This document shows positions 1-64,000 of a stretch of DNA of 64,000 nt, one piece after another. The notes beneath the pieces were generated by a model. That model worked only from the letters and a program-made list of their open reading frames with translations. It searched no databases and was not told the DNA's origin. Location: the NCBI GenBank assembly GCA_964036195.1, contig OZ038454.1, forward strand, positions 8,804,001-8,868,000. The letters run 5' to 3'. Position numbers and translations under genes: made by a program. The DNA comes from Sphaerolaimus hirsutus. Its lineage: Eukaryota > Nematoda > Chromadorea > Monhysterida > Sphaerolaimidae. The stretch's first letter is position 1. Each line of letters starts with the position of its first letter.

Positions 1-726
1 CGGGCAAATGTGCGTAATGGGCAGATGTGCGTATCAAGCCTGCCCCATATGGACCTTTGAATTTGCGTGTATCGTTCTTCATGCAGTGATTTATGTGGAT
101 GGGAGGGAAAGTGCTTTGTGAGAGTTTGAAGTACTATAACTTTTGATTGGAAAGAGATAATGAACTCATTCTTTTGGTATACTATATCTCGTGGTCTAAG
201 GTATACGATAGCATGTTCAGAAACATTTATTTTTCGCGTTCAAAAACCGGGTCAAATCGGCATAAGGAATTTAGACATCACTAATCCACCATCAAAAATG
301 GAATCTACAGGTCGTTCCGATCATTTTAAGTGCTGAACGGTCAAAATCGGCACGGAAATGGCCGAGTTATTAACCTTCATTTCGATCGACAGGATTGGCC
401 ACGTAAATTGACCATGTTTTTATAGACCCCCATTATCTCGGCAGTGGGGGGTTTTTCGAGGCAAAAAAACTTTTTTAGTCATAGCCCCGACCCCAAACCC
501 CGACATACTCGAATGGCATCAAAATCGGCCAATGTACGATGGAATGGGAGGAGACGAAAGTCTGGAGACCCCTCCCCCCTAAAATGCCACCCTCGATTTA
601 TTCTATGGCTGAGGGACCCCACAAAACAATTCCCTTAACTGTATACTTGTCATAAAATATACCTAAGTACCTTTTGGATACTTGCCATTAAATTTGGTAA
701 CCTAATGTATGCATCAAATTATTGAT
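1..726. other. No recognisable feature
   Basis: Moderately AT-rich sequence with no coding signal I can support. A short open frame at 444-638 has low-complexity composition and no recognisable domain. Confidence 0.5.
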
Positions 727-1165
727 ACCGTATTACCTCGAAATACCCCCATGGGGGTTTATTATTTCGCCAGCAAAATTTGAGGGGGGGTTTATTCGAG
801 GGGGGGTTTATTCGAGGGGGGGTCTTATTATTTCGTCAGAAATTTTCGTAAGGATCGTGGTAAAAAGTAGGCATTTGCATGCCCAAAACAGGTGATAAAT
901 GTGTCCAAACAAGATATATTTGGACATAAAAACGTAGATTAGCTACACAAACATGTCCATGTGTAGCTGCAATACAATTAAGCAGTAATATACATCATGT
1001 ACATTGCATACATGCCGTATTTATTATGTACATGACGTACATCATTCCGTAGGGGGGGGGGTATTTCGAGGGGGGGTTTATTATTTCCCCAGCCCATTTT
1101 GAGGGGGGGTTAATTCGAGGGGGGGGGGTTAATTCAAGGGGGGGGATAATTCGAGGTAATACGGT
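727..1165. mobile_element. G-rich foldback TIR element, copy 1
   Basis: It is bounded by a perfect 16-bp inverted repeat, ACCGTATTACCTCGAA at 727-742 and its complement at 1150-1165. Inside each end are runs of the type GAGGGGGGGTTTATT. There is no ORF, so it is a non-autonomous element. About ten relatives occur in the window, all sharing a terminus like TACCGTAWWTCCTCGAAT and C/G-rich inner arms. Confidence 0.75.
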
Positions 1166-1380
1166 ATGTAAATATGCATGCACAGACCCCAGGTATTTGG
1201 TCAGTTTTATTTTTGTTCAACACAGCATGCACACACATTAGCAACAAGTACGCATTGAATCTGATGAAAAAGCTCAAAAACACAGTTTTTATTCATGTGT
1301 TTTGTGTTACCGTGTTCTCCAATAGAAAAATCATTTGGGTTTTGAATTTTTCAAATTCTTGGAGTTTCCGCGTTTCTGTG

Positions 1381-1642
1381 TATACTCGGCGGACCGCATG
1401 CTATGCATTTTTATGAAGGAAACACTCCATCATGACGTCATCATTAATAAAATAAAAATAATTCCAGCAAAAAAAGAAAAAACATTTTGGGAAAAAACAT
1501 TCCTCATTTGTACGCGACTCCGCCTTTTTCTTTTTAAAATATTTTCTTTTTTGTGAAAGTGCACACATAAGTATCCAGCTCGCGCGTTATCGACCGAGAC
1601 ATAAATGCTTTTTGGCGCATACTTTGCGGTCCGCCGAGTATA
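1381..1642. mobile_element. MITE-A, intact copy carrying a CRE palindrome
   Basis: A 262-bp element with a perfect 18-bp TIR (TATACTCGGCGGACCGCA at 1381-1398, complement at 1625-1642). TA at each end suggests a Tc1/mariner-type target. It holds the octamer TGACGTCA at 1433-1440, also present in the copies at 37,241 and 54,248. No coding capacity. Confidence 0.8.
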
Positions 1643-2048
1643 CATATAACAAAAACCCAGAAACTCAATGAGTTTCCATACAATGTGAAAAAAACATCGT
1701 TTCCCATGATACAGTTCAAGGTGCTTGAACACAAAAAAAAAAAATTTTCCTCATGGTATCGTGGTTAGGCAAACAATTTCTCAGTGTCCGTTTACTAATT
1801 GGCTTAGGTCCAAGTGACACTTGTAACTCCGTCCAGAGAATGAGCGCGTCACCAAAACACTTTGACCTAAGCCTAAGCCTAAGCAGAGCCTAAAATATCA
1901 TGACAATATTACAAATTTGTATGTAAAGCATATCCAAACCAAATAAATAAAGTACAAACCGCATCCAAATCAATAATCTCAATCGAATTTTTGGCACATT
2001 ATCAAAAACAGTCGCAAAAAGAATGCCGATGAATTGAATCACTCGTGG

Positions 2049-2594
2049 GCAGTGATTGAAAAGGCACCGGGAAATATTGCACCGCACCGCACCCGCACCG
2101 GCACCGGTGCCATTCCTCAGAAAGGACACCTGGCACCTTGAGCACCGGCCAACAAATGGCACCGCACCACACCGGACTCGATGCCATTTGGAAAAAAAGC
2201 ACCGGCACCTTGGGGCACTGCTGGCTGCCGGTGCTAGCGCCGAAAGGCACCGCACCGGGCTGGCGGTTCCGAATTTTTTATCGGGTATTTTTTTATAGGC
2301 GGCACCTTCGGAACTGCATATTTTCATGAATTCTCTACAAATTTTGATGGTTGATCATTAAAAATAATCAGAATGATGTGGGTGGCTATCACTTTATAAA
2401 GCAATTTAATGATTTAAAACGATAGATCGAATATTCAATATGCTCCAGTACACATAGCCACTATTGTCTACTGAGTGGGATGGACGTTGCTATATCTTGT
2501 CATCTACTGACAACACATTATGTACAAAACGATGAAACAAATGTCATATTTATGATTATGAAAAACAACACAATTTTTGTTCCTTTCCATCACT
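2049..2594. mobile_element. hAT-like non-autonomous element with GGCACC tandem repeats
   Basis: The left end reads GCAGTGATTGAAAAGG and the right end CCTTTCCATCACT, an imperfect inverted repeat. The flanks ACTCGTGG (2041-2048) and AATCGTGG (2595-2602) match at 7 of 8 positions, as expected of a hAT 8-bp target duplication. The left 270 bp are filled with direct and inverted GGCACC hexamers. Open frames here are by-products of the repeat. Confidence 0.6.
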
Positions 2595-3663
2595 AATCGT
2601 GGTGCCATTTCTGGCATCATCGAAAACAATGGCGCCGGTTGCCAAATGGTTCCAGCGAAAAATAGCGCCAAGCGCCAACGGCGAGTGAAACGCGAGCAGT
2701 TTCACCAGTACTCGCTCACCCCCACAATTTCGTAATTTTACCCCCCATAGATGGAGCTATGCAGTATGCGTCAAACGAAAGACTGACTGCCGGACTTGTG
2801 TGGGGACCAGTTTAGTAGACCTGGCTGATGGCGTATGTAAAAAATCGACAGACTTTTCGCTATACAATTTTATGTAATGAAAGAGTCCAATGAAACAAGC
2901 ATGTCGTGCTTGACGCAAGCGCCTTCAAACACATTACGAAATTTAGGCATTGAGACAAAAAGATGTTACCTAGATTGTTCTCTCATTGTTACAAATGTTC
3001 AAGCTGACAATACTGAACGGGTTTTACAGGACATCAAGTGATACAACAATTTTTTCAGAGAAAGGAACTTTTGTATTTAGTTTTTTTTTCGAAGATTAAG
3101 TTAACTCGAGAGAAATTTCGTTACCCAACCGTCATTTTGTCATTTATGAGGATGGCGCCGTTGTGCATCTGGTTTTCTAACCATGAAAACTAAGAAAACG
3201 CCGTCTTGTAAGAAATTCCCCAAAGTAATGGAAATACGATAGTATTTTGGCACCCGGACCCACCCTATTTGGAAGGGTTTCCAGGGATTTTTCATTTCAG
3301 GTTGGGGCGAAACAATCGCTGGCCGGAAAGGAGTATTTACACTGTTGGACACAATGTAAGTGAACACTGGACACGAAACTGTACACTAGCGCTAGCTAGA
3401 CTGGCGCACCATGGCATCATTTTATCACTACTATCCGCAAACTCTGGTTTCAAATCCAATTTGAAGACATTGCACGTATAGAATTCTCCCAGGAAAAAAG
3501 GTTTTTATGTTTGCCATTTTTCTGCCTTAGTACAAAAATACAACAAGCTATTGCTTGTATGAGCATAATGGTGCTGCCCATGCATGTTCATAAAATTCAG
3601 TAAAGTCAAAATTGTTTTAGGTAGTAACAGGAATGAAACATTTTGGCCTCAACTGACGTTAAA
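2595..3663. other. Intergenic, no gene seen
   Basis: It contains scattered GGCGCC remnants near 2,620-2,690, probably a decayed relative of the hAT elements at 22,850 and 30,769. No exon-like stretch found on either strand. Confidence 0.4.
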
Positions 3664-3876
3664 TATACTCTGCAGACTGCATGCTTTGCATTTTTTTGAA
3701 GGAAACACTTAATCATGAGATCATTGTTATTAAATCAAAATTGTTCAATATCACTACTATGCCTGTTTTTTTTAATAAATATTTTTTCTTTTTGTTCTGA
3801 AAGTGCGTGCATCCTGCCTGCATGTTTAAGTGTGAGACAAGTAATTTTGGATGCATATATTGCAGTCTGCCAAGTA
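3664..3876. mobile_element. MITE-A, degenerate copy
   Basis: The ends (TATACTCTGCAGACTGCATG and TGCAGTCTGCCAAGTA) match the MITE-A termini with substitutions, and the internal GAAGGAAACACT is kept. The CRE octamer is lost (the sequence reads ATGAGATCAT). Confidence 0.65.
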
Positions 3877-3990
3877 AAATAATGTATTCATGTCAACCAA
3901 AATGCATTAAAAATGAGTTTTAGTTGATGAATGTCTGGTGGTCCACATTTGTTAAAGTGTTTTTTCATTTACTCTGGAAATACATATACT

Positions 3991-4403
3991 GCAAATCCTC
4001 AAATAAGACCCCCCTTGAATAACTCCCCCCTTGAATAAGTCCCCCCTGCTGGCGGGGTGAGGAAAAAATAACTCCCCCCTTGAATAACTCCCCCCTCTCA
4101 AAAACTCCTCCCTATGATGAAAAGGATCTAATGCATACTATAAAATAATAGTAGCCTATGACAGTGACAGCAGATACATAATGTGTATGCAGTGTATACA
4201 CATTGTTATTTATGTTGTTATTGGATGGTGAAATACCTTACTTAAATGAGTTTACATACTGCATCCATACAATGAATTAAGTCCATGTTTCCTGAGGAAA
4301 TAATAACTCCCCCCTTGAATAACTCCCCCTTGAATAACTCCCCCCTCAAAAACATCTGATGAAAAAATAACTCCCCTGGGGTCTTATTCGAGGATTTAGG
4401 GTA
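3991..4403. mobile_element. G-rich foldback TIR element, copy 2
   Basis: The left arm reads AAATCCTCAAATAAGACCCC and the right arm GGGGTCTTATTCGAGGATTT. The interior is made of repeated TTGAATAACTCCCCCC units. Confidence 0.75.
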
Positions 4404-4786
4404 CTCAAGTACTGAGTAAATATGTTTATGTTTCCTCTGAACAAAACTACCTCTACTTGTGTTTACATATCAAAGTACTTCAGATAGGCTTTTATATAGC
4501 CTTTTTCAAGACAGAAAAAGCTAAAAATAGGGAAAAATAGCCAAAAATAGCTGAAAATAGGCAAAAACATATGAATTAGTAAAATTTGACAGAAAACTGT
4601 TCAAATGGGTGTGAAAATTGATGATTTGAGTGAAAATTTGGGCAAGATTTATTTAAAAAATACTTGCTTTTATGTTTTCTGTGGAAAAGTAGATTTACTC
4701 ATATTTACTCATGACTAAAAGTAAAAAATTCACTTTACAGTTTATTTACTCAGGGGGTGAGTAAAAAAATACTTTACATTCACATA

Positions 4787-4907
4787 TACTGTATTTCTTC
4801 TAATAGAAGAGTGCCATTCTATTTTTTTCATCAACTGTTTTACCTGCCATTCTATTGGAGGTGCCATTCTAGTGGAGGTATGCCATTAAATTAGAAGAAA
4901 TACGGTA
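4787..4907. mobile_element. MITE-P (TTCTTCTAATAG family), copy 1
   Basis: A 121-bp element with termini TACTGTATTTCTTCTAAT and ATTAGAAGAAATACGGTA. The interior has several GCCATTCTATTGGAGG units. Related copies lie at 7,168, 37,422 and 38,290. Confidence 0.7.
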
Positions 4908-5791
4908 CTTTGAAAAACTTTGGTACAAGTTTTAACACATCTGTGGTGGTCAATTACTACACATAGTTACAATATAACTAGGCCATAATAGGAGTTCATA
5001 GATTGACATTTTTGCTGCCATTTTCATACTGCTCAGAACATGCACATGTGCATACTGGGGATACTGGAATCCATAATTGCACATTACTTAGCCCAGAAAT
5101 TCTGCACATCTTCCAATATTATCAAAAGTTTACTCAGTTACAAGTTCTTTGTTGTTTTCTTGAAATTTGGGACAAAGGTTCAACTTTTCATCCCTCATGT
5201 TCCATGGTGTTCATCCAAAGCACTCCATTTTACTTATGGCATACTTACAAGTAAAATGGCGTACTTTGGATGAAAAGTGACCAACAAGTGAAAAGTGACA
5301 AACATGCAAACCATGCCCCACAGCAAGTCAAGTGACACATTTCTGGCTTTTTTCAGCATGTTTTCCCTCAATCTTTTTTTATCAGAGATTTTTCATCACC
5401 CTCAACAATTTTTGTTGGGTTCATAACTGCTATAAAAATATTTTGATAATTCATTATGACATATGATGTTATCATTTTTAAATCCTGGAAGCAGGAAAAA
5501 ATCTTTAATTGTTTTATGTTTTTATTTTGAAATATACTAACATAAATATATAAAAAAAACGAAATAATTGAATCACAAATATCAACAGATACAAACAATC
5601 AAACCATGTCTCAGTGCCCCAACATTCAACCTCATACACGTAAACGCATAAGCACCAATTGGGATGGGGCCCGTCCGCGGGCGCACACTGAGCGAGGCGG
5701 CGATTCACCGCTAGAAAGCGCGCGCGTGCTTAAATATAAGCTTCAACCGGCCTGCCTCCATTCATGCTTTACAGATCATTGTCGACATTAG
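4908..5791. other. Region upstream of the zinc-finger gene
   Basis: No exon recognised. A GC-rich patch at about 5,660-5,760 ends in a TATA-like TTAAATATAAG (about 5,730-5,740), which could be a promoter for the zinc-finger gene. This is inference only. Confidence 0.3.
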
Positions 5792-6049
5792 AAAGCCTGC
5801 AAACCGGCGGAAATAGAAACAAATAAAGTGTTGTGTACTATTTTGATCGGCCAACTCGCGCCGATCACAAAAAGTCTGTCGAAGCTGGCTAAAGACGCCC
5901 AACAAACGGACAAGTGCGCTCGGATGCAAGCGGCAGCCGGCGGTGGGGCGATGCCGTGCCGCGACTGCGCCAACGTGCACGCGGAGCTCATGTCGCTCAA
6001 GGAGTTCGTCGCGCAGTGGTTCAACATCCTGCTGCACAAGATGGAGCTG
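5792..6049 (+). CDS. Zinc-finger gene, exon 1 (first seen)
   Basis: Open from 5792 to a donor at 6050 in phase 0. It encodes a Cys-containing segment (PCRDCANVH) and a helix-like tail ending HKMEL. The 5' boundary is uncertain. Confidence 0.6.
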
Positions 6050-8781
6050 GTGCCAATTCCGGATCCTGTAAAGTGACCTGTCAAATGTCAAATGTCAGGC
6101 AAAGTGTCAAAGGTCATGTAAAATGCCCTGCAAAATGGCAAACGTACGTTGCCATTTTCCATGGCATTTTACATGAATTTTGACACTTTGCGTGACATTT
6201 GACATCTTACAGGACACTTTACAGGGTCTGGGACTGCCCTCAGGTCGACCGGCGCCAGGCGACCATCGTCGAACGGCTCGACGGGTTCGCTCAGCGCCCC
6301 GCTGCCCCAGCCGCTGCTGTTAGCGCGACCGGCAATGGACGCAAGCGACACATGCCGAACTTCAATGGACCAGTCGCGAAAATGCCCGATCTGTCGCCCA
6401 ACGAGGGCGACATCAGCCAGCACAAGGAAGCTTCCAACTCTCAGTCCGCCCAGCACACCTCCAAGCTGGACTTTTTGCTGAATCGCGTACAGGCAAGCTT
6501 TGGAAATGATTCCATTTTTATGTGTTACCGAATAAATATCTAAATGATAATAAATACATCATATATGCGCCAATAAATATCTAAAAATGTCCAAATATCG
6601 GCATGTCAAAATATCTAACCCTCGTAAACCGACACAGAACAAGCAGCAGCGAGAGCAGCGGCACAAAACCGCGTCGCCGGCCAAAAACGGCCGGCCGCAG
6701 CAAAGAAAAGACAGCAGCGACGCGTGCACGCCGCCCAGCGATCTCAGCGCCACGGGGCCGGCCAACGTGGACCAACAGGTGCCAGTCCCGGACCCTGTAA
6801 AATGCCCTGTGAAATGTCAAATGTCATGCAAAGTGTTAAAAGTCATGTAAAATTTTCTGCAAAATGGCAAAGTTGCCATTTTGCAGGGCATTTTACATGA
6901 TTTTTGACACTTTGCATGACATTTGACATTTTACAGGGCATTTTACAGGGTGCGGGATTGCCCCCTGGCGCACCTCTTTCCGTCGCTCGCGCTCACATTC
7001 GGCCAGCAGAATGTCGATACTGAAGATGGGAAGGAGGATAAAGATGAGACGGAATCTGCGCAGGCCGACGGCGGCCAAGCGGAAGTGCAACAGCAACAAC
7101 AACAGCAGCAGCAGCACGTGCAGCAACCGCAATATGGTGAGGGGTGAATGCGATTTACGACTTGAGTTACCGTATTTCTTCTAATATAAGGGCGCCCTTC
7201 TATTTTTTCATCAGCTTTTTTTACCTTCCCTTCTATTGGAGATGTCCTTCTGTTAGAGACCTGCCTTTCTATTAAAAGAAATACGGTAAGATGTACAATG
7301 TTCGTAATGCTTTCGATAGAACGCCACAAGTGCTGGTGACGAGCGACGTTCTAAAGCGACGAGTGGGAAAAGCCAAACAGAAGAAATTCAACAGGGTCGT
7401 TCTATTGAAAGGTAAACACTGTAACAGAATCCAACACCCATCAACCAAACCCCCACCACACAGATGAGAACATGACCGTGGACATGTTCTCGGCGGCGAG
7501 CAAGGCGGGCTACATGAACCCGTTCGGCTTCAACCTGCAGGCGCTGATGCACAGCCAGCTAGCCAGCGCCCTGGCCGCCGTGGCCAGCGCGGCCAGCGGC
7601 AACAACAACGGCCACGGCGGCATGCTCGCCGCGCAGCAGCAGATGATGCCGCCGCAGCAGCAGCAAAGAGACCACGTGCAAGATTGTAACGCGAACGCGG
7701 TGGATGTTAAGAATGTGAAGGTTATTGATAAGTTTTTTTAAATATATTTTCATTGTGAAATCTGGGGGTAGTGCTAGACCCTGTAAAGTGTAAAGTGAAG
7801 TGTTAAATGTCTTGTAAAATTTCAATCAGAACAAAAAGAAAATATTTTATTACTGAAATTTGCATTACAATTGAAACGTTACTTATCATTCGTCACGACA
7901 ATTGGCACTTTGCATGACATTTTACATGGCATTGGACACTTTACCTTACACTTCGCAGGGTCCGGGATTGGCACCAGGTCAACGAAGTTCCACCGATAAA
8001 ATATACATGAATCTTCCCACTTCCAGACAGAGGACACCGACCGCAGCACGATCGGCGACACAGTCGACCAAACAGCGGCTACAGGCGCGGCGGCGGGCAG
8101 CACGGACGCGGTGCACGCGTCCCTGACGCTGGTCACCGGGCCCAGCTCGTACACGTGCCGCCTGTGCGCGTCCAACTTCACGCAAATGTCCAACTTGCGG
8201 CGGCACATTCGCGTCATTCACCAGGGCCTCACCAAGCACTCGTGCAGGTACTGCGGCAAGGTGAGACATCGGCCGAACGTGTTGATGAAACTGAAATCGT
8301 TCACAAGTATTTATAGTCCACTGATCGCACACCTTATAATGAAACCTAAAAACTATATTCCATCTGAATAAAAGAACAAACATGAATTTTTTTTAAATCA
8401 TGATTATCACGTTGCTTCCACTTTGAGTGAATTTGGTGCCGTTTTTCACGTGACCGTATTCATCAAAATACGGTATCATTCATCGTACATAGATCCGTCT
8501 GTCCACTTTACGCACAAAACAACCCGACGCAGGTATTCGCCTGGAAGGGCGCCTGGCGCCGACACGAGCAGTTCGTGCACGAGCTGCGCGCGCACACAAA
8601 GCGCGGAGGCGCCAACAACGCCGGCAACAACGCGTCCGGCGCCGGCGACGAGGTGGACGAGGCCGCCGGCGACAATGCAGCCCCGCAGCAAGAACCGCTC
8701 GCGCTGCACACGAAGACCGAGCCCAATGTGGAACCGGAACCGGTGGCTGAAGATGGTGTGAGCCCCCAGCTGGCAAAGTGA
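5792..8781 (+). CDS. C2H2 zinc-finger protein gene, at least seven exons
   Basis: Probable nuclear DNA-binding protein; the family is not recognised. My exon chain is 5792-6049, 6244-6492, 6638-6778, 7007-7136, 7464-7720, 8027-8260 and 8533-8781, with every junction in frame. The N-terminal half is polar and low-complexity (Glu/Asp, Gln tracts, an Ala-rich stretch), typical of transcription factors. Two adjacent C2H2 fingers are encoded by exons 6 and 7: C-x2-C-x12-H-x4-H each, the first starting YTCRLC and the second CRYCGK. The second finger is split by the intron after CGK. The true start is unknown: the first exon is open to 5792 and its first ATG is at 5924, so an upstream exon is possible. 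The TGA at 8779-8781 overlaps a strong donor (GTGAGT), so the protein may also continue. Introns 1 and 3 are built from introner-like elements. Confidence 0.75.
6050..6243 (+). mobile_element. Introner-like element that is exactly intron 1
   Basis: The 194-bp intron begins GTGCCAATTCCGGATCCTG and ends GGGTCTGGGACTGCCCTCAG. The two halves are near-complementary (TGTCAAATGTCA... against TGACATTTGACA...), forming one long hairpin. Nothing of the intron lies outside the element, and the flanking exons join in phase 0. Confidence 0.8.
6244..6492 (+). CDS. Zinc-finger gene, exon 2
   Basis: 83 codons in phase 0, following the acceptor CCCTCAG. It ends GTACAG before GCAAGC, so the next intron is a GC-AG intron. 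Confidence 0.7.
6638..6778 (+). CDS. Zinc-finger gene, exon 3
   Basis: 47 codons, rich in Gln, Lys and Arg. Acceptor CGACACAG; the donor is supplied by the introner-like element that starts at 6779. Confidence 0.7.
6779..6967 (+). mobile_element. Introner-like element supplying a donor (intron 3)
   Basis: It starts GTGCCAGTCCCGGACCCTG directly after exon 3 (CAACAG) and ends GTGCGGGATTGCCCCCTGG. It forms a near-perfect hairpin around GCAAAGTTGC. The acceptor is not in the element: the intron continues 39 bp to CGGCCAG at 7001-7006. Confidence 0.75.
7007..7136 (+). CDS. Zinc-finger gene, exon 4 (acidic, polyglutamine)
   Basis: An acidic run (DTEDGKEDKDE) is followed by a polyGln tract encoded by CAG/CAA. 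It ends in phase 1 at GTGAGG. The acceptor could also be three bases downstream (CAGCAG). Confidence 0.65.
7168..7288. mobile_element. MITE-P, copy 2, in intron 4 of the zinc-finger gene
   Basis: Termini TACCGTATTTCTTCTAAT and TTAAAAGAAATACGGTA. Confidence 0.7.
7464..7720 (+). CDS. Zinc-finger gene, exon 5 (Ala/Gln-rich)
   Basis: Acceptor CACACAG in phase 1. It encodes an Ala-rich segment and short Gln runs. The donor GTTATT at 7721 fits phase 0; a weaker alternative is GTGCAA at 7676. Confidence 0.6.
7763..7977 (-). mobile_element. Introner-like element in antisense orientation inside intron 5
   Basis: On the + strand it starts with the acceptor-type end (GGGGGTAGTGCTAGACCCTG) and finishes with the donor-type end (GGGATTGGCACCAG). 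It therefore lies antisense to the gene, and neither end is used for splicing. Confidence 0.65.
8027..8260 (+). CDS. Zinc-finger gene, exon 6 (finger 1)
   Basis: 78 codons, phase 0 at both ends. It contains C2H2 finger 1 and the first Cys pair of finger 2 (CRYCGK). Donor GTGAGA. Confidence 0.8.
8533..8781 (+). CDS. Zinc-finger gene, exon 7 (finger 2 and acidic tail)
   Basis: It completes finger 2 (VFAWKGAWRRHEQFVH), followed by a Gly/Asn/Glu-rich tail and TGA at 8779-8781. Confidence 0.75.
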   Translation, partial: VFAWKGAWRRHEQFVHELRAHTKRGGANNAGNNASGAGDEVDEAAGDNAAPQQEPLALHTKTEPNVEPEPVAEDGVSPQLAK

Positions 8782-9499
8782 GTGTGTTTCGATGGTCGTG
8801 TAGATTCGTGTTGGCTCTGTGCACACTAGTTTACTGCCAGTCAACTCGAAATGTGGTGTCTGTCAACTACGGTTGACGAAGATTTGAAATAAATCATTTT
8901 GGTAAACTCAAATAAAGCAAATATTTTTTCACGTTCTAAGCTGATTTATGTGCACCCAATTTGAGTTCACTTCGGTTAGTAAGCTAGTGTGCGCGGCGAC
9001 ATTATACGTGGCTATCAAGTGCTTTATATCATGTTGAAAAAAATTGTATGATTCTTTGACGGTTTCTTGAATCGTTTGTAAGAACTCCCAAAACGTTTCC
9101 AATATTAGCGATGTGATGTGCCATTTTTTTGTCAACGTGCCAATGTGATAGTGTTTTTGTGATCTGCTCTCTTTTTAGGTATTTGCAACAACAAAGTGCA
9201 TTTTGAATGTTCAACCCGCTTTTACCTATCAACTTTATGTAGGTACACATTATCTGAAACGTTGTGGCCTTTTAAAATTTTAAGTGCATTTTATCGTATC
9301 CCAATGCAATATTTCGCAATGATAATTGTCGTGTTTTCCAAGCCCCACATTTCCAGTTAGTCATCTCGTCCACGCAAATCAGGTTCAAATGTGCAGTGAA
9401 TGAACTGGAAACATGGTAGCATATTCGAGCAAATCCACCGAAACACCAACACTGGGCTAGCGCCGATGGGGGCTAACACCGCACAATATTCAAGCATAC
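8782..9499. other. Downstream of the zinc-finger gene; dispersed repeat, no gene seen
   Basis: Around 8,845-8,930 is a dispersed repeat (CTGTCAACTACGGTTGACG) related to sequence at about 33,650 and 36,165. AATAAA at 8888-8893 could serve as a poly(A) signal. Confidence 0.4.
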
Positions 9500-12400
9500 A
9501 TAATTAGGTCGCTTCGCCGCGCTGCATCACTAAAATTCAGCCTCGCAGCGGACAGGTTTACGAGTTGGGCGCCGGCGCGGCAGAGACGCGAGCGGGGCGG
9601 CACAATGCGCGCGTTAGCCACTCGGCTGCACCACTGGCGACTGGGCTGCCGCGCTGAATAATGGACGCAGCTTTGGGAGCCCCGGCCGCGTCACCGTTGG
9701 CAACGCCCTGTTGCTGTTACGCGGCGCCGCGCCCCGCCAGCCGATGCAGGTCGACCGCGCGCGCGCGCAGAACGTGTAGCTGATTACTCTTCAATGTTAG
9801 CGCACGCGTTGCTCTGCGCCGGTTGGGCGAGCGCGCGCGGACAATGCGGCCGCCGGTAACATGCGCCGCCGCGCCGCCGGGCGGACATCTTCGCGCAGCG
9901 CGGCAGCAGCCGTCGGAGCCGATGGGTGACCGGACGGGGCAATGCACGTGTAGCCGTGGAGACGGCCGGGTCGGGCCGCCCGCCTCAGGTGGGGCCGGCA
10001 CCGGCGCATCGAAGCACCTAAAGCGGTGACGTATGGGGCCGGGTGACTCCAAACACGCGCCGCTTGTGCGCACCTGTTGCCAGGCGAGCATGCGCGCGCG
10101 CGCGGCCCACCAGCACCATTGTTGTCGCGCTCGCTGGCAGCCGGGCGAGCGCATGCGCTGCTCTGACATGCGCCGCCGTGCTCAACTAATGCGTGAGCGC
10201 CCGCCGACGCGCGGCCAGATGCTTCACATCGGCTTACATCATGACACACGATCGAGCACTTGAGCCGGTTGAAAGCTTTTCGTAGCGACAAACGTCAGCC
10301 AGCTTAGAGCGGGAAACAAGCGGCACAATCCATACCTGTTAACGAATGTGATAACTTGTGAACGTATTAGCTGAAAGCAACTTGTGAACGTACAGCGATG
10401 AAAGCAAATTCGCCACACATTTTCGGCGGCTCTCACCAATCTGGGCGGATCTTTTTCAAGCATAAACATCGTGCGTGAATCTCAATTTCCAAAGTTGACG
10501 GGACGAAAGGAGCGAGTCGTTGCCCAGTCTGTGATCTTTGCACCAACACTTGGCTCTATTGATTTCCCAAAGCGCCGCAGCCAGAGACGGGCGCGGCGCA
10601 ACGGCCCGGCCCGGCGGCGAGAAGTGTTGAAGGTTGGGCGCAACACGGCCAAACTCAACCTTTCGCAGCCGCGCGGCGGCGGCGGCACCCGGGGCGGACT
10701 GCAGAAAACGACATGGCGCATGGGCCGTGCAACGGCTCCATTCAACCAACACAACGGCTCTTCCAACTGCTGCGGCGCGCGTCAGACGGCCGCCCGGCGG
10801 CCGCGCCGCTCTGTGGATGCCGCTCAATTTGCATGTGGGTGGGCGGAATCTGTAGACCATCGTGAATCGTTGCTCTCGCGTTTGGCAGATCGTTGCAGAT
10901 AAATACATTGATTTTGAACAGTTTTTTTATGGTCGACTGGAATTTGCGTTGACGTTATCAACCCCAGCAGTGTCTACGGTAAATGTAGTGCAGCGGACGC
11001 TTATCTGGCCGCGCCCGCGCCCAGCGCAGTCCGTGCAACCGGGCGCCGATCATAAAGGCCAGGTCGCCGGTGGAAGAGCACCGGTCGCTTATCTGCGCCG
11101 CGCGTTCGCCGCGGCGGCCGGCGAATTGTCGGTGAGCGCAGTCGGGCAGCGGGCGTGCGTCAGTGCGGCCACGCTGAACACACACAGAAAAGGGGGCGCG
11201 GGCGCGAGGCGCCACGTCAGCGCAACGCCGCGCGCAGCAAGTTGATGCAGCGCACGCCGGCCGCCGCGCCGCCACGGTACGCGGCCCGTCTCCAAATGCC
11301 GACCCGTGGTGATGAGTCCGTGAAATATTTCACATTGCGCGCGCACGAACGACCGGCCACGGTAAACATTTGCGCGGCGACATTTTCCACTGAAGATGTT
11401 AGCCGACGCAACGGGTGGGGGGGGAGACGCATCAAAGGTTGTTCCCTTATCACTGTGTTACAGCGCGCGCGCGGCCGCTCGGCAACGTACAACACCCGTA
11501 CGGGGGTGGGCTGTGAAAAGTTTCTCGCGTCGAGCCGCCGCGCCGCCCGCTCGCTCGCGCATTGCATTGCGTTGCTCGTTGCTTGGTGCCCGGCGCGGCG
11601 GCGGCCGTACACGCGGCGGCCGTCTGAAACATCGAATGACGGCCGCGGCCACCGGACCGAACGCAGACAGTGTGAACCATTGTGAAAGGCGCACATTCAT
11701 GGACGGGGCGATTTATAGCGGGCGCAACCCGCCTGAACCCAGCGTCGGGCGCAGTGAATGTGTGCTATTGAATCAGCGTCGACGCGGTGCACCGGCAGCG
11801 GCGGCCGCGCCGGTAGCCGCCGCGTGAGCGCAACGGGCGGGCGTCGAGCGAAACGGTCGACGCATGCTGGAGACGTGTAAACTAAACGGTAAACTAAGCG
11901 GCGGCAGGTTGCGCTGTACGCCGCGTGGCCCCCGCACCGGTGCGCGGCCGCATGCTCGCAGCTATGCAACGGGCTTCGGCCGCGCGGCCGCGCGGGCTGG
12001 ACTCGCGGCGCCACGCTGCCGCCGAGCATATCACCGCTTATAGTTGACGGCGCCGGGGCCAGTGCAGCGCCGCCTAAGTACACACAAAGCGTTTGCATAT
12101 TCAGCACCGGCGTGCGACGACAGCTTGCGCCGCGCCGGGCGGCGTGACACGCTCGTTGAGTGGGACGAGCGGCGCCATGCGCCACCCCGTGCGACCACAA
12201 CGCCGCCGCCCATCTTGTGTAGCAATCATTGCGCAAACACGCCGTCCACGCGGCGCCCAGCCGCGCTGCAACAGCCGCGCCGCCGCCGCCAAGCTGGCAC
12301 GTCTTCACTGGCAACGCCGCGCGCAGGTACATATACCGTAGGCGGGCGGGCGGCGGGGACACGGCCGCCGCTCTCGGGCGTCTATCATCGGGAACCGCAC

Positions 12401-12768
12401 CACTGTTTGCTTTTCATCTACATTAAGCGGTACGGTCGCGCCTAACAAGCATGCAATCGGTCGACGCGCCCCAACGACGTACATGCGACAGGGCGCGCGC
12501 CGGCCCATCGGAGTTGCGGCGGCGGACGCAGTTGCTCAGGTACGGCCGCCCCGACCCAACGGCGGGGGACGCGGCTGCAGTGCTCGCGGCGGCGCGTACA
12601 CTCGGCATGGCAACGATGCTGATGCACCGACGACAAGCGACAATGCGTCAACTAGCGGTACTGATAAAATGTGATATGTGCCGCAAAATAAAGAAATTCA
12701 GCACGTTCAAGTCTACAGTTGCCGATGACGTCAGGAAAAATTTTGCGGCGACACATTGATAAACATGT
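9500..12768. promoter_or_regulatory. CpG-dense GC-rich island
   Basis: About 3.3 kb of strongly GC-rich, CpG-dense sequence in an otherwise AT-rich window. Long open frames on both strands follow from scarce stop codons; none shows a recognisable domain. It could be the promoter or first-exon region of a gene I cannot identify. The Gypsy element is inserted at its right side, and the island continues at 21,503-21,850. Confidence 0.5.
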
Positions 12769-13220
12769 TGTAGTGGGCATGACCCACTGAAAACACTTGG
12801 GGCGGTGGAAATGGACAAACCCTCCCCAAGTGGCAACTGGCCCGCGGCAACTTGCAAGAGCAAAACGCAACTGCCGGGGCCGAATAATTTGCTTTATAAA
12901 ACGTTTGCGATAATTGCGATTGTTTCTCAAATTGACACCGTCGCCATGCGACACGTGGTCGGTCAATTCCCAAAATCACTTCATGTCAACTCCGGCGAGA
13001 GCGATTCAATGAAGGGGAAAAAACACGGAAAATGAATTAGGCTCAGGGCGACTGAACAAAAAGTGTGGAGCCCGCGCTACTTTTATATCACTGCGGAAAC
13101 ATGCGCTGCAACGGTAATGCATTGTCGCGCCGCCCGATTACTGCGGCCGCGCATTGCGTGACCGCTGTAGCGCGGAAATCCTACTTTGCGAAAATAGCGC
13201 CGCGGTGCGCATGCGCAACA
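12769..13220 (-). repeat. Gypsy 3' LTR
   Basis: 452 bp, starting TGTTGCGC and ending CACTACA when read on the minus strand. Apparently identical to the 5' LTR. Confidence 0.93.
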
Positions 13221-13231
13221 CCCCCCCCCAA
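13221..13231 (-). other. Gypsy polypurine tract
   Basis: On the minus strand TTGGGGGGGGG lies directly before the 3' LTR, the position of the plus-strand primer. Confidence 0.7.
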
Positions 13232-13637
13232 GCCGCGGGAGGGGCTCGAAAAGGAAGACAAAAACAAAAGAAATTCTAACCGATGAAATCCCTACTACAG
13301 ACTAGGGTCGCGATCTGTGAAATTAAACGAACTGAAATTGGGGTAATAAATAAATAAATATGTTAGCTTAGGATTAGCGTTAAAATGTACAGATAACTCC
13401 GGTATTTCTACAAATAATTCATCCGAAAAACCCGTAAAAAAGTGGAAAAAAATGAACCCGTATGAGTAAAAGAAAAAATCCGCGTCCTACTCGTATTGAC
13501 AGATAAATACCCGTAAAATGTGAATTTAACTTTGAAAATCATTCCCTTCCTACGCCGAAAATTGGTCGAAATGTCGCCGCGCAGGAAATATAACAAATGA
13601 AAATGTAAAAACCGGGTACAAACGTCACTTTCTCTCT

Positions 13638-16600
13638 TTATTTCTTGCTCGCCGTGTTTGGGCGTTTCTTGAGGCTCGTGGTTTGCACGCGACGTGGCGG
13701 CGTAACTCCTTCTGTGCTAGCGTCAAGCGGCGTCGGCGGGCGGTCACGTGGTCTGTCAACGTATATACGTGGCGGCGCCAGCGGTGACAAAAGAGGTGGC
13801 AAGTTGACGAACGGCATTTGGCTGGGCGTGGCGGCTGGTGGGCTGGCCGGGAGCAGGTCTTCGTCGCTGTCGAACTCGTGCGGCGGCGTGGTGGCGGACG
13901 GCGGCATGGCGGTCGGCACCTCGGCGAGCTCTTCGGGTGTGGCTGGCCGGACACGGATCAGGCCGAAATCATTCTTGCGGCCGGCGAGGCACTGCGGAAT
14001 TGCATTGTCGGGCGGCAATTCACAACCTTGGACTTGCGCGAGCTGCCGCTGGGTGCGGAGCCATTCGGACGTGATGCCGTCGGCTAGCTCCTTCAGCTCG
14101 GCTAACTGCTCGGACAGCGCGCGGCACTTTGACTCGGCGGCGGCGGCGCGGTTGTTGGCGGCCTGCAGTTGCTGCGCGGCCGCGTGCAGGTCGGCCCGCC
14201 TCGCTTCGACTTGCCCGCGCAAGTCGTTGCGCTCCACGCGCAACGCGTTCTCTGCCGTCAGGGACCAGCGTAGCAGTGGGAGCGCCTCATGCGGCCAGAC
14301 CTTGAGGCGCTCCATGCTCTGACTCAGCAGCGTGACCTGTTCCTGCAGCGTGGTGACCTTGGCGGATGCTGAAAGTTTGGTGCCCACGTTGTATGTTTTC
14401 CCGGCTGTTTTGGCATGCTCAAATAGCGAAGTTGTCTCACCAGATAGTGGGACTTTTCTGGGTGCCGTCGGTGCTACGTGGCCCGCTTCCGCACACAACT
14501 GCACGCTCGTTTTTTCTCCATGCGTCGGCGTCGGCAGGAGGGTTCTGTTGCCGCCGACTGCGTGGTGCGTGTGTGCGATTGTTCTATTGTTATTGTGTGG
14601 AACGCCCTCTTTAGATGTTTTACCTCTTTCAGTGTTCGTCGCCGCGGCCGCCGCCGTGCGGTTGGCCGATTGCGAGCGGGGCGTCCGGATTCCGTTGCGC
14701 GGGGGTTCTGTGGTGTGCAAGTGTGATTTACGCATGTTTTGGCACCTGGCCAAAGTTGCCGTCGACGTACCCTTAGACGGTCGCTGCGGTCCGCTGTTGT
14801 GCCGCGGTACCCTTGGCTTCACGGGGGTTGTCCTGCCGCTCTGGCGCGAAGATTGTCGCTGCACGTCCGAGCGTGACCGCCGCTCGTTTTCGGTGTTGTC
14901 AGCGGCGTAGCCCAGCGCTGCCGCCGTGCGATTGGCGGCCGGTGCGCCTGGGTGCGCCTGCGTCAACAGAGTTGTTGCCGCCTCGTACAGTGCGTGTGTG
15001 TGTCTAATCCCTGGACAAACCCCGGAACTGACCCAAGTGATCGGCACACGCTTCCTTGGTGGTTCTTGGGCCGGCGGCGTCGATTGTCCATGCTTGTTGC
15101 CACTTGTGCGCGTTTCTGCCATTTTGCTGTTTGTGCTGCTGCTGTTGCTGTGCCCGGTGGGTGCCATTTTTGTTGGATTGCCGCGTTCGTCCGTGGAAAG
15201 TGTGAATTTTTCTTTTTTTATGTCGTTTGCCAGTACGAGTGTGGCTATTGGTAATCTTTGGATACGGTCCCCCGTATCCACTAATGCAATTGATTTATCC
15301 AGGCCTATGACCGTGTGTGGGCCGGATCGTATGGGGCGTGTTTTCTGTTCTACCGCCATGCCCCAGCGGATTTCGGCGTATACTGTGTCGCCGATTTTGA
15401 TATTTGAATTTTTGTTTTTGTCGTGTGCATTTTTGTATCGGTCTTGGGCGTTGCGAAGCTGTCGCTGTGCCTGTTGCCAGAGGCCTTGTAGGTGTCCAGG
15501 CCGCTGTGCCGCGGTTGGGATGCGCGTTGCTAGTGCTCTTATGGCTGTTTGTAATCTTGTGTTGTGGCTTGGTGGGCTGCGGACAGCCTCTTCACTGTTG
15601 TCGTTGATGTTTTCGGGACTATTTGTCCCTGTCAAAATTGATGGCATATAGCCAAAAAGTAATTCGAAGGGTGCGTGTGCTATGTCGCGATTGTATGCCG
15701 TGTTCATTCGAAGCGTGATTTCTGGCAGCGCTGCTGGCCAGTCCCTTGATTTGCCATTGCTTTCTGTCCATTGTCGAGTTAGCTGTTCCACGCTTCTGAT
15801 CGCCCGTTCGGCTAGTCCGTTGGATTGCGAATGGTACGGTGTTGTTGTGCGCAGCCTGAATCCCCATTTCTCAGCCAGCTCGGTGACGTCTTTGTTGACG
15901 AATTCCGTGCCATTGTCGCTGACGATTTCTTGCGGCGGCCCAAACAGATGTATCACCGATTTTTCTATTGCTTTTGTTACTGCGTTCCCCGTTAACTGTC
16001 GCAGTGGTGCCAGTGCGACTGCTCTTGTTAGGTAATCTACCATTACAAGCAGGTGTTTATGTCCTTTGAATTCGGGCATTGGTGTCGTATCAACTGCCAT
16101 TTTTTGCCATGGTCTGGTTCCCGGGTCTACTGGGAATAATGGGCTAAAGCACGTTTTTTGGCCGTCTTTTGTAATTTTGCAAATGTGGCATTCTTTGATT
16201 AGTTCGGCTGCATCTTGTCGCATGCGTGGCCATGCTGCCACCCGGCCTGCGTGTTGTACTGTTCTCTCCACGCCTCCATGAGTGCCGATACGCCCAGCGT
16301 GCGCTCGTTGCAAGACCCATTTGCGCAGGTGCTGTGGGGCTAGTGGTTGCAGTCCGTGTGGGCCCTGGTACAGTACGATGCCGTTGTCCATCGCATATTG
16401 TGCTCGGCTGATTGTTCCTTCTTTGAGTTTTTTCGTAATTGCCTGGCACTCTGCGTCTTTGGCTTGTTCTTTTTGCCAGTCTACTGGTGCCTGTGCCGAT
16501 CTGGCCATGTGTGGGCATAATTCTTGCAGTGGGACTCGGATGCTCTCGCTGGCCCTCTGGAATGCTGCTGAGTCAACGTCGTCGATTGGGTTGCGACTGA

Positions 16601-19600
16601 GGGCATCTGCTACCACATTCTGTTCTCCTGGGCAGTATTCTATTGTCAGGTCTCTGAGTGACAATCGCATGGCCCATCTGTGTGTCCAACGTTCGATCTT
16701 CCCGTGAGCAGGTTTTATTAGCGCATTCACTAACGCTTTGTGATCTGTGCGCAGGACGACTTTCTGCCCGTCGATGTAATCGCCTAGTCGGTCCAGTGCC
16801 CATGTGCATGCCAGGGCCTCTTTTTCAATGACTGACCAGTTTTTGTGCGTTGTTGGTAGTTTTTTGGATACAAACGCGATCGGGCGCAGTTGGTTCGGGT
16901 TGGTTTCACTTTGTTGCATGAGCACGGCTCCCAGCCCGATGTCGCACGCGTCCGTGTACAAGTAGTATATTTGTGACCTGTTTGGGTGTGCCAGGACTGG
17001 CGCCTTGCTCAATTTCTGTTTCAACGCTTCGTATGCCTCTTTGGCTTCTGTTGTCCATTCCTCGTGTGGTGGGATTGGGTCGCTGCCATTCACCCTGTAT
17101 TTCCCTTTGGCCATCTCATTCAGTGGTGCTGCTAGCCGGTGGAACCCCGGGATGTGTTGGCTAAAATAGCCTGCCTTTCCTAGAAATGTCTTGATTGCTT
17201 GTTTTGTGGTCGGTGTTGCCATTTCCAGTATTGCTGCGATGTTACTCCGCTTCGGCTCGATGCCCTCTTTGCTGAGCTCGAAGCCCAGAAACTTGACTTT
17301 GGCACAGAAAAAGTGGCATTTTTCTGGTTTTAGCCGGATTCCCGCCCATTGCAGCCTGCTAAACAGTTGGACTAGATGTTGCAGGTGCTCTTCTGGGTTG
17401 TTGCTGGCTACTAGCACGTCGTCGATGTACGCGAAAAATGCTGGTCTTTCTGGCTCCTGGTTGAGCCCTGCCAGCACGCAGTCCATGAGTCTCTGGAAAC
17501 TTGCCCCCGCGTTTTTTAGACCTAGTGGCATGCGCGTGTAGCTATACTGTCCTCTGCTGCAGACGAAGGACACCATGTCTCTTGTGGCTGGGTCTGATAT
17601 TGTGACATTGTAGTATCCAAAACTGGCGTCCATGGTGGAGAACAAGGCTCTTCCACTCATCTGCTGGAACATATCCGAAATTCGTGGCAGGGGGTATGCG
17701 TCTCTGACTGTGACGTCATTTAGCTTTCTGAAATCCAGGCAGAGTCGATAGTCGGTCTTGCCCTTTGGTACTATTACTAGTGGAAATGCCCATGGCGATG
17801 CGGATGGCACGATTAATTTCTTTTTTAGCATTTCCTCCACTGTGCGCCAGACAAATGCGCGCTTTGGTGGTGTCTCGAACCTGGCTGCGCATTTGATGGG
17901 TTCTGTTCCTGGGATTAGCTCAATTTTGTGTTCCGTGACTTGCGTCTCGCCGATGTCATACTCGGTGAGGCTGAACAGTCCCATTTGCCTCGCCAGCAGG
18001 TTTTTAAACCTGTCCTTCAATTCTGCCGGTAGCGCGTCTTGCGTTTCTGCTGGTAGGCGGGGCCAGACTTGGTCGATGTGGTCCTGCTGCTCCGGTGTGA
18101 GTTCCGCCCATTTGCAGTCTTCATGTGTCACTGGTGGCGGTTGTGGCAGGTGCAGTGCCCCTTGTACCGTTGCCTGTTCTTCTGCCATCAGCACGTGCGC
18201 TGTGGTGAATATTTCTGCAATCTTTGTGTATGCTGGTATGAACTGCTCCATTCCCGTTTTGTTCGTTATGCGGAGCGGGAAACTTGGTTCCTCCATCCAG
18301 TTTTTTCCCGGGTGCAACGCTGTGTTGCACACAATCCCTGGGATTGACTCTGTCAGGTGTCCATTCTCATCTCGCGAGTACGGGTCGAGTGCGTATGCTA
18401 ACTTCTCGCCACTTTCTGTGTACTCCGGGAGTTGCATGTTTTTATCCACCATGACCCTGATTTGGTGCTGGCTGCCTGCTGGCACTACTTCGTCTTGCGT
18501 TGTTCGCACGTCTGCAGTTCTGAGCGTTGTCCCGTCTGTTTCTGTGCGAAATATGCCTGGTCCTTGTGCATATTCACCGGATAGGCGCTCCAGTTCGTGG
18601 TGCGCCGTCTGCACGATTTGCAACTTTCCCCAGATGGCCGCCCGGCCGATTAGTAGCGGGTCTGCCGGTGGTAAGAACTCCATCAGTTTCACGACTGCTG
18701 GCAGTGTGTCCGCGTGCCATTTGCCATCTGGTGTTTGGTGCTTTACTGCCATATCGTACATGCGCAGCCACTCGCTCTTAATTATGTTTCCTGACGTGCG
18801 GATGTGGCTGCCAGTATATGGGCCAAATTTTGCCCGTTCTGTCTGTCTGTCCAGTCCCGCTTTGGTCCATAACTGCTCTAGCGCTGTGTCCTCAATGAAC
18901 AGCCCTATGTTGCACCCTGTGTCAATGTGCCCTGTGATTGGTATGCCCTGAAATGTAATTGTTGCCATTGGATCTGGTGCCCCTGCTGTATAGTTGCTTG
19001 TGGCTTCTTTTGTGCTTGCGACCGTTGGGACCCAATCGTCTATGTCGGCCCATTCGTCTTGATCGCTGTCCTCGTCCCAGTCACCGTCTTCTTCCTGGGC
19101 AGTGTAGCGGCTGGCTAGCATCTTGGGGGGTGCTGTGGCTTTCATTTGAATGTTCATTTCTTTGCACCTTTGCTCCATTCTTCGTTTTGCGTCTTCATCT
19201 GACTTTCCCTGGCGCTGCATGTTTTCTTTGATTCTTTGTGCCAGCTCTGGTTTGTATGCTGGTGATTCTGGATCCACGTAACATTGCTGTGAATCATGGG
19301 CCATTGGGTTTCGATGGAGGTAGAAAGTGCACCATGGACCCTTGTGGTCACGTGGGTCGAGGGTGGCCCTGGCGGCGGCTTCCGGAGCTGTTTTGGTGCT
19401 CTGGACTTTTGGTTCTGTCTGCCAGGTGTTGTCAACGCTGCGGCGCTCTGGTTGCCAGTTCCTGTTGCCCCCGTATCGTTGGCGTGGTCTTTGACTTTGC
19501 TCCTCTTTGCGTTGTGCGCGCGTTCGTTCGATGTCTAGTCGGGCAGCTTCCATTTTCGCCACTGCCATGTCCAGTGTGCAACATTTTTCTTGCCAGCGTT

Positions 19601-20828
19601 CTTTCCACATGTACCAGCACGATGCTGGGAGCAGCTTCGGGACTTCAATGAATAATTTGTTTCCGATCATGCGTTCTCGTTCGTTGTCAGACATGGTCTC
19701 GCTGATGTGGTAAAACGCTGTGCACAGGCGCGTGTGCAATTCGATTACCGATTCTCCTGCCGCCGCTTTGAGGTTGTACCAGTCTGCAACCGAGTGTACT
19801 TGGTGGTCCAGCCTGTACATGCCAATTAGTTTATCCACGACATATAGAATGTCGTGGCGGCGCGCGATTCGGATGCTCATGTATCTGCTTTGTGCCACTC
19901 CTGTTAGGCACTGCATGAACACGTTGTTCCAGAACAGCTGTTGCATGCTATCCGGGACGCCCAGCGATTGTTGCATGACCATGTGCAGCCAAAATTTGAA
20001 TGGTCCCGTGTTGCTGTTTGGCTCTCCGCTGAACTTTATTTGCTTGTTGGCTGCTGATGCTACGTGTCCTATGCTCATCCGGTCTTGTGGCAGCGTGAGT
20101 GTGCTCAGTCTGGGTAATCCATCATTGGGTGACAGCACGTATTGCTCCATGTACTGGATCAATCTTTTCATGATAGGACCGCTGTTGAGTGTTTCCAGTC
20201 GGTCGTCGGTGCTCCATTTCCATGGATCTCCGCTGGGACTTTGTGGGGCGGCGTAATTTGACGTGTTTGGTGCGTCGGTTGAGCTGCTCGCTTGTTTCAG
20301 GGCCAAATCGTCGATGCGCGCGTGGATGTCTCTGTTTTCTTGTTGATTCTGGTGCAACTGCAGTTGTACTTGCTGGATCATCGTGGCCAGCACTGCCAGG
20401 TCTCCCTGTGGCTGTGACGCCTCTGGTTTTGCCGCTTGGATGCGCGATCTGAATGGTCGGACATTTGGTCGGATGACTGGCGTGCTGTCTAGATCGAATT
20501 CGTCACTGTAGGCTGCTTCTGGGTCCTCCATTTCTATTTTGTCATCTTTCCTGGTGCTGAAGTACTTTTCTGCCATGCGCAGTACTTTGCGTGCTAACGT
20601 TTCTGTGCTATCTTTCCATGGTGAGTTAAACTTTGGCCATTTGTCCTTGTCCTTGGTGATGGTGTCATCTCGGTACGCGTTCAACGCGTTCCCGGTGTTG
20701 AGCAGGGCCCATCTGTCTGGCGTTGCTGCCCATTCCTCGATTTTCTCTGTGAGCTCGCGCTCCGTGAAATGTACGCGGCGTTTCTGCGCCGCTGTCGCCG
20801 CCGCTGCTGGCGCGTCGGTGTCTGCCAT
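13638..20828 (-). CDS. Gypsy Gag-Pol polyprotein with long C-terminal extension
   Basis: 2,396 codons in a single frame with no gag/pol shift. In order: a Gag-like region (1 to about 600) without a canonical CCHC knuckle; an aspartic protease with HIDTGC (active DTG at about 636-638); a reverse transcriptase with FAYIDD (YIDD at about 1134-1137); an RNase H starting at YTDACD (about 1291) and containing LRTDHKALV and ADALSR; an integrase with a zinc-binding end at CHICK (about 1547), VSDNGTEF (second Asp about 1638) and a downstream SNGLAERA (Glu). After the integrase come about 600 residues: a Thr/Ser/Arg-rich stretch, a long heptad-like coiled coil at about 2155-2265, and a Pro-rich tail ending KRPNTASKK. 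All catalytic motifs look intact, so it may be competent for transposition. The tail is not part of a standard Gypsy Pol. Confidence 0.95.
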   Translation of the reverse strand: MADTDAPAAAATAAQKRRVHFTERELTEKIEEWAATPDRWALLNTGNALNAYRDDTITKDKDKWPKFNSPWKDSTETLARKVLRMAEKYFSTRKDDKIEMEDPEAAYSDEFDLDSTPVIRPNVRPFRSRIQAAKPEASQPQGDLAVLATMIQQVQLQLHQNQQENRDIHARIDDLALKQASSSTDAPNTSNYAAPQSPSGDPWKWSTDDRLETLNSGPIMKRLIQYMEQYVLSPNDGLPRLSTLTLPQDRMSIGHVASAANKQIKFSGEPNSNTGPFKFWLHMVMQQSLGVPDSMQQLFWNNVFMQCLTGVAQSRYMSIRIARRHDILYVVDKLIGMYRLDHQVHSVADWYNLKAAAGESVIELHTRLCTAFYHISETMSDNERERMIGNKLFIEVPKLLPASCWYMWKERWQEKCCTLDMAVAKMEAARLDIERTRAQRKEEQSQRPRQRYGGNRNWQPERRSVDNTWQTEPKVQSTKTAPEAAARATLDPRDHKGPWCTFYLHRNPMAHDSQQCYVDPESPAYKPELAQRIKENMQRQGKSDEDAKRRMEQRCKEMNIQMKATAPPKMLASRYTAQEEDGDWDEDSDQDEWADIDDWVPTVASTKEATSNYTAGAPDPMATITFQGIPITGHIDTGCNIGLFIEDTALEQLWTKAGLDRQTERAKFGPYTGSHIRTSGNIIKSEWLRMYDMAVKHQTPDGKWHADTLPAVVKLMEFLPPADPLLIGRAAIWGKLQIVQTAHHELERLSGEYAQGPGIFRTETDGTTLRTADVRTTQDEVVPAGSQHQIRVMVDKNMQLPEYTESGEKLAYALDPYSRDENGHLTESIPGIVCNTALHPGKNWMEEPSFPLRITNKTGMEQFIPAYTKIAEIFTTAHVLMAEEQATVQGALHLPQPPPVTHEDCKWAELTPEQQDHIDQVWPRLPAETQDALPAELKDRFKNLLARQMGLFSLTEYDIGETQVTEHKIELIPGTEPIKCAARFETPPKRAFVWRTVEEMLKKKLIVPSASPWAFPLVIVPKGKTDYRLCLDFRKLNDVTVRDAYPLPRISDMFQQMSGRALFSTMDASFGYYNVTISDPATRDMVSFVCSRGQYSYTRMPLGLKNAGASFQRLMDCVLAGLNQEPERPAFFAYIDDVLVASNNPEEHLQHLVQLFSRLQWAGIRLKPEKCHFFCAKVKFLGFELSKEGIEPKRSNIAAILEMATPTTKQAIKTFLGKAGYFSQHIPGFHRLAAPLNEMAKGKYRVNGSDPIPPHEEWTTEAKEAYEALKQKLSKAPVLAHPNRSQIYYLYTDACDIGLGAVLMQQSETNPNQLRPIAFVSKKLPTTHKNWSVIEKEALACTWALDRLGDYIDGQKVVLRTDHKALVNALIKPAHGKIERWTHRWAMRLSLRDLTIEYCPGEQNVVADALSRNPIDDVDSAAFQRASESIRVPLQELCPHMARSAQAPVDWQKEQAKDAECQAITKKLKEGTISRAQYAMDNGIVLYQGPHGLQPLAPQHLRKWVLQRAHAGRIGTHGGVERTVQHAGRVAAWPRMRQDAAELIKECHICKITKDGQKTCFSPLFPVDPGTRPWQKMAVDTTPMPEFKGHKHLLVMVDYLTRAVALAPLRQLTGNAVTKAIEKSVIHLFGPPQEIVSDNGTEFVNKDVTELAEKWGFRLRTTTPYHSQSNGLAERAIRSVEQLTRQWTESNGKSRDWPAALPEITLRMNTAYNRDIAHAPFELLFGYMPSILTGTNSPENINDNSEEAVRSPPSHNTRLQTAIRALATRIPTAAQRPGHLQGLWQQAQRQLRNAQDRYKNAHDKNKNSNIKIGDTVYAEIRWGMAVEQKTRPIRSGPHTVIGLDKSIALVDTGDRIQRLPIATLVLANDIKKEKFTLSTDERGNPTKMAPTGHSNSSSTNSKMAETRTSGNKHGQSTPPAQEPPRKRVPITWVSSGVCPGIRHTHALYEAATTLLTQAHPGAPAANRTAAALGYAADNTENERRSRSDVQRQSSRQSGRTTPVKPRVPRHNSGPQRPSKGTSTATLARCQNMRKSHLHTTEPPRNGIRTPRSQSANRTAAAAATNTERGKTSKEGVPHNNNRTIAHTHHAVGGNRTLLPTPTHGEKTSVQLCAEAGHVAPTAPRKVPLSGETTSLFEHAKTAGKTYNVGTKLSASAKVTTLQEQVTLLSQSMERLKVWPHEALPLLRWSLTAENALRVERNDLRGQVEARRADLHAAAQQLQAANNRAAAAESKCRALSEQLAELKELADGITSEWLRTQRQLAQVQGCELPPDNAIPQCLAGRKNDFGLIRVRPATPEELAEVPTAMPPSATTPPHEFDSDEDLLPASPPAATPSQMPFVNLPPLLSPLAPPRIYVDRPRDRPPTPLDASTEGVTPPRRVQTTSLKKRPNTASKK

Positions 20829-21032
20829 CCTGGCGTTCCTGCTGGTGTTGCTGCTCAGCTGTTGGTGCCAAGTTGTCGGCGTTACTGCTTGTCGCCGGTG
20901 CGGTTGATGACACTCTTGTCACGCTCCGTTTGTTGCTGATGTGGTGCTGCTCGGGCGGCCGGCGTCACTGCTTATCGCCTTTTTGTCGCGGCCCGCTCGG
21001 GTGGCAATACATGCGTTTGCTTTCGTTTTATG

Positions 21033-21050
21033 TATATTGTGTGGTCACCA
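21033..21050 (-). other. Gypsy primer-binding site
   Basis: On the minus strand TGGTGACCACACAATATA begins immediately after the 5' LTR. TGG complements the CCA end of a tRNA primer; I did not assign the tRNA. Confidence 0.65.
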
Positions 21051-21502
21051 TGTAGTGGGCATGACCCACTGAAAACACTTGGGGCGGTGGAAATGGACAA
21101 ACCCTCCCCAAGTGGCAACTGGCCCGCGGCAACTTGCAAGAGCAAAACGCAACTGCCGGGGCCGAATAATTTGCTTTATAAAACGTTTGCGATAATTGCG
21201 ATTGTTTCTCAAATTGACACCGTCGCCATGCGACACGTGGTCGGTCAATTCCCAAAATCACTTCATGTCAACTCCGGCGAGAGCGATTCAATGAAGGGGA
21301 AAAAACACGGAAAATGAATTAGGCTCAGGGCGACTGAACAAAAAGTGTGGAGCCCGCGCTACTTTTATATCACTGCGGAAACATGCGCTGCAACGGTAAT
21401 GCATTGTCGCGCCGCCCGATTACTGCGGCCGCGCATTGCGTGACCGCTGTAGCGCGGAAATCCTACTTTGCGAAAATAGCGCCGCGGTGCGCATGCGCAA
21501 CA
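21051..21502 (-). repeat. Gypsy 5' LTR
   Basis: 452 bp, the same as the 3' LTR. It should hold the promoter that drives transcription towards lower coordinates. Confidence 0.93.
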
Positions 21503-22389
21503 AACAAGCACCTAAGCAAAATTCGAGGTCCTCAAACCAAAAAGCCAAGCTGACGTCGAAAGACCGCACTGCGATCGCATGCACAATTGACAACGCGCGG
21601 GGGGTAAGGGGGGTTGGGGAGGGGGGTAAGGGGGTGGCACGAGCAACATGAACCCGCCGACCCAATCCACCTCTGCTCGGCGCCGAATAACAGCGCAGCG
21701 CACTAGCGAGTTGCATGGAATACAAAGGATCGGGTTATAGCGCGCCGCAGCGCCGCTAAGTGCTGTGCAACGCGCGCCGCCGCTCCACAGGCGGAATGGG
21801 AATGTTGTCGCGTGCTTCCACTCACGCGGCAAACGGAAGGATGTCACAGTGGATGCAGGTATGTTACGATAGGTTGAGGAATGTGCCCAGACAATTTAGT
21901 TTTTCGGCCAAAATTTCGAGAACTCATAAATCAGCTTTGACACATTTTCAGTTTTCTAGAACGAGTCGATTTTAATCTCCGTCAACTCATATATTTACCT
22001 TCAAAGCTGATTTGTGGATTTTTGAAATTTCGGTTGAAAACTAATGAGCGCAGACGCAATGCATGGACAGCATGCAGCGGGTCGAAATTTTTGCTTTAGA
22101 AACAAATTGTGCGGAGTTGCCAGCGACGCTTTTATTGTTCAGATTTATTTTGGCACTCGAAAAATAGTTGAAAACGGAATCAGGAAATACATGATTAAAA
22201 TGGCAGAGACACCCATTCGAAGATACACAAATGAACAAGTTGCGAAATCGAGTAACCACTAGACAATTTATGAGACTTGTCTGTTCCGGTATCATGTAAA
22301 TATTTACGTCACGTAGGGTAGTCCGCCGCAATCGTTAAGTTTTTTACTGAATTGCATATTGAACTTTGGGCAAAAATCAGACGCCTAGA
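21503..22389. other. Right part of the CpG island, then AT-rich DNA
   Basis: 21,503-21,850 is GC-rich and continues the island interrupted by the Gypsy element; it contains a G-run cluster at 21,599-21,636. From 21,850 the DNA is AT-rich, with a dispersed repeat (ACTCATAAATCAGCTTTGA near 21,923) also seen near 33,610 and 36,115. No gene recognised. Confidence 0.4.
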
Positions 22390-22532
22390 ACCTGCTAAAT
22401 ACCCCGTAAATTATCATGCCAATTGGCAGAAGTCATGTAAACTGGGAATGGGAAACGATGTTTGCCATTTTACATGACCTTTGACAATTAGTGTGACATT
22501 TGACATTTTACAGGGTCTGGAAGTGGCACCAA
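22390..22532. mobile_element. Introner-like element, degenerate and intergenic
   Basis: The right arm (TTTACATGACCTTTGACA through ACAGGGTCTGGAAGTGGCACC) is clear; the left arm is decayed. It lies outside any recognised gene. Confidence 0.55.
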
Positions 22533-22849
22533 TGGCTGTCAGCGTGAAATCTCCGCTGAATGGCGCAGCTTCAAGTGAAAAATGAGGCGTGAAAATGGCA
22601 AATTAACGCCTCGGAATCAAGATGATTGTACATGTACAAAATTGTAGGACTTTATCAAACGAAAAGACTTTCATGGACAAACCGGAACAGACAGAGTAAA
22701 TAAATACGAAGAAAACAACCGCCGATGTAAATCAACACAGTTTATGTTTAAACTTAAATGGTCGTAGAAGTATCTACTGAGTCGCTGACAAAAACTTTTT
22801 AACAGCGATTCTCAGATACCTAGGTACATCATTACATGCAGCCCCTGGG

Positions 22850-23668
22850 TAGTGATGGAATGGCGCCATGGCGCTGGCGCCATTTGAGGGCGCCAAAGGG
22901 CGCCGCGCCATGGCGCCATTGGCGCCCTTATCCAGTGGCGCCTGGCGCCCACTTTCTGAAAGGCGCCATGGCGCCCTTGGCGCCCTTTCACTGTGGCGCC
23001 CTGCCCAGACAGGGCGCCAGCAGGGTTTCAAGGTGAGTGCATCGTAAATCAGAAAAAATATAAAAGCATGTCAGTGGATAGTGGAAATTCACTGGAAAAA
23101 TCGACAGAGTAGTAGTGACAATGGATGGAAATTTTCCACCCAACGGTTTATCAGAAGCTGAGAACGATTGGCCATCGAACTTGCAAACTCTTAAATCAAT
23201 GGATTCAAATAGTCGTAATTCCATTTGCATCAACTTCAAGAAAACATCTATTGAAAAATCCATGTGAAGTGAATGCATTGTTTTGTCGAACATTGCATGC
23301 TTGAACTGAATGTCACATGGGGAACTGATTTTACGCAAAAAATTGTTGCTTGTCTCGTTTTTGTTGATTATATTCTGAAGAATGTGAATAAGGAAGTGAA
23401 TGGGTGCTCTACAGTGTTGGAGAAACATTTTTAACACACGCAGTGTATTGAACGTACTTATTTATCCTGGCGCCCTTGGCGCCTGGCGCCCTAATTTTCA
23501 AATGGCGCCATGGCGCTTGGCGCCCTGTTTCCGTGGCGCCATTGGCGCCCACTTTCTAAATGGCGCCATGGCGCCTGGCGCCCTTTTTCTGTGGCGCCCT
23601 CGGCGCCTGGCGCCCACTTTCCGAATGGCGCCATTGGCGCCCTTTTTTCTGGCGCTTTTCCATCACTA
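22850..23668. mobile_element. hAT element with GGCGCC-array ends, copy 1
   Basis: The termini are TAGTGATGGAA and TTTTCCATCACTA, flanked by a perfect 8-bp duplication CCCCTGGG (22842-22849 and 23669-23676). Both ends consist of tandem GGCGCC-containing units for about 180-200 bp. The 430-bp middle is homologous to that of the copy at 30,769. Confidence 0.85.
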
Positions 23669-23899
23669 CCCCTGGGGCCCAGTTTAATTACTTTTTTGTT
23701 TAATTACGTTTTATTGGGGCGCATTTTTTGCGCAGCCCAGTCAGACAGCGAGATTTACTGTCAAAAAGAACCACGTTCTTGAATAGGCTAGTGTATTTTT
23801 TTCTGATAAAATGAATCGGGCTGCCGGAAAAAAGTGTCACGGTGATTAAATTCTGCACCGGAGTCACTGACGCTAAACGCTTGTCAAGCGTCACCATCA

Positions 23900-24154
23900 C
23901 GTATTTGCTCGAATAATTCCCCTAGGGAATTATTTTTTCGTCAGACTTTTTTGAGGGGGAACTATTCAAGAGGGTGAATTGTTCAAGGGGTAAATTATTC
24001 TTTCGGGAAATTTTGAACCATATTTTGAAACATTTCATGAAATATGCTTTATTAACAACATAAGATGCACTTTTTGTTCAAATTATACACAACAAATTAA
24101 TCATATGCCTAAAGAGGGATTATTCAAGAGAAAATTATTCAAGCAAATAGGGTA
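23900..24154. mobile_element. G-rich foldback TIR element, copy 3
   Basis: Ends GTATTTGCTCGAATAATTCC and TTATTCAAGCAAATAGGGTA; interior GGGGGAACTATTCAAGAGGG type. Confidence 0.6.
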
Positions 24155-24811
24155 TGCAGTTAACAGACAATCGTGAAAACCACCTAGGTAATTGATATCA
24201 CAATATCACTTTCACAACCGAACCTTCGTTTCGATCATATTTAGTTAGTACACCCTATGAGATGATCTCTAAAATTTTCTAACGCGTGATGGAAAAGAAA
24301 TGTTCACAATGAAATATTTTAACGAAAAAGCCGGCACTTGAAACTGTCACAAGTAATTTTTGGAGCGTGCTATGTTGCATAGCCAGCTGCCACAAGTGGT
24401 GCATAAAGCCGAAAAAAGTATCATACAACACCGTATAAGATCTAAAATACCATTAAATATACAATAAAACTTATAAATGTTATAAATATAAAACTGTTAA
24501 CTGTTATAAATCTAAAAATAACCAAAGCAAACCCAAACGCAATCACAATTAACGATGACAAACATTCTATAAAAAGGGGTAAAAATTTTTTTAAGTGTTT
24601 TTTCTAAAATGATCTAAAAAAAGTTTTCTAAATTTTAGAATTTTTCTAGAAAAAAATGCGTTTTTACCTAGTGTTGAAACAAAAATGTGAGTTTTTGTTT
24701 GCCATTGTTAGTCACCATCTACAAGTAGGTAAAAAGTGTAGAAAAAAGTCATACAGAACCCGAAGTAGCATCCGACAGGAGATAGGTAGATAAATTTCAC
24801 TTTATAGACAC
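24155..24811. other. AT-rich intergenic DNA
   Basis: I see no gene or repeat boundary here. It follows the 3' end of the BAIAP3-like gene. Confidence 0.4.
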
Positions 24812-27800
24812 TTAAACATACCTTATATTAGCAATATGCCTCAAAAATTCACACGCGTCTTTATTCTCCTTCCTAGTAGCCAAAACGTTCAACAAATCCG
24901 AGTCGCCTCCATCGCTGGGATGAATCAAGGCCAAATTGAACTGTCGCAGCGCAGCGGCAGACGCGCCGTTGTTTGAAGGTCTGCGGCCGGCGTCATTTGT
25001 GTCATTCTCCTGCGGGCAGTCCCAGACCCTGTAAAATGTCAAATGTCATGCAAAGTGTCAAGAGTCATCTAAAATGCGCAGGTGCCAAGCCCAGACCCTG
25101 TAAAATGACCTGCAAAATGTCAAATGTCATGCAGTGTCAAAAGTCATGTAAAATGGCCCGCAAAATGGCAACCGAGTTGCCATTTTGCGGGGCATTTTAC
25201 ATGACGTTTGACACTTTGCATAACATTTGACATTTTGCAGGACATTTTACAGGATCCGGGACTACCCCCTGGAAAATGGCAAACGCACGTTTGCCATTTT
25301 TCAGGGCATTTTACGTGACTTTTGACACTTGTCATGACATTTGACATTTTACAGGGTCTGGGACTGGCACCTGGTCACACGCGAAGCCGGGCACGTCGCG
25401 CAGGTCCAGGTAGGCCTCGCCGGCGAAGTCGTTGGTGCGCAGATAGTCGTGATCCATGACTACGAAGTGAAGGCAGGCCACCGGCGGCAGGGCGCCCTCG
25501 GACACGTGGCTGCGGGTGTGTGTGGTAGAGTCCACTGACTGCACCATATCCACTGACTACCATATCCTACCTGAATAAAAAACAAAAAAATATTATTTTC
25601 TCCCACAACATTACATTTTTCTCACCACCGATGAATTAGGTGCATTTTTCCTTTTGTGTAGTGCTCAGTCGCATTGTTCTTTGCGACATTTATCGTATTT
25701 GCTCGGATAAATCCTCGAGCGTTACTTCTTTTCGTGTGTATGGTTTCGATGAAGTTGCTATCACAAACGGATTTACTAAATCGAAAACTATTTTTAGAAA
25801 GGTTCACTGGCAGCGTAAAATACCTTTAAAACAGCTGTGTAGATACTTAGTAAACAGATACTGTTGACTACACTACATTGTTTGCATTAAGTTATTCAGA
25901 CTAGTCACACTTCCATCCCTCCATGCGTATTTTGAGTGCAACGTATCATTGCGCCTGGACAGAGATGTTTTTTTGACATATATTTTTTTTCCCACTTGGT
26001 TTGCATGGGGGAAATATTCAAAGAGACACTATTTTGACAATTTTGTCCCGATTTTTGGAGCGGTAGACACTTGCAACATTTTCGTTGAAATGACATGTAC
26101 TTTCTCAGTTAACAAATATCACAGAAATGCTTGATTGTACCTACACATTTGCTGCCGTAAAAATGAGTGAAACTCGTGGTTTTGAACGCATTTGAGTGTA
26201 CAAGAATGATTTGTCTGTAATCAATTTATGAATTTTCTCAATTTTTCGGAATTTCCACAGAGAACTAGTGTGTAGGGCAATTTGTAATCACTGATGAAAT
26301 TTACAATGCCCAGTCAACTCTGGGTGCAGTTACAGCTTGAGAGTTGAGACAACCTCAAATACATCAAATACAGATTTATATCAAAACTAACAATTCAAAG
26401 GTCTCCTCAAAAACAGGGTTCAAGGTTTTATAGGCGATCTTAGTCTTGACAACCGGATTTTCCGGAAAGTGAACCTTTGGTACCAACTCCACTATGACGA
26501 AAGGGTCGCTCAGGCCATTTGTGTCCAGCGCGAGAATTCTTTTCGCCGATAAAACTGCAGGGGGGTTGAGCGTTTGAGGGGTTTGTACAAAAACGGGTGG
26601 TCGGATATAAATATGTATTTATCTTTTTGGTTCATTTTTATTATTTGCAATCGATACATTTACTGTATTTTCTTGAATAATTCCCGCCTTGATTTATTCC
26701 CACGCTTAAATTATTCCTCCTGTTAGACGAGTGAGGAAAAATAATTCCTCCCCTTGGATAATTCCCCCCTTTAGGAAGGTATATGATCAATTTGTGTCAA
26801 ATTTGAACAAAAATGGAATGTTATCTTGTTTATAAGAAATGTGATCGTGAAATGAGTTGATTAAACATGCATGATAAACATAAAACATTTTAACGACAAA
26901 ATAATTCCCCTTGAATAATTCCTTCCCTTAAAGATTTCCCCCCTGAAAAAAGTCTGAAGAAAAAATAATTTCCCAAGCAAACTATTCAAACAAATACAGT
27001 ATTTGTTCCAAATAAACAAATGCGACAAATAAATGAATAAATAATTATGAATCAAACAAAGAAAAGCATTTGCCCCACAAAATACATTACAACAAACCAT
27101 CCACAACGAGCAGGTCAGCCTGCGGATTATAGTACGCGCGCACATTCAATATACCATAACGGCAGTCGGACACGTTCTCCTGCGCCATGCAGCTCGCATT
27201 AATGACGTCACAATTAAAAAATGAAATTGAGACTGAGTCGCAAAACACCGACCTGCAGCTGCACATACCTCCTATAGTACATGTGTATCAGATCTACCGT
27301 ACTTCTACCGTAAGACTGCAATATAGTGACCAGTCTTTGTCGCTCGGCCGTACTTTCCAAAGCTTCCTGTCTGAGCCCGACGCCGCCGGCGTTGAAAAAC
27401 TCATCGATAATATCGACCGCCTCCTCCAGACGCGTGTAGAACTCGGACTCTTGCTGAATAGAAAGAAGAATTGGCATTGTGCCAAGCCAACGGTTATCTG
27501 GCGATCTGGGGGCAGTCCCAGACACTGTAAAGTATCAAGGACCTGTAAGATGTCCTACAACTGTGATACATCTTAGGTTCAAAGGTAATAGTTGGATACA
27601 AAAACAGTAGGTTTGGATACGATACAACAAGATTTGGATACAGATGACACTTTACAGGGTATTTTACTTGACATTTGACACTTTACAGGGTCTTTTACAT
27701 GATACCTGACAGTTTACAGGGACTTTTACATGACACATGACATTTTACAGGGTCTTTTACAGGGTCTTTTACAGGGTCTGGGACTGGCATCTGGTAAAAT

Positions 27801-30800
27801 GCAACTGAAAAACTTACACCCTGATTTTCGTCGACGGTCTTTTGAATGAGCGACATGATCGTTTTGTATAGGCAGGTTAGGTAGCGCACAAAGTTTCGGT
27901 GCAGCAAACGTTTGTGCACGGCGGTCATGTCGGTGTCGAGCTTGTCGATCAGGCGACGCCCGGCCTGTGGCAATTGTGGAATTTGAGAATTGTGTTCAAT
28001 AGTTTTTTATTGACGCTGCGTTCCAATATTTATTATCTACAGTGTCTACAGTCTACAATTAACCCCTCGGGAATTTTTTCGATGGAGTAATTTGAGTTCG
28101 AGGGGAGTTAAATTTGTCATCAAATTATTTTGCTAAAATAAGCGATGAATTAAGTTCATCTTACCATTTTATGCTAGATATTGATAGTACATTACAAATA
28201 CTTACAATTTCGAGTATTGGTTTTCAGTGCATTTTAGCAGCAGGATTAAAATATGCAGAAACCTGGCAATAAAAAACATTTTAAATATTGAAAATTCAAA
28301 TGGTACAGGAATCATACCTCTTCAGCTGGGCACGACGAGGGTGAAAAAGCCAAATGGAAGACCAATTTCGCATACTCCGCCTGCTTGCGACGCATGAGTC
28401 GCTCCAGCGCCAGGTCGATGTGGCCAGCCACGCAAGATCGACAACTGTCGACCACGTGCTCCACTGTCGACTGCCATTGAGCGGCCCGTGACGCGTCCTG
28501 AACGGATGGGGGGGGGGTTGATCAAGGGAGAGGGTTGATTGTGGTTACGTGGAGACGTGTAGTTTAGATTGAAGTAAGCGTTAAAAAGTAGCGATGCATG
28601 TCTATGGCCAGTTGTGCACAGATGCTGAGCGGCGGCAACACCAGGGGCATTCCCGCACCCTGTACTGTAAAGTGTCATGTAGAGTATCAAATGTCATGCA
28701 AAATGTAATAGAAATTTATCAAATGTTATGCAAAATGTCAATATTACAGTAATTAAATTTGTTTTTATTTTGACATTTGAAACTTGTCATAGCACTTTAC
28801 AGGGAGCGGGACTGCCACCTGAGGCAGAGGCACAAAATCAGGTAGACACAAAGTAGAATCCGGAAAACCTAAAAATATTTTAAAGTGTAAGCGAATTGCT
28901 TAACTAAACAAATGGACAACCAGTGAACGTTTTTGTATATGAAAATGTGCCATCGTTGGTTAGACACCTTGCCATGATTTGCAAAACAAAAACAAAAAAA
29001 CGACACCAAACAAAAGTTAAAGCAAAAACGCTGAACCAAGTTGAACCCGCAGCGCGCAGAATGCTGTGGAATACCATTTCCGGTGCCTTTTTCCAAAACT
29101 TCCATTGCGGCGGTCTCTCAAGTTTAGAAGAGTGATATTTCTGCAGTGCACAAAGACGACAGTGGCTGGATGAGATTTTCTCATGGAGGGTAAATCTACC
29201 CGAAAAATGGGGCGGTGAGTAAAACTTACGCTGGGCTGGGGGCAAATTAAATGGCTACCGTAAATCCTCGATTAAGACCCCAAGGAGTTATTTTTCGTCA
29301 TAGTTTTTGAATGGGGTATTATTTAAGGGGGAGTTATTCGAGGGGGAGTTATTCGAGGGGGAATAATTTTTTCCTCATTATCGCTTTATGTATCTGTTGT
29401 CGCTGCCGTAGGCTAATATTCTTTTATAATTTTCATTTCACACACTACACTGCATTTGCAGCCCTGGCGTAGCATTATTTGGTCTGTCTGGGTTAATTAA
29501 TTGTTTTTTTTTAAAAATTGATCCGGTATTTTTCCACCCATCACAGAGGGGGGAGTTTTTCAAGTGTGGGAGTTATTCAAGGGGGGTATGTTTCCCCCAC
29601 TCGGTCTACAGCGGGAGTTATTATACGGAAGAGTTATTCAAGGGGGGCTTATTCGAGGATATACGGCATTCCTTTCGTGTAAAGATCCACGTGTGGGCAC
29701 AAACATATCCGTGTTGACTGTAAAAAAACATGACGCACATGTAAGCACACACATATTTGCTACACAGAACGAAGTGAAAACACGCACACAACCACAAAAC
29801 GCAGATAGTGTAGCAGGAATTATACATTTCACCCATTCAAAGTGCACCTACTTGAAGGTCGGCCAATCTGGCGGCGATTTCATCCAGCCGCAAGCGATCG
29901 GACATGTCGGAAGCGACGCGGCGCGCCTGCTCCGCATCGTTGATAGTCACGAACAGCTGAGGTTGTAATCAGTTGATTATGGTAGGTATGGATGTGAGCG
30001 AATTAAAAGGCACGTGAGTGGAAGCTGTGATGGAATTGGCGCTGATTATAATGTACCGTAAATATTTCCTCCCAGCCCGGGGGGTTTATTTTTTCAGAGG
30101 GCAAATATTGAGCGGGGGGGGGTTCATCGAGGGAGGGATAATCCGAGTGTTACTTCAATACAAATTTATCATGAAATTCTTGCCACTCACCTGATTCAAA
30201 TGGGCCTCCGTGAACTTCTGCCCATCATCATAGAACCCAGTGTGCTCCAAAAACGCGAACACTTTCTCCGTATACGTCTCAATGCCTTTGCACACGAGCT
30301 GCATCATTTTCTCCGTGTGAGTGGCGTGAGCAATCGGCTCGCTAAATTCAAGACGCTCCCAGAAATCGACCGATTGTTTCAGCGTGAAGCACACGTCCAC
30401 GTAGCTGGTCGACTGGCGCACGTCCGTGCTCGACGATTCGATCTGAATTTGGTGGGTATTTTATGGAATGGAATGTGGTTTAGAAATGGTAGTGGACAGT
30501 GATGGGATGGAGTAGTGGGAGTGGGGATTATTTTTTGGCTTTTTCTGTGCACTTTTAATATTCCTTTTTTTTAATTTTTTTTTTGGAATATTAAAAGTGC
30601 ACAGAAAAAGCCAAAAAATAATCCACACTCCCACTACTGATGCTTAGACCAAGTTTGACATTTTACATGGCTTTAAATACTTCGCATGACATTTGACATT
30701 TTACACTGTCTGGGAGTGCCACCAGGTGAGAAATGACATGTTTCAGATGACCTTATATTAGATGAGACTAGTGATGGAAAAGCGCCAGAAAAAAGGGCGC

Positions 30801-33800
30801 CAGGCGCCAATGGCGCCATGGCGCCATTCGGAAACTGGGCGCCAAGCGCCAAGGGCGCCACAGAAAAAGGGCGCCAAGCGCCAAGGGCGCCATGGCGCCA
30901 TTCGGAAAGTGGGCGCCAGGCGCCAAGGGCGCCACGGAAAGAGGGCGCCAAGCGCCAAGGGCGCCATGGCGCCAATTGAAAAGAAGGGCGCCAGGCGCCA
31001 ATGGCGCCAGAATAAAAAAGCGCGTAGAATACCCTGCGTGTGCTAAAAATGCATCTCCAGCACTGTAGTGCACACATTCACTTCTTTATTCATGTTCTCC
31101 AGGATGTAATCAGCAAAAATGAGACTAGCAACAAACTTTTGTGCAAAAACCGTACTCACACGTGATATTCACTTCAAACACTTTGAAAATTCTCATTCGA
31201 CAAAACAATGAATGCACATCAAATAGATTTTCCAATATATGTTTTCTTGAAGTGGACGACAACGGAATTCCGATAATTTTAATTCGTCGATTTACGAGTT
31301 TGCGAGTTCACCGGTCTATCGTGCTCAGCTTCTGAACTGTTACACGCATCTGATAAAAATTGGATGAAACATATACATCCACTCACACCACTTTGTCTAT
31401 TTTCCAGTGAATTTTGATCATTCACCGACCCGTTTTTTTTCATTTTTTTTTCATTCACGCAGCACTCACCTTGAAACCATGCTGGCGCCATTTTGGCGCC
31501 CTTTTAGGGCAGGGCGCCAGGCGCCAAGGGCGCCACGGAGAAAGGGCGCCAAGCGCCAAGGGCGCCATGGCGCCTTTCAGAAAGTGGGCGCCAGGCGCCA
31601 AGGGCGCCACAGAAAAAAGGCGCCAAGCGCCAATGGCGCCATGGCGCGGCGTCCTTTGGCGCCCTCAAATGGCGCCAGCGCCATGGCGCCATTCCATCAC
31701 TAGATGAGACGTATCAAATAGTCTGTCAAGTGGCAAGTACATTTCCAATCCAATGTGAACGTTTGAATAAAGAATTGAAAATTTGTTTGGCATTAATAAC
31801 TCTACAGAGCACTAGGTATGGTGTGAATTCCCCACTGAATCGTGTATTCCCACCATTTTTCCTCCCACTGGCAAAAAAGCTGAGAAGACACAAAAAACCT
31901 ACGATTTTGTCCAGCTCGCAAGCAAGATCGATACGGGACGTCAGGTAAACTTTGGCAATTTCCAGCCACAATTTGGCAGCTTTATCGAACACGTGATTTA
32001 TCGCGCGCCAAGTTCTCCTGTTGCGAGTCCTGCGGTTGTGAAATACCAAAATTTACCATTTTTATATTAAAAATTAACATTTGAAAAGAAAAAACGCACT
32101 GCGATGAGCATCTTAATCTGTGTCTAGCGAATTCGGCGTAAGTCACTTGCATCTCGAAAATGGGCACGAGTGTTTCCACGTGGGCCAGGTCTTTGGCGTC
32201 CACATTGGTGGCGCTCAACGCTTTCTGCGGCGGTAAAAATGTCATATTCAATGTGTGTAAAAGTGATTAAATGTGTAAAAATGTGCTTAAAAATGTAAAA
32301 ATTACCAGCTTTTTCTTTTCCCATGTTTCAGCTATCGATGTGGAACAAGCTTCGGCGTCGAGCTGAAATTGTAGTGAAAAGAATTGTTATTTAATCGTTA
32401 ACCCTCTGCTTACCCTAGAGTATTTATTCTCCAGTCAGATCGCTTTGAAGGGGGAGTTTTTCAAGGGATAACCCAGTTTTCATTGAACCAGTAAATTACT
32501 GAAATTTCTCGCAAAAATCAGAGAGAAATTCAATATCGGTCATCGAAAAGGGGGGTAAAAAAAAAATCCACTATGTAAAAGACAAACACAACAAAAACAG
32601 ACCAACTGATCAAACTCCATGTAGACTGCATCAAAATAGTCGATTTCCAGAACCCTGGAAAGGGCGTCAAACAATCAGTACAATCAATCAATTTTTGACA
32701 CAAAAACCACTCAAACACCACATCAAAAAAGTTAAAACGCACTGAGCAAATGCTTCCACGCAAACGGTAACTGCGGCTTCACAGGCGGCGTTCAAAGCGA
32801 CCAGTAAATCAGCCAAACCCGTGTATGAATCGTCGCTGTCAGACTGAGACGGTTTGAGTTGACGTTTAAATTGTTGAGTTGACACATTCAGTTGACGTTG
32901 AGGAGAAATAAATGTGCCTGGATTCTGGGTTTATGCATGTTTATGCATTCAGATTTATGCTTTTATCGCTCAAGATTAAGCTGCTCCCAGATTAAATGTT
33001 AAACTATTTATATCGCGAACTTTAACACCTATAATTGGCAGTCATACTTTTTTGAAAATTGGAAGCTTGAAACAGGAGCGTTCAGTTTTGTTCCCTCGAA
33101 TGTTTCATTTTAGCATGGTCAAGGGGACGGTCAAAGGTTTGATAGGACAAAAAAAAGAAAAAAGTCAAAATATACTCACCCCCTTGTCCTTGTCTATCTT
33201 TTCTTTCGCTCGGTAATAATACGTGTCGGCGCTCCGCTGAAAAATAAAATTAACAGATATAACATCCAATTAGATAAAATTAATTGAATCGCTGTGCGCG
33301 GCGACAGAAAAAGCTACAGATAAGCCGTCTCAGATATAGAAATGAAAGCTTAAGCGAAGAGAGGATTGAAAGGTAATTACACTTTTAGAAGAAACAGCCC
33401 ACCAATGTAAAATAATTAAACGTAAATACAACCCACAGGTATGAGTGACTTCATCTCGTCGTTCAGCGGCACTTGATAAGGCAGACATCTCGCCATTAAC
33501 TCGCTCGTGTGCAGTTCTGACAGTGTTCTGTAGGAAACGCGTGTTTGATTTGCAGGGATTGAGTCTTTGGCACTGCAAGCATTAGTTAAATGCCATTTAA
33601 CAAAAAAAGTTAGTAAACTCATAAATCAACTTTGAATGACATTTGAGTTTACTGGAATTGGGTGTTCGTCAATTACAGTTGACGGAGTGTAAAAATAAAT
33701 AGTAAACTGAAATAAGTTCAATGATGATTTACCTATGTTTACTAATTTTTGAAATTTCATTAGTAGGTAGACCGATGTGCGCTAGCATATTGGCACTGGC

Positions 33801-36800
33801 AGCCAACACACTACATAGTTGACACATGAGTGTCAACTGGTCTGCGTCCACTCAGATTTCGGCTTCACGTGTCGCAGAGAGATCTCAAATGCACATGCGG
33901 CGATGTTGAAAAATATATCGTAAGATCGCTCTGCAACACGTGAAGCCGACATCTGAGTTGACACAGACCAGTTGACATTCATGTGTCAACTAGCGTGTGC
34001 GCAGCGCCACACTAACTTGAGCAATGCGCGCATGGCCTTGGCGCTGTCCTGATTCAGCGGGGAAAACCAGGCGCAGAAGTCCCCGATCTGGTCATAGCTG
34101 AGGTCCAAGTATTGAGAGAACGCCTCGGCCAATAATTCCTCCTGCGCGGTCGATTTCAAAGTTGATGTGCAGAGTTGTTAAATGTACCGTTAAATGTTTA
34201 ATGTAATTTTTTTGAAGTATACATAAACGTAAGGTGTATATTTTTTACTCACCCAGTGAGTACAGAAAACGTAAAGTAATTTTTTTACTTATACTCATGA
34301 GTAAACGTGAGTAAACGCACTTTACCCCCGGAAAACGTAAAAATGAGTGAAAAAGCGCCAGTAAAAAGGTGCTAGGCGACAATGACGCCATTCATAAAAA
34401 TGATGCCGAGAGGTTCCTGGCGAAATTTCATACCTATTGGCATATCATTACAGTAATCTCAAGGAACTTGGTCAGAATACAACATTCACGATTGAATGCA
34501 CAGACGTTTTCCAATTATAGGTTGCATTATAATAAGTACCGTGCTGAACTGTATTTAGGGATAATGAATAAAAACTAGCTGTGGTAAATATTATATTGTG
34601 AAAAACTACCTTTTAACTAAAGTTAAAACATTTCAGTGACTATAATCCCAGAATATCATGAAAAAATCGACTCTGATGCTCAGACTGCAGCAAACACGAT
34701 TGTGAAAAAAGCAAACCGACAGCAAACCTTCCGGAAAGAAGGTGTTTGGTCTAAAATGACCGTTCCAAATTTTTCCCAAAAATGTCTGCATCTTATGCGC
34801 TTTTTCAACCAAAAATAACGGGACAATTCCAAAATTCGAAAACATTTTCGAACTTTTCTATAAAAAATTATCGATCGCTTCTAAGTGTTTTTTCTTGTGG
34901 CGAAATCAAAATTTCAAAAACGTTTAGTCATGAAGAATTTTCGCTTGTCATCCCTAATCACAACTAGTGATGGAAAAAGCACCGGAAAAAATGGCACCAG
35001 CACCGGAGGGGCACCTCTGAAAATGGCACCGGCACCGCACCAGCACCTTTGCTGGTGCCCTTCGGTGCCCGGCACCTTTCCATCCCTAAACACTACTAAT
35101 TAGAACCCCAGTCTACGCACCTCGTCCTTAGACAGTGCAGCCACAGTCCACTTGGCAACCAGGTCGTTCAACAGTCGTTGCATCAGCGGGAAACTGAGCC
35201 CCCGCTCGTGGTGCAGCCAGCAGTGCGCCACCCATGAGCTGCGAACGGGTAAAGGGACTTTGGCTGGATTTGGGATACTGTAGTTTAGATCTTCTGATCT
35301 GATGGTCACTGGTCTCTTAGGGCAGTCCCAAACCCTGTAAAATGCCATGTTAAATGTTAAATGTCATGTAAAGTGTCAAAAGTCATGTAAAATGCCCGTT
35401 AAAATGGCAAATGCCATTTTACCGGACATTTTACATGACTTTTGACACTCTGCATGACATTTGACAATTTACAGGGTCAGGGACTGGTCTTCTGGTGGAT
35501 GTGTTTTTTTGGGTGGAACATTTTAGGGAACTCGTTTCTTTTCCTTGAAGTTCTCGCGTTTTTCATTTCCCGCACAGAAACGCAGTTGTTGTTTTAACAA
35601 GTTATGTCGGTTTGCAAGTTGAAAAATTGTCTCGCGAACGAGTGTGAAGTTTTTTTTATAGTTTATTACGTTCAATTTTATACTTTATTGTGCAAATGAA
35701 AAATATTAGTGGCTGTCCCATAGCTCCCAGTCACACGTCAAAACTTTTTGAGTAAACACATAAATATGGCATATAGCTGTTGACAAGCGCATAAAATAAA
35801 CAATAAACATGTACATATCAAGTGTGCAAGCACCATAAAATTGGTAGTCACACCAGTGTATTTGCTGTATATTGCAAATACTGTTGTCTATTGCTTGGGC
35901 TAGTGCGAACCCCCAGCAGTTTAATGTGTTCAATTTGCTTAGTCCAGAGAATGTTGGTTGCATGTTGACCGCAGGGGATTCTCAATCGACACTCAAATTC
36001 AAGTGCAAATAATGCTGTTGCTTATAAATTGTCTTTTTAAATGTACTTGAGAGGAGTATGAACTTCCATACACACGCTAAGTTTCTGTCGAAATTTCGAA
36101 AGATTGAGAAAACTTATAAATCAGCCTTGAACGCGTTCATCAGACTTTGAGTTTATCAGAATGAGGTGTCTGTCAACTACTGTTAAAGGAAAATAACAGC
36201 TATATACCATAATAGCTATATACCATACCATTCCGGTAAACTGATTTAATAATTTTCCAATTTTTTTGAAATTTCGACTATTAAACTTATAGTTAAACTA
36301 CGTTTCTTAACTTTAACTGGGAGTAGATTTCTTGTGTGGTGCCTTGTAAATGTGTCTACAAACTACTAGCCCCCCGTTCGCGCTACTCGGACCAGTGACG
36401 TTGTTACAACGTCACTCACGCCGAAAACACAATTATAACTCGAGAAACATAAGAAAATATGAATGCTTAATCAAACTTCAAGCGGGGTGCCATTCACGCT
36501 TCCATCTCAGTTGGGCAGCAAAGCTTTCAATTAGCACTTAGTGCCGGCCGGAAACGCATCACCGGCTAGGAAGCCACTGCATGAGACAATCCATGATAGA
36601 GAGATAACGCGGACGTGCCCACGCCAGGGGTCTCCTAGATTTTGACCCTCAAGGGGGGTTGGATAGATAGCAAATCGCTCCTCCGGAGGCATAGATAGGC
36701 GAAAAATTTTCTGGGGGGGGGGAGTTCGCGGGGTTCAATATATAGGCTTTTTCGGGGTGTAGAAGGAAGAAAATGGAGAAAAATCGCTACAAGTAGATTA

Positions 36801-39800
36801 AAAATGCTAAAAATAGGTAAATAAGCACATATATAGCCAAAATAGCCGAAAACAGGCAATAATGAACATGTACTAACGATTTTGGAGGGTAAAATCTATA
36901 AAAATGCATGAAGAGTAGCAATTTTGAGCAAAAATTGGGCAAAATTCCTCAAAAATCGCTCCGGATAGGTAGATAGCTGGGCGATTTGCGGGGGGGGTGT
37001 AACTGTAACACCCCCCCCCCCTAGGAGACCCCTGGCCCATGCCCAGCACACGCATACCTAAATACTCAACCGGCTAAATAGCTGCGCGCAGTTGCAATCC
37101 CCTCTAATCAGCGTGTCTTACACTGTATATATTTATGTACATAAAAATCTCCTTACTGTAAGTATGCTTCGCTACTCGCGCGAGCGTTAAGACCACTGGC
37201 GTGAGCTTGCTATACACGCTTAGATTTGAGATCAACAAGGTATACTCCGCGGACCGCAGGCTATGCATTTTTCTGAAGGAAACACTGCATCGTGACGTCA
37301 TCCTTAAGAAAATCAAAATTGTCCCAAAAAAATAATAATTTTTCAGCCATGAAACGCATGTTGGTTGTAGTCAGTTCAGCATTTTTCTTTTTAGAATATT
37401 TTGGTCTCTTGTAAAAGTGCATACTGTATTTCTTCTAATAGAAGAGCATTATTTAATTTTTGTAATGATTTTACCTGCCATTCTATTGGAAGCTACAATT
37501 CTATTTTTTCACCAATTTTTTCCACAGATTTTCATTTGAACATCGCCTTATTTTTTATGAAGCTTGAGCAATATTTTGATATCATAGCATCAATTCGAAA
37601 TTTAACACCTATTTGAATGCTTTGAATGTTTACACCAGCCATTTTCAATCTATTTTAGTGTTTTGCACACTCCCAACAAAATTTCTACCTGCCATTCAAT
37701 TGGAGGTGTTGTTCTATTGGAGGTATGACATTCTATTAAAAGAAATGTGGTACATAAGTATCCTGCCCTTGCGTTATCCGCTAAGACATAAGTAATTTAG
37801 TGCGCACACTTTGCGGTCAGCCGAGTATAGTTAAGTCCGAATCCGCACCGGGAAGTTCAATTGCCAATCCCCCTAAACGCAGCTTAATTCCGCGCCGCCA
37901 GGCCGCATGGCGGCGAGTTAATCGGCTTCACGGGAGCATGGACGACGCCGACGCCCGGCCCATGACCGCGCCACCTGTCGACATGTATCGCTTGCACGTG
38001 AGTTCAATTGACCAAGGTGTTGACATTGAAGGCGCTATCGCCCGACAGGTGAACTCGGTGAGTGGAATTAGATGGGTTTAGGTAGGTGGAGCGACCGTTA
38101 TTGGAAGGTGAAAAGTGAGGTTGGATAGAAAGTGTGATGATTTTTGCGCCGGTTTGAACGAGACGAGAGTCAAAAAGACCCTGGTTTAGATTCGTTTCTA
38201 TAAAAAGACGATTGAGAATATCAACGGCGAACCAACGAAGCTCGAACAGTGCAAAATAGTCGAATGGCACGCGCGCACAAAATGCCACATACCGTATTAC
38301 TTCCAATATAAACTGTATTTTAGAAACCTTATATTGATTTCGTCAACTTTTTACTGTACCTTATATTAGAGGGTACCTTTAATTGTGTCAGGTCTACAAA
38401 TACAAGTGGAGACATATTTAATTGTCTCGGTGTCCTTCGGCACCAATTTAATGGTTGTCCGCCATGTTTGGTCACTGATTTAACGATTTTACACGTTTTG
38501 GCACGCAGCAAGCTGCCCCTCATATCAGAGGTATACTTTCTATTGGAGATATGCCTTATAAATATTTATTTTGTCAAATTCAAGAAAGCCACCAGTTAGG
38601 GTACTTTATTTTACAGGTAATACGGTAATTTGACTCGCAGCGTCAGCCGTTAGTGCTGGTGCCGCTCAAGTCGCCCGAGCAGAGCGGCGCGGCAAATCAC
38701 ACGGGCGCCGCACCGCCCGCGCAGCTGAGCAACGGACGCGGGCGCCAGGTAAAAAATGACACATAGTGAAAAAGGGTTGTAAAACCACTAGGGTTTGCGC
38801 TTGATTTTTTTAATATTTTTTTTTAATAAAAGGGTGGAAACTGATTTTAATTTAAAAAAATAAAAAGGAAAAATTAATGGTAGACTTGCACGAGGTATTT
38901 AGCAATTTTTTTGCACGCAAGCACGCAATTTCTCATACACTTTACCATAGGTGGTGTTTTCATGGGTTTTGGGGCATTTTTAGGGTAAAAGCTTCCATTG
39001 ATTCATGTTACCGAGTAATAAAAAGCCGTGCTATGCTAGTGTCGTATATAATATGCAGTCAATGTACTCCCACATACTTCTAGAGTGTGTAACATCACTG
39101 TCAATGTATAAGCCGTCTCTTACAACCATATTTAAGCACTATTCCATGCTGAACTTCACTTGAAGTAACGAACATTCAACAAAAGGCGATATACGTAATA
39201 AGTCGACATAAAAATGGATATTTTTGAAAGAAATAACTGCTTATAATGCTATCCCATGACTCCACAGTCATAATATGACCACAATAGACATAACAATACA
39301 TTGTCTGACACTTAACATATACATATTTTTTCTCTATAACCCCATTTTGAACGATTTTTAAAAAATCTGATTTTAATTTAAAAAAATCAATTTAAAAAAA
39401 GTTGATAAAAAAATCAAGGCGTTTAAAAAAAGTTGATTTTTTCCAACCCTAAAAACCATTGCTGTTTTTCGATGTGTCAACCTAGTGTCAAGCGTTATGA
39501 ACATGCCAGTAGATATTCGAATCGCCTTGTCAAAAGCCTCTCAGGAAAATTGGCATGGCACTTGTAAATCGCCAGGGTGTGGATCTGAACCCTCCGATCT
39601 GTGGCAACTCTGAGAGCATGTGAAACGCCACGCAAAGTGTCAAAAGTTTTATAAAATGTGCCGTAAAATGTCAATTTTTTAAATGGACGTTTGCTATTTT
39701 ACATGGCATTTTACACGACATTTTATATTTTACAAGACATTTCACATGCTCTCCGATCTGCCACGCGCGCGCAGGACCCGCCGTACCCCGCTTCGGCGCA

Positions 39801-42800
39801 GCGGCAAGAGCAGCAGCCGCAAGCGGCCGCTCAACACGAATTCAAGCAGAAGCGGCAGCTGTCGGAGAAGGCCCGCGGCACGGACAAAACGTCCATGATG
39901 CGCGCCTACCTGGAGGAGCAGTGGGAGACGCTGAACGACGACGACAAGGCCGAATTGCGCCGCTCGTTCGAGATCATGGACGCCGCGCCGCAGTCCAACG
40001 CTGTCGGCGTGTTCATTAAGTGCGCACGAGCGTGGAAAATTAAGTGTTGTAGTGAAAGGCTACCTAGTTTACAGTAACATGAAATCAGGGGCACTCCCGA
40101 ACCCTGCAAACTGTCAAATGCAGCGTAAAGTGTCAAAACTCGTGTAAAACTTCTGTTTCTATTTTTCAGGGAATTTTACACGAGTTTTGACATTTTGCAT
40201 GACATTTGAAACTTGACAGTGCATTTTACCGGGTCTAGAAGTGCCACCTAAATGGGCTACTTACACCACACAAATTTACAATACCCCCCCCCCCCCAGCC
40301 TGCTGTCCGAGTACCCGCCCTACAAGCAGCTGTGGCCCCAATTCCGCAACATCCCAGATTCAGCGCTCATGGGCGCTACGGAAATTCATACGCACGCCAA
40401 GGTGTTCATGGACGGCACCAGGCTCATTATCGAGAACATGGACAACATGGACGAATTGGAGCGGCACTTTCTGCGCATCGCCGCCACCCACAAACGCAAG
40501 GCCGTCAAGAAGCAGCAGATCGATGTGGGTTGTTTTTTTTGAGGGTTGGGAAAGGGACTATTTTAGGCTGGGATGTCGTCGCCTCGCCTGGTCGTGGATA
40601 AAAAAAGGGCACGTCGGCGACCAACGACATTATTTATGAATCAAAGATTCTGACGGGCTCGCGCATTTCCACACACAAAACAGCTACGCAAAATCATATC
40701 AATGCAGAACATTAGCAGCAATAGCATAACCTATTTATATTCTTTCTCGGAATTTTACATCTATCAAATTTTATTGTGTAATCGTTAATAAAATCAGCAG
40801 TACGCATTTCGGTAAATGCCTACACTTCTCGCGAAAAGGCACAACTGCGCAGTAAATCCTGCCTTTGCAAATCCCGTTCGACTCGCGCAAACGTACATTT
40901 GCGCAAACCCACGCAATAATCAGCCAACAACGTCACAAACTCGAAGCACCCGCAGGACATGCTAGTGGCGATGCTGGACAGCCTGCGGCAGGTGCTCGGC
41001 CCCGACTACACCAAGGAGGTCGACGCCGCCTGGTCGAAGCTCTTCAACGTGTTCGGCAACGTCGTCGAGCACTACAAGGTCGGCGGCGCTTGACAAACTC
41101 GCGTCGCACGAGCAGATTTTTAGTGCAACTCGTATTTTATATGATTTCAAAGCGTACAGTGGAGCACGGAGCACCCGCATAAATACATACGCGCGCGCAC
41201 AGGAATAGTCACTCAATTGGTGCGACTGAATTTCACCCGGTCGCCGTCTTGTTACCAAAGCGGGAGTTCGTTTTCTGAGACGGCGGGCTGCAATTACAAC
41301 GGCATTCACCTACTGGCACAGAGCCAAGTATTTAGTCTAGATATCTTAAATAAAAAGTATCAGTGCCTGTATCCTATTCAGAATCCAGATTCGAAGTAGC
41401 TATTGCATACTGAATATCCTTGAAAAGCGCTGCTGAATGTGTTTCTTCATAATTTTTTTTTTTGAAGTCGAATATTTGCTGTTCCAGAGTTCACTCGAGA
41501 AACGTGAGACAGAGGCTATTTGAGAAAGCATTCATTTTACTGGGAAAATGTAGAAGAAAGCTTGTTCAAGGAGATAACGTATGAAGCTTTACCTCTGTGA
41601 TCAGTGACTAAAAGCAGTGTACCGTGACAATTCATGTTGACGTTTTTAACCTAGGTATTTACGCTACAAGTAGTATAATAGGTAAATACCTTCTACTTTA
41701 GGTGAACGTTGTGCGCGCACTACATATTTATCCTTGCAACTAGATAAATATTTACACTGCAGTACACTACCGTGCATAATAGTTGAGACTTTTCACCCAT
41801 AGGGAAACGGGAAATTGGGGGTCCACAACAGCTACATTGCTCCCCATTTTGTTGTACATTGCCCAATTGTGATGCCGCTTAAGTATGTTGGGGTCTGGGG
41901 ATGGGGCTACAACCCAAGAAAATTTTCTGGAATATTTGGTCCCCTCACTCCCTCAAACCCCACTGACTAGTATGCTTACCTTGTGGCTGATATACACGTG
42001 ACAGTGCCACATATGCATAACCATCTGCTGTTCATGGTAAGAATGTTCTTTGTGCCACACACAGTGCAGTGGAACATGCAGGCAGTCCGCCATATGGAAA
42101 ATGTTGTGAAAAATTAACATATGAATTGGATACACGCTATAAAAAAGTTATTGGGCACCTATTGCCCAAAACAAGAAAAGTCTCAACTATTCTGAAACAC
42201 AAACGAGCTAGTGAATATGTTACTATAAATACTAAGAGTATCCAAATGTTGTACACATTCAACATTCCTAAAATTTTGGCTATGTTTATCATGTAGCGTG
42301 CACAGTCTCAACTATTATGCATGGTAGTGTAGTACTTGCTGTACTCGTACATACAGTGCTGAACTCTTTAAATCAGAATTGACTAAGTTTTTTTTCTTCA
42401 ATTTGTGCATGCTCATTAGATATGCTGCTTGTGGTGGGAGTAGGTAGGTAAATATTAAAAAGTTATAATTACATACACTCTCGAGAAGAAACTTGAAAAC
42501 CCACAAATTGCTGAACAAGTTTTTGAAGTAGCGGCAATGTGTGGGAAGTACTGTTGTACTTGGCAGCTGTCCAAGGCTTTGCTTGAAAGTGCACTTACAC
42601 AAGACCTATATTCAGCCACTGCCGGCCAAGGAACAACCCACAGCCGGCCATACAAATGAGCAATCAAATGAATTTAAAGAGTCGAGCGGTGTATGCGCGC
42701 GACAGATTCACGCACGTAGCTGCACAGAGCACCGCATAGTCGCATGCAGGTGAGCCACAAGTGGGCGAGCCTGCGCTTCGACAGGTCGCCCAGCCAGGCG

Positions 42801-45800
42801 CAGCCGAGCGACGCCGACCGACAACAACAACGACAACAACAATGACGACAACAACGACAACAACAAACCACATAGCCTGCTGCACTTGGGTCAGGTCGCC
42901 CTGCACCGCGTGCTGCTGCAGGATCTGCCGCGCCGCGTCGCACAGCCGCCCGTCCCACTTGTCGGCGCCGCCGCCCGCCGCCTGCGCCCGTTAATTGGAT
43001 AATTATTTATGTTGTCGCTTCAATTCAATGTCGTGCGCTACTTTTTTCATGGAGTGGGCACCTATTTTTGTTGTAAATATTTGTTTAGAGGGATTTAGTT
43101 AGCGTCATGGGGTGCCGCTGCGATCGTGAACGAATCGTTCCCTTTTACGATATTATTCGCCTTGTATTTTTTTACCAATATTCAGACTAAAATATATTTG
43201 CTCGAGTTTGGATATATACGTCTTCAAAGATATATATTTACGTAGGTATAATGTTCGAAGGAACGATCTGCGTATCGGTCACACCATATCAAGTCATGCA
43301 TGTTATTTTTCTCTCTTCCAGAAACCTGAATTCAGATGGACTACCAATCTACTGTAAACAGCTACTTGAATATTTTGCAAATCTCTTGGCATACCGCCGA
43401 CCCGACGTAGGCTCCCTAGGCTTGTAAACCCGCTCGGCATGTAGACCCATTGCAGGGGTCTCCAACGAGGGGGCTGCCCCCCAAATGGAATGGTCAGCTA
43501 TCTATCTATCCCGGAAGCCACCTCAGCTAACTATCTATCTATCCTGACGCAAATTTTTGGGCTACTTTCCCCTCAGCCCTCCTAAATCATTCAGCGATCT
43601 ATCTATCTAAGTGGAGGAAAATTTTGAGCGATTTTCCCCCAAATATTCACTTAAAATTGTTAATTCTTGTTCTATTTTGTCAATTCTCACCTTAAAATCG
43701 CTATTTTAGGATATACATGGTTATATGCCTATATTGCACATACATGCCGAACGGGTTTACATGTCTACAGGCACAGGGACTAAAACCGGTGCGCATGCGA
43801 ACCCCGTGCACATGTAGACCCAGTGCTCGGGGACCAGGGACATATCCAGGATTTTCGAGCGGGGGCTGTTTGTTTACTGAGCCGTGTTAACAGAAGGGGA
43901 CTCAGCCCCCCCCCCCCCCCCACCAAAAATGTTACCTACATGGTGACGGAATGGCATCATGGCACTGGCGAAGTTGGCATTGCCGCCAAAAATCGCTGAT
44001 ATGTATGTAAATATGCATACATATTGAGCGACGGGCACGCCATTCGATTTATTTTATTGAGAATTGACAGTACGAGGACCAATATGTATACTTATGTATA
44101 AAATATCAGTATGATGGAAAAATGAGGAGAATGGGTCTACATGTGCACCGGGTTTACATGCGCACTGGAACGGGTCCCTTCAACAAACACTCTACATATT
44201 TATAAATGTGCAAAACATGGTGTGACTGCAGAACCACTGTAGGCAATCTATTTATTTATGTCGTCTTAACCCCAGTGCATGCCCCATTGTTAGCCACATT
44301 TTCATAAATATTGTGTATCCTAAAGAGACACAATAAGATCTACTATGTGATAATGCAAATTTTCATTGTGTAATAAAGAAACAGTCGGTATTCAGTCACA
44401 CACAATTTTACAAAGACATCTGTTATCATTCGTTTATTCTCAGTAAATATTTGTGCACATTCATAAATACGTGAATACATTTAACTCATCATTAGGTACA
44501 CTTAAATTACGTGGCCCTGAATTAAAACGAAATTTGAAAAAATTAATCTCGCACTAGTTCACACTACAAGATCACACAACTACGGACACATTTTCAGGCA
44601 AACATAACACTATGACTGGCGGTCATGGCGTGCCAATCTTCAACCCGCTTTTGATAAATAAAAACCCTCATTAGCCCAGCAAAAATTTATTTGGTATTTT
44701 GGTATGAGGTATGACTTGACAGGGTTGTGAAATCTGGTAAACGATGCGAAATAAATGGGGGTTCAAAAGGGAACATTTTTCAGTTGAGGCATGACTAACC
44801 CCGCCTTCAAGCGTGCACATCGTTCATTGCATTGATTACTCACAATTGCGGAAATGTTGCAGAAATCCCACCCCGTTTTAACCCCCAAACATTTCACAAA
44901 CTTCAAACCAAATATCAATGGAACAGCCCTGCTCAAGGATACCGTATTTACGTGTGTCATAACTTTGCTTCGCAACATTTTCTACAGTAATCATGAGGAC
45001 ATGCGTCGTGATAACAAGCAGCGTATAGTCTGGAGCCTTAAAAGCTGCACGCTTTCAAGTTGATTAGATGGGAATAATTCTTTTGTCCACCCTACACGCT
45101 GCTCACAATCCACACAAACGACAGTTTTTATGCCCCAGACTATATGTATTCATTCTCTCATTAAAAAGATGGATTCATTGCTAAAATGTGATCTAGTACT
45201 TTTGGATAACAATTTGCACTATTTTTCTATTCAATTACCTACTTTTGTTATATCTTATCAGACAAAGGCACTAATGAAGAACTAATAAAATGAATACACA
45301 AACTGGTGCATAAAAACTTTGACCCATAAAAAAAAGACGCCGACAAAAAAGGAACCTTGTCGATCTCGTGGCCGGCGAACTCCTTGATGATGGCGATGTG
45401 CTGCAGCACGTCGAGCATGTTGTCGCCGTCGTCGTGGCCCATGCGTTCTTCGCGCGTGCCCAGCCACAGCTGCGACGCGATGTAAATACACGGTGTTAAC
45501 AATGGTAAGCACTGTGGATGGAAGTGACTCTTTTTCAAAGTTTTTTTTCTTCTAAAATGACTTAGAAACGAATTACGATTTTTTTCCAACAAATTTTTTT
45601 CTCTCCGAGTTTTCAAATTTTGACACATTTGAACAGTTTTGTTGAGCTGCTACGAATAGATCCATGTGAAATTTGTGTTTTGAACTGCGTTTTTTTCCAT
45701 TTTTAGCCAAAAAGACAAAAAATTCAAAATTAGAAAAGTACTTCGAATTTCACTTAAAAACTTTAACGTTGACATTTTGACACATGACAAGTCGAGGAAT

Positions 45801-48800
45801 TGTCGATCAACCCAGCGCACCTTGATCAATATCTCGCCGCTAACGTTGGACTTTTCCGAGCGCGCCTGCAACGGCCACCAGCTCTCCACGCCGTTCGACG
45901 GAATGTCCTGCAATTCAAAGGGACGTTGATTAGGGAATGTTGATTATTTACGTGTAACTGTGTCAAACGAAGAGAAATTCCTTTTGCAAATTTCCAAAAC
46001 ATTACCCACTTGGTTTAGATAGATTTTGTAAATCACACATTCTCGTCCAAAACGATAAATGGAGGACTCATAATGAACTTGCACAAGTATACCATCTAAA
46101 TAGGTAGGTATACTCTAAAATCTACCCAGAATGTGATCTTTCTGTAATCGGGCGATATTTGAAAATGTGATTGCCTGCAATACGCGAAAATACATATACT
46201 CGGCGGACCACAAAGTCTGCGTCCAAAATTACCATATCATGGTGCAGAATACTTATGGGGGTCTTATTCACGATGACAAGACATCACGATGGAGTGTTTT
46301 CTCCAGCAAAATGTAAAATACGCCGTCCTCGCAATACACACTCTCATCACACACCTTCACATGAACAGTAATACAGCCCAAAAAGTCGTCGACAGCATTA
46401 TCATTGTTTGATCTGGCCGACTGGGCGACTTGTTTGAAGTAGCGGCCGAGTCCTTTAAAGCTGGCGACTTCGTTCAAATTGCACACGGCTTCCACCACGC
46501 TCGATTCATCATCGTGGTCCCTGGGTGGTTTTTAGATGATTGTCTCTTGTCGCTTGAAAGACAGGGTTAGGTATTTGTGGAGAGGGGTGTAGATTACGCA
46601 ACGTTGGCTGGGTGCCAAGTTTGTGTTTCTATGAATTTATGTCGTGTAAGCGAATTAGCGTCCAGCGACTTAGTATTTCAATTCATATGTACGTTCGTCG
46701 GTCAACTGAGCTAATTAGCTCAAGAATCAAGTTAAGTAAACGGAAATGTTGCATTTCACACATATTTTTAGGGCTCACCTAGGGTTGGCCGATGTTTTTT
46801 TTAAAACGTTTTTGATTAAAAAAACGTTTTTTTTATTAAAAAAACATGACGTCCGAAATGTTTTTTTAAAAAACATCGGCCAAAATTTTTAGTACTAAGC
46901 ACTAGATATTTTGCAAAATTTTTGCGCGCAAGCGCGCAATTTCACACACAAATTGACATTGGTGGTTGTTTTCGTTGGTTTTGTGGCATTTTTAGTATCA
47001 AAGTATCCATTTCTATGTGCTACCATGGGTTAATAAGCCGTCATATGTTGCTGTACCACCCTAAATCCTCGAATAAGACCCCAGGGGAGTTATTTTTTCG
47101 TCAGACGTTTTGGAGGGGGGAGTTATTCAAGGGGGGGACTTATTCGAGGGGGGAGTTATTATTTCCTCAGGAAACTTGGACTTAAGTCATTGTATGGATG
47201 CAGTATATTAACTCTTGCAATTCACGTATTTCACTGTCCAACAACAACAAAACTAAATTACACTGCATACACATTATGTATCTGCTGTCGCTACTATTCT
47301 TTTATAGTTTTGTATTGTATCCTTTTCATCAGAAGTAGGAGTTATTTAAGAGGGGGGAGTTATTCAAGGGGGGGAGTTAATTTTTCATCACCCCGCCAGC
47401 AGGGGGGACTTATTCAAGGGGAGTGTTATTTGAGGGGGGGTCTTATTCGAGGATTTGCGGTATATAATATTGAGGTAATGTCCTTCCATGTACCCCCACA
47501 GTGTGTAAGTTCACTCCCAAAGTAACAACCTCCTTTTATAACCGTGTTTGATCACTATTCCGTGCCAAACTTTACCTGAAGTCACGAACATTCGACTATA
47601 AGGCGATATACGGACGTATCGACAAAAAATGAATATTTTTGACTCAAATCACCACTTATAATGCTATCCCATGGCTCCACAGCCATTATATGGTCATATA
47701 TAACATTGCCACTGCCTGTTATACCTATATATGTTGACACAAGGTCATATCTGGGAGCTTTTAAAAAAACAACGTTTTTTTATTAAAAAACGTTGTTTTT
47801 TTAAACACGTTTTTTTTTAAAAAAACATTGAGTTAAAAAAAACGTTTTTTTTCCAACCCTAGGCTCACCAGTTGAAATTTTTTGACAATAAATAACACAA
47901 CATGAGGATAAGTTTTTCGGTGGCTTCTGTTGACCGGCGAATGTGTGCGTAGCCACATTCAAAGCTTTAATCAGAACGATGGGCAAGGGGCATGTGAATT
48001 TCAAGGGAGTTTGATAAAACAATGTTTGGCAACATTTAAAGTGCCGCACTCACCATATATCAATGTGGAAGCTATCTGCTTCATCATCCTCCACGATCCT
48101 GCGTGTAGGAATTTTGTTAAATAATTCACTTTGATACATATTTTTCGTCTGTGAAACACTCTCAGCCTACTTACAAATGATATGATGTATTTAAGGTGAC
48201 TTTTAAGCTGCTTAAAATCTGCAAAATTGCCTTTTCTCCAAAACGCCCAATGCGATGACCAGTTCCATAGCCTTCGCATCAAAATACAGCAAAATTCCAA
48301 TGCCAAAAATCATTGACGTGTTAAAAAAAGTAATAAATCTCAGAGAAATTCAAAATCTCGTCAAATTCAGCCACCACGACCACATACCCAACTCACAATT
48401 GAAACTTCTCATTCCACGTGGGATTCAGAGTCTTTTTCTGCACGGACGTGGCGCGCACCAACTTGGCGGGTATGCGCGACTTTTCCAAAGTCTTCTTTTG
48501 GCTCACATCCGGAGACGCACCACCCTTGGTGCCCTTTTTGCTGCGACGACGAAATGAGCCGCCGATGCGGTTGAATAGGCCGCCGCTGCGCTTCTGTGAG
48601 CGATGGAAGTGACTATTAAGGAATGCGATTAAATTGTTCTCGCACCCTGTAAAATGTCACGCGGATTTGTGAAAAAAATAGCAGAATAAAAGTTTACACC
48701 GCCGCCACATCGTCCCACGGCACCAAAGGCACTTTATCTACATAGCAGCAGCATTTCGCCATGGCGCCATTTCTCTTGGCTCTTCGCCAAAAATTTCCCA

Positions 48801-50303
48801 CTTATCTGCCTACATTATATAAATACCACTTTGGCTCACCTTGTCCTCGGTCGGCGAGCTCCTGCCCGAGTCGTTGGAGGTGTTCGACGCCTTGGCGCCG
48901 CCGTTGTTGCCCGGCGCCAGTTTCGCGTTCGTCGGCGACGTGGGCGACTGGCTCTGACTGCCGCCGCTGCCCTCCTCCAGACCTTCCCGTTTGCCTGGCA
49001 CGATGCCAAGCATGCAGAAGGGGTCGCTGAAGCCGTTCGCGTCCTTGGCGATCAGGTCGCGCGCAGATTTTATTACCGCGTTCAGCACGACTACCGGCGG
49101 CTGGGTGAGGGTATTGGGTTTGGAATATACGCGCGAGTTGTGGTGACCAGGGTTGGTTTCAGTAAAATTCTTTTTACAAAATTGTAGTAAAATTGTATAA
49201 ACATTGCATTCTATTTTATATTTTGTTCATGTTTAATTTTATTTGATTCCGAAATGTCGTTAATAAAATAAAACAAAACCATTTTACAATTTTTTTCCAC
49301 AAAAATTCGCATTTAAAAAAAAAAAATTTTATTTGCAAATTTTCCATTTCATTTTATTTTATGTTAATCGACAATTTTCCATTTTATTTTCATTTTTTCC
49401 TGAGATTTTACCAACCAAGGTGGTGGCAGAATCAATCCAACGTGTGGCAGATGGTTCCAAAGAAGGAACGGAAAAAGGAACGTTGATTAAAGGTATAGTT
49501 TCTGGGAACTGCGGTTGCTGACTGTCAGCTAAAGGGCGACATTTTAAGACGACCGACACCCAACACTGCTAATTCGGTAACGGTGTCAACGCCAAAATGC
49601 ACCTTCTCCCCCTCTGCCATCTTGGCCAGCTGGTTGTGGTCCTTCAAATCGACATTGAACGCGACGCGCGCGTACTCCGCCAGTTTGTGGTTGTCCGCGT
49701 CGTCCTGGTCGCCGCCCACCCTGTGCCGGATCGTGTACAGCACCTCCACGTACAGGTCGGCGCGCTGGAAAAACGCGTCCAAATTGGCACCAACAAAAAA
49801 AAAGCCAAGCGCCAACGGCGCCATGGCAGCATTCAAAATTTTAACAATGGGCACCAGAAAAAACGCCAAGCACCATAATGCCATTTCATCACTAATGGGG
49901 GTCACAGTTCATACACAACAAAGCGGTCACGTTTTATGCCCCCATCGATTTTTCTTAAATACATTTTCTGTACTCGGGTACTTTCAAAGACGTGAGTAGG
50001 GTACTTTTTCGATCAAAACGTAAATCCATTTACCAGTCCTCAAGTATACATAGGTATTTTTCGAGTAAACATAAACACCTTTTTAAAAGTTTTTTTTTTG
50101 TTAAAACACCTGCATCCCACGCCCCACTCACACTGGCCGTCTGCGGCGCGCTAGAAAACCTTGTCAATCTAAACGACTCCCTCTCATCCAAAAGTCTCCG
50201 TCTCTGCGCGGCCAACTCGACCAGCTGCGTGTGCTTCTCATGGTCCAGTCGTGTGGCCAGGCCGGAAAATGTCTCGAAGAAACGAGCGTCGGATTGTTGA
50301 ACC
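24812..50303 (-). CDS. BAIAP3: BAIAP3 / Munc13-4-family MUN-domain protein gene, 28 exons found
   Basis: Proteins of this family bind Ca2+ and phospholipid through C2 domains and act with SNAREs in vesicle exocytosis and dense-core vesicle traffic. My 28 exons give about 1,220 codons, near the usual length, and every junction keeps phase. C2A is encoded by 48840-49100 ([15 protein letters not shown]), 48397-48593, a 45-bp exon 48054-48098, 46355-46520 and 45821-45907. The MUN region runs from 45356-45472 to 27269-27453 ([12 protein letters not shown]). C2B is encoded by 27098-27192, 26392-26554 ([15 protein letters not shown]) and 25371-25509 ([16 protein letters not shown]). The C2B wording is closer to BAIAP3 than to UNC13D as I remember them. 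The first coding exon(s), upstream of 50303, are missing. The last exon ends either at TAA (24812-24814) or at an overlapping donor GTATGT. The gene carries many DNA elements in its introns and a globin gene on the other strand. Confidence 0.9.
24822..25009 (-). CDS. BAIAP3: BAIAP3-like exon 28 (C-terminus)
   Basis: Begins in phase 0 after GGGACTGCCCGCAG and encodes [18 protein letters not shown], like the C-terminal end of the family. It reads ATAAG then GTATGT (donor), or continues two codons to TAA at 24812-24814. Confidence 0.75.
25010..25370 (-). mobile_element. Introner-like element (nested pair) that is exactly an intron
   Basis: On the minus strand the 361-bp intron starts GTGCCAGTCCCAGACCCTG after ...GACCAG and ends GGGTCTGGGACTGCCCGCAG. 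The outer element is split by a second complete element at 25081-25272 in the opposite orientation. No intron sequence remains outside the two elements, and the exons join in phase 0 within C2B. Confidence 0.8.
25081..25272 (+). mobile_element. Inner introner-like element inserted in an older one
   Basis: Ends GGTGCCAAGCCCAGACCCTG and GGATCCGGGACTACCCCCTG; hairpin centre GGCAACCGAGTTGCC. Antisense to the host gene. Confidence 0.7.
25371..25509 (-). CDS. BAIAP3: BAIAP3-like exon 27 (C2B, second half)
   Basis: Acceptor ACCCGCAG, phase 2. It encodes [19 protein letters not shown], with the Asp pair of the third Ca2+-binding loop. Confidence 0.88.
26392..26554 (-). CDS. BAIAP3: BAIAP3-like exon 26 (C2B Ca2+ loop 1)
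   Basis: It has no internal ATG start and was found from C2 homology. It encodes [15 protein letters not shown] and ends in phase 2 at GTTAGT. Acceptor CCCCTGCAG. Phases fit both neighbours. Confidence 0.88.
26661..27001. mobile_element. G-rich foldback TIR element, copy 4
   Basis: It fills 341 bp of the 543-bp intron between exons 25 and 26. Ends TACTGTATTTTCTTGAATAA and TTCAAACAAATACAGTA. Confidence 0.65.
27098..27192 (-). CDS. BAIAP3: BAIAP3-like exon 25 (start of C2B)
   Basis: Encodes [20 protein letters not shown]. Phase 2 in, phase 1 out at GTTTGT. Confidence 0.8.
27269..27453 (-). CDS. BAIAP3: BAIAP3-like exon 24 (MUN, C-terminal part)
   Basis: Strong acceptor TTCTTCTTTCTATTCAG. Encodes [20 protein letters not shown] and [16 protein letters not shown], matching the end of MUN. 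Donor GTATGT in phase 2. Confidence 0.85.
27506..27790 (-). mobile_element. Introner-like element with mutated donor, inside intron 23
   Basis: Sense orientation. On the minus strand it starts ATGCCAGTCCCAGACCCTG after TACCAG (GT changed to AT) and ends GTGTCTGGGACTGCCCCCAG. Active sites lie outside it: donor GTAAGT 27 bp upstream and acceptor 52 bp downstream. The left arm has extra tandem CCTGTAAAAGA units. Confidence 0.65.
27818..27964 (-). CDS. BAIAP3: BAIAP3-like exon 23 (MUN)
   Basis: 49 codons in phase 0, acceptor TGCCACAG. Encodes [20 protein letters not shown]. Donor GTAAGT. Confidence 0.82.
28318..28497 (-). CDS. BAIAP3: BAIAP3-like exon 22 (MUN)
   Basis: 60 codons, phase 0 at both ends. 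Encodes [20 protein letters not shown]. Acceptor CCGTTCAG, donor GTATGA. Confidence 0.82.
28642..28818 (-). mobile_element. Introner-like element supplying a donor (intron 21)
   Basis: On the minus strand it starts GTGGCAGTCCCGCTCCCTG immediately after CCTCAG of exon 21 and ends GTGCGGGAATGCCCCTGG. About 144 bp of other sequence follow before the acceptor at 28498. Confidence 0.72.
28819..28868 (-). CDS. BAIAP3: BAIAP3-like exon 21 (50 bp)
   Basis: Small exon, acceptor ATTTTTAG, phase 1 in and phase 0 out. Encodes [16 protein letters not shown]. Confidence 0.7.
29256..29668. mobile_element. G-rich foldback TIR element, copy 5
   Basis: Ends TACCGTAAATCCTCGATTAA and TTATTCGAGGATATACGGCA, in the intron between exons 20 and 21. 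Confidence 0.7.
29848..29956 (-). CDS. BAIAP3: BAIAP3-like exon 20 (MUN)
   Basis: Encodes [20 protein letters not shown]. The donor GTGCAC in phase 1 is chosen for frame; GTAGGT four bases upstream is stronger but breaks the frame. Confidence 0.75.
30054..30153. repeat. Fragment of G-rich foldback element
   Basis: Short degenerate copy (TACCGTAAATATTTCCTCCC to GGGATAATCCGAGTGTTA) in the intron between exons 19 and 20. Confidence 0.5.
30191..30442 (-). CDS. BAIAP3: BAIAP3-like exon 19 (MUN, longest MUN exon)
   Basis: 84 codons in phase 0. Encodes [20 protein letters not shown] and [14 protein letters not shown]. Donor GTGAGT, acceptor CAAATTCAG. Confidence 0.88.
30511..30638. repeat. Long near-perfect inverted repeat (hairpin) in an intron
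   Basis: The left arm (AGTAGTGGGAGTGGGGATTA then TTTTTTGGCTTTTTCTGTGC) recurs inverted 55 bp long on the right, with a short AT-rich loop of T and A runs. Only one or two mismatches are visible. Confidence 0.85.
30650..30726 (-). mobile_element. Introner-like element, single arm
   Basis: Only one arm remains (TTGACATTTTACATGGC through CTGTCTGGGAGTGCCACC), in intron 18. Confidence 0.5.
30769..31702. mobile_element. hAT element with GGCGCC-array ends, copy 2
   Basis: Termini TAGTGATGGAAA and ATTCCATCACTA, with a perfect 8-bp target duplication GATGAGAC (30761-30768 and 31703-31710). GGCGCC arrays of about 250 and 215 bp face each other. The middle is homologous to the 22,850 copy in reverse orientation. 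It lies in intron 18 of the BAIAP3-like gene. Confidence 0.88.
31903..32017 (-). CDS. BAIAP3: BAIAP3-like exon 18
   Basis: Phase 2 in (acceptor TCGCAACAG), phase 0 out (GTAGGT). Encodes [20 protein letters not shown]. Confidence 0.85.
32100..32224 (-). CDS. BAIAP3: BAIAP3-like exon 17
   Basis: Phase 0 in (acceptor ACCGCCGCAG), phase 2 out (GTGCGT). Encodes [20 protein letters not shown]. Confidence 0.85.
32306..32362 (-). CDS. BAIAP3: BAIAP3-like exon 16 (57 bp)
   Basis: 19 codons in phase 0. Acceptor CAATTTCAG, donor GTAATT. Confidence 0.72.
32603..32654 (-). CDS. BAIAP3: BAIAP3-like exon 15 (52 bp)
   Basis: Acceptor CCTTTCCAG in phase 2. Encodes [17 protein letters not shown]. The donor GTCTGT fits phase 0. 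Confidence 0.7.
32743..32843 (-). CDS. BAIAP3: BAIAP3-like exon 14
   Basis: Acceptor ACCGTCTCAG, donor GTGCGT, phase 0 in and 2 out. Encodes [20 protein letters not shown]. Confidence 0.82.
33180..33236 (-). CDS. BAIAP3: BAIAP3-like exon 13 (57 bp)
   Basis: Encodes [19 protein letters not shown] in phase 0. Acceptor TTTTTCAG, donor GTGAGT. Confidence 0.8.
33437..33527 (-). CDS. BAIAP3: BAIAP3-like exon 12
   Basis: Acceptor TTTCCTACAG in phase 2, donor GTGGGT. Encodes [20 protein letters not shown]. Confidence 0.78.
33818..33990. repeat. Inverted repeat in intron 11
   Basis: Arms of about 65 bp: GTTGACACATGAGTGTCAAC at the left is matched by a complement ending ATTCATGTGTCAAC at the right. 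Both arms include GGCTTCACGTG or its complement. Confidence 0.6.
34017..34141 (-). CDS. BAIAP3: BAIAP3-like exon 11
   Basis: Acceptor GACCGCGCAG, donor GTTAGT in phase 2. Encodes [20 protein letters not shown]. Confidence 0.85.
34965..35088. mobile_element. Short hAT-like element made of GGCACC repeats
   Basis: Termini TAGTGATGGAAAAAGCACC and GGCACCTTTCCATCCCTA around GGCACC/GGTGCC units. The 8-bp flanks ATCACAAC and AACACTAC match at 6 of 8. Confidence 0.6.
35121..35238 (-). CDS. BAIAP3: BAIAP3-like exon 10
   Basis: Acceptor CGTTCGCAG in phase 2, donor GTGCGT. Encodes [16 protein letters not shown]. It joins exon 9 across 7.6 kb with matching phase. Confidence 0.82.
35319..35495 (-). mobile_element. 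Introner-like element, internal to intron 9
   Basis: Hairpin with an acceptor-type end (GGGACTGCCCTAAG on the minus strand) and a decayed donor-type end (GACCAGTCCCTGACCCTG). The acceptor in use lies about 80 bp downstream. Confidence 0.6.
36625..37034. mobile_element. hAT-like MITE, GGGGTCTCC family
   Basis: Termini CAGGGGTCTCCTAG and CTAGGAGACCCCTG; flanks GCCCACGC (36617-36624) and GCCCATGC (37035-37042), 7 of 8. A degenerate relative starts near 43,452. Confidence 0.75.
37241..37829. mobile_element. MITE-A with a nested MITE-P, upstream of the globin gene
   Basis: The ends match MITE-A (TATACTCCGCGGACCGCA and TTTGCGGTCAGCCGAGTATA). Removing the MITE-P at 37422-37752 leaves 258 bp, the size of an intact MITE-A. 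The CRE octamer TGACGTCA is kept at 37293-37300. It ends about 110 bp before the globin start codon. Confidence 0.8.
37422..37752. mobile_element. MITE-P, copy 3, nested in MITE-A
   Basis: Termini TACTGTATTTCTTCTAATAG and TTAAAAGAAATGTGGTA, inserted at a TA. Confidence 0.7.
37938..38057 (+). CDS. Globin gene, exon 1
   Basis: Starts MDDADARPM. Three in-frame phase-0 donors are possible: GTGAGT after 37997, GTGAAC after 38048 and GTGAGT after 38057. Confidence 0.6.
37938..41093 (+). CDS. Haem globin with long N-terminal extension, five exons
   Basis: Exons 37938-38057, 38641-38748, 39775-40019, 40299-40524 and 40956-41093; about 278 codons. The first ~120 residues are Pro/Gln/Ala-rich and outside the globin fold. 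The fold starts near [20 protein letters not shown] (A helix) and includes [15 protein letters not shown] (C-CD with Phe CD1), a distal His in THAKVFMDG (E7) and a proximal His in [10 protein letters not shown] (F8), then [17 protein letters not shown] (G-H). The E7-F8 spacing of 32 residues is like neuroglobin/cytoglobin as I recall. Both ancestral introns are kept: B12.2 (phase 2, before LLSEYPP) and G7.0 (phase 0, before DMLVAML). It is therefore likely a functional O2-binding or redox globin. The whole gene sits in intron 9 of the BAIAP3-like gene, on the opposite strand. Start at ATG 37938; AATAAA at 41349-41354. Confidence 0.88.
38290..38627. mobile_element. MITE-P-like element, copy 4, in globin intron 1
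   Basis: Termini TACCGTATTACTTCCAATAT and TTTACAGGTAATACGGTA; it ends 13 bp before exon 2. Confidence 0.65.
38641..38748 (+). CDS. Globin gene, exon 2
   Basis: 36 codons, phase 0, Pro/Ala/Gly-rich. Acceptor ACTCGCAG, donor GTAAAA. Confidence 0.68.
38789..39451. mobile_element. hAT-like element (TAGGGTTGG family) in globin intron 2
   Basis: It starts TAGGGTTTGCGC and ends TTTTTTCCAACCCTA; flanks AAAACCAC (38781-38788) and AAAACCAT (39452-39459), 7 of 8. The interior is homologous to the element at 46,780. Confidence 0.75.
39607..39774 (+). mobile_element. Introner-like element ending at the acceptor of globin intron 2
   Basis: Arms GGCAACTCTGAGAGCATGTG and CACATGCTCTCCGATCTGCC, with the family core TTTACATGGCATTTTACACG. 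Its right end (CACGCGCGCGCAG) is the acceptor of exon 3. The termini are diverged. Confidence 0.55.
39775..40019 (+). CDS. Globin gene, exon 3 (A-B helices)
   Basis: A Gln-rich linker and then the start of the fold; ends in phase 2 at GTGCGC, the B12.2 intron. Confidence 0.85.
40084..40252 (-). mobile_element. Introner-like element, antisense, in the B12.2 intron
   Basis: On the + strand it has the acceptor-type end first (GGGGCACTCCCGAACCCTG) and the donor-type end last (GTCTAGAAGTGCCACC). It is antisense to the gene and off the splice sites. Confidence 0.65.
40299..40524 (+). CDS. Globin gene, exon 4 (B-F helices, both haem His)
   Basis: Acceptor is a C13 tract followed by AG. It contains Phe CD1, E7 His and F8 His and ends in phase 0 at GTGGGT. 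Confidence 0.9.
40956..41093 (+). CDS. Globin gene, exon 5 (G-H helices)
   Basis: Acceptor CACCCGCAG, phase 0. Encodes the G and H helices to VEHYKVGGA and TGA. Confidence 0.9.
   Translation, partial: DMLVAMLDSLRQVLGPDYTKEVDAAWSKLFNVFGNVVEHYKVGGA
41349..41354 (+). promoter_or_regulatory. Poly(A) signal of the globin gene
   Basis: AATAAA 256 bp after the stop codon. Confidence 0.5.
41763..42331. mobile_element. Non-autonomous Tc1/mariner-like element
   Basis: Terminal inverted repeats of 28 bp with one mismatch (TACACTACCGTGCATAATAG at left, CTATTATGCATGGTAGTGTA at right), bounded by TA. No transposase remnant seen. Confidence 0.75.
42770..42868. repeat. (AAC)n microsatellite and GC-rich coding-like tail
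   Basis: CAACAACGA-type repeats start at the donor of exon 9. The GC-rich part, 42,735-42,820, is open in several frames (minus: [17 protein letters not shown]) but no splice model includes it in phase. Confidence 0.5.
42869..42981 (-). CDS. BAIAP3: BAIAP3-like exon 9
   Basis: Acceptor ACGGGCGCAG, phase 0. Encodes [20 protein letters not shown] and ends QQAM plus two bases at GTTTGT, which fits exon 10 at 35238. Confidence 0.8.
42982..45355. other. Intron 8 of the BAIAP3-like gene, repeats only
   Basis: It holds TCTATCTATC tracts (about 43,495-43,610) and a degenerate relative of the GGGGTCTCC hAT MITE from 43,452. Repeated ACATGTAGACCC / GGGTCTACATGT motifs at about 43,436, 43,810 and 44,133 suggest a nested TIR element spanning about 43,420-44,180. 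No exon seen. Confidence 0.4.
45356..45472 (-). CDS. BAIAP3: BAIAP3-like exon 8
   Basis: 39 codons, phase 0. Encodes [20 protein letters not shown]. Acceptor CGTCGCAG, donor GTTCCT. Confidence 0.85.
45821..45907 (-). CDS. BAIAP3: BAIAP3-like exon 7 (end of C2A)
   Basis: 29 codons, phase 0. Encodes [20 protein letters not shown]. Acceptor GAATTGCAG, donor GTGCGC. Confidence 0.88.
46195..46330. mobile_element. MITE-A, rearranged fragment
   Basis: The left end ATATACTCGGCGGACCACA matches MITE-A; an inverted inner piece (CGATGGAGTGTTTTCTCCAG) follows. It abuts the donor side of exon 6. Confidence 0.5.
46355..46520 (-). CDS. BAIAP3: BAIAP3-like exon 6 (C2A)
   Basis: Acceptor AACCACCCAG, phase 2. 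Encodes [15 protein letters not shown] and [13 protein letters not shown], highly typical of BAIAP3. Donor GTGTGT. Confidence 0.9.
46780..47861. mobile_element. hAT-like element (TAGGGTTGG family) with a nested foldback element
   Basis: It starts TAGGGTTGGCCGATG and ends TTTTCCAACCCTA, with a perfect 8-bp duplication GGCTCACC (46772-46779 and 47862-47869). The interior matches the 38,789 copy and is interrupted at 47,056-47,462. Confidence 0.85.
47056..47462. mobile_element. G-rich foldback TIR element, copy 8, nested in a hAT
   Basis: Ends ACCCTAAATCCTCGAATAAG and CTTATTCGAGGATTTGCGGT. It interrupts the hAT element and is therefore younger. Confidence 0.75.
48054..48098 (-). CDS. BAIAP3: BAIAP3-like exon 5 (45-bp microexon, C2A)
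   Basis: Acceptor CTACACGCAG, donor GTGAGT, phase 2 on both sides. Encodes [14 protein letters not shown] and completes the C2A strand between exons 4 and 6. Confidence 0.85.
48397..48593 (-). CDS. BAIAP3: BAIAP3-like exon 4 (C2A, basic insert)
   Basis: Acceptor GCTCACAG, donor GTGAGT in phase 2. It has a Lys/Arg-rich stretch ([13 protein letters not shown]), then [12 protein letters not shown] of C2A. Confidence 0.88.
48642..48666. repeat. Fragment of introner-like element
   Basis: CGCACCCTGTAAAATGTCACG lies about 50 bp upstream (gene sense) of the exon 4 acceptor. Confidence 0.4.
48840..49100 (-). CDS. BAIAP3: BAIAP3-like exon 3 (start of C2A)
   Basis: 87 codons, phase 0. Encodes [20 protein letters not shown] with the first Ca2+-loop Asp residues, then a Ser/Gly/Asn-rich insert. 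Acceptor CCTCACCCAG, donor GTGAGC. Confidence 0.92.
49148..49419. mobile_element. hAT-like MITE (CAGGGTTGG family), copy 1
   Basis: Starts CAGGGTTGGTTTCAG and ends GATTTTACCAACCAAG; flanks GTGGTGAC and GTGGTGGC, 7 of 8. Interior of ATTTTATTTTA. Confidence 0.7.
49603..49764 (-). CDS. BAIAP3: BAIAP3-like exon 2
   Basis: 54 codons, phase 0. Encodes [15 protein letters not shown], like the segment just before C2A in Munc13-4/BAIAP3. Acceptor GTTTTTCCAG, donor GTGCAT. Confidence 0.85.
49789..49893. repeat. Decayed GGCGCC hAT remnant
   Basis: GCGCCAACGGCGCCATGG and the end TTTCATCACTA identify it. Confidence 0.5.
50132..50303 (-). CDS. BAIAP3: BAIAP3-like exon 1 (first seen)
   Basis: Acceptor CCCTTCCCAG, donor GTGAGT. 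Encodes [20 protein letters not shown]. As it begins with an acceptor, at least one upstream exon with the start codon is missing. Confidence 0.8.
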
Positions 50304-50673
50304 CTGGGAAGGGGGGTTGATTTGATGGGTGAAATGGGTGGAAGGGTGTTTTTTAATGTGTACTTTTTTGTCTGTTTTTTTGTGTTTGAATTTCGGGTGT
50401 TTTAATTGACCACCCTGACTCGACTAACAATTCTGTCGCATTGTCCACGTCGATTCTGTAGGTCACTGGCATGATGCAGAAGGAATGAATAATGATCAAA
50501 TGGATGATAATATCATGAATATGTAACGGCAGAGAATGCTAAAATGAATGGAAGTTGTTGAAGACAAATACGTGAGATGGTAGGTATAAATATTTGTAAA
50601 TGGAACCTAAATCAATTAAACAAAATTTACATAAATGTGTGGATGTAAATATCACGTATTTATGCGTCTATAT
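50304..50673. other. Upstream of the first seen BAIAP3-like exon
   Basis: AT-rich with no exon recognised; presumably an intron or the 5' region of the gene. Confidence 0.3.
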
Positions 50674-51796
50674 CAGGGTTGGCAAAATCTCACAAAAAAA
50701 TAAAAATAAAATAAAAATAAAATGGAAAATTGAAGAATAAAATAAAATAAAATAAAATGGAAAATTCATAAAATAAAAATACATTTTTACTAAAATTCAA
50801 ATTTTAGTAAAATTGTACAAAAATTCAAATTTTTGTACAGTTTTAGTAAAATTTTACAAAAACTCAAGTGTCTGTAAAACCCTATAAAAAGTTTTCTATC
50901 CTGTTGCTCAAGATTTTAGCTGCCAATTTGCATAACTGGTGCCTTGTTGTTGCTTTCATTGTATTGATTGAAAAATATTTTTGCTCAAAGTTGCAAATTT
51001 TCACATCTTTTAATACATTATCACCACTAATTTATGTGATTTTCTCCTATTTTCTTTGTTCCATACTTGAAAAAGCCTATACACTGAACCCTGCAAGCCC
51101 CCCCCCCCACCCCCCAAAAGTAACAAATTTTTAGCTATCTTCCATCGGGAGGAGCAATTAGCTACATATATATCCGGCCCCTGTGAGGGTCACAAGTCTA
51201 CCGTATTTCCTCGAAATACCCTCCAGGGGGTGATTGTTTCAGCGTGAGGATTTTGAGGGAGGTTTAACGAGGGGGGGTATTTCGAGGGGGGCTTATTATT
51301 TCGCCAGAACTTTTTTGAAATTCCAGTACTAAATTGTTGTCTGTAACATACGCAGACATAGAAAAATGCAACAATAACCGCTATATATAAGAGTCTATTG
51401 ACTTATATAAGTGTGTAACACCGTTCTAACATAACGATTCATAGTTTTTAACGTGTGTTTTGCATTGGCCGAATCACAAACCGCAGGATTGTCATGTACG
51501 TTAACTGTACACTCAATTGGGGGGGGGGGGGTTTGAGGAAATATGGTACATTAAAATTTTTTGTATTCATCTGCATGCTTCTAGCGTGCACATTGTTTTA
51601 TGGCCTTGCATCCAAGATTCCGATTTTTTGTAAAATTTTTGTAAAATATTTGTAAAATGGTTTCATTTTATTTTATTAATGACATTTCAGAATAAAATAA
51701 AATAAAATGAAACATGAATAAAATTAAAATAAAATACAATTTTAATAAAAATAAAATACAATTTTAGTAAAAAGAAGTTTACTAAAACCAACCATG
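50674..51796. mobile_element. hAT-like MITE (CAGGGTTGG family), copy 2, with nested foldback element
   Basis: Starts CAGGGTTGGCAAAATC and ends TTTACTAAAACCAACCATG, with a perfect 8-bp duplication GTCTATAT (50666-50673 and 51797-51804). A foldback element interrupts it at 51,199-51,548. Confidence 0.85.
51199..51548. mobile_element. G-rich foldback TIR element, copy 9
   Basis: Ends TACCGTATTTCCTCGAAATA and GTTTGAGGAAATATGGTA; nested in the hAT-like MITE. Confidence 0.7.
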
Positions 51797-51804
51797 GTCT
51801 ATAT

Positions 51805-52350
51805 AAACAAATGGGGTAGCGAGGATAAGCATTTGCCATTCAAAGCAGTGAACTGAGATGAGAAAAAATTGTCGACACAAGCGGCAAAACGACTAAATAG
51901 AAAAATAAATTGCATGGTGAGATATGTTTATCAAGGCGAAGTATGGCATATTTAGATTACTATGTATTTAGATTACTGCTGAGAGTATGGTGTATAATAC
52001 CTTTCTGCGTGTATTTTTGGAAGAGCGCGAACAAATTTATGTTTAGCATAAAAGTAACAACTTGATGATTGTCACATGGAGACCGACCACATTTTTGTGA
52101 ACACATTCATGTAGTTACTTGAAGGCTCACCTGGACAACTCATTATTATAATTACGGATTTTATCACAGTTTACAATATTGCTCATGCGCATCTGACATG
52201 TCTACACGCTTTAGACGGGCTTTGTGGAAGGCAGTGTCCACTTTTTACGGGTATAGTCATTTCAAAAAACATCAGCATTCTCAGACGCGCGGTTCAGGCA
52301 GCTAGATGATTCATGTGTGCTGGTTTATTGAGCAGCTGGACATTTTATAG
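51805..52350. other. AT-rich DNA, nothing recognised
   Basis: No coding signal or repeat boundary found. Confidence 0.4.
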
Positions 52351-52668
52351 TACCGTATTTCCTCGAAATACCCCCAGTCTGGAATGCTGTACATCATGAA
52401 TTCAATGTACATTATGTATATTGCCTGCAGTTTGCATCGCAGATACACGTAAATATACTAGTTTGTGTAGCGATGGACGTTGATATGTCCAAATATGCCC
52501 TATTTGGACACATTTGATTACCGGTTTTGGGTATACAAAGGTGTACTTTTTACTATGAATTTCATGAAAATTTCTGACGAAAAAATAACCCCCTCGTTTA
52601 ACCCCCCCCCACAAAATTCTCACTGTGAAAAAATAAACCCCCTTGGGGTATTTCGAGGAAATACGGTA
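52351..52668. mobile_element. G-rich foldback TIR element, copy 10 (cleanest TIR)
   Basis: TACCGTATTTCCTCGAAATA at left, with its perfect complement TATTTCGAGGAAATACGGTA at right; 318 bp. Confidence 0.8.
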
Positions 52669-52792
52669 GACGGCGTAGGTATATCAACTAATTATTTAAA
52701 TGCGATTCGAACTGTATTCATATTCATATCTGAAATTAAGCGCAGCCCGATAAAATGTGTTTCTGACTGCAGTTTTCCGAAATCATTACGAG

Positions 52793-53562
52793 GATGGTTG
52801 GTTTTAGTAAAATTCTTTTTACTAAAATTGTATTATATTTTTATTAAAATTGTATTTTTTTATATTTTATTCATGTTTCATTTTATTTTATTTTATTTTG
52901 TTCTGAAATGTCATTAATAAAATAAAATGAAACCATTTTACAAAAATTTTACAAAAAATTTACAAAAAATTTACAAAAAATCGGAATCTTGGATGCAAGG
53001 CCATAAAACAATGTGCCACTACAAGCATGCAGATGAATACAAAAATTTTATGTAGATGTGTGACGGGTTGCGACATAGGTAAGATATCTTGAATTATGAC
53101 CCTCACAGGGGCCGGATAAATATGTAGCTAATTACTCCTCCTGAGGGAAAGATAGCAAAAAATTTGTTGTTGTTTTTTTGGGGGGTGGGGGGCTTGCGGG
53201 GTTCAATACATAGGCTTTTTAAAGGTATGGAACGAAGAAATTGGGAAGAAAATCACATAAATGAGTGATTTTTAAGGAGAAAATATATTTAAAGATGTGA
53301 AAATGTGCAATTTTGAGCAAAAATATTTTTCAATCACAACAATGAAAGCAACAACAAGGGACCAGTTATGCAAACTGGCAGCAAGAATCTTAAGCAACTG
53401 GATTGAAAACTTTTTATAGAATTTTACAGACACTCAAGTTTTTGTAAAATTGTATTTTTATTGTATAACTTTTCCATTTTATTTTGTTTTATTGTATTTT
53501 ATTCTTCAATTTTCCATTTTATTTTTATTTTATTTTTTTTTCCTGAGATTTTGCCAACCCTG
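52793..53562. mobile_element. hAT-like MITE (CAGGGTTGG family), copy 3
   Basis: Starts GATGGTTGGTTTTAG and ends GATTTTGCCAACCCTG, with a perfect 8-bp duplication ATTACGAG (52785-52792 and 53563-53570). Confidence 0.8.
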
Positions 53563-54247
53563 ATTACGAGATCAATATAGGTAAAGTCGGCAGACGTATC
53601 GCCCTACAAACATTTGCGTCAATCTCTCCAGTGGAGAGTGCATGACGGCATTAGGTATTGTGAGTTGTGACGCAATATTTTAACGATTGGAATAGATCGG
53701 GTCACGTATGAAAACTTGGCCCTTATCCAGTTACCAGTTGCGTATTATACAAATGAGAGAGAAAACTGAAAGTTAGCTAAAAATCGTTAAAATTTGCTTC
53801 GCTTTGCTAATTTCCAACTTCATAATTGCTATTTTTGTTTATATACATGGTTATATAGCTATTGTGAGCCTATTTTATTCATATTTATAGCGGATTTCGA
53901 AATTTTGGCCGGCTGCCAAGTTCTCTTTTGTTGGAACGGAGCCAACGAATGAAAAATAAAATAAAAACAAAAACGGTAGTTTGAACGATAAAACGGTAGT
54001 TTGAACGGTCAAATTCTTTACGAGCAACGTTGAAAATGTAGATAACTAGGGCGTGGCTCGCACGGACGCAGCGAAACGTCCATTTTTCTTTCAATATGAT
54101 TTTCTTTTTCAAATTCTAGCGTCCGCGTGGGACACAAGTTTCGTTGTTCGCTCTTTTCACGAGCGAATTCTAACTCTCCGATTTTGTAGGGTGAAATGTC
54201 CGCCGACTTTAACAAGGAAAAATTAAACATTTTTCTTATTATTAAGG

Positions 54248-54505
54248 TATACTCGGCGGACCGCACCCTATGCATTTTTCTGAAGGAAATACTCCATCAT
54301 GACGTCATCGTTAATAAAATCAAAATCAAAATCCTCGTTCCATCAAAAAAACACTTTTCAGGAAAAAACATTAGTCGCTTGTACGTGACTCCGCCTTTTT
54401 CTTTTAATTTTTTTTTGTGAAAGTGCGTTCATAAGTATCGTGCTTGCGCGTTATCGTCTCAAACATAGGTAATTTTGGGCGCATACTTTGCGGTCCGCCG
54501 AGTAC
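54248..54505. mobile_element. MITE-A, near-intact copy with CRE
   Basis: 258 bp, ends TATACTCGGCGGACCGCA and TTTGCGGTCCGCCGAGTAC. TGACGTCA at 54300-54307. Confidence 0.78.
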
Positions 54506-56120
54506 CTATATACAGATTGCATATGTTAGATTTCATCGTAAAGACTGCAGTCAGTATTCAAAGCGTAAACCTTGTTATGAAGCAGAAACGATTAATCGAG
54601 CTATCCGAATGAAAGTGTTGTCTTTGAATTTGCCTGTCAAAATTAGATACGGTAACACGGGTGGTGCAGATTTTGGAATTTCATGTGGCTAGATATTTAG
54701 GACAGTTGGAGGCTCTCCAAGGGCAAGTGAGAAAGTTTTGGTTTTGGGGGTATAATAAACGGAGCTTTGAAACCTGTTTTTAGATGTATTTATGGTAAAA
54801 ATTCGCCAACAATGAGTGTTTTTGCGACAAAGTAGGCAAAAAATCAAAACGTTAGCTTGAGATATTTTTGTTGGAATTATTTCCACTTGTCTGAACTTAT
54901 GGGATAGACAGCTGGGATGGTGAGTGGGGCGGGGTTTACAGCACCTCCTACTGAACCCTGTAGAGCAATGCAAAACAGCTTTGCTAAGATTTTCCATTAC
55001 ATATGCAAATATGCTTTAACTCAAATTTCTCCGAATTTGGATATCTTTGGCAAATATGGAAAAATTAATCTAAAAGCCCTAAAAAATAAAATCGTGTTTT
55101 TTACCATCATACCGTAGATCCTCGAATAACTCCTCCCTGTTAGCCGGGTGAGGGGAACCCCCCCCCCCTTGAATACTACCACTTTCAAGAGAAACACCAC
55201 ATGGTTTCTGATGTAGAGAAAAGGAACCCTTGGCATAAAGAGCATTGCGAGTTATTCCTAAAATATCATTTTACTAATGACATGTTGTGTGTTGCATATG
55301 TAAGCTGCTTTTCATTGTCATTTATTATGGCATTGTTAAAGAAAATTAAACATTTCTCCAAAATTTGCATTTTCTAAGGTGAAAAGTACTTTTATGATCC
55401 AAGTAAAGGATACACTTTACATTTTCTGCACTCTGAGATTGAGTAAATTTGAATTAAAGTACTTTTATCAACTCTGAATCCTATATGCCTTCCTACCATA
55501 CCCCCACTATAAATATTATTTTTGGTTGTCATATTTTTCTTTGCAAACTGGTTGAAAAACAATAACGTTTTCAAACAAAGCAACCAGCTCTTACAGAGGC
55601 AGCTCAAAATGCGCACGAGTCAAAAATGCACTTACAATACCTTATGCTGAAACAAATTGACACTGGCCAGTTCTGAAATACGATGCCACTACTCTGCGTG
55701 TGTCATAGCAACAAAGTGAATTGAGGTGTTAAGAACATACCCAGTTTAGGTGGGGGTAGCCGCCTAACCCCCTTTCCTGGGCCCGACATAAGATGCCAGG
55801 AATGACACTTTTAATACAATAGGGATGTTGTATTGTATGTAGGCAGTTTGCAATTTTTTTGCATGCAAACAAGCATTTCCTCACTACACCATATCTCTTG
55901 TCTATATGCATGTAAAGTTTTAGGAGTATAATCACAATATCTCTTGTTTATATGATATGTATGTATGTTTTAGGGGTATAATCACCACTATTTTTTATAC
56001 AAATAAACACAATGCAGTGCCTAATTATTACTACCATATATTTTTTTAGGTATCTAAATATACAAACAGGTACAGTAGACATAGGTGCCAATACCAACGG
56101 CAACCCTGCCATGGCAAATG
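54506..56120. other. Intergenic DNA between MITE-A and the BEL element
   Basis: It contains a fragment of the G-rich foldback family at about 55,112-55,180 (TACCGTAGATCCTCGAATAA). No gene recognised. Confidence 0.4.
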
Positions 56121-57212
56121 TGTAACATTATCGTAAAATGTAAAAACCTTTAATATTTAAGTTGACGTTCTCATGTTCGCTTTTATATTTAATTAATTCA
56201 ATTTATTACGATTTCATTTTATTCACATTCCAATTTTAACATCTTCGCATTCGTCAATTAATATCTCAAGCGACGTTGTTTACAACGTGCGCTTCACATC
56301 GCTCACATATTTAGATCTTAGTCATTGCTCACATTCCGCCACATTTCCTTGACAAGCAGCACGCAAATACGCCGTCATGTTTATGTTAAGCGGCGGGCTT
56401 GCCCCATGCGGGGGGCCGAGCCCGCGCGCCATTTGAAATGCTGTCTGGCTTGTCTCACATTTTCACTATCTTGTCAGTTTAGCTCGCTTTTCATCGGAGA
56501 AGCAAGCGGGCAAGGATTGAACTTTCACAATTGGAAATGTTGGGTAAAAATCGGAGATTAGAGCCGACCGATTGGCGCCAAGTCAATCGCCATCGGTCTG
56601 GCCCTTAAAAGCCGATTTCACAGCTAAAATCGGCAGTGTTTGCAACCTCGTCAACTTCACACGAATCTCTTCCTAGGATCTAAATAAGCGCCGTTTGTCA
56701 TTTTATTTAGTCGCTTGTTTTTGGTGCTAAGTTTAAATCTTGGTGCTTTAAGTCCCCTCAGTGCTTAATTCACACACGCGCTGTTTGAGGTGCTTTATTC
56801 ACAACCGCGCCACTTAATTGTCGCCTTTTGTCGTAATTAAGTGCCTTCTTTAAATTGCCTTATTTTCTACGGTAATTAGAGCTTCTTTTACGTTTTATTT
56901 AAGTAATTAATTTAGTTGTAAATTTATTCCTTTGTTTACGTATAATTATATATATTTTATTTACACTTATTTCTTTGTATTTAATTGTCTAAATAAAAAC
57001 GTTCGTCAAACCTTTTGTAATCTAAATTTGCTTCACACTAACTCACATCAATTCACTACAACTCAACTAATCACATTTTGATAAAATAACGGAATGTCAA
57101 CTAAGAGACGACGCTTCATGTCAACTTTCATACGTTCACATTTGTCCTCTTCCTCGGTTAGGAATAGGATCTAGTTCACAAGTCACTTCAACAAGTTCCG
57201 TATTATTTTACA
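56121..57212 (+). repeat. BEL/Pao 5' LTR
   Basis: Starts TGTAACATTATCG and ends TATTATTTTACA just before TGGCGCAGCAAGC. It contains AATAAA near 56,991 and an AT-rich TATA-like stretch near 56,940-56,960. The 3' partner is not in the window, so the left edge is inferred. Confidence 0.65.
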
Positions 57213-57230
57213 TGGCGCAGCAAGCAGGGT
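57213..57230 (+). other. BEL primer-binding site
   Basis: TGGCGCAGCAAGCAGGGT directly after the LTR; TGG pairs with a tRNA CCA end. tRNA not assigned. Confidence 0.6.
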
Positions 57231-57488
57231 GACTAATTAACTAATTGGTCACTCTAATTAAGTCGTCTCGCGCGAAATTTCATTGGAAATTGAGTTTCAC
57301 AGCCTGAGTCACACGCACGAGGTTACGGTAACACGGTTTTGGACGCAAAATCGTTAGTAGCGCGTGCATATTTACTTACGATTTTACAAGTACAAGTCAC
57401 AAGTAACGAAATATTTATTTTATTATTTTATTTCGTTCACAGCTAGCTACCACTTTGCTAATAAGCAATAAATCGATCGACATTTGCC

Positions 57489-58604
57489 ATGGAAGAACGT
57501 CTACGCGTTCAGAGAGGCGCCCCAGCCGCCGCAGCTATGCCTTTGAGCAACGTAGATGAGTCAGACACAACTCATCCGTTGACTCAACATAGCCGGGAGT
57601 TGACTGGAGTGCGCAACGGTGTGCTACGATTCACAACCAAACCGATTCCTAAAATCATCAAAGACGAGTCACAACCCGCCGCCGTAAACTTACGCGCGGC
57701 GGAGGAAGTACTAGAACTACTTCAAGCCTACGTCTACCAAGCTGAGCTGAAACGTTCGGACCTGTCCTCAGCTATGGACAGATTCACATCTATTGTCCAG
57801 GATCACATCACAAGCTTGGACAGAGACCAAGACGGAGTGGCCGAGGAAATAAAGAGCGCCAACGCCAAACTGGAGCGCGCGCTCTACTCGGGCTCGAACA
57901 ATGCGATGATGCTCATGGATGAGCTGGAATCGAGGATGGCGACCGCACAAGCGCAAATCAAATCCGCAGAAAGGTTGATACTTTCTTTGAAAGGTCAGTC
58001 AACTGTTGATTTAACTACTCAACCCCCTTCACAACCACCCTATAACAATGTCAACATGGGAAGTAGTTCTCAACCTTCACAACCGGAAACTTTGTTAAAG
58101 TTACCAAAAATCGAGCTTGCTAAATATAACGGCGATCCGTTAGAATGGGCAGCTTGGTGGGAAATTTTTCGAGCTCAAATTCACGACCGAGCTAATTTGT
58201 CAAATGGTATGAAATATACATACCTTAAGCTCAGCCTTATCGGTCCAGCAGCGGAACTGCTGGCCGGATTAAAAGGTGATGGTCGAGATTACATCACAGC
58301 AGTCACCATGTTAAAGTCAAACTTTGGTGAAACGCATCGGGTACAAGCAGCCCTTTGGGATAAATTGTATTCACTCGAAAAGCCTTCATCAAGAGGAGAC
58401 TCCCTCACAAATTTCACACGAACCCTTTTGTCAACTCTCAATCAACTAAAAGAAAGAGGTGAAAGTGTCAATTCTGGTGCCGTGTTAAGAATAATTCGTG
58501 GTTATCTCCCCGATAATATTGTTCTTGCCGTCACAGAAGAACACCGGAATTCGATGCGCACTGCTGCAACCGACGACACAGAACTCAGTCGTCAGGTTTG
58601 TTGA
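57489..58604 (+). CDS. BEL Gag (N-terminal part)
   Basis: 371 codons from ATG 57489. The N-terminal half has a helical segment; residues about 205-330 are the retrotransposon Gag region typical of BEL/Pao (LPKIELAKYNGDPLEWAAWW). The frame stops at TGA (58602-58604), but the Gag sequence continues in the +1 frame (RFVDALTTIARARLDAM), so a frameshift is needed or has occurred. Confidence 0.88.
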   Translation: MEERLRVQRGAPAAAAMPLSNVDESDTTHPLTQHSRELTGVRNGVLRFTTKPIPKIIKDESQPAAVNLRAAEEVLELLQAYVYQAELKRSDLSSAMDRFTSIVQDHITSLDRDQDGVAEEIKSANAKLERALYSGSNNAMMLMDELESRMATAQAQIKSAERLILSLKGQSTVDLTTQPPSQPPYNNVNMGSSSQPSQPETLLKLPKIELAKYNGDPLEWAAWWEIFRAQIHDRANLSNGMKYTYLKLSLIGPAAELLAGLKGDGRDYITAVTMLKSNFGETHRVQAALWDKLYSLEKPSSRGDSLTNFTRTLLSTLNQLKERGESVNSGAVLRIIRGYLPDNIVLAVTEEHRNSMRTAATDDTELSRQVC

Positions 58605-60240
58605 TGCATTAACTACCATTGCTCGTGCTCGTTTAGATGCGATGAAAACTGAACAAAGTTCACAATCTTCAAATGTTGTTCAGAAATCACAAAGTTCATC
58701 GTTAAAAAAGCCACAAAATGGAGGTGGTTGGCAACAGCAAAAGAAAAAGGGAAATAAATCACAAAATACCTTTTCAAAACAAAAACCTATTCACAATACG
58801 GTTGCTTTTGCTGGTACCAATGCTAACGCTGGTAAACCACAAGGAAAAAATAAAAATTCCACTCAACCTCCCAGAACTCCCGCGAGCAGCGCGATTAGTC
58901 AAAAGCAGTTTTCACAACCTGCTGCTGACTATCGCAAGCCGAAATTCGAGTGCTTGTTCTGTGGCATCAAAGAGCACTACACCACCGATTGCCCTCAATA
59001 CGTCACACCGAGAGAGCGCATCGAACGGTTGCAAGCTTTGGGCGACGTGTGCACACGATGCACGCGCAGAGGCCATCAAGCGGAACAGTGCACTCAAAGA
59101 CTGAGTTGCTACTATTGTCGCCAGATCGGCCAGCATCACGGGGCGTTCTGTCCTACCAGACAGGCACCCGCAAGGCGTCAGGTAAACAATTCACAAAATA
59201 AAGCCTTTGTCAAAGCAACAAGCGCTAATTTTGTCAACGCTCAGGTAATCACAACGGGCGCGGCTTCGTCACATGCACCGCCATCGTATCCGCCTTCACA
59301 CACAGAACCGATGAGCGTGTGTGTCATCCCCCCGGACGAGAACGATTTTCGGTGGAGACAGCAGACGCTGTACCAAATGGACATGGACGGCCCGCTGGAC
59401 ATGGGCGAATGGCCGAGACCCGCTAACGAGCTCCAGGCGAGAGCTCAGGAGGAAGCCCGCAAGTATCACAGCGAAAACGAGCTGTGGACGACGCTCCGTG
59501 CCAACCTCATCCAGGACGGCACAGATATGGAGACCGTCGAAGCCAAAATCCGCGGCTTCCAGCAGAAACGGTACGAGGTGTACCCACACCTCAACCCGAA
59601 CCAAATGTCATCGTCGGTGCCACTTCAACCCAGTCACAGGCCCACGGTGGAGGTGCTGAGCGCACAAGCGGGTTACGGTAACCCCAACACCGCTACCAGG
59701 CAGCAGGCCGAACAAGAATGTGAGTTCGATTTTGCACCTATTGTTCGTTTGCAAGTGGCCCAGGCTTCATTAGTTAATAAAGACGCTGAATTAAATCGAG
59801 TCACAGACCCTTTGTTAGTATTCTTTGACACCGGATGCGAATATTCATACATTAAAGCATCCGTGGCAAATGAGTATAACTTTGAAAACAAAGGAGATGT
59901 TGTTCTTCAAATGAACGTGTTTGCGACAAAAACGCCAGTCACAGTCAATACGTTTTTGATCGAGGCAGTCATGCCTATTTACAAACACGTTGACAATAAG
60001 GGCAATATGTTACAAATTCCACTCACTTTACGTGCAGTCGATAATTTGGCAACATATGCATGCCCACCTCCTTTGTCACAAGATGACAAAACAGTCATTT
60101 ATATTGTGTACGGTGAACATGCACAAGAACAATTCGCGGAACCGCTTGAATTGTCAGAAATGACTGATGAGTTTTGTCACAAATTATGTCAACCAGATGT
60201 GGTCATTGGTCAAGACTATTATTGGAAGTTCGATATTTGA
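58590..60240 (+). CDS. BEL Gag zinc knuckles and protease (+1 frame)
   Basis: Read in the +1 frame relative to 57489; in frame from 58498, but meaningful only from about 58590. It has three knuckle-like motifs: CLFCGIKEHYTTDC, CTRCTRRGHQAEQC and CYYCRQIGQHHGAFC, then a long linker and an aspartic protease core VFFDTGCEYSYIKA near 59,828. It ends with TGA at 60238-60240 in the same frame as the polymerase that follows. Confidence 0.85.
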
Positions 60241-63200
60241 CCAACAGAAATCGAACTCCCATCTGGATTGATCATCGTCGAATCGATACTTGGATTGATG
60301 CTTGGCGGAAATGCGTCATCACAGTCATTTGTCACAACACCTGATATTTCACCACATCAATTCATGGTTTCATGCAGTTCACATGCATCATCAGCTGTTG
60401 CTGTTGGACAAGAGACCTTATTTCAATGTCACAGTCTCGAGTCAATAGGTATCACAGATGATCCATTATCACATGATGATGACATAGCTGAACAGTTAAT
60501 TCTGGAATCAATTACTCTTGATCCAGAAACTGGGCGCTATAGCGTAGATTGGCCATTCAAATCAACAATTCACGAATTGCCAACCAACAATTCAGAAGCA
60601 TTTCGCCGCTTTCTGTCACTGTTGAAGCGGTTTCGAAAAGATCCCGATTTGTTCGCTACATACGCGAAAGTCATCTCAGATCAACTTCACAAAGGTGTCA
60701 TAGAACCCGTCTATGGTTCACAGGATGGTTTGCAAGAACACATCTTACCTCACCAACCTGTCATCACACCTGGCAGATCGACGACATGTCGAATAGTGTA
60801 TGATGGTTCTGCAGGCAAGCCAAGTCTCAACAATTGCTTATTTCGAGGCCCAGTTCTCACACCACTGGCGCTCGGATTAATGCTTCGTTTCAGAGCTGGA
60901 AAAGTAGTGTTATTAGCCGACATTGAGAAAGCATTTTTACAAATTGCTCTTCACCCAAAATCACGCGCTTTCACAAAATTTTATTGGCTGCGTGATGACA
61001 CTATTCCGACTCACGAAGACAATATTCAAATGATGCAATTCACAAGGGTGCTATTTGGTCTCACATGCAGTCCATCTATTTTGTCGACTGTTATTAAATA
61101 TCACCTGGAAGCGGAATTAGCTCACATGCATCCAGCAGAGACACATGAACGATCGAAACTGGAACTGTTGCTCAACAGCATTTACGTTGATAATTTAGTT
61201 ATCAGCGTAGATGATGAAAAATATGCAATACAGCTCTACCGCTTAATTAAAGCTGTTTTTGCAAGAGCAAATTTTAACATGCGTGAATGGATGACAAATT
61301 CGCGTACGGTTTCGGAGAAAATCAAACCTGATGATCTCAACCCGAAACAATCACAATACATCAAAGTAATGGGCCTTGTTGACGATCACATTGAAGACAC
61401 CATTGCTGTGCCAGCTCCTAAGAAAGATTTCATGCTCATTGTCACAGCAACACGCCGCAATTTGAACAAATTGCTGGCTTCAACATACGACCCTATCGGC
61501 ATCACAGCACCCGCGTTATTTCGGTTGAAATTTCGCGTGTCACAAATAATTCAAAAGTGCAATGTCACAACCTGGGATGAACTCATCGAAGACCCAGAAG
61601 CGGATGACTTATTGGACGATTTGAAAAGACATCTCTCGTCCATAAGTCAAATCAAATTCCCGCGTTCATTTCACTCATTTGGCATTGATGTCAAAGCCGA
61701 AACACGTCCATTAGAATTACATGTGTTTTGCGATGCCTCTAAAGATGGATACGCCGTTTGCGCTTATTTGCGTCAAAAAGCGATCTCTCCCGATGAATAC
61801 GGCTATGAGGATGACCGATATTTTAGTGGTTTTCTCACAGCTCGCACAAAATTGGCTCCACTTCCGTCAAAACAAGGTCAACCCCTCACAATCACACGCT
61901 TGGAATTGCTCGGTGTCACAATTGGTGCACAGCTCATTGATTATTTACATCACGAACTCGTTGAGCTGGGTGGATGGAAAATTCACAGCAATTTCCTATG
62001 GACCGATAGTACAGTTGTCATCGGCTGGCTGTATACTTCAAAGCCGCTAGCTACTTTTGTCAACAATCGGGTCACAAAAATCCATTCATTCATGTCAAAG
62101 CATTGCATTCAAATTTGCAAAGTCGCTACAAAAGACAATCCAGCTGACATTGCGTCACGGGGATGCACTTTTGAGCAACTTATGATCGAAACAATGTGGT
62201 TTACAGGACCAACATTTTTCGCTGAACCTTTCACATCAGCCATGGTTGACATTTCGCAATATCAAGCGAAACCTGTCACCGAAGAGCTTGCGAAAGGCGA
62301 CACTCACATCAGTCGACCTTTATATGCTGGAGCAGTAACTTCACAGCCTGCTTCACAACCAGCTAAAGCTCTCGCACAACAAGTGCCTGTCAATTTGGAC
62401 CCCAATTTGTCACAAAATGTCACTCCTCAAAATCCGTTTGTCGAAAGTCGACAACGTCACATCCCTTCAAATCCGTTCGAAATCGACATTCGACAATTTT
62501 CAACACTGTCAAAATTGTTGCGCACAGTCGTTTATCTACTTCGTGTGAAAACATATTGGCTAAATCGCTCTATGCATAAAGCTGCAAAACGCGAAAGCGA
62601 ATATTTATCAAAACCCATCACACAAGCAGATTTAAACGAGGCATTCAGACACGTATTGCGCATTTCACAAGCCGAAGAATGCGCCAGTTGCATTTCACAA
62701 GCGCAACTTGGCAAGCATCACATGCTCAAATGGGACGCGTGGAATAATTTACTATATTGCGTCACGCGTGTGTCTCACAAAGAACACAGAAACCCTTTGT
62801 TGTTTTACTACCTACCAAAAACTGGGTGGTTAACAACGCTCGTAGTTACTCATTTTCATGAGCTTGCTGGTCACAGTGGCATGCTTCACACGTTAGCAGA
62901 TTTACGCGAACACTGCTGGTTGTCAAGTGCCAAGCAGGTAGTTGCAAAAATTTTGCGCAAATGTGTCACATGCCGCAAAGCGGAAGGAGGTCCATTCACA
63001 TTACCTGATTTTCACACATTACCTGTCACTCGAACTCAATCACAAATCAAGCCATTTCAACATATTGGCATTGATTATATGGGACCGTTAGTTTATTCAC
63101 AAAACGGAACCCGTCACAGTCAACACATTTTGTTGCTAACATGCTTCAGTACACGCGCCATTCATTTAGAGTCAACTAATAGTGTCTCGACAGCCGACAC

Positions 63201-64000
63201 AATTATGGCTCTAAATCGTTTTATTTCACGTCGAGGCATGCCGGACACAATTTGGTCCGACAATGCCCCAGCGTTCAAAAATTGTGTCAAAATGCTACCG
63301 GACGTAAAATGGCATTTTATCACAGCCAATAGTCCTTGGCAAGGCGGCATGTACGAACGCATGGTCGGATTAGTCAAACGCTTGCTCAAAAAAGCATGCG
63401 GCCGACGTTGTCTCACATGGCATGAATTCCTCACAGTCATGCTTGACGTCGAATTCTCCGTCAATACGCGACCATTGTCATACTTGTCAAACACAGACAT
63501 TGGTGCAGCAATACTGCGCCCAATACATTTTCTTTGGGGCACCCCACCACCATGTTACATGGATGAAAAACGTGAGTTGGAACTCGATTCCACCACGATT
63601 GAACCCATGCGAAAAATTCCAAAAGAGGAATGGGAAAGAATAACGGATGGATCTTTCAACCTCACACCCTCACAAATCGATAAATCCTACGTACTCACAC
63701 CCCCACGAGTCAATGACGTCAATTGCATTGATGAAATTGCACTCAACTCTGTGCCTGAAAAGGACAGAGATGACATCACATTACTTTGGGACCAAATTCG
63801 TCACAATCGTGAAGTGCTTTGGTATGAGTGGTCACGTCAATACATTGACCTACTCAAAGATCGAGCAAAAAATCAACGCTTGAAAAAAGGCACTATCAAC
63901 GAAGCTCCCAAACGTGGCCAAGTGGTGTTAATTACTGATGATAAACAACCACGTGGCATGTGGCAAATGGGCCGCGTTCACGAGATACACGTGTCGAGCG
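60241..64000 (+). CDS. BEL Pol: reverse transcriptase, RNase H, integrase (partial)
   Basis: I read this frame codon by codon: it is open for the full 3,760 bp and runs off the window. It has a Pao-type RT (CRIVYDGSAGKPSLNNCLF, LLADIEKAFLQIAL, catalytic YVDNLV near 61,183), an RNase H (FCDASKDGYAVCAYL near 61,730; LWTDSTVVIGWL near 61,999), and an integrase with an HHCC zinc end (62,850-62,990) and a DDE core (GIDYMGPL near 63,070; SDNAPAFKN near 63,258; MYERMVGLVKR near 63,350). It is separated from the protease only by the in-frame TGA. The second RT Asp is Asn (YVDN), which I believe also occurs in other Pao elements. Confidence 0.92.

Follow-up and report, generated by a model that had tools for sequence, protein, structure and literature searches.

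Within the 64,000-nt window (the whole stretch of DNA analysed, with positions counted from its first letter), the 361 bases at 25010-25370 on the minus strand hold nothing other than a palindromic element and a second, inverted copy that splits it. This stretch is probably an intron of an UNC13D/BAIAP3-like gene, formed by a CWG-type MITE that works as an introner in this animal. In the minus-strand reading the exon ends in ...TGTGACCAG and is followed by GTGCCAGTCCCAGACCCTGTAAAATG from 25370; on the 3' side GGGTCTGGGACTGCCCGCAG runs up to 25010 and is followed by GAGAATGAC. The pattern of reading frames supports an intron: if the element is retained a stop appears at its 13th codon, and if it is removed the frame is open, remaining so for 65 codons downstream. 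An intron made only of an element with a nested inverted copy had been proposed in the initial annotation, and this make-up of the stretch is borne out here; the arms had been placed at 25010-25080 and 25273-25370, correct within two bases (Table 1). The nested copy in opposite orientation is confirmed as well, but the accompanying claim of repeated insertion is not, only one such event being seen.

Table 1. Coordinates of the element copies, the putative introns and the adjoining exons. Copies are named in the text by their start.
Feature	Start	End	Strand	CWG left/right	Remarks
Element-made intron	25010	25370	-		phase 0, CAG|GTGCCAGTCCC...GGGACTGCCCGCAG|GAG; UNC13D/BAIAP3-like gene; predicted splicing
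Outer element (copy 25010), 5' arm	25272	25370	-	CAG/CAG (whole copy)	
Outer element, 3' arm	25010	25078	-		
Inner nested copy	25079	25271	+	CAG/CTG	opposite orientation; flanks counted in
Left CAG, target copy	25371	25373	-		last exon codon, Q
Right CAG, target copy	25010	25012	-		would act as 3' splice site
Upstream exon	25371	25538	-		C2B domain, ...FACDQ; 5' end by hand reading
Downstream exon	24822	25009	-		ENDTND...HIANI, open in frame; ends at donor-like AAG|GTATGT, score 7.6
Second exact element-intron (copy starts at 6047)	6050	6243	+	CTG/CAG	CTG|GTGCCAATTCC...GGGACTGCCCTCAG|GTC, phase 0
Third coding-sequence copy, same gene as 6050	6776	6967	+	CAG/CTG	5' tip reads CAG|GTGCC exactly; no AG on the right, where the flank is CTG|GCG
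Copy in ordinary intron, gene of 6050/6776 (hand reading)	7762	7977	-	CTG/CAG	
Diverged copy outside recognised gene	22376	22533	-		too diverged at an end
Expanded copy, ordinary UNC13D-like intron	27506	27793	-	CAG/CAG	
Copy, ordinary UNC13D-like intron (hand reading)	28641	28821	-	CAG/CTG	pair holds if the right end is taken one base shorter than that of the other copies
Half copy, ordinary UNC13D-like intron	30657	30725	-	CTG/	left end only
Copy just upstream of first UNC13D-like exon read	35315	35492	-		both ends lack a plain CWG
Diverged copy just upstream of globin coding exon	39599	39757	+		too diverged at an end
Copy in phase-2 intron of globin gene	40085	40250	-	TAG/CTG	

The same family forms a second predicted whole intron, at 6050-6243 on the plus strand, in an unrelated gene. 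With its insert removed, the outer copy aligns to 6046-6243 at 150 of 166 ungapped columns with a score of 111.5, and none of 300 dinucleotide-shuffled versions of the outer copy scored above 19.5; this was the alignment that the initial annotation had set as its test, and its contention that the likeness is not due to chance stands. Its claim of one family making whole introns in two unrelated genes on opposite strands is supported, the elements at 25010-25370 and 6050-6243 being flush with both predicted junctions. The outer copy without insert matches its own reverse at 143 of 159 positions, and its arms match the inner copy at 144 of 162 columns; the inner copy in turn matches 6046-6243 at 164 of 193 positions and 6776-6972 at 170 of 191.

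The minus-strand gene, initially called BAIAP3-like from its C2B domain, does carry a C2B exon upstream of the element but is better called UNC13D (Munc13-4)/BAIAP3-like, the searches made here not separating the two names. Among solved structures, UNC13D is the top match for the C2B part (E 6.2e-25), and hand-joined exons matched the Pfam C2 family (1.2e-15) and MUN (4.3e-4, 19.8 bits, under the Pfam cut-off of 24.2); a protein search with the UNC13D-like sequence returned 0 of 7998 scored candidates at E<=0.001. C2B homology extends up to the junction on the upstream side of 25010-25370, and in a solved-structure search around this stretch UNC13D matches the C2B part until three residues past the junction (E 0.0024), beyond which the downstream exon gave no convincing homologue among solved structures. 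GC content is 0.487 in the downstream open frame, against 0.375 just after it and 0.272 at 24400-24800. As for the plus-strand gene, our hand reading would join the part holding the 6047 and 6776 elements to later C2H2 zinc-finger exons; its first exons matched no Pfam family.

Twelve copies of the family were found in the window by a profile built on seven copies, themselves included in the 12, with the weak profile matches at 48638-48666 (E 0.0099) and 31710-31833 (E 0.016) excluded; since the element is nearly palindromic, BLAST within the window matches it in both orientations. Three copies break into the coding sequence of two genes and a fourth is nested; by hand reading, a further six are inside ordinary introns, and the remaining two lie elsewhere. 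Because six copies read as being inside ordinary introns, we regard the family not as an intron-only element but as a mobile one that on occasion gives rise to introns. Well-kept copies measure ~165-197 bases and others up to 288. Self-complementarity, measured in eight copies, is 84-90% in five and 67-78% in three more diverged ones. The family is thus short, bears inverted repeats and has no coding capacity, as MITEs do. No transposase, such as a PHIS DDE transposase with its Myb/SANT partner, was noticed by eye among the 80 ORFs listed for the window, three of which were scanned against Pfam, and an exact search of genome_contigs and viral_contigs with the element end CAGTCCCNGACCCTGTAAAATG found nothing, as expected for an animal element.

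Two copies next to exons call for comment. In the first UNC13D-like exon as read here, the open frame runs back into the right end of the 35315 copy, whose ...CCCTAAG might be the 3' splice site of that exon, further AGs lying close by; its left end lacks GT, and we count it as intronic with doubt. We also considered 39599-39757 as a possible element-intron before the globin gene; the joins tried by eye gave a stop or no clear donor. That globin gene, at 39770-41090 (+), matches Pfam Globin at 3e-17 with hand-joined exons, has a long N-terminal extension and carries a family copy in its phase-2 intron; it would lie inside the UNC13D-like gene if a C2A-like frame at 48810-49226 (-), read by eye, belongs there.

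By exact hand reading, eight of the 12 copies have CAG or CTG immediately before the left end; with a CWG chance of 0.0295 per position in the window, this many would arise by chance with probability 2.6e-10, before correction for offset choice and the common descent of the copies. At least nine of 12 left ends begin with GTG, most of them with GTGCC or GTGGC, and the right end, on its own strand, starts with GGG in six of nine readable copies and otherwise with AGG or CGG. Target duplications of 4-6 bases, tried by eye on the flanks, were dropped. Seven copies have CWG on both sides, identical in the middle base in two and unlike in five. Plain duplication would not give unlike copies in five of seven, and later mutation would yield five or more with p 0.0002 at 10% per pair or 0.005 at 20%, a calculation on small numbers and on seven copies picked for having CWG at both ends. 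The landing site of the inner copy can be guessed from the opposite arm of the outer element, which reads CCATTTTTCAGGGCATTTTAC when reversed; that arm has a single CWG at the place where the inner copy now has CAG to one side and CTG to the other.

The scoring matrix for splice signals was derived from 15 hand-read ordinary introns in the UNC13D-like gene, which were themselves scored leave-one-out. The 3' splice sites of the two exact element-introns scored 10.1 and 9.7, compared with 3.2-8.6 in the ordinary introns, and in both cases the predicted site is the CWG copy. Their 5' splice sites scored 2.8 and 2.3 against an ordinary range of 2.6-10.2, the second falling below all 15; the donor GTGCCA is without the usual G at +5. 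Better donors lie inside 25010-25370, at 25288 (6.5) and 25109 (5.8). The three coding-sequence insertions, in two genes, are all in phase 0, and the 6050 and 6776 copies, like the outer one, contain a stop when read unspliced (by eye). The 6776 copy has no exact 3' site, its right CWG being CTG; the first frame-keeping AG of 13 listed lies at 7006 and is weak (2.9), and splicing to it would cost 13 codons net, 14 being replaced by one. With the element ignored, the frame is open across this site (VDQ LAHLFPSLALTFGQ QNVD...), and because of this we take the 6776 copy as an insertion into an exon.

For both exact introns a near-complete hairpin is predicted. As RNA, the 361-base stretch has a predicted energy of -252.2 kcal/mol, against -98.7 (sd 5.5) in 100 shuffles (z -28), and 6050-6243 has -117.8 against -46.2 (sd 4.0) in 200 shuffles (z -18). 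Two details of the predicted 361-base fold speak against help from the hairpin: the 25370 donor has its first three bases paired, whereas the start of the 25288 donor lies in a hairpin loop of 4 bases. Concealment of the 25288 donor by the hairpin, an earlier proposal, was rejected on account of this loop, and the fold result slightly lowered our confidence in the introner reading.

We propose that a non-autonomous, almost fully palindromic DNA transposon would insert at CWG, leaving a CWG on each side, and that after landing in the coding sequence of the UNC13D/BAIAP3-like gene it would be removed as an intron. The left tip GTGCC after CAG (or CTG) would supply the 5' splice site (CAG|GTGCC) and the CAG behind the right tip the 3' splice site, so that joining of the exons would return a single CAG and the reading frame. 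A second copy would later have landed in the middle of this one, in reverse orientation and again at a CWG; because both splice sites lie at the tips, the intron would merely have been lengthened. The palindrome could fold into a hairpin in the RNA that brings the intron ends together, and may compensate for the weak 5' site. Counting against this reading are the weak 5' splice sites and the better donors inside the stretch, the downstream exon without a homologue among solved structures, the first exons of the 6050 gene without a Pfam match, the unlike CWG pairs, and the fact that most copies in the window are not exact introns.

A possible objection is that the element landed in an older intron whose remainder was lost until only the element was left. 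We judge this improbable, though six of the 12 copies do lie in ordinary introns by hand reading, and one of these occupies the globin intron whose place and phase agree with those of the ancient B12.2 intron. Against the objection, both tips are flush in two genes, as is the 5' tip of the third coding copy, whereas none of the six intronic copies was seen flush at both ends (35315 maybe at its 3' end); the coincidence of the 3' splice site with the CWG copy in both exact cases likewise argues against it.

A second objection, to which we give slightly less credence still, is that there is no intron at all, the genes having been disrupted by the insertions and the window holding broken alleles or pseudogenes. 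The weak 5' splice sites would fit this, as would the stop met on read-through inside each of the three coding copies; yet the exons read on either side are open, and copies 6047, 6776, outer and inner already differ from one another by 10-15%, so that long-broken genes should have decayed. That the likeness between the introns reflects chance or simple repeats we consider extremely improbable: the palindrome does hold repeated short motifs such as AAATGTCA, but the alignment score stands far from its 300 shuffles and the match extends to the tips.

The introner reading has clear precedents. In introners as described by Gozashti et al. 2022 (PMC9860276), insertion of a transposon into an exon creates an intron, some families carrying one splice site and taking the other from the target duplication, and 5 to more than 2,000 introns are given per introner family. 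The mark of an introner, likeness reaching both boundaries of whole introns in different genes, was found for 25010-25370 and 6050-6243 at their predicted boundaries. The Chrysochromulina element described in the same survey carries a 5' site and co-opts its 3' site, as ours would; the duplications described there are 4 or 8 bp (3-9 bp quoted for earlier families), whereas here the target is CWG with middle bases often unlike, and the near-complete palindrome also sets our element apart from the families described there (PMC9860276). Introner elements of Amoebophrya, as presented in PMC7789003, carry inverted repeats through which the introns could form hairpins that bring exon ends together, and are bounded by direct repeats of 3-5 nt, to which we liken our CWG copies; they come from a dinoflagellate and were defined among non-canonical introns, in contrast to the GT-AG introns of an animal here. 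For tunicates, too, introner transposons with weak splice sites have been discussed, but with mostly non-canonical sites (AG-A(N) in Fritillaria) in the passages concerned (PMC13326754, PMC7789003), unlike the GT-AG found here. Palindromic MITEs share with our family short length, absence of coding capacity and full-length inverted repeats, but splice sites at the tips are no defining feature of that class.

With its CWG target our family would fit the NuwaI group of the PHIS (PIF/Harbinger-like) superfamily, described as having CWG duplications and inverted ends that usually start with GGG, and found in 16 animal genomes, 'mainly' (abstract) or 'only' (text) in animals (PMC4482050). The right end of our element most often starts with GGG and its left end mostly with GTG, and the passages on NuwaI in that paper do not mention intron making (PMC4482050). 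We name NuwaI as a candidate membership only. Our literature search, which covered few subscription journals and preprints, found no paper linking CWG-targeting NuwaI to introners.

The principle that an element brings its own 5' site and borrows its 3' site from the duplicated target is known; the present case is most likely a new form of it in an animal. Where new introns come from has long been asked, and within animals and land plants the 2022 survey has introners in two groups only, both animal, with copepods named (PMC9860276). The present case would tie the CWG target of a transposon directly to the proto-splice site, a link testable in any genome with CWG-type transposons, and the nested copy offers a model of intron growth with splice sites untouched.

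CAG|G is the classic proto-splice site, and piggyBac pairs with its target without fill-in synthesis. From these we venture a broader suggestion, which we hold only tentatively and think rather doubtful: in animals, any CWG-targeting transposon with a GT tip would make an exact intron when the right copy is CAG, and the unlike middle bases would reflect an old CWG overhang carried along and paired with the new target without fill-in, so that the right middle base, A or T by chance, would decide between exact splicing and harm.

The window holds other repeats as well. An LTR retrotransposon, by look, occupies 12946-21278, with a single long frame at 13638-20918 (-) bearing RT, RNase H and integrase domains, and is bounded by identical 51-base stretches at 12946-12996 and 21228-21278. 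Another retroelement, at 57465-60240 (+), which we take to be BEL/Pao-like, has a DUF1759 frame (4.2e-19) overlapped by a frame with CCHC-like motifs read by eye. In an intron of the UNC13D-like gene, 30780-31080 and 31490-31690 are rich in GGCGCC/TTGGCGC and adjoin 'ttccatcactagt', a word recurring near 34975; these stretches may be another mobile family. Recurrent 'gaataactccccct'- and 'gaattattcaag'-type repeats, apparently intronic, were seen at 29280-29650, 26680-26940 and 47000-47450.
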